A DNA stretch of 64,000 nt, taken from contig CM059568.1 of the NCBI GenBank assembly GCA_030386875.1, forward strand, positions 11,952,316 to 12,016,315, given 5' to 3'. How positions within the stretch are numbered: position 1 is the stretch's first letter; each line of letters starts with the position of its first letter. Position numbers and translations under genes: made by a program. Of this stretch, positions 1 through 64,000 are shown piece by piece. The notes under the pieces are model-generated. The model did no database searches. It worked only from the letters and a program-made list of their open reading frames with translations, and was not told where the DNA came from. The DNA comes from Morinoia aosen. Lineage: Eukaryota; Arthropoda; Malacostraca; Amphipoda; Talitridae.

Positions 1-35
1 CATTTATTTTAGTTTAATTATTCAACAAGTTGAAG

Positions 36-180
36 ACCTCCAACGGGAGGCATAGTCTTAAGAAACTTAGGTTTAATTTAGTTTAGACCTCCAACGGGAG
101 GCATAATCTTTCGAAACTTAGATTTAGTTCAGTTGAGACCTCCAACGGGAGGCAAACTTTTAACAAGGTAACTAACTAAG
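36..180. repeat. 51-bp tandem repeat, three units, each with a hairpin
   Basis: Three copies of a 51-bp unit. Each holds the short palindrome CCTCCAACGGGAGG, at 37-50, 88-101 and 139-152, so the spacing is exactly 51 bases twice. The CCTCC/GGAGG arms can pair around a four-base loop. The sequence between the palindromes (TTAG/TTTAATTTAG-like) is less well conserved. I do not recognise the family. It could be the end of a longer array or the leader of a retroelement that begins left of the window. Confidence 0.7.
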
Positions 181-2680
181 GCCACTCCACCGTCGAGGCT
201 GTCGCAACACTAAGGTTCAAAACCTTAACTAAGAAAATAACCCTTAACTTAGACAGCTGCGACTTTTAAATTTAATCGTCTCTCCGCAGTGCGAACGCAG
301 AGTCAACCACAAGACTGCTGTGACTAACTTGTGACGTAATCTAGTTATTGGTACTAGATAAAAACAATATTGTAACTGTGGCATGGAAAATTAATTTGAG
401 CCAGAGAGACGAGAGACCTCCAACTTCCCAGTTGCTCCAGAGCACTTCAGGGCACTCATATCAAGAAAACGAGCATGGTCCCCAGCAGACCGGACCCCGC
501 ACGAGCGCAGCCACAAGCGTAGAACAGCCCCCAAAGGAGCGGCCGAACTCAGCCAAAGCAGAGCTTCCTGAAAAATTAAAAGGTTGAGTTTTGGAAAAAG
601 CCTATCATAGAAAAAGGAAATATCAATAATTGGCAATAGATACGAAAATAGTAGACAGTGAATCGATGAAACTAACGTACGCACCCTAAGGAAGTGCCGG
701 AGCCTGAAGCCGATTGACGAACAGAAAAGAACTCTCAGAAAACAGGCGTAGTAATCCCCAGGAACGACCTTGGCAATACTGTGGAAAGAACCGTACGCTA
801 AGGTTGCGTTCAGTAACAAAAGGTGAACTAATTATTCCAAGATATCTTGTTGCACAAAAATAGATAAGTTAAGTCTAACGGCTCACCTAAAAACTGGTAG
901 TCTTCAGTGATTGCAATCGTTCAGGCAAGAAATAGACGTTTAAAGTGAAATATAGTAGAGTAATTCACGATCCACGCAGAATAGTAAAGGATAGGTTGAG
1001 ACTTTGATGCTTTGGAAAGAAGATGAAATTTAACTGGCAGAGCACTCTTTGGAGAGTTAATAGAACCTCCCCTTTCAGACGAGTGAATACCCTTAAAACA
1101 TACGTAAATTTGAGCTAGTTCATTTGAAGGGTTAAATTTGAGTGGTAAAATTACCGTGGAGCGCAATTTGAAGAAAAATTGGTGTTAAGAACCCAACTAA
1201 ACAAACCAGAAAGAAATCCTACTTCGTAACTGAAAACATAGAAAAGATGAATCTCAGGAAGAAAAGAATGGCCCGATTCGCAAAACTGATTGTCAACAGG
1301 AACAGTAGCTGAGCACCAAGATACCACCAGGTAACCAAGCAAAGCTTGGCCACGAACCACGGCCGCCTCGCGGAGATAGCCGTCACCACGACCGATGAGC
1401 CCGCACATTACTAGAGCACGCGCTAGAACACAAGTGCTTATGGAGCAGGAGAAGTGGCGAGTCTGCCGGACGGAATCCCCATCCGCTAGAGGTCACGTCC
1501 GGAAAGCAGAAGTTTTAATGTTAAGACAGAGTTTGAAAATTAAGAAAGCAACTAGAAGGTTTTTAACAATTCAAACTTTAATTTTGAAGGTTCTACAATT
1601 GTCGAAAATTCGACAAATTCTAAGTCAACATTCGAATGGAGCATTCTTTCTTCCGTGTTCAGTAACCAGTCTTCACAAGTTTGATTCAAATTAAATTTGC
1701 ACCTGTTAAGGTTTTCTAATTCTTACCCAAAGATCATATTTGAATTACAGCAAAGTTGTGCCAATTGTTCCCCATGCTCAGGAAAGCGATTCAACTAACG
1801 AAAAAATGGATTTATTGCATTTTACGACACAAATCTGTAAATCAGAGCAGCATTAAGTAAAAGTTTTGTAACCTAAATTAATCAATCATATTGAAAGAGT
1901 AAAAGATTAAAGATATGGGTTTACTTAGAAGGGAAAATGTAGAAAAGTATTCACTCCTACTAATGAACAGCCTAAAATATGAGTTAAAATTGATGAAATT
2001 CATGTTTGTAAATTTAATCCAGATGATAAGTTAGTTTAAGCCTCCCTAACCTCAACAAAGGTGTTCCAAAGAAAGACCGGATGAAGTTACCATTTAGTAT
2101 GGATCTAAGGGAACTCGGAATCTATGCTTACAGATAGACCAGTAAATTAAAAAAAAAATTTGTCAAACAAATAAAAGTTGAAGAAGAAAGTTGTAGGTAC
2201 AGGAAAGCGAGGGTGTAGGGAACCAGAAAAAGATGGTCCGCACAGAAACAAAAATCCTATTCTGATCCAACAAAAGGAAAGCCCACCATCACCTTGAAAC
2301 CTCACATTTTCCCCCTAAGAATGCTATTACCCACAGTTGCAGTAGTTGTATCTCCCAGAGGGGAGTTGAGTACGGGAAAACGTCCTAATTACTCACCTCG
2401 GCATCTATTTTAGCAGTTCGAAGCTACTTGAACAATTTTTTCATTTACCGCACGAGATACATTAAGAATATTGTCTCTTTTTGAAAGACTATTACACTCG
2501 TTGCATTTGAATATAGGCTTCTTGTAGGACAGAATAAGTTCAACGACTTCGAGGGTATTCTTTCGGAACGTTTGTCTGACGTATACGTAATTATGTTTAA
2601 CGTAATTATATCTAATTTAGCACACTGAACCTAGTCGTGCGCTGCTTCAGCCAAGACAACTGAACAAACTCACCACTTTG
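181..2680. other. no gene recognised; one dispersed repeat
   Basis: Short open frames here show no domain or family match that I can recognise. Bases 2034-2085 (starting TTTAAGCCTCCCTAACC) are repeated with differences at 11012-11065 in intron 1 of the IR gene, so they belong to a dispersed repeat. I see nothing else that can be supported. Confidence 0.5.
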
Positions 2681-2683
2681 GCT

Positions 2684-4425
2684 GCGACGTGAGCCACCGA
2701 TGGACAATGAGGGAGTTTTCATAATGCTGCTAACCGACCAGTAGTTATAAACTTAATTTTCATAAATACTTATAACAATTAAATGAAGGCACGATTCAGT
2801 TAATATTTGAAATTTGCAACGTTACTATAATTTACTTCAAATTTGAGTTGAATATCAAACTTCAGTTTCACCTGTCGCAGTCGAAGTGTTGAATGAATTG
2901 CAACTTGTTAAGTGACTTGAAGTCCATCACTAGCCTTGTTACTAAAAGATTTCTTTTTTCTTACTGGTAACCAGTGGGGAACCGATTTCTTTCATTTTAT
3001 AGCATTTAAATTTCAGTCTTTACGACAAAAAAAATCAATGCTACTTGCATATAAATATATATTTAAACGCAACGAAGAGAAAGACTACCGGACACGGTTA
3101 TCGCTGCTATATGCACCATTTGGGATATTTCCAATAATACACTTGACAGTGAAAACATACCATAAAACTGAATGAAATGAAGCAATAATTTATTTGCACC
3201 AGCAACAGCTCCTGTCAGGTAACTTACGAAGTACAACACGACAACTAGAGGTTGCCTAATTTTAGGCGTGAACATGCGTGAAAGCGATATATTTACGTGT
3301 GCTGGAAGATTACAGCTATTTAAGAATAGCCTTGCTACACCGAGTGTTAGCATCGCCATCAAAACGGCAAGGCTCTGTTCAGCAGCACAAAAAATATAAA
3401 AACTAAGTTAGCGCAGTACGAACCCACCGTCCTAGAACCATTTCTGCTAGGTTCAGTTGCTTCAGTTGAGTGGCTCAGCTGCTTCAATTGAATAATATTG
3501 TCGTTACACGACTCGACTCCAACACCATGCATGCATGCATGAGAGCGTATTTTACAAAGGAAAGGTTGTTTTCTTCGAAGTACTGTACCATGAAAATCAT
3601 AGTTGGATCATGTACATGCTGAACTGAAAATAGATGCCAATTATCAGTTGTGTAAAATGTACGTTTTGCGTTATTTTATGTCTAGAATAACCAATGAACC
3701 ATGAATGTTTCAACGAAATTTCATTTAAGCACATTTAAAACCTCTTTTAGAGTGGGTCGCGACTATCAAGACTGGCGCTAACATTGGCGAGCACTTTGTA
3801 CTTTACTTCAAGTTTTACAGTTTCTTTAAGTCCTTATAACTCAAAAACCAAGGAGCTTTTGACATTTTATCATTCATGAAATTAGATTTATTTCGAATTC
3901 TTCTACCTACATTTGAAATTTGTCTGCACAATGAAAACACCCTATATATTTGTTAATGCATACATATACCAGGCTTCTCCTCCCTATGGGAGGGTAGCCG
4001 ACAGCAGGCCACAATCATCACTCTTGGTCACTAGGAGGCGAGAAAGGCAGCACTGGCCGCACCAGAACTGTTTTTTAATGCAATAGGAGCATATGGGACA
4101 GGATTTTTGGAGATCTTTGCTTCTTTTCGATTGCCTTTGTAAACTAAACAATTCGTTAGCAGCCCACAAACTTACGCTGAGCTGAAGAGCAGAAAATGTC
4201 TCTTCTAGCCTCTCGTAATTAACACATTAACTGAGGCAGGTTGAACTAAAGTTCAATATTCAGCTCAAAGTAGATTTAAATTAAGGGATCAATTATGAAA
4301 ATAGCGAACATCAAATAGATCGTGCCTTCATATAGTTTTCATTAAGCATTTATAAACGAGTTAGTGTCCGCTGGTCGGTCAGCAGCATTGTGAAAATCCC
4401 CTCAGTGACCACAGATGAGTCACGG
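2684..4425. mobile_element. inverted repeat pair with piggyBac-like inner ends
   Basis: About 200 bases at 2684-2905 recur inverted at 4217-4425. Shared blocks include GGGAG/GTTTTCATAATGCTGCT and the TATAAACTTAATTTTCATAA-type stretch. The inner ends resemble the 222-bp TTAA-flanked MITE at 21090-21311: 4217 begins TTAACACATTAACTGAGGCA, and 2905 ends with the complementary pattern. The pair may be two opposed MITEs of one family, or an inside-out or decayed element. A short cysteine-rich frame on the minus strand (3984-4169, CPIC and CGQCC) lies between them. It recalls the Cys-rich tail of piggyBac transposases but is too short to call. Confidence 0.5.
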
Positions 4426-4711
4426 TGCAGTCAAACAGTCATAAAGTTCATTGTTCAAAGCTAATAAATATTTAATATTTATATGTACACATCGAAAGCA
4501 CAAATCTACGTTCTAACACTTTTTTATGACAGCTCGAGGAATTATTTTATTCTCATTACCTGGTTCCAGTATACAGAATCAGGTTTCTGCATTCAGAATT
4601 CAGTCAGGTTTCTGCATTCTAGTTTGTGACAGAACTAGTGAAACCGATTTTCTAGCACACTACCGGTATCTCCTTTTACAATTAACGTAACTTTAGATAG
4701 ACCACAATTAA

Positions 4712-4797
4712 TGTACTCAACATCGCAACGTACTCAACATCGCAAAGTACTCAACATCGCAACGTACTCAACATCGCAACGTACTCAACATCGCAAT
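4712..4797. repeat. 17-bp minisatellite, five units
   Basis: The unit GTACTCAACATCGCAAC is repeated five times, with one C-to-A change in the second junction. It is not near a recognised exon. Confidence 0.9.
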
Positions 4798-5470
4798 ACC
4801 TACATATATCGCCTCAACAGAAAATTTAGATCTTTGGGCACTCTCCTGAAGTCTCCGTAACTTCGTAAAGCTTTAGGAGTATACTTTGTAAAGACTGCCT
4901 CTTTAGTTTTAGGTCAGAGAGAACTATTTTGCTGGGCTCATTAGACAACAAATGCTCACCTGAGTACGTAGGCTAAATTATAAAAAATAGTGACATAATT
5001 CCTAATTGCTTAAGAGAATTTAAGCAGCCTGTAAAATAGCGTTTGCTGCAGCAATTAAAACCAAAGTATTTTAAAACCATTGATTTGTGAAGGATATTTT
5101 CAAAAATATTTGTTAGCGTTTGGCCCGATTTTGTAGATTACACGCACATTATGTTTCATATTCCTGGAATAGTCTTGTTCTGTATCGACTTGCGTTACCT
5201 ATTTCTTTCTTTTATATAAGAGATACAAATTTCTGCTCACAGCGATTTGGAATGGAGTTCTCAGAATTTGTTTTTTTATAAGACAATTATTTCAGGGCAA
5301 TAATAACTTTAGTGTGTTAAACGAATTTTAAAATTTTGTTCCCATACGCGGTAGTAGAAATCATTTATAGACGTTTCACACGAATGACATTTTGCTCGCT
5401 AATGCCTATTTTTCGAGTTATTCAACTTCGAAGTTATAGGAACATCGCATATAAAAACAAACATCGGAAT
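4798..5470. other. no gene; copy of a foldback-element arm at 5370-5443
   Basis: Bases 5370-5443 (CACACGAATGACATTTTGC and onward to AACTTCGAAGTTATA) match the arms of the foldback element at 57218-57913. Nothing else is recognised here. Confidence 0.4.
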
Positions 5471-5473
5471 CTT

Positions 5474-5735
5474 TGGGATGCTTTATTTCCAATCAAGCCT
5501 GATACAAATGATCTTAAGCATTGGTTTTTCAAATGTCTTATAACTAACACTATATATAGGACACCATGACGGTTCCCCCGTAAAGCCGGTACCCATTTCC
5601 GACACCTGGGTCGAGTGGGGTATTGTGCTTGAGCTTTCCCTTATACCCAACGGGGAAAATCGCAGCGCCAGCGCCGGGATACGAACCCGCGACTCCAACA
5701 TACAAGTCCGATCCCTTAACCGCTGTGCCACCGCG
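5474..5735 (-). mobile_element. tRNA-derived SINE, copy 1
   Basis: Read on the minus strand, the head carries pol III promoter boxes: an A box (TGGCACAGCGGTTAAGGG, about 5712-5731) and a B box (GGTTCGTATCC, 5677-5687). A tRNA-unrelated body follows. The 3' end has AAAACCAATG, then ATTGGAAATAAAGCATCCC. It is nearly identical to the copy at 49706-49968 and related to those at 44929-45190 and 53118-53376. SINEs use pol III transcripts and LINE-encoded reverse transcriptase. The 3' tail resembles the LINE at 34877-42388. Confidence 0.85.
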
Positions 5736-6191
5736 AAAAGTGAAGAAACGGACACGTAAATATGCTATAATACGGTTTTGACGTAACGATGGGTGAGATT
5801 AGGTTAGGTAACGTTAATTTAGTTATATGAACCAACCTAAACCAACCTAAATAAACCTTAAATTACTAAACTTAGCCACACTGAGACTGAGGTCTTCTTC
5901 CGCCAAAAAAAGTGCGTGTTCCAACAATGCAGCTATGACGCAGTCGACTATATAATGTTATTCTTACCTGAACGTTATTCAGGTTATGTCTCAAAAAGAA
6001 AGCATTCGCGAGCAAATTGTCATTAGTGTAAACGTTTTAAAATGTGTCCTATCACCGATTTATGAAAACCAAATATTAGGAATTGTTGAACGCATTAAAG
6101 AATATATTGATCTTATTTCATAATAAGAGTAGCACGCATGTTCAATTTCACGAACTAGTAAAAGACACCACGAAAAAGTCCCGCTGTGTTA
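5736..6191. other. no gene recognised
   Basis: Low-complexity AACCTAAA-type sequence at about 5840-5870. Nothing further is supported. Confidence 0.5.
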
Positions 6192-7801
6192 AGGGGTGTT
6201 TACACTAGGGGACATTTCGGCCTTGAGGCGCGACTCGTGTAGACGAGGCTCACCACAGAGGTTCATATTTGTGTGTGTGTGTTCGAAATTCCCGATTCGC
6301 TTTGATCGAATCCGTGCAGCGCTGCACGTGTGAGCGGCGCAGCTCTAGACCGGTCAGTGTGCAGTTGGTAGTCATCAAGTGAGGTAGCGCCTCTCGCTCA
6401 CCCGTTATGGCTGACTCAACACTGCCGCGAGAAACTACACTGCTTTTAATTGAAATGTACTAAGCCCTTCAATGCCTTTGGCAGACTAAAAGCTGCGAAT
6501 ATATGGAGGCTGCTTTCCATTTTATTTTAATGAAAATGAACGAATATAGTAACATTTCACTCATGCAAATAAAAAAGAGATTACGTAGCTTACTATGCAG
6601 CAACAATATTCACACAAGCTCGTCTACAGCAATCCATATTTCATAGCACCAGGCCACACTGACTGGTTTTGTGCTGCATGGCTGCCACTTTAGTTTGACC
6701 AAAAAAATCTAGTGTAACCTCAAAAAATATCGAGAAACATCTAGATTTAAAAATAAAACATCCAAAAATATATCTAGAGATAAATTAAAAATCTACTATA
6801 ATAAATTAGTTGAATAATAGCATATAAGGATATTTATATCATAAATTGCTTTACATTAGGCAATTTATCTTTATATTAGGCAATTTATCTTTATATAAAT
6901 TATCTAGTATCCTGATATTTACCCTAATAAAGCTTGGTATCCAAATATTCTTCAATTCCACATGTGTTGCGAGTAGAAAGGTCAGTCTCTATTGCATTGC
7001 AAATTATCAATGCTCAGATTCCTACTTATCAACAATTGTTTTAAGGCTTTCATACCGCTATCTTCATCACTTTTAATAATTTTGCAATTGCTAAGTAAGT
7101 TGATTCTACTTTATTATATGCATTACTTTAGAATATAACTGATACACCAAGTTGTTTCATGATAGAAATATCATTGCTTCCATCCAACAATAAACTGAAC
7201 TCATTGTTACCAATATCATTGGTCAGTCTTTCGTCAAAATGAGGCCACAATACATTCTTGATAATGTATGTGCATTTTATTCCATGATTTTTTGATATCA
7301 TCACTTGTTTTGAAATTGGAGATAGTGTGCTTTAGCTTATGAACCGTGAAATAGCCGTCTTGGTGTCGTTCATAATCTGAACATAATATGATCAGAATAT
7401 GGTTGCTTCACTATTCAGACAATTTGCTTAAGTAAATTAACAAATATAATAAGAATGAAGTAGTAAACAACCATTATAGTGACTTCTTAATTCGAATTTA
7501 CAGTAATCTATCATATACATAGCTTAATTGTAATTCTAGCTAGAAAATTTCTAGCATGCTGAAAAAACTATATACGTTTTATAGCTAATATCTAGGTTCG
7601 AAATTTTACATCTAGGCTTCAGCAAAAACATCTAGATCTAGCTATATAATATCTAGAGTGGAAGCCCTGTTGAGCAGCGCGCGCTCCAGGGCTAGCTCCA
7701 ATGGTGTCTAGTCTAAACGCACATGACTCTTGTGAAGCTCCACACGAGGCGTCCACACGTGAGCCTGCAGCAAAATGTAGACCAGTGTAAACGGCCCTTT
7801 A
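6192..7801 (-). mobile_element. decayed DNA transposon with imperfect terminal repeats
   Basis: The left end TTAAGGGGTGTTTACACTAG recurs inverted at the right end (about 7780-7801) as TAAAGGGCCGTTTACACTGG. The match continues through an ACATTT block and CGTGT/GACG-like subterminal sequence. A hAT-type transposase remnant lies inside on the minus strand. The target duplication is unclear: TTAA is next to the left end, but the right end reads TTTAG. The family assignment rests on the coding remnant. Confidence 0.6.
7110..7410 (-). pseudogene. hAT/ZBED-like transposase fragment, broken
   Basis: A minus-strand reading at about 7128-7253 contains PHFDERL, then FSLLLDGSNDISIMKQLGVS. This matches the conserved first-aspartate block of ZBED-type hAT transposases (pattern F-S-x-x-x-D-x-S-x-D-I-S-x-x-K-Q-L). 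Stop codons follow and precede it, and neighbouring homologous stretches are in other frames. This is a dead fragment, not a gene. Confidence 0.65.
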
Positions 7802-9400
7802 GAATAAACTGAAACATTTTGTTCAATGTTTATCGAAAACTAATAAATGCATTACGCAAAGTATTAAGCTGACAAAATACCTTCAGTTTGCTGGTTATAG
7901 CTTCAGTAAAACATCACGCAAAAAAATCAATTCCCAATTAACAGCTGAAGCTCGGGGTGTTAGCACCCGCACGTCAACACTTTGGACTCGAGAATACATT
8001 TACACAGACACTTTCTCTCGCGGAGTTGGAAATATTGAAACAGTATATTTTATAGTTCACAGTTTAAAGTGTGGTTTCTCGCGCTAAAACCACTGACAAT
8101 TTTCTCAAAACTATTATGAAATGTTGTCATAGATGCTACAATTATGGACAATTTTTTTAGCTATATGTGCTGGCTAATATAGCAGCTGCACACACCTATC
8201 ATCCAGACAATTGTCACTCTCTAACACTTACTTTGCCAATGTATGCAGACACACAAGTGGTTGTCACCCGTCATCCACCAGGAGCATGGTCTATACTTCA
8301 AATCGCTCAATGGTGTGTTCGGAGTGAAAGGTTCAGGACAGTTTCGCCTCTGGAATGCGAACCAGGCAGTTTCTGCTCGTTCCACGTCGTGCAGAAAATA
8401 TGAATCTAGATGATTGATTTGAACGTCCCATTTATAATTCCTCAGAGGGGAATGTGAGGTCCTCACTTCGCAGCAACAAAAATGAACCGCGAATATTGGC
8501 GATACTTGAAATCTTTTGTTAGTCATTGATGAATAAATTATGTGGTCAGGATTCAAATGACATTAAAACCGCAGTTGGCCTTTGTCCCTCCATGTTCTTC
8601 ACGTTAGCGCAATAAAGTGGAAAATATAGGCAGTATGTTTCTCTAAACATTAGGCACTTTTACCTCCGAGAATTATTCCTGTTATGCAGAGTATTATTAA
8701 TTTGTATATCAATATTTGACAGCACACAAAATAAGATAAGTCAGTGATAAACAGCATGAGAAAAGAAGGCAAAATATATATAAGTACACGGGCTACAAAC
8801 CTTGTGCAAGCTAATCGTTATGTTAACGTTTAACTACTTAAAATGGGGGTAACTTCAAACTGTTCAATTTATTCCGTTCTGTTTTGAGTAGAAATTTCTT
8901 TTGGAAGAGTTTTAGTAGCGCATTCTCTGTCGCTTAACTATCACACGATTCGACACTTGCCAGCTTTTTCCTTTTTAAAAGGACCTCAGATCTTACTTAA
9001 GATGGTCGGTGCGTATTTCTGCAAACAACACATATATACATTTTTTCCTAACATCTTTCAACGTCTGGCATTCCCTGTAGTTTGATCTTATATTTCAGTG
9101 ACACAATGATTTTGTTTTTCAGCTGATGATAGAGCTGGGCTCTGAAACGTTTTCTTACTAAATCGGATTTATTTTCTTGAATTTTTTTCGTTTTTGAGTT
9201 TCTGAAAATGAACTTGTCTTGAGATTATCTCAAGAAAAATGGCACAGCAATTTAGGATATCTCATTTCAATTGAGGGTATAAGCATTCTAGTGTGTTAGT
9301 TAAACATACAGGGTTAGTGGACTCTACTTGATGAACACTGACAACCGCAAACAACCACTATGGCATCCACAACGTCAAGTTACTGTAGACGCACAACCCT
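7802..9400. other. no gene recognised
   Basis: AT-rich sequence with only short frames and no repeat that I can define. If the IR gene has upstream exons for an amino-terminal domain, some could be here, but I could not identify any. Confidence 0.4.
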
Positions 9401-9401
9401 A

Positions 9402-9655
9402 GCTAGTGCTTCTAACTTCACGCACACGTTTCCACACTGTTGAGTTAGAAACACATCCCCTTACTAGTGCTTCTAGCTTCACAATTGGAAGACACAGCAA
9501 AGATCCAGTATGACAAACGTTTGCACGCCGTCAAATTAGAAGCACATCTCTGGCTTATGCCTCCAACCTCCCAACCCCAAACTAGTGCTTCTAACGTCAC
9601 AATTGGAAGACAGTGCAGAGTCATTTTGGGACACGTTTTCACGTCGTCAAATCAG
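9402..9655. repeat. degenerate tandem repeat, about three units
   Basis: The block ACTAGTGCTTCTAAC/GC recurs at about 9402, 9465 and 9582. Two units are followed by TTCACAATTGGAAGACA-type sequence and a CACGTTTNCACGCCGTCAAAT-like stretch. Units differ in length (about 65 to 120 bases). Confidence 0.6.
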
Positions 9656-9668
9656 CCTCACCAGTTGG

Positions 9669-9962
9669 AGCGTGACCACGGTAGAGGAAACAAGGTAGGG
9701 TCAAACCAGTCATTTTTTCATCGACTGTGTGGGTTTGCTGACGTCACGGCAACGAACCAATAGCAGCGCTCATATTGCATCTGGTAGCACTGCTCTCCTT
9801 AAATCCGTCTCCGCTATTGGCGTTACGACATGGCGTTTTGGTGACGTCATAAAATTTGCTTGTAATAAAGTCATTCTATTTACTAGCCGAACAAGAAGAA
9901 GTGTATTTTCTCCCATAAAAATGACCCTAACCCTACCTTGTTTTCTTTACCCTGAGCGTGAC
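9669..9962. mobile_element. hAT-like MITE with 8-bp target duplication, copy 1
   Basis: The element at 9677-9954 is flanked by AGCGTGAC at 9669-9676 and 9955-9962, an 8-bp duplication as expected for hAT. The terminal inverted repeats read CACGGTAGAGGAAACAAGG, and at the other end CAGGGTAAAGAAAACAAGG when reversed. An inverted relative lies at 12430-12710. It ends 25 bases before IR exon 1, so its pyrimidine-rich right end (CCTTGTTTTCTTTACCCTG) sits where a polypyrimidine tract would. Confidence 0.8.
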
Positions 9963-9979
9963 GTAGTTCAGCCCCGCAG

Positions 9980-10075
9980 GTGATGGCGGGACTGACGGTA
10001 CCGCGCTCCCCCACCGGCGAGAGCTTCGAGGCCCTCGAGCAGACGCCGGGCTGCATCAAAGTGGCCATTACCTCC
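9980..10075 (+). CDS. IR exon 1 (first recognised exon)
   Basis: Acceptor CCCGCAG ends at 9979; donor TCC|GTGAGC. It encodes 32 residues ending CIKVAITS, the first beta strand of the S1 lobe. It is strikingly GC-rich compared with its flanks, as are the other exons. An in-frame ATG lies at 9983. It may be the true start or an internal Met, since no signal peptide is visible. Confidence 0.8.
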
Positions 10076-13000
10076 GTGAGCACAGCCTTTAACTGTGGAT
10101 TTTTTTAAACAAATTAGAGTCATATGTTGTGTATTGACTGGTCTGTTGGATGCAAATGGGTTTTTGAAAAATATTGTGGAGCCCAATGTGCACGGCGTGG
10201 CTAAAAATAACGTGTACTGGTTTTTATATTTTAATTGGTATTTTTAGCTTTAAAAGTACTTGAATGTTGGCCAATTTGCAAATTTCAGCCGCTCCAGCGG
10301 TGTGAAAGAAATGGTGCAACGACTACAAACTTTTTTCTGCATTTTCTGTACTCGCATCGACGATTCAGAGTAATCATTGTAATTGTCATTCATTTGTTTA
10401 GTTTTTACAGATATTATTTGGTTTCAAATCCAGTGTTTCGTGTCCGAACTTTAAGTTCTTCCTTGTATTAGAATACATTTAAGCACGATATCCTTCAAGC
10501 TCACAGAACGAATAAAAAATATTTTTTATAACAAAAAACTCATATTTTATTTAATAATGATCGAACAACTTTTTAGCTAACAGTGCACTCGTATAAGCAA
10601 AGCATAAGAATAATTTTTGGCCCTATCCATGCATCGCCGATATCATAGACTTTCCTAAATTAGGCGTTGAAGTAACGTTGGGTTTCTAGGCTAAGAAATT
10701 CCACGTGATTGCTGAAATCGGACGTTATTTTGATGGCATTGAGACTTGATCTCTCGCAGGAATAAATTATGGAGCGACAGTAAAAAGTTACACGGAAGTG
10801 TATCATCTCGAGATCTGTTCATGACATTGATTACTTCAGTAATTCAAAGGTCAGTCAAACTTCGCAGAGGAATAACGTCAACGGTTTTTTAGACTTTTGA
10901 TATCTTATTAGGTTGAGTGACAGCAAAAAATTGCTTGACATTTAAATTGATTGGCCGTGATTGAAAACGCTAGCGGTGCATTAGGTAAGTAAGAACGTTA
11001 GATAAATGTTAGTTTAAGCCTCCCTAACCGCAACAAACACGTTCCAAAGCGAAAAGAGCGTCAACTTTATTAATGTAAATAAGCATGGTTATAGACACAG
11101 CGTTTTTGAAGGCAAAATATCCATAGAACATCGTGAATGAGTGGGTAGCGTTAGCAACAAGCTATAACAAAGCCAACCTGAGTTACAGCGTACAGATAGA
11201 AATATGAAGAGTCACGTTTACAAGAAACATGTAATTAGAAATCTGAAGACCCACAGTATGTATTCGGAATCAGATCATTAGCAATATGTTAATACAAACC
11301 CACATTCATCAGTGTCGGATGATTAAATATCAAATCAGAAGTTATTTAGATTTCGTAACATAACACTCAGATTTACAGCTGCACTTGCTTGAACTAAGCA
11401 CACAAGCAAGAAAAAACATTCCAGACTTATTACATGTTTTTTCCGAAAATTCGACATTGTTTCTTTGTTTTTGAACAATACATGTAACGTACATATTTAT
11501 CTGTAACAGTATATGTATGTAATAACAGTACATGTACCAATCATAATGCTTGTTACACTATGTTTTTTGAACCCAATTTTTCATTCGCGACTATTGACAT
11601 GAGCATTACGACACCCATGCTGATAATTTTTAACATTATATATTTAACAATATATCAACTAAAGATCTTAATGTTGGGACATTTTAAAAACCATTTGTGT
11701 TTTTTGTATCATCTTTATTGGGTATCAATTGTTTTTCTTTCCTTTCCTTTTTCATTCATAAGTGAAGTGTTGTTTCTGCAGTGGTCGCCGCCCATAGTCG
11801 ACCTGACGGCGCGTCCGTACTCTGGCTTCCACGTGGACCTGTTCCGCATCATCATGCACAAACTCCGGTGGTGGTGGGTGGCTGCTTCAGTGGATCAACG
11901 GAAACCATTAATGGCATCATGGAAACCATTGACATCATCATGAAAAAAATTGACGTCATATTTGAAAATAATTGGAGTCACCAAATAGCATCGATTACGA
12001 GAACGATTTTTTCTCTCACTTCTCTCATTCACCGAGACATTTATTTCAAAAGAAACGATGCTGTTACTGACAATGCTGGTTGTAACCACTTAGTTAAAGG
12101 TTAAGTAGAAGTGGAATTCATTCAAAAACTAATGCAAATCCGGGAATTTTGGCAATGTAAATACAAGTGTAGCATTTTGTTGTTGAGCATTAAAATCATC
12201 TATTTAGATTATCTATTTCAATTATCCAGCTGAAAAAAAGGATTCTTTAAACAAACAAGAAATTGTAAACACTATTTATGCATTTTACGAGAGGTAGGAT
12301 ATTACTTCTCTATTGAGTTCTATTAAATATTTAAGAACTTTTTTTAATCGACTTGAGATCGGGCCAGTTAATGATGTGATCTTGAATATATCACATTCAC
12401 CTAAAACTTGAGGCATCATGTACAGCAAGCACGGTAGAGGCAACAAGGTAGAGTCATTTCTATGGGGGAAAATACGCCTCCTATTGTTCGGCTAGCCCAT
12501 AGAAAGGCTTCATTACAAGCAAACTTTGTGACGTCACCAAAACGTCATGTCGTTAGCCCAATAGTGGAGCCAGATTTGGGGGTAGCAGTGCTACCAGATG
12601 CAATATGAGCGCTGCTATTGGTTCATTGCCATGACGTCAGCAGAACTACACAGTCAACGAAAAAAGAATGGTTTGAACCTACCTTGTTTCCTCTATCGTG
12701 ACTTCAGGGTATCCCAGTTACGCTATTTTTTAAAATTTGCCGTTAGTTGACTGAATCTGTTGTGGGTCTGAGGTGCGAAACGCTTGCCCGCTTGTGTTTT
12801 GCAGTCGCAGAATAACTATTTGATATCTGTTAACTATTTCTAGAGATACTGCTTAATTTTTTTGTTTGAAGCATAATGTTCCACGCAGTGAAGTTTACCA
12901 AGTAAAAGCTTTGCGTTGAAAATTTTGATGTAGATATGAGCATTGCGACAAGCTTCACCTAGTGCTGTACTTATTGAAGCAAAACTTTTATATGAAGTAC

Positions 13001-16000
13001 ATTCGAAGTACCGTGTTATTAAGGGAGCTTGTGTACGTTTTTATGCTTTCAATTTGCATCAAAAGCTAAGACTTGCATTATTTTTCTCAAGAAGTGTTTT
13101 AACGTGATACACCCTGCAGCTACATCTTCATTGAACCTTCAGACAAGAAATTGGGCACCATAGAAAATGGCAGCTACACAGGGGCGACAGGAATGATCGA
13201 GAGAGAGGTAAGAGTAGACCACTGCACGTTTTTTCATAAGGATACAATATAATTTTAACAGACAACTCATATGTTGAAAGAACTAGCAATTTTGAAACAA
13301 TTCTTTGTCATGTGAACTAATTCTCTTTATCTTACATTCGGACAGTCAACCTGACTACGGATCAAACAGTCGAACACTCACGACAGTAGCTTCACTATAG
13401 ACTACCGCATCTATAGCAGTGTAAATCTGACGGCATACCTGTAAATCTGACGGCATACCGTCATGCAAATAGGAACAGAAATGCCTTAGACGATACTTCA
13501 AATTTCATACTACTTTGTAGCGAGTGTTTCACTTCTGTAATTTTCAAATCGATGCAGGACAGAATGCTAGTTACCATGCAAACTAGAATGCTAGTTTGCA
13601 TGGCGGAAACGGGACACTAGAAAAATCGAACGAAACTGTACGGAAATTGGGCGGTGTCCCCCCCACGCATGCAACTCCGTAATGCTATCATATTTATTCA
13701 ATATTTTCGTAATAAAATTAGCTAGCGTTCTCTTTCGTGAACGCGAATGAAAACCTTTTGCAAACAAAATGTTTTGGTTACGAATTAGGTTTTGAATCGT
13801 TATTGAAAATAGTCTTCAAATACTTTACTGAATCTGAACTAAATCTCATTACAATATTTTCAATCGAACCTCATCACAGTACCTAATCTATCATTATTAT
13901 TATAATATTTAACCAAAACTCATTGTATCATTTAACCGAACCATGTGTGATGTTTAACTGAATCTCATTACAATGTTAAACTCAATCTCACTGTAGTATT
14001 TAACCAAACTTCATGATATTTAATAGAATCTCAATACAAATAATATTTACCCAAATATTATAATATTTAACTAAATCTCATTATAGCATTTAACCGAATC
14101 TTATCACAGAATTAAGCCCAATTTTATTATGATATGTCCCGATTCTTATTTTAATGTTTCACTGAACCACATTATAATATTAAAACATTATAAGCAGACT
14201 AGCTAACGGGTCTGTCATGTTCTGGGACGTCAGGAAGTGGATATGCTGATCATAATATTATGCTGACTAGCTAACGGGTCTGTCATGTTCTGGGACGTCA
14301 GGAAGTGGATATGCTGATCATACTATTATGCTGACTAGCTAACGGGTCTGTCATGTTCTGGGACGTCAGGAAGTGGATATGCTGATCATAATATTATGCT
14401 GACTAGCTAACGGGTCTGTCATGTTCTGGGACGTCAGGAAGTGGATATGCTGATCATAATATTATGCTGACTAGCTAACGGGTCTGTCATGTTCTGGGAC
14501 GTCAGGAAGTAGATATGCTGATCATAATATTATGCTGACTCGCTAACGGATCTGTCATGTTCTGGGACGTCAGGAAGTGGATATGCTGATCATAATATTA
14601 TGCTGACTAGCTAACGGATCTGTCATGTTCTGGGACGTCAGGAAGTAGATATGCTGATCATAATATTATGCTGACTCGCTAACGGATCTGTCATGTTCTG
14701 GGACGTCAGGAAGTGGATATGCTGATCATACTATTATGCTGACTAGCTAACGGATCTGTCATGTTCTGGGACGTCAGCAAGTGGATATGCTGATCATACT
14801 ATTATGCTGACTAGCTAACGGGTCTGTCATGTTCTGGGACGTCAGGAAGTGGATATGCTGGTCATAATATTATGCTGACTAGCTAACGGGTCTGTCATGT
14901 TCTGGGACGTCAGGATGTGGATATGCTGATCATAATATTATGCTGACTAGCTAACGGATCTGTCATGTTCTGGGACGTCAGGAAGTGGATATGCTGATCA
15001 TACTATTATGCTGACTAGCTAACGGATCTGTTATGTTCTGGGACGTCAGGAAGTGGATATGCTGATCATAATATTATGCTGACTAGCTAACGGGTCTGTC
15101 ATGTTCTGGGACGTCAGGAAGTGGATATGCTGATCATACTATTATGCTGACTAGCTAACGGATCTGTCATGTTCTGGGACGTCAGGAAGTGGATATGCTG
15201 ATCATAATATTATGCCCACTAGCTAACGGATCTGTCATGTTTTGGGACGTCAGGAAGTGGATATGCTGATCATAATATTATGCCCACTAGCTAACGGGTC
15301 TGTCATGTTCTGGGACGTCAGGAAGTGGACATGCTGATCATAATATTATGCTCACTAGCTAACGGATCTGTCATGTTTTGGGACGTCAGGAAGTGGATAT
15401 GCTGATCATAATATTATGCCCACTAGCTAACGGGTCTGTCATGTTCTGGGACGTCAGGAAGTGGACATGCTGATGGGTCCGCTGGGGCAAGAGTACTCTA
15501 GGGCGGGTGTGATGCACTTCGCCTACGGCTACTTCCAGTCAGGCAGTTCCTTCATCTACCGACGCATCACACACATCCAACCCGACATGTTAATCCTCGC
15601 CAAGCCTTACTTCAACCAGGTTATCATACAGCAAAGAAATTTCACTTTGTCTTATGGACTCCATGTTCAGCCAAATACTATAAACATGTACGCGAAACGG
15701 AAATTCATGGTTTTGTCCCAGCCGCTAAACTAGAATTACATTAACAGCTGATGATAAGGGAAATCTTAATGCGCAGTATTACTATTGAATGCATGATGAA
15801 AGATCGATACGGCAGGAAAGTTTACATCTATAATTTGCTGTTAGTTTATTGGTTTTAATGATCAGTTTCAAAAAATCTTTGCGTTCCCAAATGATTCCAA
15901 GTCGTGAGTGTCAGTTGTATGAGTGTAGCTGTGTAGTAAACGTCCATTGTACGACAGGCAACTAACTGTAGGTCTGTATTTTTACACTTTAACGATTTTT

Positions 16001-19000
16001 TTATGTCCTGATTTAACAAGATTATTACAAATGCAGTCGAACCTTGTTTGACGCCAAATGCTCAAACTTTATTTCGAAAAAGGCTAACTTCGGAAAAGAA
16101 GAATGCCACTTTGCGAAGATAAGTGTACAAAAAAAACGCACGCTGCCAGTTACAAAGACGTAATGTTTGGATATTCATCCCCATTCACTCATTCTGTTCC
16201 TTCATCTCAGGTAAAAGACGTAATGTTTGGATATTCATCCCCATTCACTCATTCTGTTCCTTCATCTCAGGTACGCACCTAACTTTCCCATGTCCACCGC
16301 GCAAATCCACACCTGTGTTATCAGTAACAAAATTACTTACACTTTTCCTCAGGTTTGGCTCGCTACGTTGGCCACCGTGGCATTGGTGGTGCTCACTGCA
16401 ACTCTGCTCAACCACCTCCACGACCGCCAGTAAGACTTACATGATCCAATGCCACCCAAAATATCAGGCAAGTTATTGTGCTTCAAATGATATGAAAAAA
16501 CTGGGCATGTGTTCATTAAGAAGCGCCAGATGTAATTCATGAATTAGTGTCTGTCTCTTTCCGAAACGTGAACATTTGTGGCTCGTAGAAATATAATATT
16601 TGTTCGGTTGTCAGTGATGGTACCCAGTTTAACTTTTTCGCCGCCTGCATGCATGTTTTTTCCCGCCTAAGCGATTTAATCGCTTAAATCGCTTAGGCGG
16701 CAAAAAATATGCATGCAGGCGGCGGAAAAGTTAGACAGGGTATTTACCAGTAAATGTACGGCTATGAAACTCATCTTTGACAAATGAAGATGAGTCACGT
16801 GTGCATGTTCTCACAAAGAATAAATGAAACGCAAGCATAGACTTCCGAAAAGGATTTTCATTTAACTATAAAATGCCTTTGCTGTTGAATGGTGCATGTG
16901 TAAAATATGAATCTTATAGCTACGGAAAAAAAGACGCACTTACTACGGTCGAAAGTGAAATTTTTGCCACACTTTTCAGGGGAAAGTGTGAAGTAAGAGA
17001 GAAACTACAGAGCACTTTTTGGTTTTGTGCAAAATCCCGTTTTTTCTCACACTCGGTAGTATCATTTCCCCGTATCCTAACTATCTTCTAGGAACACTCA
17101 GAAATTTGGACATTAATATGCGAGCACAACAAAAATTTCATTTACGGATTGTCTAAAAAATATTGTATTTTTCCTCACTTGAACGATGTTTTATCGTCCC
17201 TAATCTCGCCCATCGACTTTTTCATCAAGTGTACCGTGTATTTCCAACAAGTACTCCTGAGAGAGTAGACTCAACACCCTCGAAGTGCTCCAGCAAGTAT
17301 GAGCTCCAGAAATGTCCACAGGCAAAATGTCCCTCATAATACAACGCTGCTACTTGAGCCAATAGTTGACATATCCGAAAACATTTATTCATTTTGCATA
17401 TTCTGTTAAACCATTATAACAGCGTTACTATTCCAGTGTATAATTATGTTACCATCCCCGCTTATAATTCTTAATGGAATCTATACTGTAATAAGAGCCG
17501 CGTCCGTCTGTCGGTCGGTCGGTCGGTCGGTCTGTCCGAAGCCAGCCTGCAATGTGTGATGAGCGTATCTGTGATACAAGCTCCGGTCCTATATATTTTG
17601 ACGGGCCGTGTTCACGCGCCCTCATCAACTCTCGAGAGATTGTATTTTTTTTAATTTCTTACGGCCTTTCTCTCATTTCGCCCTCTTTTTTATTTCAAAT
17701 AAATGGGGTGGACTAGTAACGATAATAGTAAGATATTCTCATCACCAAGCAGCACAATCGAGTCAAGCCAGCACTTCGAGCAGATCATGTCTGCAAACAG
17801 CTAACCATGGTGATGCAAAAAACGGAGAACCTGACTGGAAGCCCCATACCCTCCTATTTAATGAGCTTGCATTTCTTGCTTTTTCCCTTACTTCCACCGC
17901 TGAAAAATTATTTTATTCACAACATTGCACATTTGTTAATTGGAACGACCAACGGAGTTTCCTATCTCTAAGACACCCTGACTGAAATAATTAAAAAGAT
18001 AACACCACCACCAACAACCTGCTCCCGTTCGTCTCTCTATGCAGGCACTCCGGCGGCTCTCGAGCTGGCGGATGCGAACATCCGGAAGGGCGAAGTGTTT
18101 TCTCCCGAACCTTCATATGGACGTGGAAAATACTTCTGGCGCAAGGTTAGTCAAGTTTTGTACGATAACACGAACCTAAAATGTACGCTCTGGATCTTTT
18201 GACTGGTTGTTCATGCAACGCACTGCAGGACCAACTCAAGATATTGTGCTAAAATGAACTTGCAGATCTCTGCGCTGTGATCAAGCGCGTTTTTTTACGC
18301 CATTCTCAAAGATCTTGGGAATTTGGCTTATGATTCTTGAAATCAATTAATCGTTTCTGAATTATGAGGTATTTTGAGGACGCGTTAGATTGCAGCAAAA
18401 GCCAAAATTTACAAAAACTAAGACCAATAAAACGACAAATGTGAGTTCAGATGTAAGTCGTTTTGCCTTCCGTAGTTTTGCTCATCCCATACACCAACTC
18501 TCTCAGTTATTCATTCTGTTGTCTAGAGTAAATTAACGTATTCCTATTCAAATAAAAGCCGATATCTTATGATGATATTTTAGATCTTCTCAAAAATCAC
18601 AAGTCGCGTGTTTACCAGTTTTTTCATTGGTACCACTGTACTTTTGTATGAGAATGAAAATTTCAAGAGCTTCATCACCGACTGCTGAGCAGATTCCATA
18701 AAAAACGAGTTTTTTAATTGAATTGAACGATTTTGTATAGTTTTATATTTGTTTCCAAAAATATGCACTCAAATTTAAATGAATTAAAACTTTTTACCCT
18801 ACAGTAAGAAATAATAGTCAAATTAAAATAAAAATTTTCCAGTAGCACGTTTAAATCAATAATGTGTTGTTCTGAACAAGCCTCCTGTTTTAATTATTTT
18901 ACCTCCCATTAACGCTCAAATACTAAAGATATCAACGAGTAGAAAAAAATTAGTGAAGGCAGTACATACGCTCTCTTCGAGAAAACAATCAATCAATGCC

Positions 19001-22000
19001 CTGACATCCGCATGCTCTGAGCAAGTTCCATATGAACTTTTTTATATGGTAACCTTCGGGAACACCTTGCGATGAAAATAGAACCACGTCTTCGTGCTCT
19101 GAGTAACTTCCGTCCAAACTTTTATAAATCGTAACCCTCGTTTACACCTTTCAGTGAAAATAGAACCACGTCTCCCTGCTCTGCGTAACTTCTGCGAAAC
19201 CTTTTATACATTGTAACCTACGGCAACACCTTGTAATGAAAATAGAACCAAGTCTCCGTGCTCTGCGTAACTTTCGTTCAAACTCCTCACTCCGTCCCCC
19301 CACTAACGCCTCACAACAGCGAAGAACCAAATTGTTTCTTGCAGACCTGGCCGACACTCCACGAGGAGATGCTGGCCACATTTTGGCCATTTTTTGGCTG
19401 CTGGTGAGCTTTGCCCTCGCCTCGATGTACAGGTGCAATCTGAAGGCCATCCTCATCAACGACAAGGTGTGTTCGCAATTTTGTTTTGTTCAATGAGATC
19501 TTACTGTAATCTGCACAAGTGTTGCATTAGTCAAGATGAAAATTAACGAAGGTACGAGTGAGTTTTGATCGTAAGTCTGCGATCCATTTTTCTCTTTCTG
19601 ATTTGATTTTGATAGCTTTCTCTGAGTACACAGTGGGTGCAATAAATATCTCATATGTGGTCAAATGATGCTGTAAATACTTGTTTTCCATTATGATACA
19701 ACTCTGATCGACGATATCAAAGAATTCATTAACGCCTTTCTTTAGCAGAAAACGATGCAGGAGCAGATATTTACTTTCAGTATTTTTATATTTCAGATAA
19801 AGCTTCCCTTCACTAATGTCGAAGAATTCGCAAACCAGAATGAATATCTGCTGACCTGGATAAACGGCAAAGTATACGAACCTTATTATAAGGTATATTT
19901 TATATAGATTTCTTTTCAAAATAATGTAACTTGTTCGTTAGTATTCCACACATATGGTTCACTTATGTAACGGTCAATGGGACTATTGAAAATACTCGGT
20001 TTCTATATAAAGAACTCTTGTTGGTATTGAGTAGTTATTCGAATCATGTTTCTTCAGACTTTCCCCGTTATCGAACTATCGAACTTAGGTAGCACAACGT
20101 AGTCCATGGTTTCATGGTCATAAACTATAGTAGTACTTATAGGGCGATTCTTAGGGAATCTTATTCTCAATATAAAAAGAAGAACCAACGTAATGGAGAA
20201 CATTTAATGAGGCAAACGTTTCGGAATACAAGTTATTCCATCATCGGTGCTGGAAGAAATAAAAAGTAATATCAGTCATGCATAAGACGGATAAGGTTTG
20301 AATAAAAATCCCAAGCAAAAACGCAAAAAAAAAGTAAATCATTTTTCTAACGACCAGAATACCAAACTTAAGCGTTTAGGCAATATACACAGTACAAACA
20401 GGCATACATAACCATACACACCCAACATTCTCGTACACCTACACATGGAAATATATGTATACATACACACACAACCACACACATATACACGCACGCACTA
20501 CATGCACACACACAACAAGCACACCTCAGCATACCGCAAGTTAGGAAGTAGGGGCTACAAATAATTTTGTCGCGCTGAAATCGTTATTAAGTGCTGGTTT
20601 GTTTGTAAATATATAAAGAGATTCTAGAATACGGAGGTCTTGTTCATTAAATGCCTTGCATAGAATAGAACAATTAGACATTTTGAAAGGATTATTAGAA
20701 CTATTGCAATGATTTCTAATGGCGGACTGAGAAGGACAAGCAAATGGGTGGTCAGTAATATGAGAAAAACCTGAATGTTGGCTGTGACGGATAAATAGTT
20801 GGAGGGTAGTGCTTCCAACGTACGATTGCTGGCAGCAATCACAAATATACACATATACACAGCAACTTTCCAGGCACTCATCCTGTCGCTCCTTCCCATT
20901 AAAAAAAGACAGTGGTGGGCACGATAACGAAAAAACGTTATCGCGATAACCGATAAATCGATAACGAAAACCTTATCGGCGATAACCGATAATCGATAAT
21001 TGGCGAAAAATTTATCGCCGATAATCGAAAACCGATAAATCGATAAATCCAAAATTCCGATACTAGCGATAACGATATTGGTATTTTAACACGTTAGTTG
21101 CGATGGGTTAAACTGAAGTTCAATATTCAACTTAAATTTAAAGTCAAAAGTGATAAGCAAATTTGTAAATATCAAACATTAACTGGGCCTGTTAAATACC
21201 ACTAATTTAGAAAGGTTGTTAGAATTTTTCTAAGCGACCCATCGATGGGTCGTTTCGCAGCAGGAAAAACCTAACTACGACCCACCGGTGGGTCATACCG
21301 CAATGAATGTGTTAAATAAAAAACGAATCGAAATGTTTTTTTTTAATCTTTATCTTAGAAAACTGAAAAATTTTAGAAAAAATATAAGTCTTTGAAAACT
21401 TTTAGCAAAAAGTAATAAATATTTATCTTGGCTACTAATAAAAACTGCGGTTTAAAGTAAAATAACTAAATTTAGACGAGGTTCTGCAGCATGTTCCCCT
21501 TCATAAACATAAGAATGTTGAAGTTTTCATCAGAGAGGCAGCTCCTCTTGGCCCTGATGATGTCCTTTCCAAGGGAGAACAAACGCTCCACCGCGGCGCT
21601 GCTCGGCATCGCCGTGTTGTACCTCAAAAAGAGGTCGATGAGGACCTCCTCGCTGTTGAAAGCAGGGTCTGCCAGACAGTCAGTCCCTTTGGCCTGCAGC
21701 CCCACATGCACAATATGAGCGGCCTTGGACTTGGTAGACCTGTGATGACCCCCAGTGTCATCCTCCTCATCACAAATGCTGGCGTAGTAGTCTTCCGTCT
21801 CCATGTCATCGCTGCTGCTGCTACTGCTGCTGGCGGTCTTCAGGTCAGCACGCCGCAAGAACTTGACATCAGTGACTTGATCTCTGACCTCCTGACCATT
21901 CTTTCCTCAAAAGCCCCCATCCACTCGAGGCGAAACTTGGGGTGGAAGGCAGTGGCCAGAAGACACTCCTCGTCCTCAAAGGTGTCGGTGAACCTCCTCT

Positions 22001-25000
22001 CCATGGCAGCTAGAAGGCTGTTGACTAGGGGCTCGCAGAACCGGAAATTGCTGCTGGTCATCAAGTTGAACAGCTTCTTCTTCATCCTACACGTATAGTT
22101 CCTGTCCCGAACTCGTCCCGCCCCGTCATGTCGAATCCCAGCGGGAAAACTGAAATTATCGATTATCGATAGTTTGGAACCAAAAGTATCGGCGATACCG
22201 ATAAATCGATAACTCGGGAAAAAAAATATCGGATAACCGATAACCCGAAATCGTTATCGCGATAAACTATCGCGATAATTTATCGCGATAACGCCCAGCT
22301 TTGAAAAAAGACGATATCTTAAAAGTATTCTTATAATAAACATGAAAGTCAACCGCTGTAAAGAAGGTTCGCACAAGGACTAGAAACTCTCTTTGAAAAT
22401 CCCACCTTTCGGCCATTTTTTTACCGGTCTTTGTACAAATTATTTTAGCTGTGTCTACAGAGGTTATATTAAATCGTGTGTGAAAACTTTATTACATAGG
22501 GCCTATTGCATCTCGAGCACGTATCAAATATTTCACAATGAATTAGAATATCTGCAAAAAATGTTTGTGCGTAATAATTTTCCAAAATATCTTGTTAATC
22601 AAATAGTCAGAAAATTTCTAGATAATAAATTTCCCCCCCCCCCCCCCCCTCCTGTAACCTTGACCGTACCGAAACAGAAAATATTTATTGGCCTTCCATT
22701 CCTAGGTTAATTAACTGAACAGTGATTTTCAAAGAGAGTTTCTAGTCCTTGCGCGAACCTTCTTTACAGCGGTTGACGTTCGTGTTTATTATAAGAATAC
22801 TTTTAAGATATCATCTTTTTTTAATAGGAAGGAGCGACAGAATGAGTGCCTGGAAAGTTGCTGTGTATATGTGTATGTTTGTGATCGCTGCCAGCAATCG
22901 TACGTTGGAAGCACTACCCTCCAACTATTTATCCGTCACAGCCAACATTCAGGTTTTTCTCATATTACTGGCCGCCCATTTGCCTGCCCTTCTCAGTCCG
23001 CCATTAGAAATCTTTGCAATAGTTCTAATCATCCTTTCAAAATGTCTAATTTTTCTATTCTATGCAAAGCATTTTAATGAACAAGACCTCCGTATTCTAG
23101 AATCTCTTTATATATTTACAAACAAACCAGCACTTAATAACGATTTCAGCGCGACAAAATTATTTGTAGCCCCTACTTCCTAACTTGCGGTATGCTGAGG
23201 TGTGCTTGGTGTGTGTGCATGTAGTGCGTGCGTGTATATGTGTGTGGTTGTGTGTGTGTGTATACATATATTTCCATGTGTAGGTGTACGAGAATGTTGG
23301 GTGTGTATGGTTATGTATGCCTGTTTGTACTGTGTATATTGCCTAAACGCTTAAGTTTGGTATTCTAGTCGTTAGAAAAATGATTTACTTTTTTTTGCGT
23401 TTTTGCTTGGTATTTTTATTCAAACCTTATCCGTCTTGTGCATGACTGAAATTACTTTTTATTTCTTCCAGCACTGATGATGGAATAACTTGTATTCCGA
23501 AACGTTTGCCTCATTAAATGTTCTCCATTACGTTGGTTCTTCTTTTTATATTGGTCATAAAATGTACAGAACGTGGTTATTTATTTCAGAATATCACTAA
23601 ATACAGGTCACTCAGCTCTCCTCCAAATTACATCTTTATTTGAAAGCAGAATATTTTTGCAAAGTTGGACGACCGCAATCACCTGAAGATATGCAATTAA
23701 CAAACATAAAATTGTAACACCATACTATCAGAGTATAATAAATACCCCTGAGATACTGCACCTCGACTGTTAATATTCCATTTATGTTTGTCCTATCCGA
23801 GTAGTGAAATGGTTTGTTTACTTGGTCATCCAATTTTCTGTTGCTTCTGACTCTCAGGAACGTTTTGTGCCAGCATTATTGCGGGAGGAAATTTAAGCAA
23901 ATTGTACAGTAATGTAAGAGACTGTCCTCCGTGAGCTGCCTGCATCAATGTCTCACGAGCTTTTTTTACAAGTATTTATACAGTATTTATAAGCCTCCTT
24001 AAACTTAAATTAACATAACGAAGAGAATGCATTTACTTGCTTTTCTCTCAATCTTTGGAGAGAAATTGACATGGCTATCGTGATGCACATGGAGGCTTAC
24101 CAACCAAGAATTTTTGTGTTAAAACTCAATTTAAAAAAATTGCAACTCATTTTGTAACTCAATGCAGGACATTTTATGTATCTACTTTATTAAAAATGAA
24201 GTGATTTTTTTGTGGTAATTTTAATGATGTTATGTGGAATGTATGATACTTTTTTATAATTAAACAATGTTTGAGAAACAAATAAAAATATAAAGTGCGA
24301 AAATGAATTCTTGAAGTGCGAAAATGTCATTATATGAGTCAACGGCAATAAATAAATGAATTAAATATTTTTCCCTACTTCTACAATTAGCATTTACTAT
24401 AATTTCAAGTCCCTTCAATTTCACGCACGATGTTACGAGTAGTTCATCTGCTACTACCAATCACAGAACAATTGTCTCGGTGGTCGAATTTTTTTTTTAA
24501 ATTTGGAACAATATCTTCCGATTTCTATCGTATTTCGTCATATATTCACATTCGCTATATTTATTTTTTCGATAACTTTGGCGAAAAATCCCGGTTTTCT
24601 TTTTTTTCTATCTTTGGCTAGTGAAATATAGCAGTTGAAGAATATCGCTTGACTTCGCAATGAGCCTAAACTTCTCTTGCATGAACCTTAGATGAATTGG
24701 ATGAAACTTTTAGTTCAGTTACGTTTACGTATGGGACATGGAATGAGCGAAAAGGAAATCAGTACAAAATAAACAGTAGTAAATTGAGGAAAGTTTGTCC
24801 CACGCTGTGGAGAATTCTAAATTAATAATATATCGAAAATAACTTGTGAAAAATTATAGTATGAATGACACTGAGCTTCACAGACGTGAGGAAAATAGTA
24901 AGGACTGAAAAAAAGGATAATATCATTATACTTCTAAAGAATTTTATGAAGCAAACATTTTGCTTTTAAAACATTTTTAACAGGAATCTTCTTATATCCG

Positions 25001-28000
25001 AATGCACTCTCTTAGTTCGCTACAAGTTAGAAAGAATAAAAATCACATGAACATGTTTCTGACAAACGAATAAAGAACCTCAAGACATTGAACGTCATAG
25101 AAAATATGAAAAATACCTGAACATTCTTCTGACAAATGTGACGAACATAGAGACAATGAACAGAAGTGACTTGAATATGATAGTCTTCACATTGATGTAT
25201 GAGCCAGCACGATTTAAACAATTTAAACAATTAACAATTTATTTACCACAAGCGATGCAGCAGTAGATTTTTTCTCAGGTCTAGTACAATGGACACATTT
25301 GAGTATAGCTCCTCGTGGGCCCGAATACGCATAAATGAGCAATGTTGCATAGAGGAAGGGAAATGGAAGTGAGAGATGGTGCTTGTTAAACGAGACTGAT
25401 TTCTGTTTATAATTTGTTCGTAGGAATAGAGCTTACCACATTTAGAGGGAAAATTTGCAGTGACCGACACCCACCACAATTTAAGACACTCAAGTTAAAA
25501 GCGTGGTGTTCATCGTAGGGTTGCCCAACTGGCTTTTCCTAGCCAAGTTACTAACTAGGAACTGAACTAGGAACTAGGCCACTCTGCCTGAAGGACATCT
25601 ACGCCGCTATGAGGTGAAATTATCACTTAATGCACTCTCTAGTTTTGACCTCTGATTTGTGGGTTAGGACACTCTGCATATTTGCCCTCTAATTATAGTG
25701 GAATTAAAGGCTTCTGATGGAAAAAGTCCCGTACAGTTCGCTGAAAGTTTGATTTAATAAATTATGAAATGAAAGCAGTTCCGGGCCAAATTCAGTCATT
25801 TATTTCAGGTGCCGTAATTTAAGAATTTTATTATTTGAATAAATCAACTTATTTTAATTCAACTTTTTCCAATTATCCATGAGAAAAGCTATTGATTTTT
25901 ATTTCGATTTGCCCTTTTGGATCATCAAACATTTTGTTCAAATGAACTCTTCTTCAATAATTTCAATTTTTCATGATTAGAAGCTCTAATTTTTCACAAA
26001 TGTGTATTATTTATCATCATTTAAAGATTAAAAGCATTACTCTAATTATGCCAAGGTTTTTTTTTCTTTCTTCAACAAGAAATTTTCCTATCCATATTCC
26101 TTAATCCTATTTTGACTTTTAAACCTGAAAACTTCCATATGACAACACAAGACATTTGAAATACATACCGTACACAATAAGTTATGAGATATTAAGCAGA
26201 TATTCAACAGGCAAACTCAACAAATATAACCAGCATTTCTTACACGCACGTGCTTTCAAAATTCTGCCGTGATTTTTGCATAAATACTTGACAAATATAA
26301 CCAGCATTTCTTATAAGAACTTTCTTTCAAAATTCTCACGGGATTTTTGCATAAATATTCAACAAATATAACGAGCATTTCTTACACGTTCTTTCTTTCA
26401 AATTCTCGCGTTATTTTTGCATGAATTTCCCCGTAAAATTTCTCAAAGTATAACTTGTGACACTACAGGCCCACGCCGTACTGACCCCTAACGAGGCCAT
26501 GGGGAAGATGTGGGGCAAGAGAACCGATTTGATTCGTCCTGACGAAGTCATGTCCACTGCCCTCAGCAGGAAAATTGCAGGTATGTCGTGTTCAAATTGT
26601 AGGAAAATTGTAGGTATGCCGTGTTCAAATTGTAGGAAAATTGTAGGTATGCCGTGTTCAAATTGTAGGAAAATTGTAGGTATGCCGTGTTCAAATTGTA
26701 GGAAAATTGTAGGTATGCCGTGTTCAAATTGTAGGAAAATTGCAGGTATGCCGTGTTCAAATTGTAGGAAAATTGTAGGTATGCCGTGTTCAAATTGTAG
26801 GAAAATTGCAGGTATGCCGTGTTCAAATTGTAGGAAAATTGCAGGTGTGCCGTGTTCAAATTGTAGGAAAATTGCAGGTATGTCGTGTTCGAATTGTAAA
26901 AAAATTGCAGGTATGTCGTGTTCAAATTGTAGGAAAATTGCAGGTGTGCCGTGTTCAAATTGGAGGATAATTGTAGGTATGCCGTGTTCAAATTGTAGGA
27001 AAATTGTAGGTATGCCGTGTTCAAATTGTAGGAAAATTGCAGGTATGTCGTGTTCAAATTGTAGGAAAATTGTAGGTATGTCGTGTTCAAATTGTAGGAA
27101 AATTGTAGGTATGCCGAGCTCAAATTGTAGGAAAATTGTAGGTATGCCGTGTTCAAATTGTAGGAAAATTGCAGGTATGTCGTGTTCAAATTGTAGGAAA
27201 ATTGTAGGTATGCCGTGTTCAAATTGGAGGATAATTGTAGGTATGCCGTGTTCAAATTGTAGGAAAATTGTAGGTATGCCGTGTTCAAATTGTAGGAAAA
27301 TTGCAGGTATGTCGTGTTCAAATTGTAGGAAAATTGTAGGTATGTCGTGTTCAAATTGTAGGAAAATTGTAGGTATGCCGAGTTCAAATTGTAGGAAAAT
27401 TGTAGGTATGCCGTGTTCAAATTGTAGGAAAATTGTAGGAATGCCGTTTTCAAATTGTAGGAAAATTGTAGGTATGCCGAGTTCAAATTATAGGAAAATT
27501 GTAGGTATGCCGTGTTCAAATTGTAGGAAAATTGTAGGTATGCCGAGTTCAAATTGTAGGAAAATTGTAGGTATGCCGTGTTCAAATTGTAGGAAAATTG
27601 TAGGTATGCCGTGTTCAAATTGGAGGATAATTGTAGGTATGCCGTGTTCAAATTGTAGGAAAATTGTAGGTATGCCGAGTTCAAATTGTAGGAAAATTGT
27701 AGGTATGTCGTGTTCAAATTGTAGGAAAATTGTAGGTATGCCGAGTTCAAATTGTAGGAAAATTGTAGGTATGCCGTGTTCAAATTGTAGGAAAATTGCA
27801 GGTATGTCGTGTTCGAATTGTAGGAAAATTGTAGGTATGTCGTGTTCAAATTGGAGAATAATTGTAGGTATGCCGTGTTCAAATTGTAGGAAAATTGCAG
27901 GTATGCCGTGTTCAAATTATAGAAAAATTGTAGGTATGCCGTGTTCAAATTGTAGGAAAATTGTAGGTATGCCGAGTTCAAATTGTAGGAAAATTGTAGG

Positions 28001-31000
28001 TATGCCGAGTTCAAATTGTAGGAAAATTGTAGGTATGCCGTGTTCAAATTGTAGGAAAATTGCAGGTATGTCGTGTTCAAATTGTAGGAAAATTTTAGGT
28101 ATGCCGTGTTCAAATTTGAGGATATTTGTAGGTATGCCGTGTTCAAATTGTAGGAAAATTGTAGGTATGCCGTGTTCAAATTGTAGGAAAATTGCAGGTA
28201 TGTCGTGTTCAAATTGTAGGAAAATTGTAGGTATGTCGTGTTCAAATTGTAGGAAAATTGTAGGTATGCCGAGTTCAAATTGTAGGAAAATTGTAGGTAT
28301 GCCGAGTTCGAATTGTAGGAAAATTGTAGGTATGCCGTGTTCAAATTGTAGGAAAATTGTAGGTATGCCGAGTTCAAATTATAGGAAAATTGTAGGTATG
28401 CCGTGTTCAAATTGTAGGAAAATTGTAGGTATGCCGAGTTCAAATTGTAGGAAAATTGTAGGTATGTCGTGTTCAAATTGTAGGAAAATTGTAGGTATGC
28501 CGAGTTCAAATTATAGGAAAATTGTAGGTATAGGTATGTCGTGTTCAAATTGTAGGAAAATTGTAGGTATGCCGAGTTCAAATTATAGGAAAATTGTAGG
28601 TATGCCGAGTTCAAATTATAGGAAAATTGTAGGTATGCCGAGTTCAAATTATAGGAAAATTGTAGGTATGCCGTGTTCAAATTGTAGGAAAATTGTAGGT
28701 ATGCCGTGTTCAAATTATAGGAAAATTGCAGGTATGTCGTGTTCAAATTGTAGGAAAATTGTAGGTATGTCGTGTTCAAATTGTAGGAAAATTGTAGGTA
28801 TGCCGAGTTCAAATTATAGGAAAATTGTAGGTATGTCGTGTTCAAATTGTAGGAAAATTGTAGGTATGCCGAGTTCAAATTATAGGAAAATTGTAGGTAT
28901 GCCGAGTTCAAATTATAGGAAAATTGTAGGTATGCCGTGTTCAAATTGTAGGAAAATTGTAGGTATGCCGAGTTCAAATTATAGGAAAATTGTAGGTATG
29001 CCGTGTTCCACTGCCGGATTCATTTTTCGAGCCATGAACGCCAGTGTATCAGGGCCTATAGTGAAATGGCTCTCTCACCAGCAAGCCGAACTTGATAATT
29101 TTTTTAAATTTACGCAGAAATAGCTGTGTAAATTTACATTGCTTTCATTAACGAGATTGTGTGCGCAAAATGTTTGTTTCAGTGGTGGACGTGACTTTGG
29201 GAGCGCTGAGCTACATCGCAGAGGACTTCTCGCAGGTAAATTTCTTCTTGAATAATATAAGTGTATTTACTTTAAGATATTATAAAAACTAATGATGTAC
29301 CATCTTTATTGGAAATAAACTGTTTCTCTTTTAATTCTGATCTCGCTTCTAATGCTGAGTGAGCGCATGTCTGGAGTTGATATTCCTTAGCCTTCTTTTA
29401 GCATAATGACTGTTTGTAGACGTAACCTGTTTGTCATGCTGATTTATCATGGCTGTTCCTATAAGACACGTTTATACATGGGACATATTTGTCATGTTAA
29501 TATGTGACGGTGGTGGCCATGAGGAGTGTAGTTTGCGGGGCATATTTACCGTGTAAATTTGTGGATCATATGTTACCTCAAGAGATGTTATATAAGCGGG
29601 ACATTTACGCACCTTATTGACTTAGCATGGCTATGGCCATATGACATTTTTGCACTTAATCATGTTTACTGAATGTTTTTCCGTATATATTTGCCAGGGC
29701 TTTTGCCATTAGGAATATTTGTACAAGGTAACGCAAAAATCACTCGTTGCATTACATATCTACATACGTCACAAAAAAGGTGATGCGTGTGTTTCTGACA
29801 ACAACTCTTACTTCACAAATAAAAAATAAGTTTGTGTGTGTCACTTTGTGTGTTCAAGCTGCACTAACCCTCCGTACTTAAGACACGAAGAGAACCAGTT
29901 GATTTTCAGAGTTTTAGGTTAAACTTTGTCACGAATACTCAAACTACATTTTTTCACGTATCAACCATTCCATGCGCATTAATGCCTCACCAATAATGCA
30001 TTCAAAAAACTTTTACATCAACCGTACTGACGCGTTCCTTCTAAACATGTTTTGCAAAATAACGGTTATCTTTCATATGTTCGCTTAGCTGTGACCTTTT
30101 TTCATAAAATATTCAGATAAGACATTATAAAATATTATAATATTCGCGTGACTTTTCATAGACCATCAAGTAGGAGGTCACATTACCTTATATACTCGTT
30201 TTCGATGCCTGATTCTCACTGAACCAAAAACTGAGCTAAATTTTCCACGCATTCTGCTTGCATGACCGCGACAGTTCGGCGCGTGCCGCTTGACTCTGGC
30301 CGACAGCGGAGTGACGAAAGTGTACATGACCTTCGCATTTCCTAAGAACACGACGTTGAGAAATGACGTAGACATGGTGTAAGTATTCATATAATTTTTA
30401 CAATATCGTGTTTGTACTTATTCTTCGTGTTCGCCTAATTTTAATGAGTATTTATGAGGGGAAACCGTAGAGGGTGCAACAATCGGAAGAATTTGATAGC
30501 TCGTCGGGTTTGGATTGGATGTTTACTTCAACAACTGTCTCTCATTTAAAACTTCGTGTTAAGTTTGAAGAATCTAATTGAAAATAGCGTTCGATGGTTT
30601 CAGTCATGCAATTATAATTCGTCTACCTCAAGGAAATGTCCAAGTACTATTTTATTTTCTATTCAGAAAAGTTCTATTCTATTTTCGTACAAACGCTTTT
30701 TCTTGAGAAAAGCGGTGTTTCCTCAAGTTGTGTTGGGCGCAGTGTGCATTGTCGTTAATTATAGACCAGAGACTCGTCGCTCTGATCGAGAGCATAACTG
30801 AAAAGTACGGGATACCCGTCATGTCACCTCAAGCTCTTCTTCCCAGTCTAACTTTTTCGCCGCCTGCGTGCATCCTTTTCGCCGCCTAAGCAATTTAACG
30901 ATTAAATCGCTTGGGCGGCGAAAAACATGCATGCAGGCGGCGCATAAAGTTAAACTGGGTTGATTTGCGTTTTGAGTAATTTTATTCTTCCTTGATGTTT

Positions 31001-33623
31001 TTTGTTCATGTCACTGAAATGTTATTTGTTGCTCTTGAAAAGTTATTTCTGATGGTAATTTTATCTATATATCTTATGTATGCCTTTGAAAAGTTCTTTC
31101 TGATGGTAATTTTAATTTTTTTACGATATTGAATCTGGAGAAATAAATAAATTTTTAGACAGTTTCATGTTTTATGAGAAAGCAATTTATAATGTTGAAC
31201 TTGTTGACAAGTTATTAAATTTGTCGCGCATGTTTTTACCTGTGTCGCCACATTAACAAACGTAAGCTTAAATTCATATTTTGAAATTTAAATTTTGGTC
31301 CAATTCTGCCTACAAAATACCCATGTCATAAAGAATTACCAATTACCATCAAATTGCATTTGATGAAAATTTTCAAAATATACTCAACTTCTGTTGTGAT
31401 ACTGATTAGATTCTGCAAGTTTTCTCACATACAACATATTTCATATGGTGTTAGCGGCATAAATTCTCACACCTCAAAACGTAACAATTATTCTCGTTCA
31501 ACTTGATAAACGATCTCAACTCCAGCTAGAAACCAAATATACTTAAAATACCTTACGCGCATGAAAATATCTTTCCCGAAACTAACAATTATTTCAAAAT
31601 AAAAAGCGAATTATTTCCCGACCGCCAAAAGCAGACTTGAGTCAGAGCACCACGTGCGTTACGCTTCTGCCCGGAGCTGCGGTGGTGTAAAGGCTGGGCA
31701 GTCGTCGCCCGCATCAGCGATTAGCAATTTTTATTTGAAGGGTCAAAAATGAGGAAAAAAATAGTCAACTGTCTATAACTTTACTTCTCCCGTGTTCTTA
31801 TAAAACACCAACTCCAATAAACATCATTTCTAGTATGACAAGATTCACAGATCCCACAATAATTTACGTTCAATTCACGTTCAAGTTTCAAAAACCGACA
31901 GGCTGTTTCCAAACTTTCTAGCTGTTTGATAGTCCTACCAAAGAAGGACTGTCTGTTTTCAAAGTTTCAAGTCTTCGTATTTTTGCTAAACTCGCAGCCT
32001 TCTGCGCCTGTTTCAAGCCGGCATAACGCAGCAACTGCAGGACATGAGTCTGCGCAACGCCTCCTGGTGTCTGCTGCCGGATACCAAACACGGGTCTCGC
32101 GCCATCGCTGTGACGGACCTGCTCGGAATATTCATCATATGTGGTTTGGGTAAGAACTTATGCGGTGTGCACCTTAACATCTTTTTTTGTACACCATACC
32201 CTTAGATGACGGAATTATTTTGTAGAAAATAGCTCAACCGAACATCTAACATCGCTAATGCATCCTGCATAGTAAAGCACACTTTATTTGCTTGCTATCT
32301 TGCTCGCTTGCCTGCTCAGTTCGTCTGACTGCCCCTACTCCGCCGTTGTAAACTGAAACTCTGAAAACTTCACATTAAAGTTATTTTTTGTTGAATTTTT
32401 TATTTCAATTTTGTTGAATGTTATCGGAACGTAGAAAACAAATCAATAAGTAAATCAAAGAATACATATAAATTCACGAAGGTTTCCATAATTGCGGATT
32501 GTGGTTACTTGGTTTGCATCTGATGGGTTAATATAAGAAAAATTTGAGAGGTAATAGAGCCTGTATCACTCATACGCTCATCACGCACTTTCGGTTGTAT
32601 GTTCAACAAATCAGAGCGTAATTAATGAATTTAGCTTGACCCAGGATTCATGAATCGGAAGATTAATTGACACGCAAAAATTGACACACGATGGAAAGAA
32701 ACTGTTAAAGGGGAATCACCAATGTTGGGACCGTGTATGTTGTCGAAATACATGCATGTTATCACGCACAAATATTCAGTAGCATGGCACGGCGTCTCGT
32801 GATGACGAAGCATACCTGCAGTTTTCTCACGCCTACCATGTAATCGATAAGGCTTTTTGGCTTCAAAAATAAAACCGATTACTCTAAGATTATGTACATG
32901 AACGCAACAAGTAAGTTAACTGTTATGAAAAAAGCCGTTAGCCGCAACTTATTGTATGTCAACAAAATGGTGAACTTGGTGTCTTTCACTCCAATCTATT
33001 CATAAATATGTGAAGTTAACAATGCTATTAAAAAACGGAAGACGTTATAAACAATAAGCATCAGAATTAAACACAGTCATTTTTTACTACACGAGTACAT
33101 CAGTAAATGAAGTTAACCTCAGATCAAAAACTGAACTGGTAACACATGGATGGCGCAAAACCAAAAACAAAATATTAATACTAACAGACATGAACTCCAT
33201 GAACATTATTGCACTGTTTACTTTCGCAGAATTTACAATTGCATCAAGAATACGTAGTTCTAGAAATGTTTGTATACTTTCATTTAAAATATCGCACGCT
33301 ATTCTCGTGAAACGTACGCCGATTGTTGCGGTGATGAAGTAAACAAAAAGTGTACAGGTTCATACATTTGGACAGAAGACGCACATATATTGCAAGGATC
33401 GATAATTATTGTTATATTTTCTTCCTTATTGTTCTATTTTCGCTTACCAACTCTAAATCAAAATTATCTTGACTTTGAGTTAATGGAGCACGTGAACTGC
33501 GCAGGATTGGCGTCAGGCCTGGTGATTTTCTGCCTGGAACTCGCCTGCCACGGACGCTCCTCCAAGTCGAAGAGGGCACACCTCTCCTCTGGGTCTTCTT
33601 CAGCTGCTCCTCATGTTCAGTGA
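9980..33623 (+). CDS. ionotropic receptor (IR), ligand-binding and channel core, 13 exons
   Basis: Thirteen exons with GT-AG borders join in phase to 455 codons and a stop. Residues are counted from 9980. Order: S1 start (KVAITS, then WSPPIVD and GFHVDLF, about 28-55), NGSYTG (about 79), conserved S1 arginine (EYSR, about 105), TM1 (about 146-163), pore segment (FIWTWKILLAQD, about 192-204), TM2 (about 215-232), S2 (about 245-385), TM3 (about 400-430), short cytosolic tail. This S1-TM1-pore-TM2-S2-TM3 order defines ionotropic glutamate receptor relatives. In arthropods the divergent IRs are ligand-gated cation channels of chemosensory neuron membranes, usually working with a co-receptor. The subfamily and ligand cannot be told. 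The start is uncertain: ATG at 9983 follows an AG acceptor, so upstream exons are likely. Introns are heavily invaded by repeats. Confidence 0.9.
10076..11781 (+). other. IR intron 1
   Basis: Contains a dispersed-repeat copy (11012-11065) related to 2034-2085 and a diverged LINE 3' tail at 11701-11755. No other coding sequence is recognised. Confidence 0.6.
11701..11755 (+). mobile_element. diverged LINE 3'-end fragment
   Basis: GTATCATCTTTATTGG followed by GTTTTTCTTTCCTTTCC matches the 3' terminus of the LINE at 34877-42388 (GTACCATC, ATTGGAAATAAA, GTTTTTCTTTC) with substitutions. It ends 26 bases before the exon 2 acceptor and supplies most of the pyrimidine run there. Confidence 0.5.
11782..11867 (+). 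CDS. IR exon 2
   Basis: 86 bases after TTTCTGCAG. It encodes WSPPIVDLTARP, then GFHVDLFRIIMHKL, the typical IR S1 segment before the ligand pocket. The exon ends in phase 2. The donor CCG|GTGGTG is weak, but joining here restores an arginine codon and continues the family pattern into exon 3. Confidence 0.8.
11868..13119 (+). other. IR intron 2
   Basis: Starts with three degenerate 21-bp units (11901-11963, pattern GAAACCATTGACATCATCATG). Holds the second hAT-like MITE at 12430-12710. Nothing coding is recognised. Confidence 0.6.
12430..12710. mobile_element. hAT-like MITE, copy 2 (inverted relative to copy 1)
   Basis: Begins CACGGTAGAGGCAACAAGG and ends CCTTGTTTCCTCTATCGTG. The interior is the reverse complement of the 9677-9954 element, sharing for example CATATTGCATCTGGTAGCAC and TGACGTCA-type blocks. 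The flanks ACAGCAAG and ACTTCAGG are only a partial 8-bp match, so the duplication has decayed or the ends are off by a base. Confidence 0.75.
13120..13207 (+). CDS. IR exon 3
   Basis: 88 bases; acceptor CCCTGCAG, donor GAG|GTAAGA. It encodes YIFIEPSDKKLGT, then NGSYTGATGMIERE. The EPSD and N-G-S-x-T-G patterns are diagnostic of the S1 lobe in IRs. It ends in phase 0. Confidence 0.9.
13208..15457 (+). other. IR intron 3, largely tandem repeats
   Basis: Unique sequence to about 13820, then a degenerate AT-rich array, then a 68-bp minisatellite that runs into the exon 4 acceptor. Confidence 0.8.
13830..14185. repeat. degenerate ~26-bp AT-rich tandem repeat
   Basis: Roughly a dozen diverged units of the form TATTTAACCGAATCTCATTA, with unit length varying around 24-30 bases. 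It directly adjoins the 68-bp array. Confidence 0.6.
14190..15474 (+). repeat. 68-bp minisatellite, ~19 units, each carrying a 3' splice site
   Basis: The period is exactly 68 (for example GGGACGTCAG at 14224 and 14292). Each unit holds branch-point-like CTGAC and CTAAC, a T-rich stretch (TCTGTCATGTTCTGGG), ACGTCAG, then GAAGTGGATATGCTGAT. The last unit is the real acceptor of exon 4 with its first 17 coding bases, after which the exon becomes unique (GGGTCCGC). Nearest units share the exon variant GTGGAC, showing local homogenisation. Splicing to most upstream copies would meet a TGA after ten codons. Confidence 0.95.
15458..15619 (+). CDS. IR exon 4
   Basis: 162 bases, phase 0 to phase 0. 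It encodes EVDMLMGPLGQEYSRAGVM and on to LAKPYFNQ. It contains the S1 arginine (EYSR) that in this family contacts the ligand carboxylate. The acceptor (GACGTCAG) and first 17 bases are repeated upstream in the 68-bp array. Donor CAG|GTTATC. Confidence 0.92.
15620..16352 (+). other. IR intron 4 with a duplicated acceptor-like block
   Basis: A 60-base block is present twice in tandem (about 16153-16212 and 16213-16272). Each ends CTGTTCCTTCATCTCAG|GTA, a good-looking 3' splice site, although the used acceptor lies 80 bases downstream (CTTTTCCTCAG, 16352). No reading frame supports an exon from either copy. Confidence 0.75.
16353..16429 (+). CDS. IR exon 5 (TM1)
   Basis: 77 bases; acceptor TTTTCCTCAG, donor CGCCA|GTAAGA, ending in phase 2. 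It encodes VWLATLATVALVVLT, then ATLLNHLHDR: the first membrane helix of the channel. Confidence 0.92.
16430..18044 (+). other. IR intron 5
   Basis: Holds a palindromic MITE (16621-16741) and a GGTC microsatellite (about 17508-17535). Bases 16873-17985 have only short unassigned frames. Confidence 0.6.
16621..16741. mobile_element. palindromic MITE, copy 1
   Basis: About 120 bases that read as an almost full hairpin: ACCCAGTTTAACTTTTTCGC, then CGCCTGCATGCATG, then GCCTAAGCGATTTAA, and back. It is flanked by TA. A second copy lies at 30842-30959 in intron 11 of the same gene. Confidence 0.85.
18045..18145 (+). CDS. IR exon 6 (pore region)
   Basis: 101 bases; acceptor CTCTATGCAG, donor CAAG|GTTAGT, phase 2 in and phase 1 out. 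It encodes HSGGSRAGG, then FSRTFIWTWKILLAQ. The last segment is the pore entry and loop of the IR channel. Only this frame is open across the join with exons 5 and 7. Confidence 0.9.
18146..19344 (+). other. IR intron 6 with ~82-bp tandem repeat
   Basis: AT-rich. From about 19010 to 19285 there are some 3.5 diverged units of about 82 bases (GCTCTGCGTAACTTC, then GTAACC, then ATGAAAATAGAACCACGTCT). The array ends about 60 bases before the exon 7 acceptor. Confidence 0.7.
19345..19466 (+). CDS. IR exon 7 (TM2)
   Basis: 122 bases; acceptor GTTTCTTGCAG, donor AAG|GTGTGT. It encodes LADTPRGDAGHILAIFW, then LLVSFALASMYRC and NLKAILINDK. This is the second membrane helix followed by the classic Y-x-x-x-L-x-A-x-L linker into S2. 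Confidence 0.93.
19467..19796 (+). other. IR intron 7
   Basis: 330 bases, AT-rich, nothing else seen. Confidence 0.7.
19797..19892 (+). CDS. IR exon 8 (start of S2)
   Basis: 96 bases, phase 0; acceptor TATTTCAG, donor AAG|GTATAT. It encodes IKLPFTNVEEFANQ, then EYLLTWINGKVYEPYYK. I-x-x-P-F-x-x-x-E-E-x is the usual start of the S2 lobe in IRs. Confidence 0.92.
20541..20852 (-). pseudogene. Penelope GIY-YIG endonuclease domain, left arm
   Basis: Open frame with CDCCQQSYVGST, then FIRHSQHSGF, then NEQDLRILESLYIFTNKPAL. These match the GIY-YIG core (Y-V-G, R-H) and the conserved I-L-E-S-L-x-I tail of Penelope-like polymerases. The frame is uninterrupted here, but a hAT insertion just upstream (20910-22303) separates it from the rest of the element, so it cannot be functional. 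Confidence 0.85.
21090..21311. mobile_element. piggyBac-like MITE inside the hAT
   Basis: 222 bases flanked by TTAA at 21086-21089 and 21312-21315. The ends CACGTTAGTTGCGATGGG and, reversed, CACATTCATTGCGG form imperfect terminal repeats. Two internal palindromes, CGACCCATCGATGGGTCG and CGACCCACCGGTGGGTC, lie near the right end. TTAA targets are characteristic of piggyBac. Confidence 0.8.
21472..22085 (-). pseudogene. hAT transposase C-terminus, frameshifted
   Basis: Two overlapping frames on the minus strand. 22085-21840 has FCEPLVNSLLAAMERRF, then LLATAFHPKFRLEWM. 21858-21472 has a Ser-rich stretch, then PSSAAVERLFSLGKDI and NILMFMKGN, the hAT dimerisation domain. The change of frame near 21850 and the lack of the catalytic core make this a non-autonomous remnant. 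Confidence 0.9.
22393..23183 (+). pseudogene. Penelope polymerase fragment, right arm, frameshifted
   Basis: 22393-22710 carries the end of the reverse transcriptase and linker (LLHRAYCISSTYQIFHNEL, then IFIGLPFLG). GIY-YIG follows: CDRCQQSYVGST at about 22880. Relative to the left arm, one extra T (GCATTTTAATG against GCATTTAATG, near 23070) shifts the frame before NEQDLRILESL. The 5' part of the polymerase is missing. Confidence 0.85.
23562..26210. other. intron 8 remainder, no gene recognised
   Basis: AT-rich sequence. Several short frames have no recognisable content. Confidence 0.5.
26215..26432. repeat. ~72-bp tandem repeat, three units
   Basis: Units begin CAACAAATATAACCAGCATTT and contain CTTTCAAAATTCTNNCG and TTTTTGCATAAAT. 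The array ends about 36 bases before the exon 9 acceptor, so exon 9 is flanked by tandem arrays on both sides. Confidence 0.8.
26469..26580 (+). CDS. IR exon 9 (S2)
   Basis: 112 bases; acceptor CACTACAG, first donor GCAG|GTATGT, phase 0 in and phase 1 out. It encodes AHAVLTPNEAMGKMWGK, then TDLIRPDEVMSTALSRKIA. The reading frame stays open from here through the whole 33-bp array to 29123. The exon end assigned here is the first donor, chosen because it joins to exon 10 without inserting repeat-coded residues. Confidence 0.85.
26568..29009 (+). repeat. 33-bp minisatellite, ~73 units, each carrying a 5' splice site
   Basis: Each unit has AGGAAAATTGYAG (the last 13 bases of exon 9) followed by GTATGYCG and TGTTCAAATTGT. 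The only length change is a 6-base insert near 28530. Because 33 is a multiple of three, every G|GTATG donor lies in the same phase, and all joins to exon 10 stay in frame. Read through, each unit encodes 11 residues of the form GMPCSNCRKIV, a CxxC-type repeat. Variants (GAGTTC for TGTTC, TATAGG for TGTAGG) are interspersed. Confidence 0.95.
29010..29182 (+). other. IR intron 9, unique part
   Basis: Unique sequence after the array leading to the TTGTTTCAG acceptor. The array's open frame ends at a TAG at 29121-29123. Confidence 0.7.
29183..29235 (+). CDS. IR exon 10
   Basis: 53 bases; donor CAG|GTAAAT. With the carried G it encodes VVDVTLGALSYIAEDFSQ, matching the V-x-x-G-x-x-A/S-Y-I pattern of the S2 lobe. 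Confidence 0.88.
29236..30274 (+). other. IR intron 10
   Basis: Carries a LINE 3'-tail fragment at 29281-29334 (GTACCATC, ATTGGAAATAAACTG). Nothing else is recognised. Confidence 0.6.
30275..30378 (+). CDS. IR exon 11
   Basis: 104 bases; acceptor GCGACAG, donor GGT|GTAAGT, phase 0 in and phase 2 out. It encodes FGACRLTLADSGVTKVY, then MTFAFPKNTTLRNDVDM. A-F-P-K-x-x-x-L is a hallmark of the S2 end in IRs. Confidence 0.92.
30379..31997 (+). other. IR intron 11
   Basis: Contains the second palindromic MITE (30842-30959). The rest is AT-rich with no gene recognised. Confidence 0.6.
30842..30959. mobile_element. palindromic MITE, copy 2
   Basis: A hairpin-forming relative of 16621-16741: CCCAGTCTAACTTTTTCGC at one end and its complement with AAACTGGG at the other, around a CGATTAAATCG-like centre. 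Confidence 0.85.
31998..32149 (+). CDS. IR exon 12 (S2 end and TM3 start)
   Basis: 152 bases; acceptor AACTCGCAG, donor TTGG|GTAAGA. It encodes LLRLFQAGITQQLQDM, then SWCLLPDTKHGSRAIAV and TDLLGIFIICGL. A-G-I followed by a polar stretch and then D-L-x-G-x-F is typical of the approach to TM3. The acceptor was chosen over TTTCAAG at 32016 because it keeps phase with exon 11. Confidence 0.9.
32150..33504 (+). other. IR intron 12
   Basis: AT-rich; no gene or defined repeat seen. Confidence 0.6.
33505..33623 (+). CDS. IR exon 13 (TM3 end, C-terminus)
   Basis: 119 bases after ACTGCGCAG. It encodes GLASGLVIFCLELACHG, a basic RSSKSKRAHL stretch and a short Ser/Ala tail SGSSSAAPHVQ before TGA at 33621-33623. 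The last ten codons and the stop form part of the first unit of the 39-bp array. Confidence 0.92.
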
Positions 33624-34045
33624 ATACCTGTGTCTTCTTCAGCTGCTCCTCATGTTCAGTGAATACCTGGGTCTTCTTCAGCTGCTACTCATGTTCAGTG
33701 AACACCTGGGTCTTCTTCAGCTGCTACTCATGTTCAGTGAACACCTGGGTCTTCTTCAGCTGCTACTCATGTTCAGTGAACACCTGGGTCTTCTTCAGCT
33801 GCTCCTCATGTTCAATGAACACCTGGGTCTTCTTCAGCTGCTACTCATATTCAGTGAACACCTGGGTCTTCTTCAGTAGCTACTCATGTTCAGTGAACCC
33901 CTGGGTCTTCTTCAGCTGCTCCTCATGTTCAGTGAATATCTGAGTTTTCTTCAGCTACAACCGTGTTTATTATACATCAGGGTCTTCTCTAGCTCTCACC
34001 CGAGTTCAATGAATATCTGGGTTTTCTTCGGTGCAGTGATTGCTT
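33591..34045 (+). repeat. 39-bp minisatellite, ~9 units, each repeating the C-terminal codons and stop
   Basis: Units start at 33591 and every 39 bases thereafter (GGGTCTTCTTCAGC, TGCTCCTCATGTTCAG, TGAATACCT). They decay after about 33945. The first unit is the last ten codons of the IR gene, its TGA, and six bases of 3' UTR. Being a multiple of three, the array keeps the same frame, so each later unit also carries the in-frame TGA. Confidence 0.95.
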
Positions 34046-34830
34046 AACTCAAAGGCCTAATTGGATATTGTTCTACCATACTGTTTTGCTTATCGCTCTT
34101 CAACTCTCCCTTTTAAGATGTCGCACAATTATGACTCATTCATTTAACTGCGTTGAAGCAATAGCTTGTAGTATTTTTCACGTTTCCTTAAATAAAATCA
34201 TTGCGCGCAAACTGCACATAAATACTATACTTAATCTGACAATGCTTGAACATCATGTTCATTGTTGGTTGACACTATCCATTTGATATTCCCTGTCTTC
34301 GAAGTTATGTTAGGGAACTTTCAAGCTTGCTCATGTTGAAGTATACTTGAACTCAATAAGAACTTTAACCTATAAAAAACATAGCAGAAACTTACGAAAT
34401 TTGCATGCAGTTCACTAATCCAAAGAATCTCATGATCCGTGTATCGTCTCCCGCGTCTTTAATAAAGTTTCAATTGCAAATTGTATCGTTTTCATCAACC
34501 TTAATGCCTTATAAACCTTTACCACAACAATGAGGTCAGCGCTTAATATCTGTCGATCACTGTCATTCATAAACTCCAATGGATGTAACTACAATCTGTT
34601 TAGTCACACATTAAATACGCTCAGTATTGTCTAGTAATTAAAGTAAAAAAATCAGGATTTCGTTTGTCTGAGTACAGTACTCTGCTTGCACTCCCCATCA
34701 TATTCTCTCCGAGCTGCTAAGTCGTTGAAATTCGCCTAATGAAGCTTGTAAATATGGGTCGGATCTGTGAGATGCTGTAGATTGCACCGTGCTTGTGTGG
34801 TCTGAGAGTGCTGGCTGGTGATAGAATCAG
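34046..34830 (+). other. likely IR 3' UTR and intergenic sequence
   Basis: AATAAA occurs near 34193 and at 34461-34466 (TTTAATAAAGTTTC), possible polyadenylation signals for the IR transcript. No gene is recognised. Confidence 0.4.
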
Positions 34831-34876
34831 GATATGGATGCACACAGAACAAGGATATGGGTGCACACAGAACAAG
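34831..34876. repeat. two 23-bp units of the LINE-interrupted minisatellite
   Basis: Two units in the same orientation as the main array at 42389-43262. Both the GAATCAGGATATGGATGC variant and the following normal unit also occur side by side at about 42706-42760. The short array directly abuts the LINE 3' end. Confidence 0.9.
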
Positions 34877-34910
34877 AAAGAAAGAAAAAAGAAAGAAAAA
34901 CTGTTTATTT

Positions 34911-34943
34911 CCAATAGAGATGGTACAAAAGTACCATCATTGG
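34911..34943 (-). other. LINE 3'-terminal hairpin
   Basis: On the minus strand CCAATGATGGTAC and GTACCATC/TCT/ATTGG pair around a TTTT loop. AATAAA follows directly. A structured 3' end of this kind is the usual recognition site for the element's own reverse transcriptase. Confidence 0.75.
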
Positions 34944-35109
34944 TTTTTAAAATATCTTAAAATTAATACACTTAGATGATACACACACACGAGTATTGAA
35001 AAACTCGTGTCACTAGTCAAAAGAAATGATTGAGGGCAATGAACTCCTAATCTAGCTTAATCTACATTTGATGATACATGTAATGATAGTTGTAAGAGAT
35101 AACACAATT

Positions 35110-35365
35110 TCATTGACGATGCATTTTCATTGTGGGGTGAAAACACTTTTGACAGTTTACATGTACATGACATAAAACTTCGCAATTCTTGACGCCAGGA
35201 AATAATATATGAAATCGCTTGTTTCGGTCAATGTTCACAAGTGTCATTTTAAGGAAGCATGAAAAAAAAGAAAAATAAATATATATATAAATATATATCC
35301 ATATACACACATATGTACACATACGTATGCATGTGTGTATATATCCATACACACACTCACACACA

Positions 35366-35405
<40 letters not shown>

Positions 35406-36640
35406 CATATGTGTACATATAAGCATGAGGACCAAGAAGATTATAGGTTTTGTATTTCTGATTCAACAATTTTAACATAACGGTCATTAGTTAACAAGCA
35501 TTTTATTTAAATGTAAATGGATGATCACACAACAAATGTATAGTTTTTACATGAATGCTTTACAATACTAAAGATATGACGAGTTAGGTAACGTTACAAG
35601 TTGAGAGTGCACAGAAAAAAGACCATTATCTCTAGTAAAATGCTAGTTGTCAGTCTAGTACACACATATGTGCACGTATACATGTAAATATTTACACATA
35701 CACATGCACACATATACCCACGCACATATTTACACCTAACTCGTAAGCATACACAAATGCATTTCTATGCATCGAGGCAATACATACGCATTCTGCAGAG
35801 TGTCATACGCATAGCGTGGACACGTACACATTTACACAAGTAAGCATGTGCGCAAATATCAGCGTAAACTAGTCAGTATAAACCAGAATTCCAATCGAGG
35901 GAAACGGAGAAAATATCTTTTATTATAGCATGAATTTTATAAAATTTCGTACTAAAAATAGTGGCACAAAACAGTCTACTTAAGTCAGAAACATGAAAAC
36001 GATTGTGGGACGTGAATAAGAAAGAAAACATTAATGTCCTATAAAGGTTTCATATTAGAAAAAAAATCACATTATTTTTGAAATATGGCGCAAATTGTCG
36101 TCAATTGATAAACAAACATAGGTATCACATTATTATAAGCATATAACTATTAGCCGAATAAGTATATTACTGCAGTATAAATGGATGATCACACAACGAA
36201 TTTATTTTTTTTCCATGGATGCTTTACAATTTCATATTAGAAAAAATACATTATCTTTGTAATTTGGTGAATGTCTGTAATTGATCAACACACACACAAA
36301 TAGGTACCATGACGGTCTAGTTTGATGCTTGCACAGAAACGGAGAGGAATGACATAAAATGCACCTTCGACTGGTTCATCTACTCTAGTGCACACAGTTG
36401 TACGTGCGCATATACACACCCATATGCGCACATACACCTATATACGTACACACATATACAAGTAAGCATGTCCGCAAATGACAACGTATAGGCGGTCAAA
36501 TCATAATACCTACGCATACTTCAAAACTGTTGTTTGATGTCTTGAATTATAAAACAATGAGCGAGGGAGATTGTTCAGCAATGGAGATACCAGGTAAATG
36601 AGATTCGTCAGTACTCATTCAGTATGTTCTGTAACTAAGG
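35110..36640 (-). other. LINE 3' UTR with microsatellites and an internal duplication
   Basis: CA/TG-rich runs at about 35270-35420, 35660-35850 and 36400-36480. The block AAATGGATGATCACACAAC recurs at about 35515 and 36179, and TTTCATATTAGAAAAAA at about 36048 and 36222. No coding sequence is seen; short frames here are products of the dinucleotide runs. Confidence 0.7.
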
Positions 36641-36644
36641 ATTA

Positions 36645-39608
36645 TTATTGAGACACAAGATGACGAGTTATTTTGGCTTTAAATTCTCTCGGTCTTTGAG
36701 GGACTTTAATACTCAGGGGAAGTTTGTTCCACAGTAAGGCGCCTGATATGGACAGAGCCTTCTGCCCTAAGTGAGGTGAACGATAGTTGACTAAGACATT
36801 ATTGTTTCTGTTCGGTTTTTGATTGGTTACAGTGGGTGGATGGAAACGCACTATCTCAGCATTGCTCTGAGGAAGATATAACGAGGAGAATACGTATTGG
36901 GCCTTCTGCATGAGGAGCCTTTCTTGGATAGGGATCCAGCCGAGTTTATTGAGGAGAGGGGTTACGTGATCACTTCTTTTGAAATTACCGTTGCATACCA
37001 CCTTGGCTGCAAAATTCATGCATTTTTGTAAGTCCCTTTGAAGGAATTGAGGTAAGTCTCCCCATACTAGGCTGCAGTAGTCAATGCGCGATAACACAAG
37101 GGATTGAATGGCTAATAATCTGGATTTTTCGTCTAGCATACTTTTTATACGATGAAAAAACATTAAAGTTCCGTAGATTTTGTTGTAAGTAGTCTCAACG
37201 TGAGATTTGAAGGACATATTTCTATCGAACCAGATACCTAGATTTTTAACTTTTTCTGATGCATTAATTTTATCATTTCCAACTGCAAGAGTAAGATCTG
37301 AAGTTTTTTTAATTGCATCTTTGGATCCAAAAATAATGCATTGTGTTTTATTAGCATTTAATTTGAGACCATTTCGGTCGTACCATGATTTCAGGCTAGT
37401 CAGTAAAGTTTCGGCTTTAATTTGCGTTTGTGGTATTTCCGATACAGAACTTGTTATTGCAATTTGAACATCATCTGCATACATTGAGATCCGTGTGTTA
37501 GAAGGCATTGGAGGGAAATCATTAATGAAAATATAAAACAGTAGCGGATCAAGAATGGATCCTTGGGGAACACCAAAATTGTTTTGAATGAATGGGGACA
37601 ATTTGTTTTCTATGCGGACTGCATGAGATCGATTTGACAAGTAACTTTCAAACCATTGCGTGTCTATTCCCAAGTTCAGTATTTTACGTAGAAGTCTTTC
37701 ATGTTGGACGCTATCGAACGCCTTAGAGAGATCAAGTAGTAGCAAGAGTGTTACATTCTTTTGATCGATGTCACTGTATATTTTTTCAGATATATTGAGC
37801 AGAGCGTCTTGAGTGCTAGTATTTCTTCTATAGGCATATTGATTTTGGTGGAGTAAATTTGACTCGTCCAGGTGAAATGACAGTTGATTTGTCACCATTT
37901 TCTCCAATAGTTTGGACATGACAGGCAAAAGACTGATGGACCTGTAGTTTGATGCTGTATTTAGGTCACCACTTTTGTGCAACGGTCTAATAATGGAGTG
38001 TTTCCATTGGTTTGGAAACGTATTGGTTACTATTGATGTATTAATTATCAGACGAATCCATGGTGCTGTAACAGGGAAACTGTCTTTGATATATTGAAGA
38101 CTGATACCATCATGTCCAACTGCCTTTGTGTTTTTTAGTGAGTATAAGATGTTTCGTAACTCTGGTAAATCGACAGGGCGTGGTCTCCACTTGACATCAG
38201 TCCTCGAGGGTGCAGTGGGGCATGAATTTTCAATTGTCGTTTCATCTGGATTGGTACACACCTCACTGAAAACTTGAGCCCCTACTTTTGAAAAGAATGT
38301 GTTGAAATCCGTGGCTGTTGCCAAGGGATTTTCAAAATTACTCATGCGTTCTAAATTTTTATATGGGGCTACCTCACTAATGGGGCTACCTCGCTTCGGG
38401 TTATTTTTAGCCGTTATCAGTGCCTGGTGGAAGTGAGTTTGTTTCGCTTCAGTGATTTTCTTTCGAAGAATTTTTTCATGTTCTTTATATCTCTTGTATA
38501 AGGTACTGTTTGATCTATTGTTTTTGTACTCTCGCAAGTTAGCTTTCTTTATTCTGCTCATCTCTTTAACTTCGTCAGTAATCCAAACAGTCCGTTTTGG
38601 CTTGGTTTTTTTGGTGACGTAAGGTGCACATTCGTCGAGAGCTGCTGTGAAGTTCTCGTTGAAAATTGACACTTGTATGTCAACATCGTCAGATTGCATC
38701 ATTTTCTGGAATTCGGTAGACCTATCGAGTAGTTTTTCTTGAAATAGTTCTGCTGAATAGTGCCTTTTCGAGCGATAGGTCATTAAGCGGTATTTTTGTC
38801 TTTCCTTCGCAATATTAATTTCACATTCTATAGAGTGGTGATCGGAAATAGAAGGTGATATTACTGTACTAAGTATTGCGGTGGGATTATTTGTGATTGC
38901 TAGATCGAGGAGAGTTGCAGAGACTTTAGTGATGCGAGTCGGTTCTTTGACCATTTGTGATAAGCTTAGTTTATACAATAGTTTGCTTAGCTGATTGTTT
39001 TTGTCCGTTTGGTCAACATTGAAATCTCCGAAAGCAAAAAATGATTTTTTTGCCTGAAGGATTTCTTTGAAGGTTTCCTCAATGAAATCTAGTGTTAGGT
39101 TTAGGGGAGACGATGGGTGCCGGTAAAGGCTGCCAATGATTATTGATTTGTGTTTATTTATTTGCACTTCTAACCAAACCATTTCAATGCCTTCGCAAAC
39201 TTTATTCGCTAGTAGTAAAGATGTTGAGTACATTTCTTTCACAAAAATACAAGATCCACTACCTCGGCTGGTTTTAGCGCCATCGTAGCGGTACAACACG
39301 TAATTAGGAATGTTAAAAAATGAACTTTGGGTTCGTGAATCAAACCATGTTTCTGAGACACACAAAATGTCAATTTTTTCAGTGACCAACATTACTCTGA
39401 TTTCATCCAATTTACCATTCAGGCTTCGAGCATTTACATGCTTGATTTTGATTTTACCTATATTAGCACTCTTTTTAAAGGTAGCGAGGTTACTATCTCG
39501 ATGGGATCGTTCAGGGGATTTATCGATTTTGTCTAAGTTGCCCAGGGTGTTTGGCCCAGCATCTGCTATGTAAGAAAGTCTACTGTTTGGCTGGGCAGCG
39601 GCACTTTG
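36645..39608 (-). CDS. LINE ORF: AP endonuclease and reverse transcriptase
   Basis: Open for 988 codons from just after a TGA at 39609-39611. Order: endonuclease (IKHVNARSLNGKLDEI, DILCVSETW, GSLYRHPS, FGDFNVD, SDHHSI), a basic linker, reverse transcriptase (NYRSISLLPVMSKLLEKM, LLLLDLSKAFDSV, GVPQGSILDPLLF, YADD), and a C-terminal domain with LWNKLPLSI. The D and YADD aspartates and endonuclease N, E, D and H residues are present, so the enzyme looks intact. The first in-frame ATG lies inside the endonuclease, after the conserved N-A-R-S-L strand. Translation must therefore enter from upstream or the stop is a mutation. Confidence 0.95.
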   Translation of the reverse strand, partial: QSAAAQPNSRLSYIADAGPNTLGNLDKIDKSPERSHRDSNLATFKKSANIGKIKIKHVNARSLNGKLDEIRVMLVTEKIDILCVSETWFDSRTQSSFFNIPNYVLYRYDGAKTSRGSGSCIFVKEMYSTSLLLANKVCEGIEMVWLEVQINKHKSIIIGSLYRHPSSPLNLTLDFIEETFKEILQAKKSFFAFGDFNVDQTDKNNQLSKLLYKLSLSQMVKEPTRITKVSATLLDLAITNNPTAILSTVISPSISDHHSIECEINIAKERQKYRLMTYRSKRHYSAELFQEKLLDRSTEFQKMMQSDDVDIQVSIFNENFTAALDECAPYVTKKTKPKRTVWITDEVKEMSRIKKANLREYKNNRSNSTLYKRYKEHEKILRKKITEAKQTHFHQALITAKNNPKRGSPISEVAPYKNLERMSNFENPLATATDFNTFFSKVGAQVFSEVCTNPDETTIENSCPTAPSRTDVKWRPRPVDLPELRNILYSLKNTKAVGHDGISLQYIKDSFPVTAPWIRLIINTSIVTNTFPNQWKHSIIRPLHKSGDLNTASNYRSISLLPVMSKLLEKMVTNQLSFHLDESNLLHQNQYAYRRNTSTQDALLNISEKIYSDIDQKNVTLLLLLDLSKAFDSVQHERLLRKILNLGIDTQWFESYLSNRSHAVRIENKLSPFIQNNFGVPQGSILDPLLFYIFINDFPPMPSNTRISMYADDVQIAITSSVSEIPQTQIKAETLLTSLKSWYDRNGLKLNANKTQCIIFGSKDAIKKTSDLTLAVGNDKINASEKVKNLGIWFDRNMSFKSHVETTYNKIYGTLMFFHRIKSMLDEKSRLLAIQSLVLSRIDYCSLVWGDLPQFLQRDLQKCMNFAAKVVCNGNFKRSDHVTPLLNKLGWIPIQERLLMQKAQYVFSSLYLPQSNAEIVRFHPPTVTNQKPNRNNNVLVNYRSPHLGQKALSISGALLWNKLPLSIKVPQRPREFKAKITRHLVSQ

Positions 39609-40088
39609 TCAAGATGAGGTAACCCCGGTCTGATTTTTGCCTTGTGTGACAAGAGCACTGTAGTGATCGTTTTTACGATGGAGCAGTAGTGGAGGGTTAT
39701 TATTTGATAACTCTGAAACGGGAACGACTGATATTTTCAAAACACAATGATCTCGTTCATCCAGGACGAGAAGTTTTTGGCCTGTCACATTTGAAATGAT
39801 TAGTGGTATAAGGTCTACAGCAGCTTGGTCAAAATGTTTTTCGTCAATGTAATTATCTATAAGGTTTTGCATGTCGCCACTGTTCTTGTCAAAAAACTTA
39901 GCATATGTGCTGTAGTTTGCTTTACTCTCTGTTTTGATTGCAGCCTTTAGGGAATTGTAATTCCATTTTGATGCTGGTTGTTTTGTAAGTAGGTGAGCTA
40001 CTGCGTGGAGGAGGCAGTGTCCATCGGCTTTGGTGGGAATCAGTTTTATGTTCCATGATCGTTTCAATTCATCCATTGTGGAGTTCAT
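39609..40088 (-). CDS. LINE ORF: OTU-family cysteine protease
   Basis: 159 codons. The OTU signature is near the N-terminus: ADGHCLLHAVAHLL (Asp, Gly and catalytic Cys at about residues 20-23). Toward the end NDHYSALV carries the expected catalytic His followed by an aromatic residue. OTU enzymes cleave ubiquitin linkages. OTU domains are known in some retroelements, such as Dualen/RandI-type LINEs. The ATG overlaps the stop of the preceding ORF (ATGA at 40088-40085), and the stop is in frame with the endonuclease ORF. Confidence 0.88.
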   Translation of the reverse strand: MNSTMDELKRSWNIKLIPTKADGHCLLHAVAHLLTKQPASKWNYNSLKAAIKTESKANYSTYAKFFDKNSGDMQNLIDNYIDEKHFDQAAVDLIPLIISNVTGQKLLVLDERDHCVLKISVVPVSELSNNNPPLLLHRKNDHYSALVTQGKNQTGVTSS

Positions 40089-40943
40089 GCGTTCACAAAT
40101 GGGGCTGGAGACGTTTTTTTCGCACTTTTTTCATCATTAAGAGGTTCTGAGAGGTGCGGGGAATTTACGGTTTTCTGGCTCTGAATTCCCGTTCCGTGGT
40201 GATTTCTCGTATGGGGATTTGCAGAGAACTGAGAAATGCTCGTGTCAATTATATTTTTCTGGTGATGATTGTGCATACCGTTGGGTAGTGGATTTTCCAT
40301 CGATTGTCGACTGCAATTTTGCAGCGATTTCTCTCTTCCTGTTGATTTTACTGCTTCCGAGTATGTGATTGGATGTTGATTTATACTCGTGTCTGAGAGG
40401 GGCTTTTCATCCTCTTCATCAGCATTGGATAGCAATGAAAACCTATTTTTTGTAGGCACTCCGCAGTTGTTTGTGGCGGATGCAGGAGAGGGCTTGTTAT
40501 ATGACGGCAAACATCGGGAGGAGAGGGGAGGAGAGGGTTTGTTATATGAAGGCAAACATTGGTTTATGCTGCTGGAGGTTTCACGTGGATAGGCGGTCAA
40601 ATTAGAACAATCATTCAACTCATTTTGCTGTTTTGAATAATCATTAGAGTATTCAATTTCTTCATTCAGATCATGGGAGTTTCTGACACAGGAGATAAAA
40701 TGTGAAGTTAGTCTCAAAGGTAATTTTAGAGCAATTTGTTGAAGAAAATGATGCGTGTCTTCTCGCGCTACGGGCCAAGTGCGGACATTGTTGTAAGCTT
40801 CATCAACAGGACCGGTTTTTACATGTGCTCGCAGCGGAATCAGTTTAAGACCAATTTTTCTGCACAGGCTCGATGCCATGTACAATTGCTGCCCACTGCA
40901 GGCACTCACCACATAAATACGAGAAAGAAGATTCTTTGTCATG
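40085..40943 (-). CDS. LINE middle ORF, function unknown
   Basis: Begins at ATG 40943-40941 (MTKNLLSRIYVVSACSGQQ) and ends in the ATGA overlap with the OTU ORF. The first ~100 residues look ordered; the rest is Ser/Asn/Pro-rich with two near-identical CLPSYNKPSP repeats. The frame is open upstream past the end of ORF1, so it may once have been the C-terminal half of ORF1 or be reached by frameshifting in the A-rich stretch near 40955. No domain is recognised. Confidence 0.65.
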
Positions 40944-40953
40944 ATCAAATTTT

Positions 40954-42270
40954 TTAATTTCGTGAGATTTTGGGACGAGAGCTCAAACCTTTGAAACTAA
41001 TTATATAGTTCCTGAAAGGAGGTGCGCGTTCAATCTCATCATAGAGATCATTTAGACGTTCCGAATTTATGGTCTGAATCCTGCATGCACTGTCAATGTC
41101 ATCTCTGTTGATTTTTGTGAGACTATTGTCTCCAACGAGAAAAGTGTCAAAAGGGGATTTCGCATAAGGATGGTTACTCGCAGCTACCACCGGCGTAAAA
41201 TCATGAGCGCTGATACGATAATTTAAAGCAAAAAGCTGTTCTGTAATCACTTGAATATATGATACAGTGGAAAAAATCGACTCTGGGCTTGGGGGGCAAT
41301 TTTGTCTCAAAGCTTTATTGAGAAATGCAGCTGTAAGAGACAGCGTGTTATTTATTTCGTGAATAGTTTGGGAACTGGTCATTTGGAGAGGATTTAAGTA
41401 CCCATCAAAAGCGGTAACAGGTCTGGTTGTATTTTTCTCCACTGAAAATCTTACGTTATCCTCGCAGTTTACGCTCTGAGGTATTTTACTGCCAGTATCA
41501 GCTGCTGCGTATGCATTTTCAAACATAACTTCGCCGCCTGAAAGGTCTACAAACAATTTATCATTAAAATTATAATTAAAATTACCCCTTATGCTTTTTG
41601 ACTGGTTGCACACATCCAAAATTTTATCGCGTTCTAACGATGACGTTGGTGTTTCCGTCGGCGGTGAACGATTTTGAGCTTTCTCAGTGACGCAGGGCAG
41701 GGGCGACGTCGCCATGACGCAATCGTTTCGGCGAGACGAAGGAGCTCGCAGTGCTGTGGCAGCTTCCGCCAGTGAGGACGTATCTTCTTCACTAAAGATT
41801 CTCGGCTTTGTGGACGATGAATCTTCTCGGACACAGTCCAAAGCGTGGGGTTGAGAGTCGAGTGCTGCTTGTACGGAATTTCTTGAACTCGCTTCGGGTG
41901 TGCCCGTAGCAGGTTTCAGAACTTGAGAAGATGAATTATTACTGGGAGCTGGATTATTACAAGCAGCGCCTGAGAGATTTTCGCCCGTGTCAGATGACTC
42001 TGATTTTGCAGTCATTAGTGATGCTTCAGGGGCTGAGAAACACTTGCTGATACCAGACTTCACGAACGTCCGAGAAGCATTTTTTGTTTTGACTGTTTGA
42101 GGACCTTGAACTGATGGATTCACAGGGGCGGATTTATTAGGTCTGCCTTTCCGCTTTATGGCTGGTGCTTTACGCTTTTTACTGAGCTTTTCGTACGAAG
42201 CTGTACTGGAGGATGTTTTTTCAGATGGGGCAACCTTCCGAGTAGTTGAACGAGTTCTATATTGATACAT
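40954..42270 (-). CDS. LINE ORF1-like protein
   Basis: 438 codons from ATG at 42270. The N-terminus is strongly basic (KKRKAPAIKRKGRPNK), followed by a long Ser/Thr-rich region. The C-terminal 120 residues look more ordered (LSLTAAFLNKALRQ, VITEQLFALNYRIS). Its position and basic character fit a nucleic-acid-binding ORF1. No zinc knuckle or coiled coil is evident. Confidence 0.8.
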   Translation of the reverse strand: MYQYRTRSTTRKVAPSEKTSSSTASYEKLSKKRKAPAIKRKGRPNKSAPVNPSVQGPQTVKTKNASRTFVKSGISKCFSAPEASLMTAKSESSDTGENLSGAACNNPAPSNNSSSQVLKPATGTPEASSRNSVQAALDSQPHALDCVREDSSSTKPRIFSEEDTSSLAEAATALRAPSSRRNDCVMATSPLPCVTEKAQNRSPPTETPTSSLERDKILDVCNQSKSIRGNFNYNFNDKLFVDLSGGEVMFENAYAAADTGSKIPQSVNCEDNVRFSVEKNTTRPVTAFDGYLNPLQMTSSQTIHEINNTLSLTAAFLNKALRQNCPPSPESIFSTVSYIQVITEQLFALNYRISAHDFTPVVAASNHPYAKSPFDTFLVGDNSLTKINRDDIDSACRIQTINSERLNDLYDEIERAPPFRNYIISFKGLSSRPKISRN

Positions 42271-42388
42271 TGTGACGTTGATAGAGAGGAAGAAAAATTA
42301 AATTTTGTTCATTGGGTTAAAGTAGAAGACCTCGCCTTTTAAAGGTAGATAAAAAGAGACTGCCAGTAGGAAAACAAGGAGGGGGGGC

Positions 42389-43262
42389 AAGGATATGGGT
42401 GCACACAGAACAAGGATATGGGTGCACACAGAACAAGGATATGGGTGCACACAGAACAAGGATATGGGTGCACACAGAACAAGGATATGGGTGCACGCAG
42501 AACAAGGATATGGGTGCACGCAGAACAAGGATTTGGGTGCACGCAGAACAAGGATATGGGTACACACAGAACAAGGATATGGGTGCACACAGAACAAGGA
42601 TATGGGTGCACACAGAACAAGGGTATGGCTGCACACAGAACAAAGATATGGGTGCACACAGAACAAGGATATGGGTGCACGCAGAACAAGGATATGGGTG
42701 CACGCAGAATCAGGATATGGATGCACACAGAACAAGGATATGGGTGCACACAGAACAAGGATATGGGTGCACACAGAACAAGGATATGGGTGCACATAGA
42801 ACAAGGATATGGGTGCACACAGAACAAGGACATGGGTGCACGCAGAACAAGGATATGGGTGCACGCAGAACAAGGATTTGGGTGCACGCAGAACAAGGAT
42901 ATGGGTGCACACAGAACAAGGATATGGGTGCACACAGAATAAGGATATGGGTGCACACAGAACAAGGATATGGGTGCACAAAGAACAAGGATATGGGTGC
43001 ACACAGAACAAGGAAATGGGTGCACACAGAACAAGGATAAGGGTGCACGCAGAACAAGGATATGGGTGCACACAAAACAAGGATATGGGTGCACGCAGAA
43101 CAAGGATATGGGTGCACGCAGAACAAGGATATGGGTGCACACAGAACAAGGATATGGGTGCACGCAGAACAAGGATATGGGTGCACGCAGAACAAGGATT
43201 TGGGTGCACGCAGAACAAGGATATGGGTGCACACAGAACAAGGATATGGGTACACAAAGAGC
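42389..43262. repeat. 23-bp minisatellite, 38 units
   Basis: Unit AAGGATATGGGTGCACACAG then AAC. The period is 23 exactly over 874 bases. Single-base variants (GCACGCAG, GGATTTGGG, GGTACACA) are interspersed. A trio of GCACGCAG units including GGATTTGGG recurs near 42500-42560, 42835-42900 and 43150-43215, a higher-order pattern. All long open frames across it on both strands follow from the 23-bp period and are not genes. Confidence 0.97.
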
Positions 43263-43265
43263 AAT

Positions 43266-44925
43266 TAAACTAAGACACGTTCTTCGGAGGGCGTTTATTA
43301 TATCTTACTCTAATTATAATAAAATCAATTGAGACAGAAATAAATCACTTGAACGCAGCTCAAAGAATGGAAAGTCAATCATTCGATCTAAATAGCGCAC
43401 GTGCAACCGAAATTTAAGGACACTTAGACTTGATTATCAAAAGTACGTGCGGCTCGTGTGGTTTAACTGAGGGGGACTTTGAACTGCCGATTTCGCGTTA
43501 AAAATGTTACTGGAAAACCCATTATGAGGACCCATCAGCAGCACATCATGTCAGGACCCAATCAGGAGACGATTGATTCTTCTCCTTGGCTCGAGGGGAT
43601 AAAAGTCTGAAAGTAATAAACGCCCCGGTTCGCTCATAGTCCCGCCCTCACTGTTTTTTCTTCAAGGTATGTGCAGCCACTTATGTGATTGTAATAAACG
43701 GAGATAACAAGTCGGAGAGATTAAATGAGATACTCTTATGTTAATTAAGCCTCCCTACACTCACTCATATCCATTTTTTAGGTTAATACTTGAACTTGAA
43801 CTTGAAATTCCCTTTTAAGTCTTGGAGGGAATCCACTATGAAAAACCTTTCGATTTACGACAGTAACAATAGAACTTTCAATTGAGATCTGATAAAATAT
43901 TATTAAAGTCGACTTATTTGTCTTTAAACATCTAAGGAAAACCAACTCTTCTGAATTAACAGCGCAGCAAAAAATTCAATTCTTACCGAATAGAACAAGG
44001 GAGAAGGGTCAAGAATACTTCCCTCATTTTTGGAGTAACCTCGACAACGATCAACCTGTGGTTGATTCTTCCCTGTTATATTGTCATTTCACTTCGTATT
44101 TATAAAGCAAATAACGTCTGCTACGACTTTCACTTTCTGCAAGGGGAGCAACGTAAGTCATAGATCCTTATAGGGTGTCACGTTAAGAACCCAGGACCCG
44201 ATGATGAGAATCATATTGAAACCAGCGACACCTCGACATCTGTAAAGATTAAAAGTTACAGTTTATTAGCTAACGCGAAGTCTGCACTGAGCAACCACCG
44301 AAAACGTGCGTTCGTTCAGCCTATAATATCACTGCTGGTTAAAATTTCATAGCTCGTTGGTTACAAACTGAGCTTTTTTGAAAGGAGCGCTCCTACAATT
44401 TCACTTTTCCCAGTGGTTGCGTCCCTTTCTGCACGTACTTTGCATACAGATAATTGCGTCAAGAACTCCACCGCTACGCTTTTCACAGGCAGCTCTGCTC
44501 AAAAGTTTTAACTCGCACATCAGCTAATATTTCTGAATGCCAACGAGCCTGTTACAGTAGCTCAAGTCAACCCAGTACCTAGGCTTACTCTACTCAGAAC
44601 TGTGTCCTGGCGCTGGGAACGATCTTTGCAAGACCTATTCTCCCCCCTGATTTGTAGCATGTTGCAAACATTCCGGAGTAATTGTCATGTTTTGGCATTC
44701 CCACTTATATCATAACTCCCATAAACTCTCATTCCTGCTCCTGGATTTTGATATTCGGTCACTCTAGAAAAGTCTAGTTGAAGTTAAGAAAAGTCAGAAG
44801 ATTTGATGAACACTACATTGGCCTAATATACGGATGAGTACTAGGTTAATCATTTTGACCGCAAGCAAAAATAGAACTACTATTTAGCCGATGATATGAT
44901 GCATTATAGAGCTGGGTTCAAGGAT
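43266..44925. other. no gene recognised
   Basis: Moderately AT-rich sequence without recognisable coding content or defined repeats. Confidence 0.5.
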
Positions 44926-44928
44926 CCA

Positions 44929-45190
44929 AGGATGCTTTATTTCCAATGAAGCCTGATACATATTACTTTGTACATTGGTTTTCAAATGCCGTATAACTAA
45001 CAACAGGACGCCTTGACGCTTTCCCCCCGTAAAGACCGGTACCCGTTTCAGACACCTCGGTAGAGTGGGGTATTGTGCCTTGAACTTTTTCCCCTATGCC
45101 CAATGGAGAAAATTGCCACCCAGAGCCGGGATTCGAGCGCTCGATGCCTTCACGGAAGGGCAGGTCCTCAAACCACATGGCTATTCAACC
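44929..45190 (-). mobile_element. tRNA-derived SINE, copy 2
   Basis: Minus strand. The head has TAGCCATGTGGTTTGAGGA (A-box-like) and GCTCGAATCCCGG (B-box-like). The body is shared with the other copies (GGTACCGG..., CCACTCTACC) and the tail is ATTGGAAATAAAGCATCC. It belongs with the copy at 53118-53376 rather than the two near-identical ones. Confidence 0.8.
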
Positions 45191-45640
45191 TTCATGCATG
45201 TTGATGAACAGAAATCATAAGTTGGCTTAATGCTACAATGAAGTTTATTTGTGAGATGAGGTTCCAGGAAACATGTTTTCATAAAAATTTAGTGACTAGT
45301 AGCTTATTCATTTTCAAGAAATCGTAGAAGAGGGGCAACGTTTTTCTAAAAGTTTTGCATGAGGTATTCGGTTATTCATGTTGAAGCCGTTTACTATTTT
45401 TGATAGTATTTAAATCAGTTGAGCTAAACAAAAACGGATGCATAAATATTAAAAGTGATTTTATTTCAATTGGGTTGTCACATATGTAGCAGTAGCTACA
45501 AAAGTGTGTAAAATTATAAATTCCCCATTCGCACTTAAATAGCATAACTATTAGCATCAAAAATCTTACTCTAAATTATTATTAATAATTTTCTACTTAT
45601 AATTAGTAATCCTTGAAGTTTTTGTGTAAATGCATGAGAG
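45191..45640. other. no gene recognised
   Basis: AT-rich; nothing supported. Confidence 0.5.
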
Positions 45641-45649
45641 AGAAAATAA

Positions 45650-46250
45650 CACTCGCAATACTCGAGAGAGAAGCCTCTAGAGTGGCAACACTGCGCGGTG
45701 ACGCGTTCTCTTTCAAAACTCACTCTCACATTGGCGTCTCTCTAGCTTGGTGTTACAGCATCTCTCATGAGTAAATCTGTGTTGGAAAATAATCGTGTTC
45801 CTTCTTCGTGTTCAGTTTGAGTATAAATTGTGACAGTGCTGTGGTTTAAATACGTAGTTATGCGTAGAAGTTGTGATGTAGCATGGTTCATTCAGAGTGA
45901 TATCTCAACATGACTTAGCGTGAATTTTGCACGCCACGTGCAGTTCGTGTGCCAATAATTTATATTAGATATTCAACTACGTCCTTTCCCTTACTACAAA
46001 AGTATACACTTGCAGCGGTCATATTGATATTGAAATTCGTCCATAAAATACTCGTGAGAGAGCACGACAGAACTGCCGGCGTCTTTGTTGCCGGTGTCTT
46101 TGTTTTTCCAAAATGGCGGAGCATAAACTGCCGTCTCGTGTCATTACTCTGTGATTCAAATGGCACTATATGCGTGTGGAATAATATTTATTTTCACAAC
46201 ATACTTGCAGTGTTTTTCTTAAATGTGTTTGACGTGTAAGTAATTAGGAA
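45650..46250 (+). promoter_or_regulatory. possible promoter and 5' exon, weak
   Basis: A locally less AT-rich patch with clustered CG dinucleotides and CTCGAGAGAGAA/TCTCTC motifs. It has a TTCAGTTTG initiator-like site near 45812 and an ATG in good context at 46112 (AAAATGGCGG) followed by only 12 further codons before a stop. It could be a 5' exon or promoter of an unrecognised or distant gene. No splice junction can be fixed. Confidence 0.2.
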
Positions 46251-46479
46251 TGCCTTTTATTAATTTCGTACGGATTATAGAGTACGAAGATTATTCATGT
46301 ATATGCCTGCTAAAGTTTTAGTTTTTTTTATATTTCATTACTTCATAAATCTTGCGCTAAATCGCACTTATTTTCAATATAAATCAGTATTATCCCCTTA
46401 CCAAAAACTCTTAAATTTCATGCCTTTGCATTTAAAGCAAGAGCAGTTGTACAAGAGTTTCTAAATTGATTCTATCCTA

Positions 46480-47300
46480 CTTTTGAGCTTGACAAAAGAG
46501 AGAACAATTAAATTAACTCGTGTCGAATCTGTAGGATTTCTCAGAGTTTCTCCGTTGTGGGAATTTATCATTTACGGTGTAGGGATTGTCAGTGGTGGAA
46601 TTTTTTCCTTGATGTCTCTCCTGGAACATCTCATCCAGCGTTTTCGACTCTTGCAGAACTTCAACGACATCGCCAAACGCCACCACACTCACTCCCTGGG
46701 CCTGAGAGATCTCATTTACAATCTATTCCCTTTGCAATTCATATGGGTTATTTTTGAAGCTAGTAAGCCTAAGATTTCACTCCCAGGCTAGCTAAACTAC
46801 CTGCTTCGACTACGATAACTATCTTGTCCAGCTTGGGATTAATAAAGCTGATACCTTAAAGTGACACCACCAACGTCACGGGTCTTTCAAAGGCTTATAC
46901 TACTAGTTAGTCTAAATTGGGCTTATATAAATTCCACAAAACACACACTCATTCATATCCTGCCGACGCCATCGCTCGCCGAACTTCACCATCGATCACA
47001 GGACCTCGCCGGCACGGAGTGCCCACCTAGACAAGCTCTTCCAGTCAAGCTCAATAGCCAGTCCTCCCTGGCGTTCCTCCAATATATACCGAGCTGAGTC
47101 CTGTTTTGTCGTCATTATCCCTTTCTTGTAATTTCACGAACACTGTCGAGCAATGATTACGTTAGGACGGTAACAACGAGATCTTGTTTTAAATCATACC
47201 ACGTCCAACGTAACACATATCACATCATATGATGCAAACGACTAATGCCAGAACGCATTAGTAGTTACCCTCCGTCGTGCGGGCACTCATGGTCGAGTGA
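46480..47300. other. unassigned, locally GC-richer patch
   Basis: Contains short frames, one with CRDC followed by FSTLAELQRHRQ, which recalls a C2H2 finger of a retroelement but lacks the rest of a protein. Probably old transposon sequence. Confidence 0.25.
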
Positions 47301-48500
47301 GAAATTATGGTAAGTTCTTAATTTCCCAAAAGGTTGAAAGAACGGGCTTGCATTGGAGAGTTCCAAGCCATCTGCCTTTCCCCGTGAATTACTAGCTTTT
47401 TAACCATTAGGCCAAAGTGACCATAGTAATTCAAATGAATAAGTCCAACGAGAAGATCACCTATCACATGTGAGTAATAATGCTCATATCCCTAAACTTC
47501 GAAATAAATTATTGCTTCAAAAGAGGAAGCACCTAAAAAATAATTGCTCTGCATGTTTCATACGATACTCTCATTTGACCATTGCTGTTATAACTTAGCC
47601 CATTTGTTCAGGTACGAGTTCAAATTTGATAGAATCCCTTTTTTGATGACGCCCTTCGGAGAGTTCCTTAAATTTAAAATGTTATTTTGAGACAAATCAT
47701 GTTTATCATTATGCAGAATCCTTGTTGACATATCTTCGAAAAATAATTAAATATTCATCTCGTGCATATATGATAGTGAAATTTTAGAATATTCATCGCA
47801 TGTATATGTCGAATTTTAAATCAAATTGCTTCACAAACAATTCTTTGGACAAATTATATTTTTTAAAACATTTGAAATCACTGAGAGTTACTTATACACA
47901 ATTTCGAAATTTTAGGATACTAATCAAAGTATCGGAAACCTTTTTCTCGTGATATATAGATGATAACAACCTTTGTTTATATTACCCGTCTATTCTCCGT
48001 CTGAATTTAAGAGTTCATTCTGAAGCAAGGCGTTCGCGACGTGATGAATTGTTATTGTTGTTATTGTGAGCTGATATTATAGTTACATTGTATTATAGTT
48101 TCTACAATATAATGCGAAGGTTAGTAAAAAATATGATTGTGTTTGCTACGAATATCTGCACAGAATTACTAAAGCTGAAATATCTTGTACACACACTAAA
48201 AAAAGTAATGCTTAATAGGCCAGTCAATGGGACCAAACTTTTATGATCTAAATTTCAAAACACTTATAATCTAAATTTGAAAACTCTTATAATCTATTAA
48301 TTAAATATAAATAAACTAGAATCATTCTAAATTTTTCTTGAAAACCATGACTTTGTTTCAAATATTTTAGTTTTAAAATGGTCTAATTTAATCTTTTAAA
48401 AAGATTCAAATCTGTTTTGATATGTTCATATGCATAAAATTATAGAAAATGGTTAAGTATTAGTTGTTTTTATCTTTTTAATAGTGTTTTTATCAAATTA
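47301..48500. other. no gene recognised
   Basis: Strongly AT-rich sequence with no coding content. Confidence 0.5.
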
Positions 48501-49705
48501 AAAGTATTGGTAAATGCTTATGATAGGACACTAATCAATTTTCATATATTTGTTGCTTGTATAGTTAATGGTAATGAGATCCTATAAACTATCCTTTATA
48601 AAAAGTATTTAACAAGTTAAAACGGTAATGGAACGTAACATAACTAATCTAACCTAGCCCAACCTAACCTAAGATAACCAAACATCATCTAATGCAACAT
48701 AACATAACCTAACACTCTTTTGAAAGCATCAGAGCTGTCAGAACAAAGATTCTGTAGGAATCTCCCTTCAATTTTCTGCTTGAAAGACTAAAAATGTGGT
48801 AATTATCAACTGCCATAACTAGGGTAATTCATCAAATATCGAACTGAACTGATTATCGAACAACTTTGAAAATATGCGCGTAATAAATTTCGTAAGCATC
48901 CAAACTTGCACAGTGCCGGTGATCTTACATCTAAAACTCCTATTTTAGTGATAAGAACTCATTTCTGTGAGCTGCAAACTTCTACCAGCTGTTGCGAACA
49001 CATTTTCTGTATGACTCTTACAAATTGGTCATATTTTTTTACTTGAAAAATCTTACGCACCTCGGGAAAATTGCGACGGTTTAACTGTTGTTGTGCCAAC
49101 GTCAACCTCCCGTCATAACTAGAGAGTAGTGTTGTCAAATGATGTTCTGTTGCTGTATTTTTTTCTTTCCCGCTAAAAACTTGATAATTATTCCATGTTT
49201 GACATTCAGTTCCTATTTCATGTCAGTATTAAATACTGAACAAAGGTGTTCGAATCAAAATTCCTTAAAAATCATGAATTTATGCCTCGAACAAGGCTTT
49301 TCAATTCTTAATTCTTTTAAATAACTGAATCCATCTATTGAACGCCTGTTTCATTTCCTTAAAATATTGTATTAACGCTTGATAATAACAATGAATAGTT
49401 GAAGATGGCGACCAATCAGCTGCTGGTGTTCCAAGGCCCTCAAGATCATCAATGATTCGTCTGGCTACATTTACTGATGATCAATCCCTTGCCAAGAAAA
49501 TTGATGCAAGCATCAATAATAATTCATTGACTCTACTCCAAAAAAGGTCATACAGGTTGATGATCACAATGATGGTTCAACAAGCACTGCAAATGAAACA
49601 TCGACATCATATTCAAATTTTGATAACTCTCCATTCAAATGCTTCCTGAAAATAAGCAATGAGACAGTCATTTTAAACAAACAAACAAAACAAACATTGG
49701 CATTT

Positions 49706-49968
49706 TTGGGATGCTTTATTTCCAATCAAGCCTGATACAAATGATCTTAAGCATTGGTTTTTCAAATGTCTTATAACTAACACTATATATAGGACACCAT
49801 GACGGTTCCCCCGTAAAGTCGGTACCCATTTCCGACACCTGGGTCGAGTGGGGTATTGTGCTTGAGCTTTCTCTTATACCCAACGGGGAAAATCGCAGCG
49901 CCAGCGCCGGGATACGAACCCGCGACTCCAACATACAAGTCCGATCCCTTAACCGCTGTGCCACCGCG
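49706..49968 (-). mobile_element. tRNA-derived SINE, copy 3
   Basis: Nearly identical to copy 1, with the same A and B boxes (B box at 49910-49920) and the same 3' end TTGGAAATAAAGCATCCC. The high similarity of copies 1 and 3 suggests recent activity. Confidence 0.85.
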
Positions 49969-49995
49969 AGCACTTCCAAGAAAATTCAGTGCACC

Positions 49996-50040
49996 AAAGA
50001 AAAAAAGAATGAAAGAAAAACGTTTATTTTCCAAGTGGCC
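49996..50040 (-). mobile_element. LINE 3'-tail fragment
   Basis: Minus strand TTGGAAAATAAACGTTTTTC then TTTCATTC matches the LINE 3' terminus. It is severely 5'-truncated. Three degenerate ~32-bp units (AGACAAACCATACGTGGCGT pattern) follow at 50059-50150. Confidence 0.65.
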
Positions 50041-50150
50041 ACATGAGGTGTACAAATAGATAGACCATACGAGGCATATTAATGGACAAAATATACGAGG
50101 CGTACTAATAGACAAACCATACGTGGCGTGCTAATAGTCTAACAAAAGTT

Positions 50151-53100
50151 CCATACGAAGAGAACTAAATTGACAAACCATCCTGTTTGAATCAAAATTC
50201 TTGTTCGATTCATGTTCGATATTGATGAAATTATGTTACTAAAGAATTTGATTTTTAGAACAATAAATACATTTCAATAATCTACGTTGTCTTTCAAGCG
50301 ACATCACAGAACAAGAAAGCAACTGTTCAAGCATAACCTTGAGGCCCCCAAGAGTTATTCAGAGCAAAAGTTACCGATTTATGAAGGTTGTTTCTAGACA
50401 CACTTGGTTTCTGTTCGATATTTGATGAATTACCCTAGTTGAATATTCATTTTCAAAAGAAAGTGCATAGGCCTAGAAAAGAAGTTGTTTATTTTTATCT
50501 CATTAACATTTATAAGCAAAAAATTAGAAAATTGATTAGTGTCCTATGGTAAACAAATACTTAATTATTTTTACAGACTACTCATATTTTTAATTTTAAC
50601 AAGATCTTAAAAACAGTCCATGATATTCTTTAAATTTTATTATAAAATATTGTTGGGAAATTTACAGAGACCAATTCAAAATAGAAGGTAGGGTAAATGT
50701 AAAGGACTTGACCATAATTGATATTCGAATTTTCGATGCCTTAATACAGGGAAGAATTTCAGGGAACATTTTTATGCCTGGACACAATGGCAAATTGGAA
50801 CTTGATGTAGCAATCCAAAGAATTTTTGTGAACTATTTTGAAGTACCTTATAATCAAAATCGGCACCATAAACTGGAACAAATATAACTTAAAATTAGTT
50901 TATAAAAGGTTTCATCATAAAAATAACCGTTATTATATGCATTTTTCCTTTTATACATAAAAGAATAAACGTAGACTGGATCGAGTGATACGAGCGTCGC
51001 ACACCTCCTTAGACCATGTTTTGAAATGAACTGCGTCTGCGAGACCGCGCTGGTGAACGAATGCGTTGCAAGGAATCGTCATTCATCGTATTAAAAGACA
51101 TTTTTATACCATATATCTTGCTTTAAATGGCCTTCAAGATATTTCATTGTAAAAAGAAAACTTTCAGCTTTAGGATAAGGTAAATTTTTTAGTCAAAAAC
51201 TCCTTCAGAGTAATAGTTATTCATTATTGTTCCCTGTGAACGAGACGGGGAAAAATACCTTAATGCTATTCTTACGAGAATGATTCGCTATTCGGCCTTG
51301 TACGAGACACAAATTGAGCTCGTTCATGATAAATGAACTTCCGAGAGTTCCATTTGCTCCGGAGCGCTGTTCCTTCCGCGCCGCAGCTACCCTATAGCAG
51401 CTTTATGCATGGTAGAGTATATTTGCTGTTGAATAATTATATGGTTATTCCATTTTTCCTTTAGAGTTTGTAAATATTCACATATTATTTCGGTTTGTCT
51501 TAGAGTAAGTTGTATGATACTCTTTATAAATTTCGTTTTAATTAATCACGTCATGGAGTTAAAGAAAACCAATTTCTGCCAACCAATTTGGTGGCTTAAA
51601 ATCAAATATTAAGCATTAGGGCTATAAAATGTAATGTGAGCAAAGCTTGACATTTGAAATGACAGTGGGTGTCATGAACAGGTATTTGGGAAATTTGGGA
51701 ATGATTTTCTTTTGTTGTTTGTTAATGCAATTAACGGTTTTTAAGTATAAAATACACAAAGACAATTTTGTAAATTAATAAAATCCACCTCACAGATAAT
51801 TTCAACATTGATATATGTGATTCATTGTAAATTTATTAGTTATTTGATATCTAATGAAATTACTCTACCGAAGTTTTTACTGGATACTTCCCGATGAAGT
51901 TAGATGACATAAGAAAAGAAGAAAACCCTTTCATTTCCAAAAATTGTGATATATGAGATGCTTTATTTCAAACATATTGGGGTTTAAAGATTTCCTAATA
52001 TAAAACGTCCTCAATTGAACTCATAACAATTTCATATATAATAAAATTTTGAATCACAATCATCGTTAAACAAAATATTTAACATGACACTAGTGTTCAG
52101 TAATGCCAGTTGATACATGTAAGATACGATAACATATTTCAAAATTCAATTTTGAATGTTCTACAAAAATTTCCTAAATTACAGTTTTTTGTTCTTGTTC
52201 AATGCCAGAGGAGAAAAATTGTTTGAAAAAATACAATTAATGACTCTAAACATGTTTCGCAATTTGTGGAGACATTGAGTGTTCCATTTACAATAGCAAC
52301 CAGTGCTTTGATATTTAAGTGACCACTGACCAACCCATCCACAGTCATTGCTCTGACGCTAATTATTTATAAATTGTCATTAAAATTTTGAAGGTTGAAA
52401 AGTGTGGGTGCGCTGAAGCGTTTCTACTCACCTTTATTCTGATTCGGTGAGTTTGCCAATTGTAGTTTTTTTACCTCTTTTATTCGTAAGTAACCAATGT
52501 TTTAAGAAGATATTCGGCAGAATGTGCAGCAGTTGTGTAACTAGTTTGAAGATTTGTAGTCTTTATATAAGTAAATACACATGCCGGTGTATTGCCTAAC
52601 GTTCTGAGGACCACAAAATTATTATTCATTATTATTATTATTTTACCGGTTACTTACGCAATACAGATGAGGTTTTGCTTGCTAGTTATTTCTATTCCTG
52701 TGAAATATTTTAACAAGATTTGAATGAAATATCACGTAAAGGGCCTGTTAGAAAAACACGCAACTAACTCATTATTGTCAGTCGTAGTAGCTTGAGTTAC
52801 ATCAAAACAGCGCTTCATCGTAAGAAAATTAATTTTAGAGATATATTTTCCATGCTTTCTCTATAGTTTTTCTTTGCTATGAGAAGATTAACTGTGCATA
52901 TGAATTTGATTTTAAAAAAGGTAATTTTTGACGTTTGGTCATCAAGAAGCTCTTGTAAGTAACAGCTTAAATGTTAATAACACAGTATCATTTTTTTAAA
53001 ATAAATGCATATATTTTCAAATTTTGTTGTGTTTCACACAACGAAGAGAGAAAGCTCAGAACTTTTGAAGGATTCGTCCGGATTTGCGAGAAAAAAATAA
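50151..53100. other. no gene; one inverted dispersed repeat
   Basis: Bases 50693-50748 (GTAAATGTAAAGGACTTGAC onward) recur inverted at 55141-55196 beside the foldback element there. The rest is AT-rich and unassigned. Confidence 0.5.
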
Positions 53101-53117
53101 ATAATGAAGGCATCTAC

Positions 53118-53376
53118 GGATGCTTTATTTCCAATTTCAAGCCTGATACATATCACCTTGTACATTGGATTTTCAAATGCCTTATAACTAACGCCAGGAC
53201 GCCATGACGCTTTCCCCCGGTCAAGGCCGGTACCCATTTCAGACACCTGGGTAGAGTGGGGTATTGTGCTTGGAATTTTTCCCCTATACCCAACAGAGAA
53301 AATCGCCACCAGCGCAGGAACTTCAAACCCGCGTTTCCCGCACGGCGGGCAGGGCCTATTGACACACGGCTAGGAC
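53118..53376 (-). mobile_element. tRNA-derived SINE, copy 4
   Basis: Minus strand. A-box-like TAGCCGTGTGTCAATAGG and B-box-like GGGTTTGAAGTTCC lie in the head, with the shared body and the AATTGGAAATAAAGCATCC tail. All four SINE copies in the window lie on the minus strand. Confidence 0.8.
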
Positions 53377-53770
53377 AAGCAAAGACAAAGTTGTACAGTG
53401 CACGAAAAGCACGAGTAATCGAAGAGTTGAGATTCTATCATTATCAGTGCTTTGCTGGTCTCTCTTCGTTGTAAGATGTTTTTATTTTCCAGAACATTGT
53501 GTTGAAGCTCATAGAACTCAAATGATTGATATTGCCGAAGAAAGATTAAAAATTTTGAGTATTACGTAAATTAATTTTGAGACTAATTTAGACAAGCACA
53601 ATAATTTAACCAAGTGCACGGAGGTTAAAAACATTATTTAAAAAAAATATGGTTTCTACGGAGGTTTACAATATGGTATTACCAAACATCGTAATAATGA
53701 GAAAGAATATCAACAAAATGGATGCAAAATAGCTATTTATTGCTTCAGCAGCTAGCTTATGCTAGCAACA
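53377..53770. other. no gene recognised
   Basis: AT-rich; nothing supported. Confidence 0.5.
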
Positions 53771-53849
53771 TTTTAAAAACCAATGATGGTACTTTTCAAC
53801 CATCGCTATTGGAAATAAAATGTTTTTCTTTTCTTGTTTTCTTTTTTGA
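53771..53849 (+). mobile_element. LINE 3'-tail fragment
   Basis: AAAAACCAATGATGGTAC, then ATTGGAAATAAAATG, then TTTTTCTTTTCTTG. It retains one arm of the 3' hairpin fully and the other with changes. A very short 5'-truncated insertion. Confidence 0.8.
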
Positions 53850-53859
53850 GTAGTGAAAT

Positions 53860-54345
53860 TATTTCACTACGTGTTTTGTATCTTGCGGGTAGTGCTGTGC
53901 GGTACGTAGCGGTCCATACTGCAACCGCAGGTTAAGCCATTCGGATTTTGGAAGCCAAAGTTAACGTTGGCACGACTGTTGCGTTAAGACCTTCATGCAG
54001 TGCACTTGACTACGAGCAGGCTAAATTAGGCTTCTTGCCTGACGCTTGTGTGAGTCTCTATCATGGTACCATGGTCTCTATACCGTGCTTGGGTAATCCT
54101 GCGCCCTTTTTTCCCATTGTAATTTAGGTGTTTTTGCGGAGTGTTTAGTTGGCAGAAGAACTACGATCTCGTGTAGAGAGACGGCTCTCGCAAGACACGT
54201 CCTGAGATTATATGTGTTATGCTATTATACCTGCCATGTTTTAAATACATTGTTACTTGTCCATCCCGCACCTTACCCTAGTGTCTGGGCCTAGCTATTT
54301 AGCCTGAATAGCTAACCCTTGCCTGGTCGGCATCCTGACAGATCG
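53860..54345 (+). mobile_element. possible LTR and primer-binding-site fragment
   Basis: Sequence ending in CATCCTGACA is followed by GATCGGCGTCCTAGTGGTGA, which looks like the start of a retrotransposon leader (G-G-C-G-T-C-C-x-x-G-T-G). AATACATTG upstream could be the polyadenylation region. No second LTR and no gag/pol was found. A solo or truncated LTR is the best guess. Confidence 0.3.
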
Positions 54346-54720
54346 GCGTCCTAGTGGTGAGACAATTAGCAGGCTAGTTTCACTCCAGTGACTCCACTTA
54401 TATTACTTCAAAACTTAACTGAATTCAATACTTCAAAACTTAACTGAATTCAATACTTGAAAACTTTCAGGAATATCCAAACATTCACTTCTATGTACCT
54501 GGTAGCCTTATAAATTATCCAATGATATTAAAATAACAACTATTGATATTTGAAGAACTTCTAAGGTTTTTAATGAAATGAACTATTCTTCATGAACAAA
54601 TTTTGAAATTTTTCAAAACCAAATAGATACGTGAGAAAGTAAACTATTTTAACGTTTGATCAAAAAATTTTTGAACTTTTTTCTAATTTATGTCCTGCAA
54701 TTCTGAAATTAGACCCTGCC

Positions 54721-55141
54721 TTAATAATGTTAATCACATGAAAATAAACAAGTTTTCTTCAATGCACTTTCCGGCGTAAACGAGTATTTTAAAAGTTATG
54801 GCATTAAATGAGTTACCGTAACTCCAGTGTTTGAGGCGGGGAAAAATATACCGCACGGTCCGACGTGAAAGTAAACAGGCGTTCCCGCGCGCCAACCAAG
54901 CCGACGAAGAGCAAACCCCCTATTACAAACGTAAAGAGGTCGGGTCGTGAAGGGTAGCAACAGTTCTTTTAGTGAAAATTATAAAACTAAAAGAACTGTG
55001 GCTACTCTTTACGTTTGTAATAGGGTGATGCACTATGGAGTTCCGGTAACTCATTTAACGCCATAACTTTTAAAATACTCATTTCCGCCGGAAAGTGCAT
55101 TGAAGAAAACTTGTTTATTTTCATGTGATTAACATTATTAA
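54721..55141. mobile_element. foldback element with a nested MITE
   Basis: Arms of about 110 bases (54721-54835 and 55036-55141) are inverted copies, for example AATGTTAATCACATGAAAAT and its complement. The loop holds a shorter element at 54916-55025 with ends CCCCCTATTACAAACGTAAA and TTTACGTTTGTAATAGGG, the same family as 57427-57692. Confidence 0.8.
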
Positions 55142-55281
55142 GGCATCGAAAATTCGAATATCAATTATGGTCAAGTCCTTTACATTTACCGAAGGTAGTA
55201 TTTAATTTGATATAAATCTTTTAAATAGCCCCTTGCAATGATCATAACTTCATGAATAACTTAAGTTAAGAAAATATCTTA

Positions 55282-57150
55282 GGGTACCGTAACAATTACC
55301 GCCCACTTACTGACCTTCGACCTATAACACCATCCAATATCTTCCCGAATGTACGCAACTGAGCAGACTACATTTCAACATTAGCACAAAGGTTCATGTT
55401 TAGCTAAGTTACTCTCAGAACCGCAACATGTGACAAGGAATAAACGCGATCAATTTTTTATTGCGAAAAATTTGGAACTGCATAATTCTACTGTTACCGC
55501 CCAGTGTTCGCGCAAATTCTATAATTATCGCCTGATTATCGCCCACTGTTCTTCAAATACCGCCCTTTGAATCGAATGTAAAATATAAGTGCGTTAAGAA
55601 TGAGCGTTAGAGGAATCAATGAAAAAACTATTTGGGAACTAGGAAAGAAGATGTTTGCAAGCCACTCGAAGAAACAGCCGGCTGATATCCATCTGTTTTA
55701 GGAAGTGCCAAGATCATAATCCCGGAGATCGACGTCTTCCAAGTTGAACTTTGGCCGAATCCCAGGGAAAATGACGAAAGGATTGGAGAAGTCAACGGCT
55801 GCTGACACACAACCCAAAACTGTGACTTGCTCTTTTGTATATGGGGCGAGTTTGTAGACGTTTTTAGCTCCTCTTGCAGAAATTATTTTTAGCTTTCCGT
55901 TTGTTCCTCCCAACGGGAAGCCGCTCTCGTCGAGGTTGAAAATTCTTGAGGAGTTTTCCTGGCAAAAGAAGGCTGCAGCATTTGTTCCATGCTGTTCTCG
56001 AAAAAACTTTTCAAGATTCTCAAACCACTTCCTTATCTGAGGCTCAGTGACATAGGATCGCTGATAACCCAAATTCTCAGGTGTTCTTGGGCTGCATTCG
56101 GGGTTCCTTTTTAAGAACCTGTAAATCAATGCCGTTGAGGGTTTATTTTCTTTGAATCTCCTTGTGTCCTCATTGTAAGATACCGGATCATCCACTTCCG
56201 CTTTATCAAGAATTTCTTTCACAAGCAATGCAACATCTTTTCTTGGAATGCCATAGCCAATTTTATCTATGTTTAAAAGGTGATTTTTCAGTATTCCTTC
56301 CTGCTCACAAGACAGTGTAGATGCAGGTCCAGGAAGGTGCTTCCAATCTGTATATCTTCCATGATATCTGTCTCTAACACTTGTTACTGGGACATTATAC
56401 CTATCCACAGCTTTTCTAAAAGACAGTACATTTTTCCCAGCAGCAACTGCCTCAGTGATGTTCTGATCAGGATAATTTTTGCGTTTTTTCTTATCCTCTT
56501 CCACCAGAACCTGCCATCGTAAAAATGGATGAGGCTACAACCCTAATACATGAAAAATTAAGCTAAACAAACACAAAAACAAATAAAACAATACTAACAT
56601 GAAAACAAGTAATAGTAAAGACTATAAGACTACTCTTAAAAAAAATATAAATTATGGACGGTATTTCTGTAAGACAGCGGTATTTTTATTAGTTGTATCT
56701 AAACACCGCCCACCAATCATTGCTCAGGGCGGTTTTTAAAGAATGACAATTTTCTTTCTACAATCACCGCCCACCCAATAATTTAGCATTCTAATTACTC
56801 AGCGTAAAATTAGTATCTCTCATCGTTCGTTTACGTTTCGATCGGTGTCTCGCCACAGGCAGCATGGCGGGAAAATAGTGAATGACTGTTTAAGTTTACT
56901 TACACGCCAGCTGGTTTTGTGCACGGTTCGATTCTAATGCGGTCTGATACGTAGTTGCATACAAGAACTATTTTTTTTCAATTCTATCATAAAACTTACT
57001 TGAAATCTGAGGAGATCTCCTGAAACTGGGGTTTGTATGGTTCGTACTAGCAAGTACGTACTCAAGACACTGTGATCTGAAAGAAACTAAGAGCGTTTTG
57101 AATTTATGCGGGCGGTAGTGTGATAGTGGGCGGCAATTGTTACGGTACCC
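55282..57150 (-). mobile_element. pogo-type DNA transposon, internally deleted
   Basis: 1,869 bp flanked by TA (55280-55281 and 57151-57152). Terminal inverted repeats are GGGTACCGTAACAATTACC and, reversed, GGGTACCGTAACAATTGCC, continuing GCCCACT. Copies of an ACCGCCCA-type motif cluster near both ends (left about 55298, 55496, 55538, 55558; right about 56702, 56733, 56765, 57113, 57128) and are likely transposase-binding sites. It carries a truncated transposase. Confidence 0.9.
55610..56504 (-). pseudogene. pogo-like transposase, truncated
   Basis: 268 open codons (MEEDKKKRKNYPDQ at 56504). An N-terminal helix-turn-helix of Psq type (VLSFRKAVDRYNVPVTSVRD) is followed by a second DNA-binding region, then the first catalytic block IFNLDESGFPLGG and TVLGCVSAAVDFSNPFVIFP. 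After a TAA at 55695-55697, homologous sequence continues in frame (NRWISAGCFFEWLANIFF) and then ends. The second and third catalytic acidic residues are missing. Tc1/mariner-pogo class enzymes cut and paste at TA. Confidence 0.9.
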
Positions 57151-57217
57151 TATATAATGAGCCTAAAATTGGCTGCAGGATAAGAAATTTTGGTCAAGAG
57201 ATCTAGAAAACACCATG

Positions 57218-57913
57218 ATTAATCGGTCAATATTTACTTTAATGTTGTCAACAATTTTCATAATTTTGTTGCGAAGAATCAGTAAAGGAACACATTTAAG
57301 AATGTTTTATATAAATGACATTCTGCCCGGTGATGCGTTATTTTTGAATTATTCAACTTTGAAGCTGGCTTTTGCGCACCATGGAAGCACGCGCGGCTAG
57401 CGTAATTTAATTAATAACGGAAGCTAACCCCCTATTACAAACATAAAGAGGTTGGGTCCTGAGGGGTAGCCACAGTTCTTTTAGTGAAACTTAGAAATGA
57501 AGATTTTAGTGACGTTTGTTTACATCGACTCCAAGGTGGCTGCCGCCATGGCGCCATCCGGTACTGAAGATGGCGGCAGCCATCTTGGAGTTGATGTAAA
57601 CAAAGGTCACTAGAAACCTTCATTTATAATTTTCACTAGAAGAACTGTGGCTACCCCTCATGACCCAACCTCTTTACGTTTGTAATAGGGGGTTAGCTTC
57701 CATTTCCATTGCAAAAACAATAACTGTTTTTGCGCAAAAGGCCATTCAGGAGCGCCGTTTGTATAACTTCAAACTTAAATAAATCGAAAACTAAGCATTT
57801 CCGGGCATATTGTCATTCGTGTAAAACATCTTAAAATCGACTATATTACCTATCTATAGCTACGAAATTATGAAAATCGTTGACAACATTAAAGTAAATA
57901 TTGACCGATTAAT
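57218..57913. mobile_element. foldback element interrupted by a MITE
   Basis: Arms of about 190 bases: TAATCGGTCAATATTTAC onward at the left, its complement at 57913. The outermost ~50 bases are nearly perfect; inner parts have diverged (GACATTCTGCCCGG against GACAATATGCCCGG). The loop holds the MITE at 57427-57692. A single-arm relative is at 5370-5443. Confidence 0.8.
57427..57692. mobile_element. palindromic MITE
   Basis: 266 bases forming a near-complete hairpin. Ends are CCCCCTATTACAAACATAAA and TTTACGTTTGTAATAGGGGG, and a central pair CAAGGTGGCTGCCGCCAT and ATGGCGGCAGCCATCTTG lies around a short loop. GCTAA/TTAGC flanks extend the symmetry. Same family as 54916-55025. Confidence 0.85.
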
Positions 57914-59394
57914 CTTCTGTTAATGCAATTAAAAGACCAATAGACAAATATATGCATAAATGAAAATAAAGTCAGGATGAAATTCCAAAACATTTTTAAT
58001 TTTTTTATCCCATCTTATAGAGAATTTTCCCACAAATCTAACGATATAATTTGCTTTTGTATACGTCTGTTGGTTCATCTACTGGAGTTGAAGAAAGGTT
58101 TAAAAATAAGTTGAAATTTTTAAAAAAATAGCTGTTCTGAAAACTTGGGTTTTGAGCGCAGAAGTGGATCATCTTCCACATATTTGTAGGTACAGGAATG
58201 CCAAATGCATCAATTGATAGGGCTTAAAAAAAGATAGAGAAACGTTGCAATTAATATTTGAAGTTTGATTTAGGTTGAAAATAAATCAAACACAAAACAA
58301 AAAAACAAAAAATTAAAGTTTTAAGGGAAAAAATTCCTAAAATTGTACAAATCAAACTAATGGAAATCCATTGCATTTTTTCTCTAGACAATATATTTAG
58401 CTATCTAGGTAATGTATGGCCAGCTCTGTAACTTTGAAATTGCAGAAGATACATTTTTCCCAATTACCAATTATTTTAGTTTTTGAAAAAAATTAATTTT
58501 CTAATAAGATTACACCAAAGCACAAAAGTCTAAAAATTGTTGCTTCATTTTACACATAAGGTGAAAATTTTAAAAAATTCCTTTTTTTACATCTGAACAG
58601 TTTTCTTAAAAAAATATGTAGACCTAGGTCACTAGTATTTTTTGGAAGACCTTCTGGTCATTTTTGAATACCAAAAGTAAAAGCTAGATAACAGCGGCAA
58701 GTGTTCCTACATTTGTATTTAGTTTATGCCAGAAAATTTTATTTAGAATGTGCTAATTTTATTTGTGGAACTGTCAATGTGTAGGAAATGTTTGTTTGTA
58801 AAAAAATGGCACCAATAATAGGAGAGTATAATGCCTTATTAGTTAAAACAACCTTTATTATAAGGCAGACAAAGGTGTTTTAAAGCTTGAATTCTATACT
58901 CAGTTGGCCAAATTTTTTAGCGCTAAATTACATTTGATGAAATTTTTAATTGTGATTCACAAGCAGTAATTGGAGGTACATCAATTTCATCACTGTTAAT
59001 AAGGCTTTTCATTTGGTATGCTAACTCATTTCATCTTTTTGATTGTGAAAAATTTAGGTATTTCTGCCGTCTTTGCATGGTCAAATTTTGCTTAAACTTT
59101 TTACCCAGACAATGTTGAGATATATTTCACCATCTGAGATGTTTTGTTTCCATAGCTTCTACTGAAATATTTTAATTTTCTACCAGTTTTTTGTCATGAA
59201 AATGTATGCTGCACACAGACCTGTATGGCTGATAAATAGCAATAAGTTAATTTTGCATAAAATTTGTACCTATATCTACGTAAAGGATAGCAATTGTGCT
59301 AAAAAATTTAAATTTCTTTCAGGTTTTTCAGAAATGCTTAATGCTTTTAGTCTCAAATTCTGCAAACATAAGCTTGATAGCTCTGTAAGTTGTG
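57914..59394. other. no gene recognised
   Basis: Strongly AT-rich. It may be the 5' intergenic region or a 5' UTR intron of the gene at 60338. Confidence 0.5.
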
Positions 59395-59610
59395 GATCTT
59401 TTCCAGATATGCCCTGCCACTAATGCAACATATAAGTTCACCCGCTTATAACTTTTGAAATAATGCATCTATCAACTTCAAGTTAATCTCAAAGAAAAGG
59501 TTAAAACATTTTTTTTATTGATAGTAATATGAAGTTGATACATTATTTTGAAATTTACAAGTGGATGAACTTTATGTTGCATCAGTGGTGGGGCTTATCT
59601 GAAAAAGATC
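59395..59610. mobile_element. palindromic foldback MITE
   Basis: 216 bases that pair end to end: GATCTTTTCCAGATATGCCC and CACTAATGCAACAT at the left have complements GGGGCTTATCTGAAAAAGATC-type sequence at the right. The centre is AT-rich (ATTTTTTTTATTG). Confidence 0.8.
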
Positions 59611-60337
59611 ATAAGTTGTCTGCAATTCATTAACACTTGTTACAAGTTTGTGCCTGCAAATGCTTCTCTGTGTTTGATTCTTAAGTTTTAGGATTCATTT
59701 AATCTTAGAAAATCAACTATTCAAATGGTATATGTTCATAAAAATTGAATATTGAACTCAATGTTAAAAATTTTCCCATTATTATCGAATACTAATTGTA
59801 GCATGATGTAACCTAAGCATTGATCATTCATCTTTTGGGAATTAATAATTTTGCTGGTCTTTTATAATTTTTGACTATATGAAATATTGTAATGCTAACT
59901 TGTGCAAAATATTTCAGTGCATCATTTTTTTTGTCCAGTATTTGAGAGGCAAGGACAAGCTTAGAAGCTCAGATCTAATTTTAGTGAAGTTAGAAAGATA
60001 GCCTTAATTACTGCCATCTGTTGAAAAATTGTTTCTAGTAGAATTTCATTTAATTATCAGAATCAAATTTGATTCATTCAAGTGTTAACTACATAGCCAA
60101 CTTGACTTGATATGACTGTATGGAACATTAGGTTGTAAGGTCCAATTTATTTCTTCCTAACCAGAAATGTCTGAAATTATAGTAGAAATTAATAAGAAAA
60201 CTTTTAGTGAATCCTGAATTTCAAAAACACAAGCACAGAGATTTTCTTCTATAAAGTTACAAAGATAGAGGCATATTTACCATTTATAGGCGATTACTTT
60301 GTGTCCTTTTGCATAAATTTCTGATGTTCCATTACAG

Positions 60338-60550
60338 ATGGGGAAAGAAGATCGACGCGAGTCATTTTTAAATGACCTTGGTCGAGCCACTCGTCGAGGT
60401 GTGAGGGAGTGCAGGAAGTGCGGGACTCTCAATGGAACTCGAGGTTACTCCTGCAAAAACAAATCTTGTGATGTTGTTTTTAAAGAAGCTGGAGAAAAGA
60501 AAAAACTCTCCACAGAAGCTTGCAGAATCATGACTGGTGATAATTCTCAG
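60338..60550 (+). CDS. C2orf42-like protein, first coding exon
   Basis: 213 bases. ATG directly follows the acceptor TTCCATTACAG, so a 5' UTR intron lies upstream. It encodes MGKEDRRESFLNDLG, then CRKCGTLNGTRGYSCKN and KSCDVVFKEAG, and ends GDNSQ at donor CAG|GTAACG. The C-x-x-C-G-x-x-N-G-T-R-G-x-S-C-K-N-x-x-C motif and flanks match the N-terminus of animal C2orf42 proteins, whose function is poorly known. The four cysteines suggest a zinc-binding site. Confidence 0.85.
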
Positions 60551-61075
60551 GTAACGCAAAGGTTCCTGTCTTTTAGATAGCTGTCAAAGTATGTTGGAGT
60601 AAACTTTATGGAAGTATTAGGACATTTTCATTAATAGCAGCTCTGATATGTGCGGGATACTTGGGTAGTTAAGAGCTCATAGCATGTAATGCATCTGTTG
60701 GAAAATACAATGCCCATTAATAGTGGTTCATACTAGGTGAATGGGTTGTTAATTGGCTGAGATAGAATTAAAAGCTGCGTCCCTTACAGAAACATTGCTA
60801 TAGTTGGCTGTATTCTCAGCAAAGAGATGTAAACTTGAATATTTCCTGAACTTACCCAGTTAGTCAGGACTAAGTCTATTAGGAAAATTTTTGCCTCAAC
60901 AATTTGTGTGTTCAGTTTAGTTTGGGTGGTTCAATGTTTTTATTTGGTCATTTCTATAATAATTTGCCATCATTGTATTTAGTTCTTTTGTCACATTTGA
61001 AATGTCATTTTTCCCAAGATACACAGTACTACTTCTCAGTGCTGGACCTTGGTGTTAAACTGATAAATTTTCCAG
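60551..61075 (+). other. C2orf42-like intron
   Basis: Nothing else seen. Confidence 0.7.
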
Positions 61076-61271
61076 ATCTTCTCAGTAAGGGTGCGTGACA
61101 AGGGCCCTGACTACCGTGGCTTTGTTCAGCTTGACAGCCATGATCGAGACTCGCTGCAAAAGGACAGCCTTGCCAATAGCGTTTATGATCCTCCGTCACA
61201 TGTGTCTAACTCTGGCTACTCCAGCACCTCAACCATCAACACAAGCTCCATCATGGATGACTTTGATGGTG
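61076..61271 (+). CDS. C2orf42-like protein, second coding exon
   Basis: 196 bases; acceptor TTTTCCAG, donor GGTG|GTTAGT, phase 0 in and phase 1 out. It encodes IFSVRVRDKGPDYRGFVQL, matching the next conserved block of C2orf42 (S-V-R-x-R-D-x-G-P-D-Y-R-x-F-V), then a Ser/Thr-rich stretch. Confidence 0.85.
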
Positions 61272-61921
61272 GTTAGTTGCTTATTCCAGAAAAGTTTGCA
61301 TGTCTTATATTTAGCTCTCTGTTTAGCAAATTAAGAAGTAGTTAATATTAAGACAAGGTAAGAGTGAAATTGCAAAAGTATATGCGTTGAGGTGGGACTT
61401 CAGTTTGTGCGCTGTTCCTTTTCAAATTTGCATCACAGTCATGCATTTGCAGGGTTTTAAAATGGCTTTCGTAATAATTTCCTACTGACAAAATAAACAA
61501 CAAGCTGGTTTTTGTCATTGACTCATGATGTGCTGAGCTAGCAAAGGAATTTTGCAATGGCAGTTTAGTGATCAAAGGATAGGTTCAGGTTAGTTAAGTT
61601 TGTTTCTCATATGCTATGGGGACTAATGCTCTCAGAGGGGACAATGTAAGGTTACTCTGATGTAATCAATGTGAGTACACAACAGGAGATCCATCGGCAT
61701 AAATTTTAACCAACTTATAGCAAATGGCTCTCTCTCTCTTAGTTCTTTTGAAATCACATTTGTTACAACTAGAGTACTGATAAAAACTTGACTAATATAC
61801 TGATAATAATTGTGATGATCAAAAATACAACTACTTATTTTGAAGAAACAGAACAATGCAGACTACATGTATATTTCATAAAAAACATTAATTGATTGTC
61901 TAATTACTGTGCTGTGCCCAG
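61272..61921 (+). other. C2orf42-like intron
   Basis: No repeats or other genes recognised. Confidence 0.6.
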
Positions 61922-62127
61922 GCAGTGGTGGTTATGTGACTGGAGGCGGGTGTGTGCGGGTGCCGTCTTCCCTCACGGACACAGCCCTGGACTGCATGAA
62001 GGACACAGGCCTACTGCTCAGCTCCACACACCAGCCGATGGTGTCCTCCAGCCTGGGCAGGCCTCGGGGCAACGCCTCTGCGCCCACCTGCTATGTCGAC
62101 AGCTGCCAGAAGTCCAGCAAAGGCTTG
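61922..62127 (+). CDS. C2orf42-like protein, third coding exon
   Basis: Acceptor GTGCCCAG. It encodes GSGGYVTGGGCVRVPSS, then a Ser-rich region and SAPTCYVDSCQKSSKGL. The C-Y-V-x-S-C segment fits the C2orf42 pattern. The end is uncertain: the only usable GT is TTG|GTTAGC at 62127, inside the first unit of a 24-bp array. Without splicing, the frame runs on into repeat-coded LVSLYLSA and stops at about 62190. Confidence 0.7.
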
Positions 62128-62530
62128 GTTAGCCTCTATTTAAGTGCCTTAGTTAATCTTTATTTAAATGCCTTTTTAGCCTTTATTTAAGTGCTTTTGT
62201 TAGCCTTTATTTGAGTGGCTCAGTTAGCTTTTATTTGAGTGGCTTTGTTAGCCTTAGTTGAAAGACTTGGTTACCTTTATTCAAGAGGCTTGGCCAGCCT
62301 TTATTTGAGATACTTAGTTCGCCTTTATTTAAGATACTTGGTTAACCTTTATTTAAGATACTTGGTTAGCCTTTATTTAAGATACTTGGTTAGCCTTTAT
62401 TTAAGATACTTGGTTAACCTTTATTTAAGATACATGGTTAGCCTTTATTTAAGATACTAGGTTAACCTTTATTTAAGATACGTGATTAACCTTTATTTAA
62501 GATACTGGGTTAACCTTTACTTAAGATTAA
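62122..62530 (+). repeat. 24-bp minisatellite at the third exon end, ~17 units
   Basis: Unit TTGGTTAGCCTTTATTTAAG then ATAC, with GTTAAC variants. Early units are diverged and later ones nearly perfect (about 62310-62500). The length is a multiple of three, so each G|GTTAG donor-like site is in the same phase. Stray copies lie near 63510-63560. Confidence 0.9.
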
Positions 62531-63775
62531 GGTTAATTAAAGGTAAGGTTAAGGTTAGTTTTTATTTAACCCTTTGAGACTACCAAAACTCAAACAGTTT
62601 AGGGAGAAGTTTTCAGGTATAAATGTTGTCAGTACCCTGAAGTATCAGTGAAATTGCCCTACCATGGTTTTTTTTCTGCATTATCAGGTGCTTCCTTCTT
62701 TTTTAAATAAAAAATCATGCTTCTTTAAAAATGTATGCTTGTACAGACAAATCTTTGACACCAAAAATATGGTCAAAAATTCTAAGAAAAAATATCAGAT
62801 AAGTTTTTGCCTATACTTATCAGCAAATCAATGTACATTAAAAAAAAAACTAGCTTAACTTCAAAAAGGTATTGTGTTGCACAGATCATGAACTTAAACT
62901 GAGAGGAAATCAATAGTAAATTGCTTGTGCTAGACTTCTGAAATTTCTAAAAACATAGTTACATGAATGCTATTAATCACCCTAATTTTGTCATTTAGTT
63001 CAATATCTTTGCCTACTAGTTATATTACATTAAAATTTTGTTAATTTCCCTAACCTGTTAGCACTAATCATCTTGGCACTGGCAGCTGAAACCCCCCTGA
63101 AATCATCTTGGCAGCTGAAACCCCCTTTGGGGTTTGGCTGCCCAGTGCGTTTGAATGTACTGTAACTCGGTAAATGACCACAATACCAGCTGAGTCCTGC
63201 GTGCGTCATGGTGGTGATGATGTGGGTGATGACTAGAGTTATTTTTGTCGCGGCTAGGATTTGAGCTGTCGTTAAATGAGCCTATTTACTTGCTTGACTC
63301 CGTTAGATTTGACCTACTGTAACCGATGAATTGAAATGTATTTAAGCTTTGGCTGCCTTATAATCTGAACTGCGGATAAAACCACCCTCGGTGCGACATA
63401 GAGGTTCCCTCTGAAGTGCTAGCAAGCTCCCTACTACTACTAACATTACTACTACTACTACTACTACTACTTGGCACTGGAGGAGAGTACCCATCAAGAG
63501 ACAAAAGGTCAAGATACTTGGCTAGCCTTTATCTGAGATAATTGATTAGCGGTTTTTTGAGAGACTTAAGCTTTAATTTAGAAGGCTTAGTTCAGCTGAG
63601 AACAATACAGTTCAACAGTTTTGGTTTAATTACTTCATGCAAGTGAAAGATGTTGTCTGTAGCTGTAGTTTCATCTTCATGTAACTATCAATAAAGAATC
63701 TCTAACAAGCATGGTCACCTTTTTATATTGTGAAGTTGAGGCTCTTGCAGTTAGAAATCTTCATTTTTTCCTCAG
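62531..63775 (+). other. C2orf42-like intron
   Basis: Contains a hairpin at 63075-63149 (GGCACTGGCAGCTGAAACCCC paired with GGGGTTTGGCTGCCCAGTGC) and an ACT/CTA microsatellite at about 63430-63472. Confidence 0.6.
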
Positions 63776-63894
63776 GAACAAGGAGAGAAAAAGTGACATC
63801 GAAATTGTAAAGCAGCTAGTTGCTGTGCAGAGTTGCCAAGCTCAATTGATTGATGTCGATGAGTTATATCTTCAGAATTATCTTTGTTGAGAAT
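63776..63894 (+). CDS. C2orf42-like protein, probable fourth coding exon
   Basis: After TTTTTCCTCAG the frame reading ERKSDIEIVKQLVAVQSC, then QAQLIDVDELYLQNYL, resembles the K-L-A-V-x-C-Q-A block of C2orf42. The phase does not fit the third exon with this acceptor (it would need a phase-2 donor). A second AG at 63781-63782 would restore phase 0. The 3' end was not found, since TGA follows in this frame. An intermediate exon may be missing. Confidence 0.5.
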
Positions 63895-63979
63895 GTTTCT
63901 GTGTAGAATTTTCCACTGGTGCGTGCACTGCCAGGTCTGTGCCCTGAATAAGGCACGTCTTGCTGTGCAGGTGACATCA

Positions 63980-64000
63980 GGGAAGTACTCGTGCTCGCAC
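63980..64000 (+). CDS. possible start of a further C2orf42-like exon, cut by the window
   Basis: GCTGTGCAG at about 63962-63970 is followed by an open stretch reading VTSGKYSCSH. Only ten codons are visible, so this is a weak call. Confidence 0.3.

Follow-up and report, generated by a model that had tools for sequence, protein, structure and literature searches.

Here we describe a 33-bp minisatellite that multiplies the 5' splice site of exon 9 of an ionotropic receptor gene, in a 64,000-nucleotide stretch of Morinoia aosen DNA (the window; all coordinates are on its forward strand). The array occupies 26568..29009 and comprises 74 units. We put at roughly 0.78 the probability that it is a neutral minisatellite of intron 9 spanning the exon border, with the exon-proximal donor predicted to be used and no evident selected function.

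TRF placed the array at 26568-29008 (period 33, 73.8 copies, 93% match, score 4191), and our own split gave the 74 units, of which unit 60 carries a 6-bp insertion and the last is truncated. Each unit consists of 13 nt from the end of exon 9 and 20 nt from the start of intron 9. An earlier sequence-only reading had proposed this composition and about 73 copies, and both are borne out; its claim that every unit contains AG/GTATG (the slash marks the exon-intron border) holds for 71 of the 74 but not for the remaining three. The GT donor is kept in 73/74 units, the exception being unit 27 (GA), and the donors divide into 49 of TAGGTATGC, 10 of CAGGTATGT, 9 of TAGGTATGT, 3 of CAGGTATGC and 2 of CAGGTGTGC, with one lost. 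Pairing with the 5' end of U1 is strongest for the class to which unit 1 belongs (CAGGTATGT, -7.8 kcal/mol, against -5.6 for the commonest class), and nine downstream units share the exact donor 9-mer of unit 1.

The 73 units compared fall into 22 unit types, which recur in blocks of up to five units, a length matched by 59 of 2000 shuffles. Long tandem arrays are difficult to assemble and the count rests on one assembly, so that copy number might have been inflated or collapsed; we find such an artefact scarcely credible, because it is at odds with the 22 unit types and with the recurrence of boundary arrays with unrelated units elsewhere in the genome, and because it could alter the count but not the architecture. 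When the genome was searched with the unit, using a tool that skips very common words, all 22 matches lay in the 26568-29009 array.

Thirteen exons were found in the receptor gene; all 12 introns are GT-AG, and exons 2-13 form a single open frame to the stop codon at 33621-33623. Exon 1 (VMAGLTVPRSPTGESFEALEQTPGCIKVAITS, 9980..10075) was read from the sequence with an uncertain start, and additional 5' exons are possible. Exons 2 (11782..11873), 3 (13120..13207) and 4 (15458..15619) encode the S1 half, exon 5 (16353..16429) the first membrane helix, exon 6 (18045..18145) the pore region with RTFIWTWKILLAQ, exon 7 (19345..19466) the M3 helix and exon 8 (19797..19892) part of the S2 half. Exon 9 (AHAVLTPNEAMGKMWGKRTDLIRPDEVMSTALSRKIA, 26469..26580), which the earlier numbering had also made the ninth, ends in phase 1 at CAG/GTATGT, with the donor of the first unit predicted to be the functional one. 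It is followed by exon 10 (VVDVTLGALSYIAEDFSQ, 29183..29235), exon 11 (30275..30378), exon 12 (31998..32149) and exon 13 (33505..33623), the last encoding the M4 helix, the C-terminus and the stop codon TGA.

A profile built from the window protein and five homologs matched the ligand-binding and channel parts of GluA2 (E 2e-37), and the homologs include Hyalella azteca proteins named Ionotropic receptor 164 and 165. Judged by this iGluR homology, the gene is an ionotropic receptor, with S1 and S2 halves around M1-pore-M3, followed by M4. Pfam searches with ten single frames gave receptor matches below threshold only, and one of two pattern searches for the membrane parts gave no match, the homologs being used instead to place them. 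The junction that carries the array lies in the S2 half, as had been proposed. In alignments with GluA2 it may fall anywhere within a stretch of about 10 residues, HMMER setting it ten and MAFFT five residues ahead of the position favoured by eye. AlphaFold2 models of five sequences had a mean pLDDT of 32, and the junction was therefore placed within the fold by the GluA2 alignment. We infer only that retained units would damage the receptor fold.

The exon frame crosses the array with 0 stops in 814 codons, which upholds the earlier statement that all units are in one phase and stop-free. One minus-strand frame is likewise free of stops; the openness thus reflects the unit sequence and its low divergence. 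The frame remains open for 847 codons beyond the exon 9 donor, and full retention would carry translation beyond the last unit as far as a stop at 29121, which corrects the earlier reading. The array contains 16 distinct base variants, and the odds that this many would leave the frame stop-free are about even by chance. Four of them are synonymous and 12 nonsynonymous (22.7% synonymous expected), and the CSNC core once ascribed to every added unit retains both cysteines in only 45/73 units. The synonymous bias and conserved core residues of a coding minisatellite under selection are therefore not seen, and the encoded peptide shows no sign of constraint.

These data bear directly on the proposal of a length-variable receptor, in which alternative donors of the array add 11n residues, often including a CxxC motif, to the S2 lobe as functional isoforms. 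The frame-keeping unit, the stop-free frame and the persistence of GT are in its favour, as is human IFI6, which splices from two downstream repeat units (PMC4526556). We nevertheless regard it as very improbable, given the variants, the cysteines and the absence of the insert from five homologs, in which exons 9 and 10 are contiguous (P0001-P0004 and P0006; P0005 stops at exon 9). Moreover, five further donor-side repeats were examined in the genome, three in receptor paralogs and two in P450 genes, and none is open: their units measure 25, 25, 33, 30 and 116 bp, and stops occur 127, 52, 2, 19 and 15 nt beyond the donor, respectively.

Two further ideas were set aside. A unit length divisible by three was dropped as an argument for function, since a third of all unit lengths would preserve the frame by chance and each of the five other donor repeats runs into a stop. 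The juxtaposed AG/GT was considered as a recursive splice site, and the unit has no preceding pyrimidine tract.

Under the neutral reading, the array would have begun as a tandem duplication of 33 bp across the exon 9/intron 9 border and would have grown through later duplications of single units and of blocks. Because unit 1 still provides exon 9 with a good donor, the first donor (26580) is most likely spliced to exon 10, which removes the array, and rare use of later donors may insert a few in-frame units at a low level. We infer both the donor used and the neutrality of the array. Where U1 occupies each of several 5' splice sites, the one closest to the 3' splice site can be preferred; this would predict retention of units and runs counter to the neutral reading. 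The nine later identical donors, the 847 open codons and the frame-keeping unit also stand on the opposing side.

Alternatively, the array might compete for U1 snRNP or bind splicing factors and thereby lower intron 9 splicing, its length tuning receptor dose without any new protein. Seventy-three consecutive donors would suit such a regulatory decoy, and the frame would be broken by skipping of exon 9 or of exon 10, which are 112 and 53 nt long. In human ABCA7, longer repeats are associated with reduced expression and more frequent skipping of the following exon, whereas retention of a single unit is unchanged (PMC5954066). However, an effect of this kind is not necessarily an adaptation, and array length does not look maintained: the array at the same exon-7 donor has 69.6 and 5.6 copies in two neighbouring paralogs, and it is absent from 6/8 paralogs with a located exon 7. 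The 69.6-copy array, moreover, keeps GT in 57/69 units. We therefore judge a regulatory decoy improbable; a decoy or leakage effect resembling that in ABCA7 is possible. Neither of the functions suggested by the sequence-only reading, the variable receptor or the U1 decoy, gained support from the unit variants, the cysteine counts or the homologs.

Two further arrays lie in the same gene. The first (14197..15474), a 68-bp repeat in 19 units (18.8 copies), multiplies the 3' splice site at which exon 4 begins; its unit combines CTAAC, which looks branch-point-like by eye, with GTCAG and the opening 17 nt of exon 4, and its length breaks the frame. The other (33589..33956; 39 bp x 9.4) straddles the end of the coding sequence, and its unit 1 includes the final 32 coding nt together with the stop codon.

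The exon 9 array is one among several boundary-spanning arrays in the genome, and none of the four paralogs in which exon 9 was located has an array at that donor. Some arrays were not counted as straddling a border: in a C4 paralog 15 bp x 3.5 just within the exon-11 donor, in another C4 paralog 40 bp x 2 past exon 4, and, some 25 bp beyond exon 4 in a C23 paralog, 37 bp x 19.5, together with C23 exon-7 acceptor copies that end one base inside the exon. In the P450 set, 10/30 loci have an array near or within the matched frame; the sequence was read for 4 of the 10, which makes the two P450 donor repeats a minimum.

Within the window, 3 of 7 arrays of at least 5 copies straddle borders (0.095 expected, P 7e-5), and for all 27 window arrays (34 TRF rows minus overlaps and units below 10 bp) P is 0.005. 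Across the receptor loci including the window's first 36,000 bases, with borders set by hand and script and perhaps some bases off, 6/48 arrays straddle (1.77 expected, P 0.007), as do 5/10 of those with at least 5 copies (0.33 expected). Without the window, the receptor paralogs give 3/30 (1.2 expected, P 0.11); the P450 loci, with two borders assumed per locus, give 2/39 (0.91 expected, P 0.23). Repeats thus prefer exon borders significantly only when the window is counted, and two of the three receptor cases outside it seem related by descent; we therefore do not claim such a preference.

One gene holds 74 donors, 19 complete 3' splice-site modules and a stop-codon array, and the donor repeats of paralogs and P450 genes run from 2 to 70 copies. 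In the amphipod lineage, a mutational process might repeatedly convert exon borders into splice-site arrays, with the exon-proximal copy chosen and array length acting as a loose, fast-changing control of receptor mRNA, an idea we offer tentatively and think rather unlikely. Spliceosome choice among near-identical splice sites has been studied mostly with few copies in minigenes. Here, a single genome supplies natural series: the receptor gene has 73 donors at one exon and 19 branch-point-to-AG modules at a second, and a neighbouring pair of paralogs, differing in copy number (69.6 against 5.6) at one and the same exon end, provides a naturally graded dose for splice-site competition. Invariable choice of the exon-proximal site would argue strongly that exon definition or position outweighs local sequence; otherwise, these receptors would produce large quantities of broken or extended mRNA. 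Annotators should also be aware that splice-site arrays may resemble long coding repeats.

Among the closest counterparts is the 31-bp VNTR of human CBS (c.1444_1467+7, exon 13-intron 13), which is polymorphic with 16-21 copies (PMC2630376; PMC1395315). By its numbering, the CBS unit joins 24 nt of exon end to the first 7 intron bases, with a donor in each repeat; the receptor array shows the same tandem order of exon end, donor and intron start. In contrast, the 31-bp length is not divisible by three, the copies are fewer, and the available passages on CBS mention no second array in the gene, whereas the receptor gene has further arrays. Border tandem duplications in a potato RdRp gene and of 24-bp AGGT repeats in fission yeast copy a splice site, and splicing selects among the copies (PMC4974935; PMC2630376). 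They involve few copies and are described as creating new introns, unlike the 74-unit array. In the 25-bp VNTR of human ABCA7 intron 18, the first two repeat bases are the exon 18 donor, alleles of 315 bp to 9711 bp are reported, one unit is retained in about 2% of transcripts, and exon skipping was also measured (PMC5954066). The ABCA7 unit differs in starting at the donor and being wholly intronic, and its retention shifts the frame. The human IFI6 (6-16) minisatellite has 26 copies of a 12-nt unit. It is a minisatellite of splice donors, two downstream units of which are used (PMC4526556). Like the receptor array it offers multiple donors; isoform use is documented for IFI6 but not for the receptor array. 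Arrays of this kind are already known from a few human genes, namely CBS, ABCA7 and IFI6.

The array lies in an ionotropic receptor gene, as the sequence-only reading had proposed. A profile of the family matched the ligand-binding and channel regions of GluA2 (E 2e-37). Of the exons found, it is the ninth that ends in the array, although exon 1 has an uncertain start and further 5' exons are possible. The gene model, with 13 exons and 12 GT-AG introns, was built from homologs of two amphipods, Trinorchestia longiramus (P0001, P0002 and P0006) and Hyalella azteca (P0003-P0005, two of which are named Ionotropic receptor 165 and 164). One open frame runs across the joined exons 2-13 to a stop at 33621-33623. 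The predicted protein is 72%, 56%, 42%, 42% and 49% identical to P0001-P0005, respectively. The protein database searched yielded no near-identical protein, which suggests a talitroid amphipod whose proteins are probably absent from it. Pfam also detected a hAT-like fragment (21472-21906, minus strand) and a weak GIY-YIG-like fragment (20541-20972, minus strand) in intron 8, and a LINE-like open frame of 987 aa with endonuclease and reverse-transcriptase domains at 36645-39608 (minus strand).

TRF placed the array at 26568-29008, with a period of 33 and 73.8 copies, and a unit-by-unit split yielded 74 units, one carrying a 6-bp insertion and the last being truncated. Unit 1 is AGGAAAATTGCAG|GTATGTCGTGTTCAAATTGT, 13 exon bases followed by 20 intron bases, confirming that a minisatellite multiplies the exon 9 5' splice site about 73 times. 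GT is present in 73 of the 74 units; AG|GTATG, which had been assigned to every unit, is found in 71 and missing from the other three. Donor quality does differ among units, as claimed: pairing of the donor 9-mers with the U1 5' end is -7.8 kcal/mol in 10 units including unit 1, -6.2 in 9 and -5.6 in 49, and the remaining six units make up three further classes.

Read in the exon's frame, the array contains 814 codons and no stop, in agreement with the earlier claim. One minus-strand frame is equally stop-free, so openness alone carries weak information, and the odds of a stop-free array by chance are about even (0.56 for 15 variants, 0.46 for 20). Four of the 16 distinct base variants are synonymous and 12 nonsynonymous, where a random change in the unit has a synonymous probability of 0.227. 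The CSNC core proposed for each unit keeps both cysteines in 45 of 73 units and loses this pair in the rest. Unit types recur as blocks of up to five units, a length reached in 59 of 2000 shuffles; these repeated blocks fit growth of the array by block duplication.

The exon 9/10 junction, SRKIA|VVDVT, is uninterrupted in P0001-P0004 and P0006, while P0005 stops at exon 9. Alignment to GluA2 places it in the S2 half, within about ten residues preceding the LLES motif, which contains a ligand-binding glutamate. Extra residues would therefore enter the S2 lobe as predicted, in a register that is loose by up to ten residues among HMMER, MAFFT and by-eye reading. Judging from this position, an insertion of 11n residues may well harm the lobe.

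As striking as the exon 9 donor array is the 3' splice-site array at exon 4 (14197-15474), with 19 units of 68 bp. Each unit is a full 3' splice-site module of CTAAC, GTCAG and the first 17 nt of exon 4; GTCAG is present in 19/19 units and GTCAGGAAGTGGA in 15/19. The unit is of a length that breaks the frame, and when repeated it runs into stops whichever of the three frames is read. Retention of the last unit alone would add 68 nt that are stop-free in the exon's own frame, but exon 4 would be shifted. At the 3' end of the gene, a 39-bp array of 9.4 copies (33589-33956) spans the last coding bases, with the C-terminal codons, and the stop codon. Further tandem repeats lie 27-80 bp from exon borders of the gene (26215-26426, 16154-16273, 11900-11959 and 19013-19284), and similar 23-bp repeats form a 38-copy array (42388-43264) and a 2-copy array (34829-34876) about 7.5 kb apart.

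In the 1.99-Gb assembly of 29 contigs, where the window spans G000:C13:11952316-12016315, a search with the receptor protein found 87 matches (E <=10); receptor paralogs lie on contigs C4, C8 and C23. In a C8 paralog (L031 with L043, G000:C8:55995722-56005500), the exon-7 donor lies in an array of 69.6 copies of a 25-bp unit (18 exon and 7 intron bases), and a similar neighbour (L034) has 5.6 copies of the same unit; among the fetched pieces, the other six of eight paralogs with exon 7 located have no array there. The L031/L043 locus also has, further on, a 17-bp x 70 array. A C23 paralog (L041) carries a 33-bp exon-11 donor array of 3.8 copies (6402-6525), and its exon-7 acceptor is present two to three times (770-864). 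No array was found at the exon 9 border in the four paralogs with exon 9 located, or at the exon 4 border in the four with exon 4 located. Among the 30 best P450 loci, drawn from 97 matches, at least two have an exon end inside a tandem repeat: L061 (1679-1920, 30 bp x 8, donor CCTAAG|GTACTTC) and L048 (116 bp x 1.9). Counted from the donor, read-through of these five other donor-side repeats meets a stop after 127, 52, 2, 19 and 15 nt; thus, among the six donor repeats examined, only that at exon 9 is open.

With each array collapsed to one unit and 122 receptor-locus borders, 6 of 48 arrays straddle a border against 1.77 expected (P 0.007). Without the window, the count is 3 of 30 against 1.2 (P 0.11), with shared descent likely for two of the three; P450 loci gave 2 of 39 against 0.91 (P 0.23, 60 borders assumed). 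Arrays thus show no visible avoidance of exon borders, and the counts do not establish a real preference for them.

A border-spanning duplication would keep a full copy attached to the exon, with the surplus copies lying in the intron, so that the gene could remain intact. Use of the exon-proximal splice site would account for every array observed, even those that would cut the protein short if another site were chosen. In human ABCA7, about 2% of transcripts retain one unit of a 25-bp repeat opened by the donor, and exon skipping is higher with longer arrays (PMC5954066). The ABCA7 case makes it plausible that here, too, transcripts leak at a low level and some correct mRNA is lost.

In the literature covered, mostly non-subscription, we came across no description of donor, acceptor and stop-codon arrays within a single gene, nor of a paralog series with differing donor copy numbers. 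Individual donor repeats have precedents. The human CBS repeat has a 31-bp unit of 24 exon and 7 intron bases by its numbering, in 16-21 copies (PMC2630376), and IFI6 repeat units act as donors (PMC4526556). By that numbering, the CBS repeat is alike in build to the exon 9 array, each unit joining exon end, donor and intron start. The exon 9 array is a new, large example of donor repeats of the CBS/IFI6 type.
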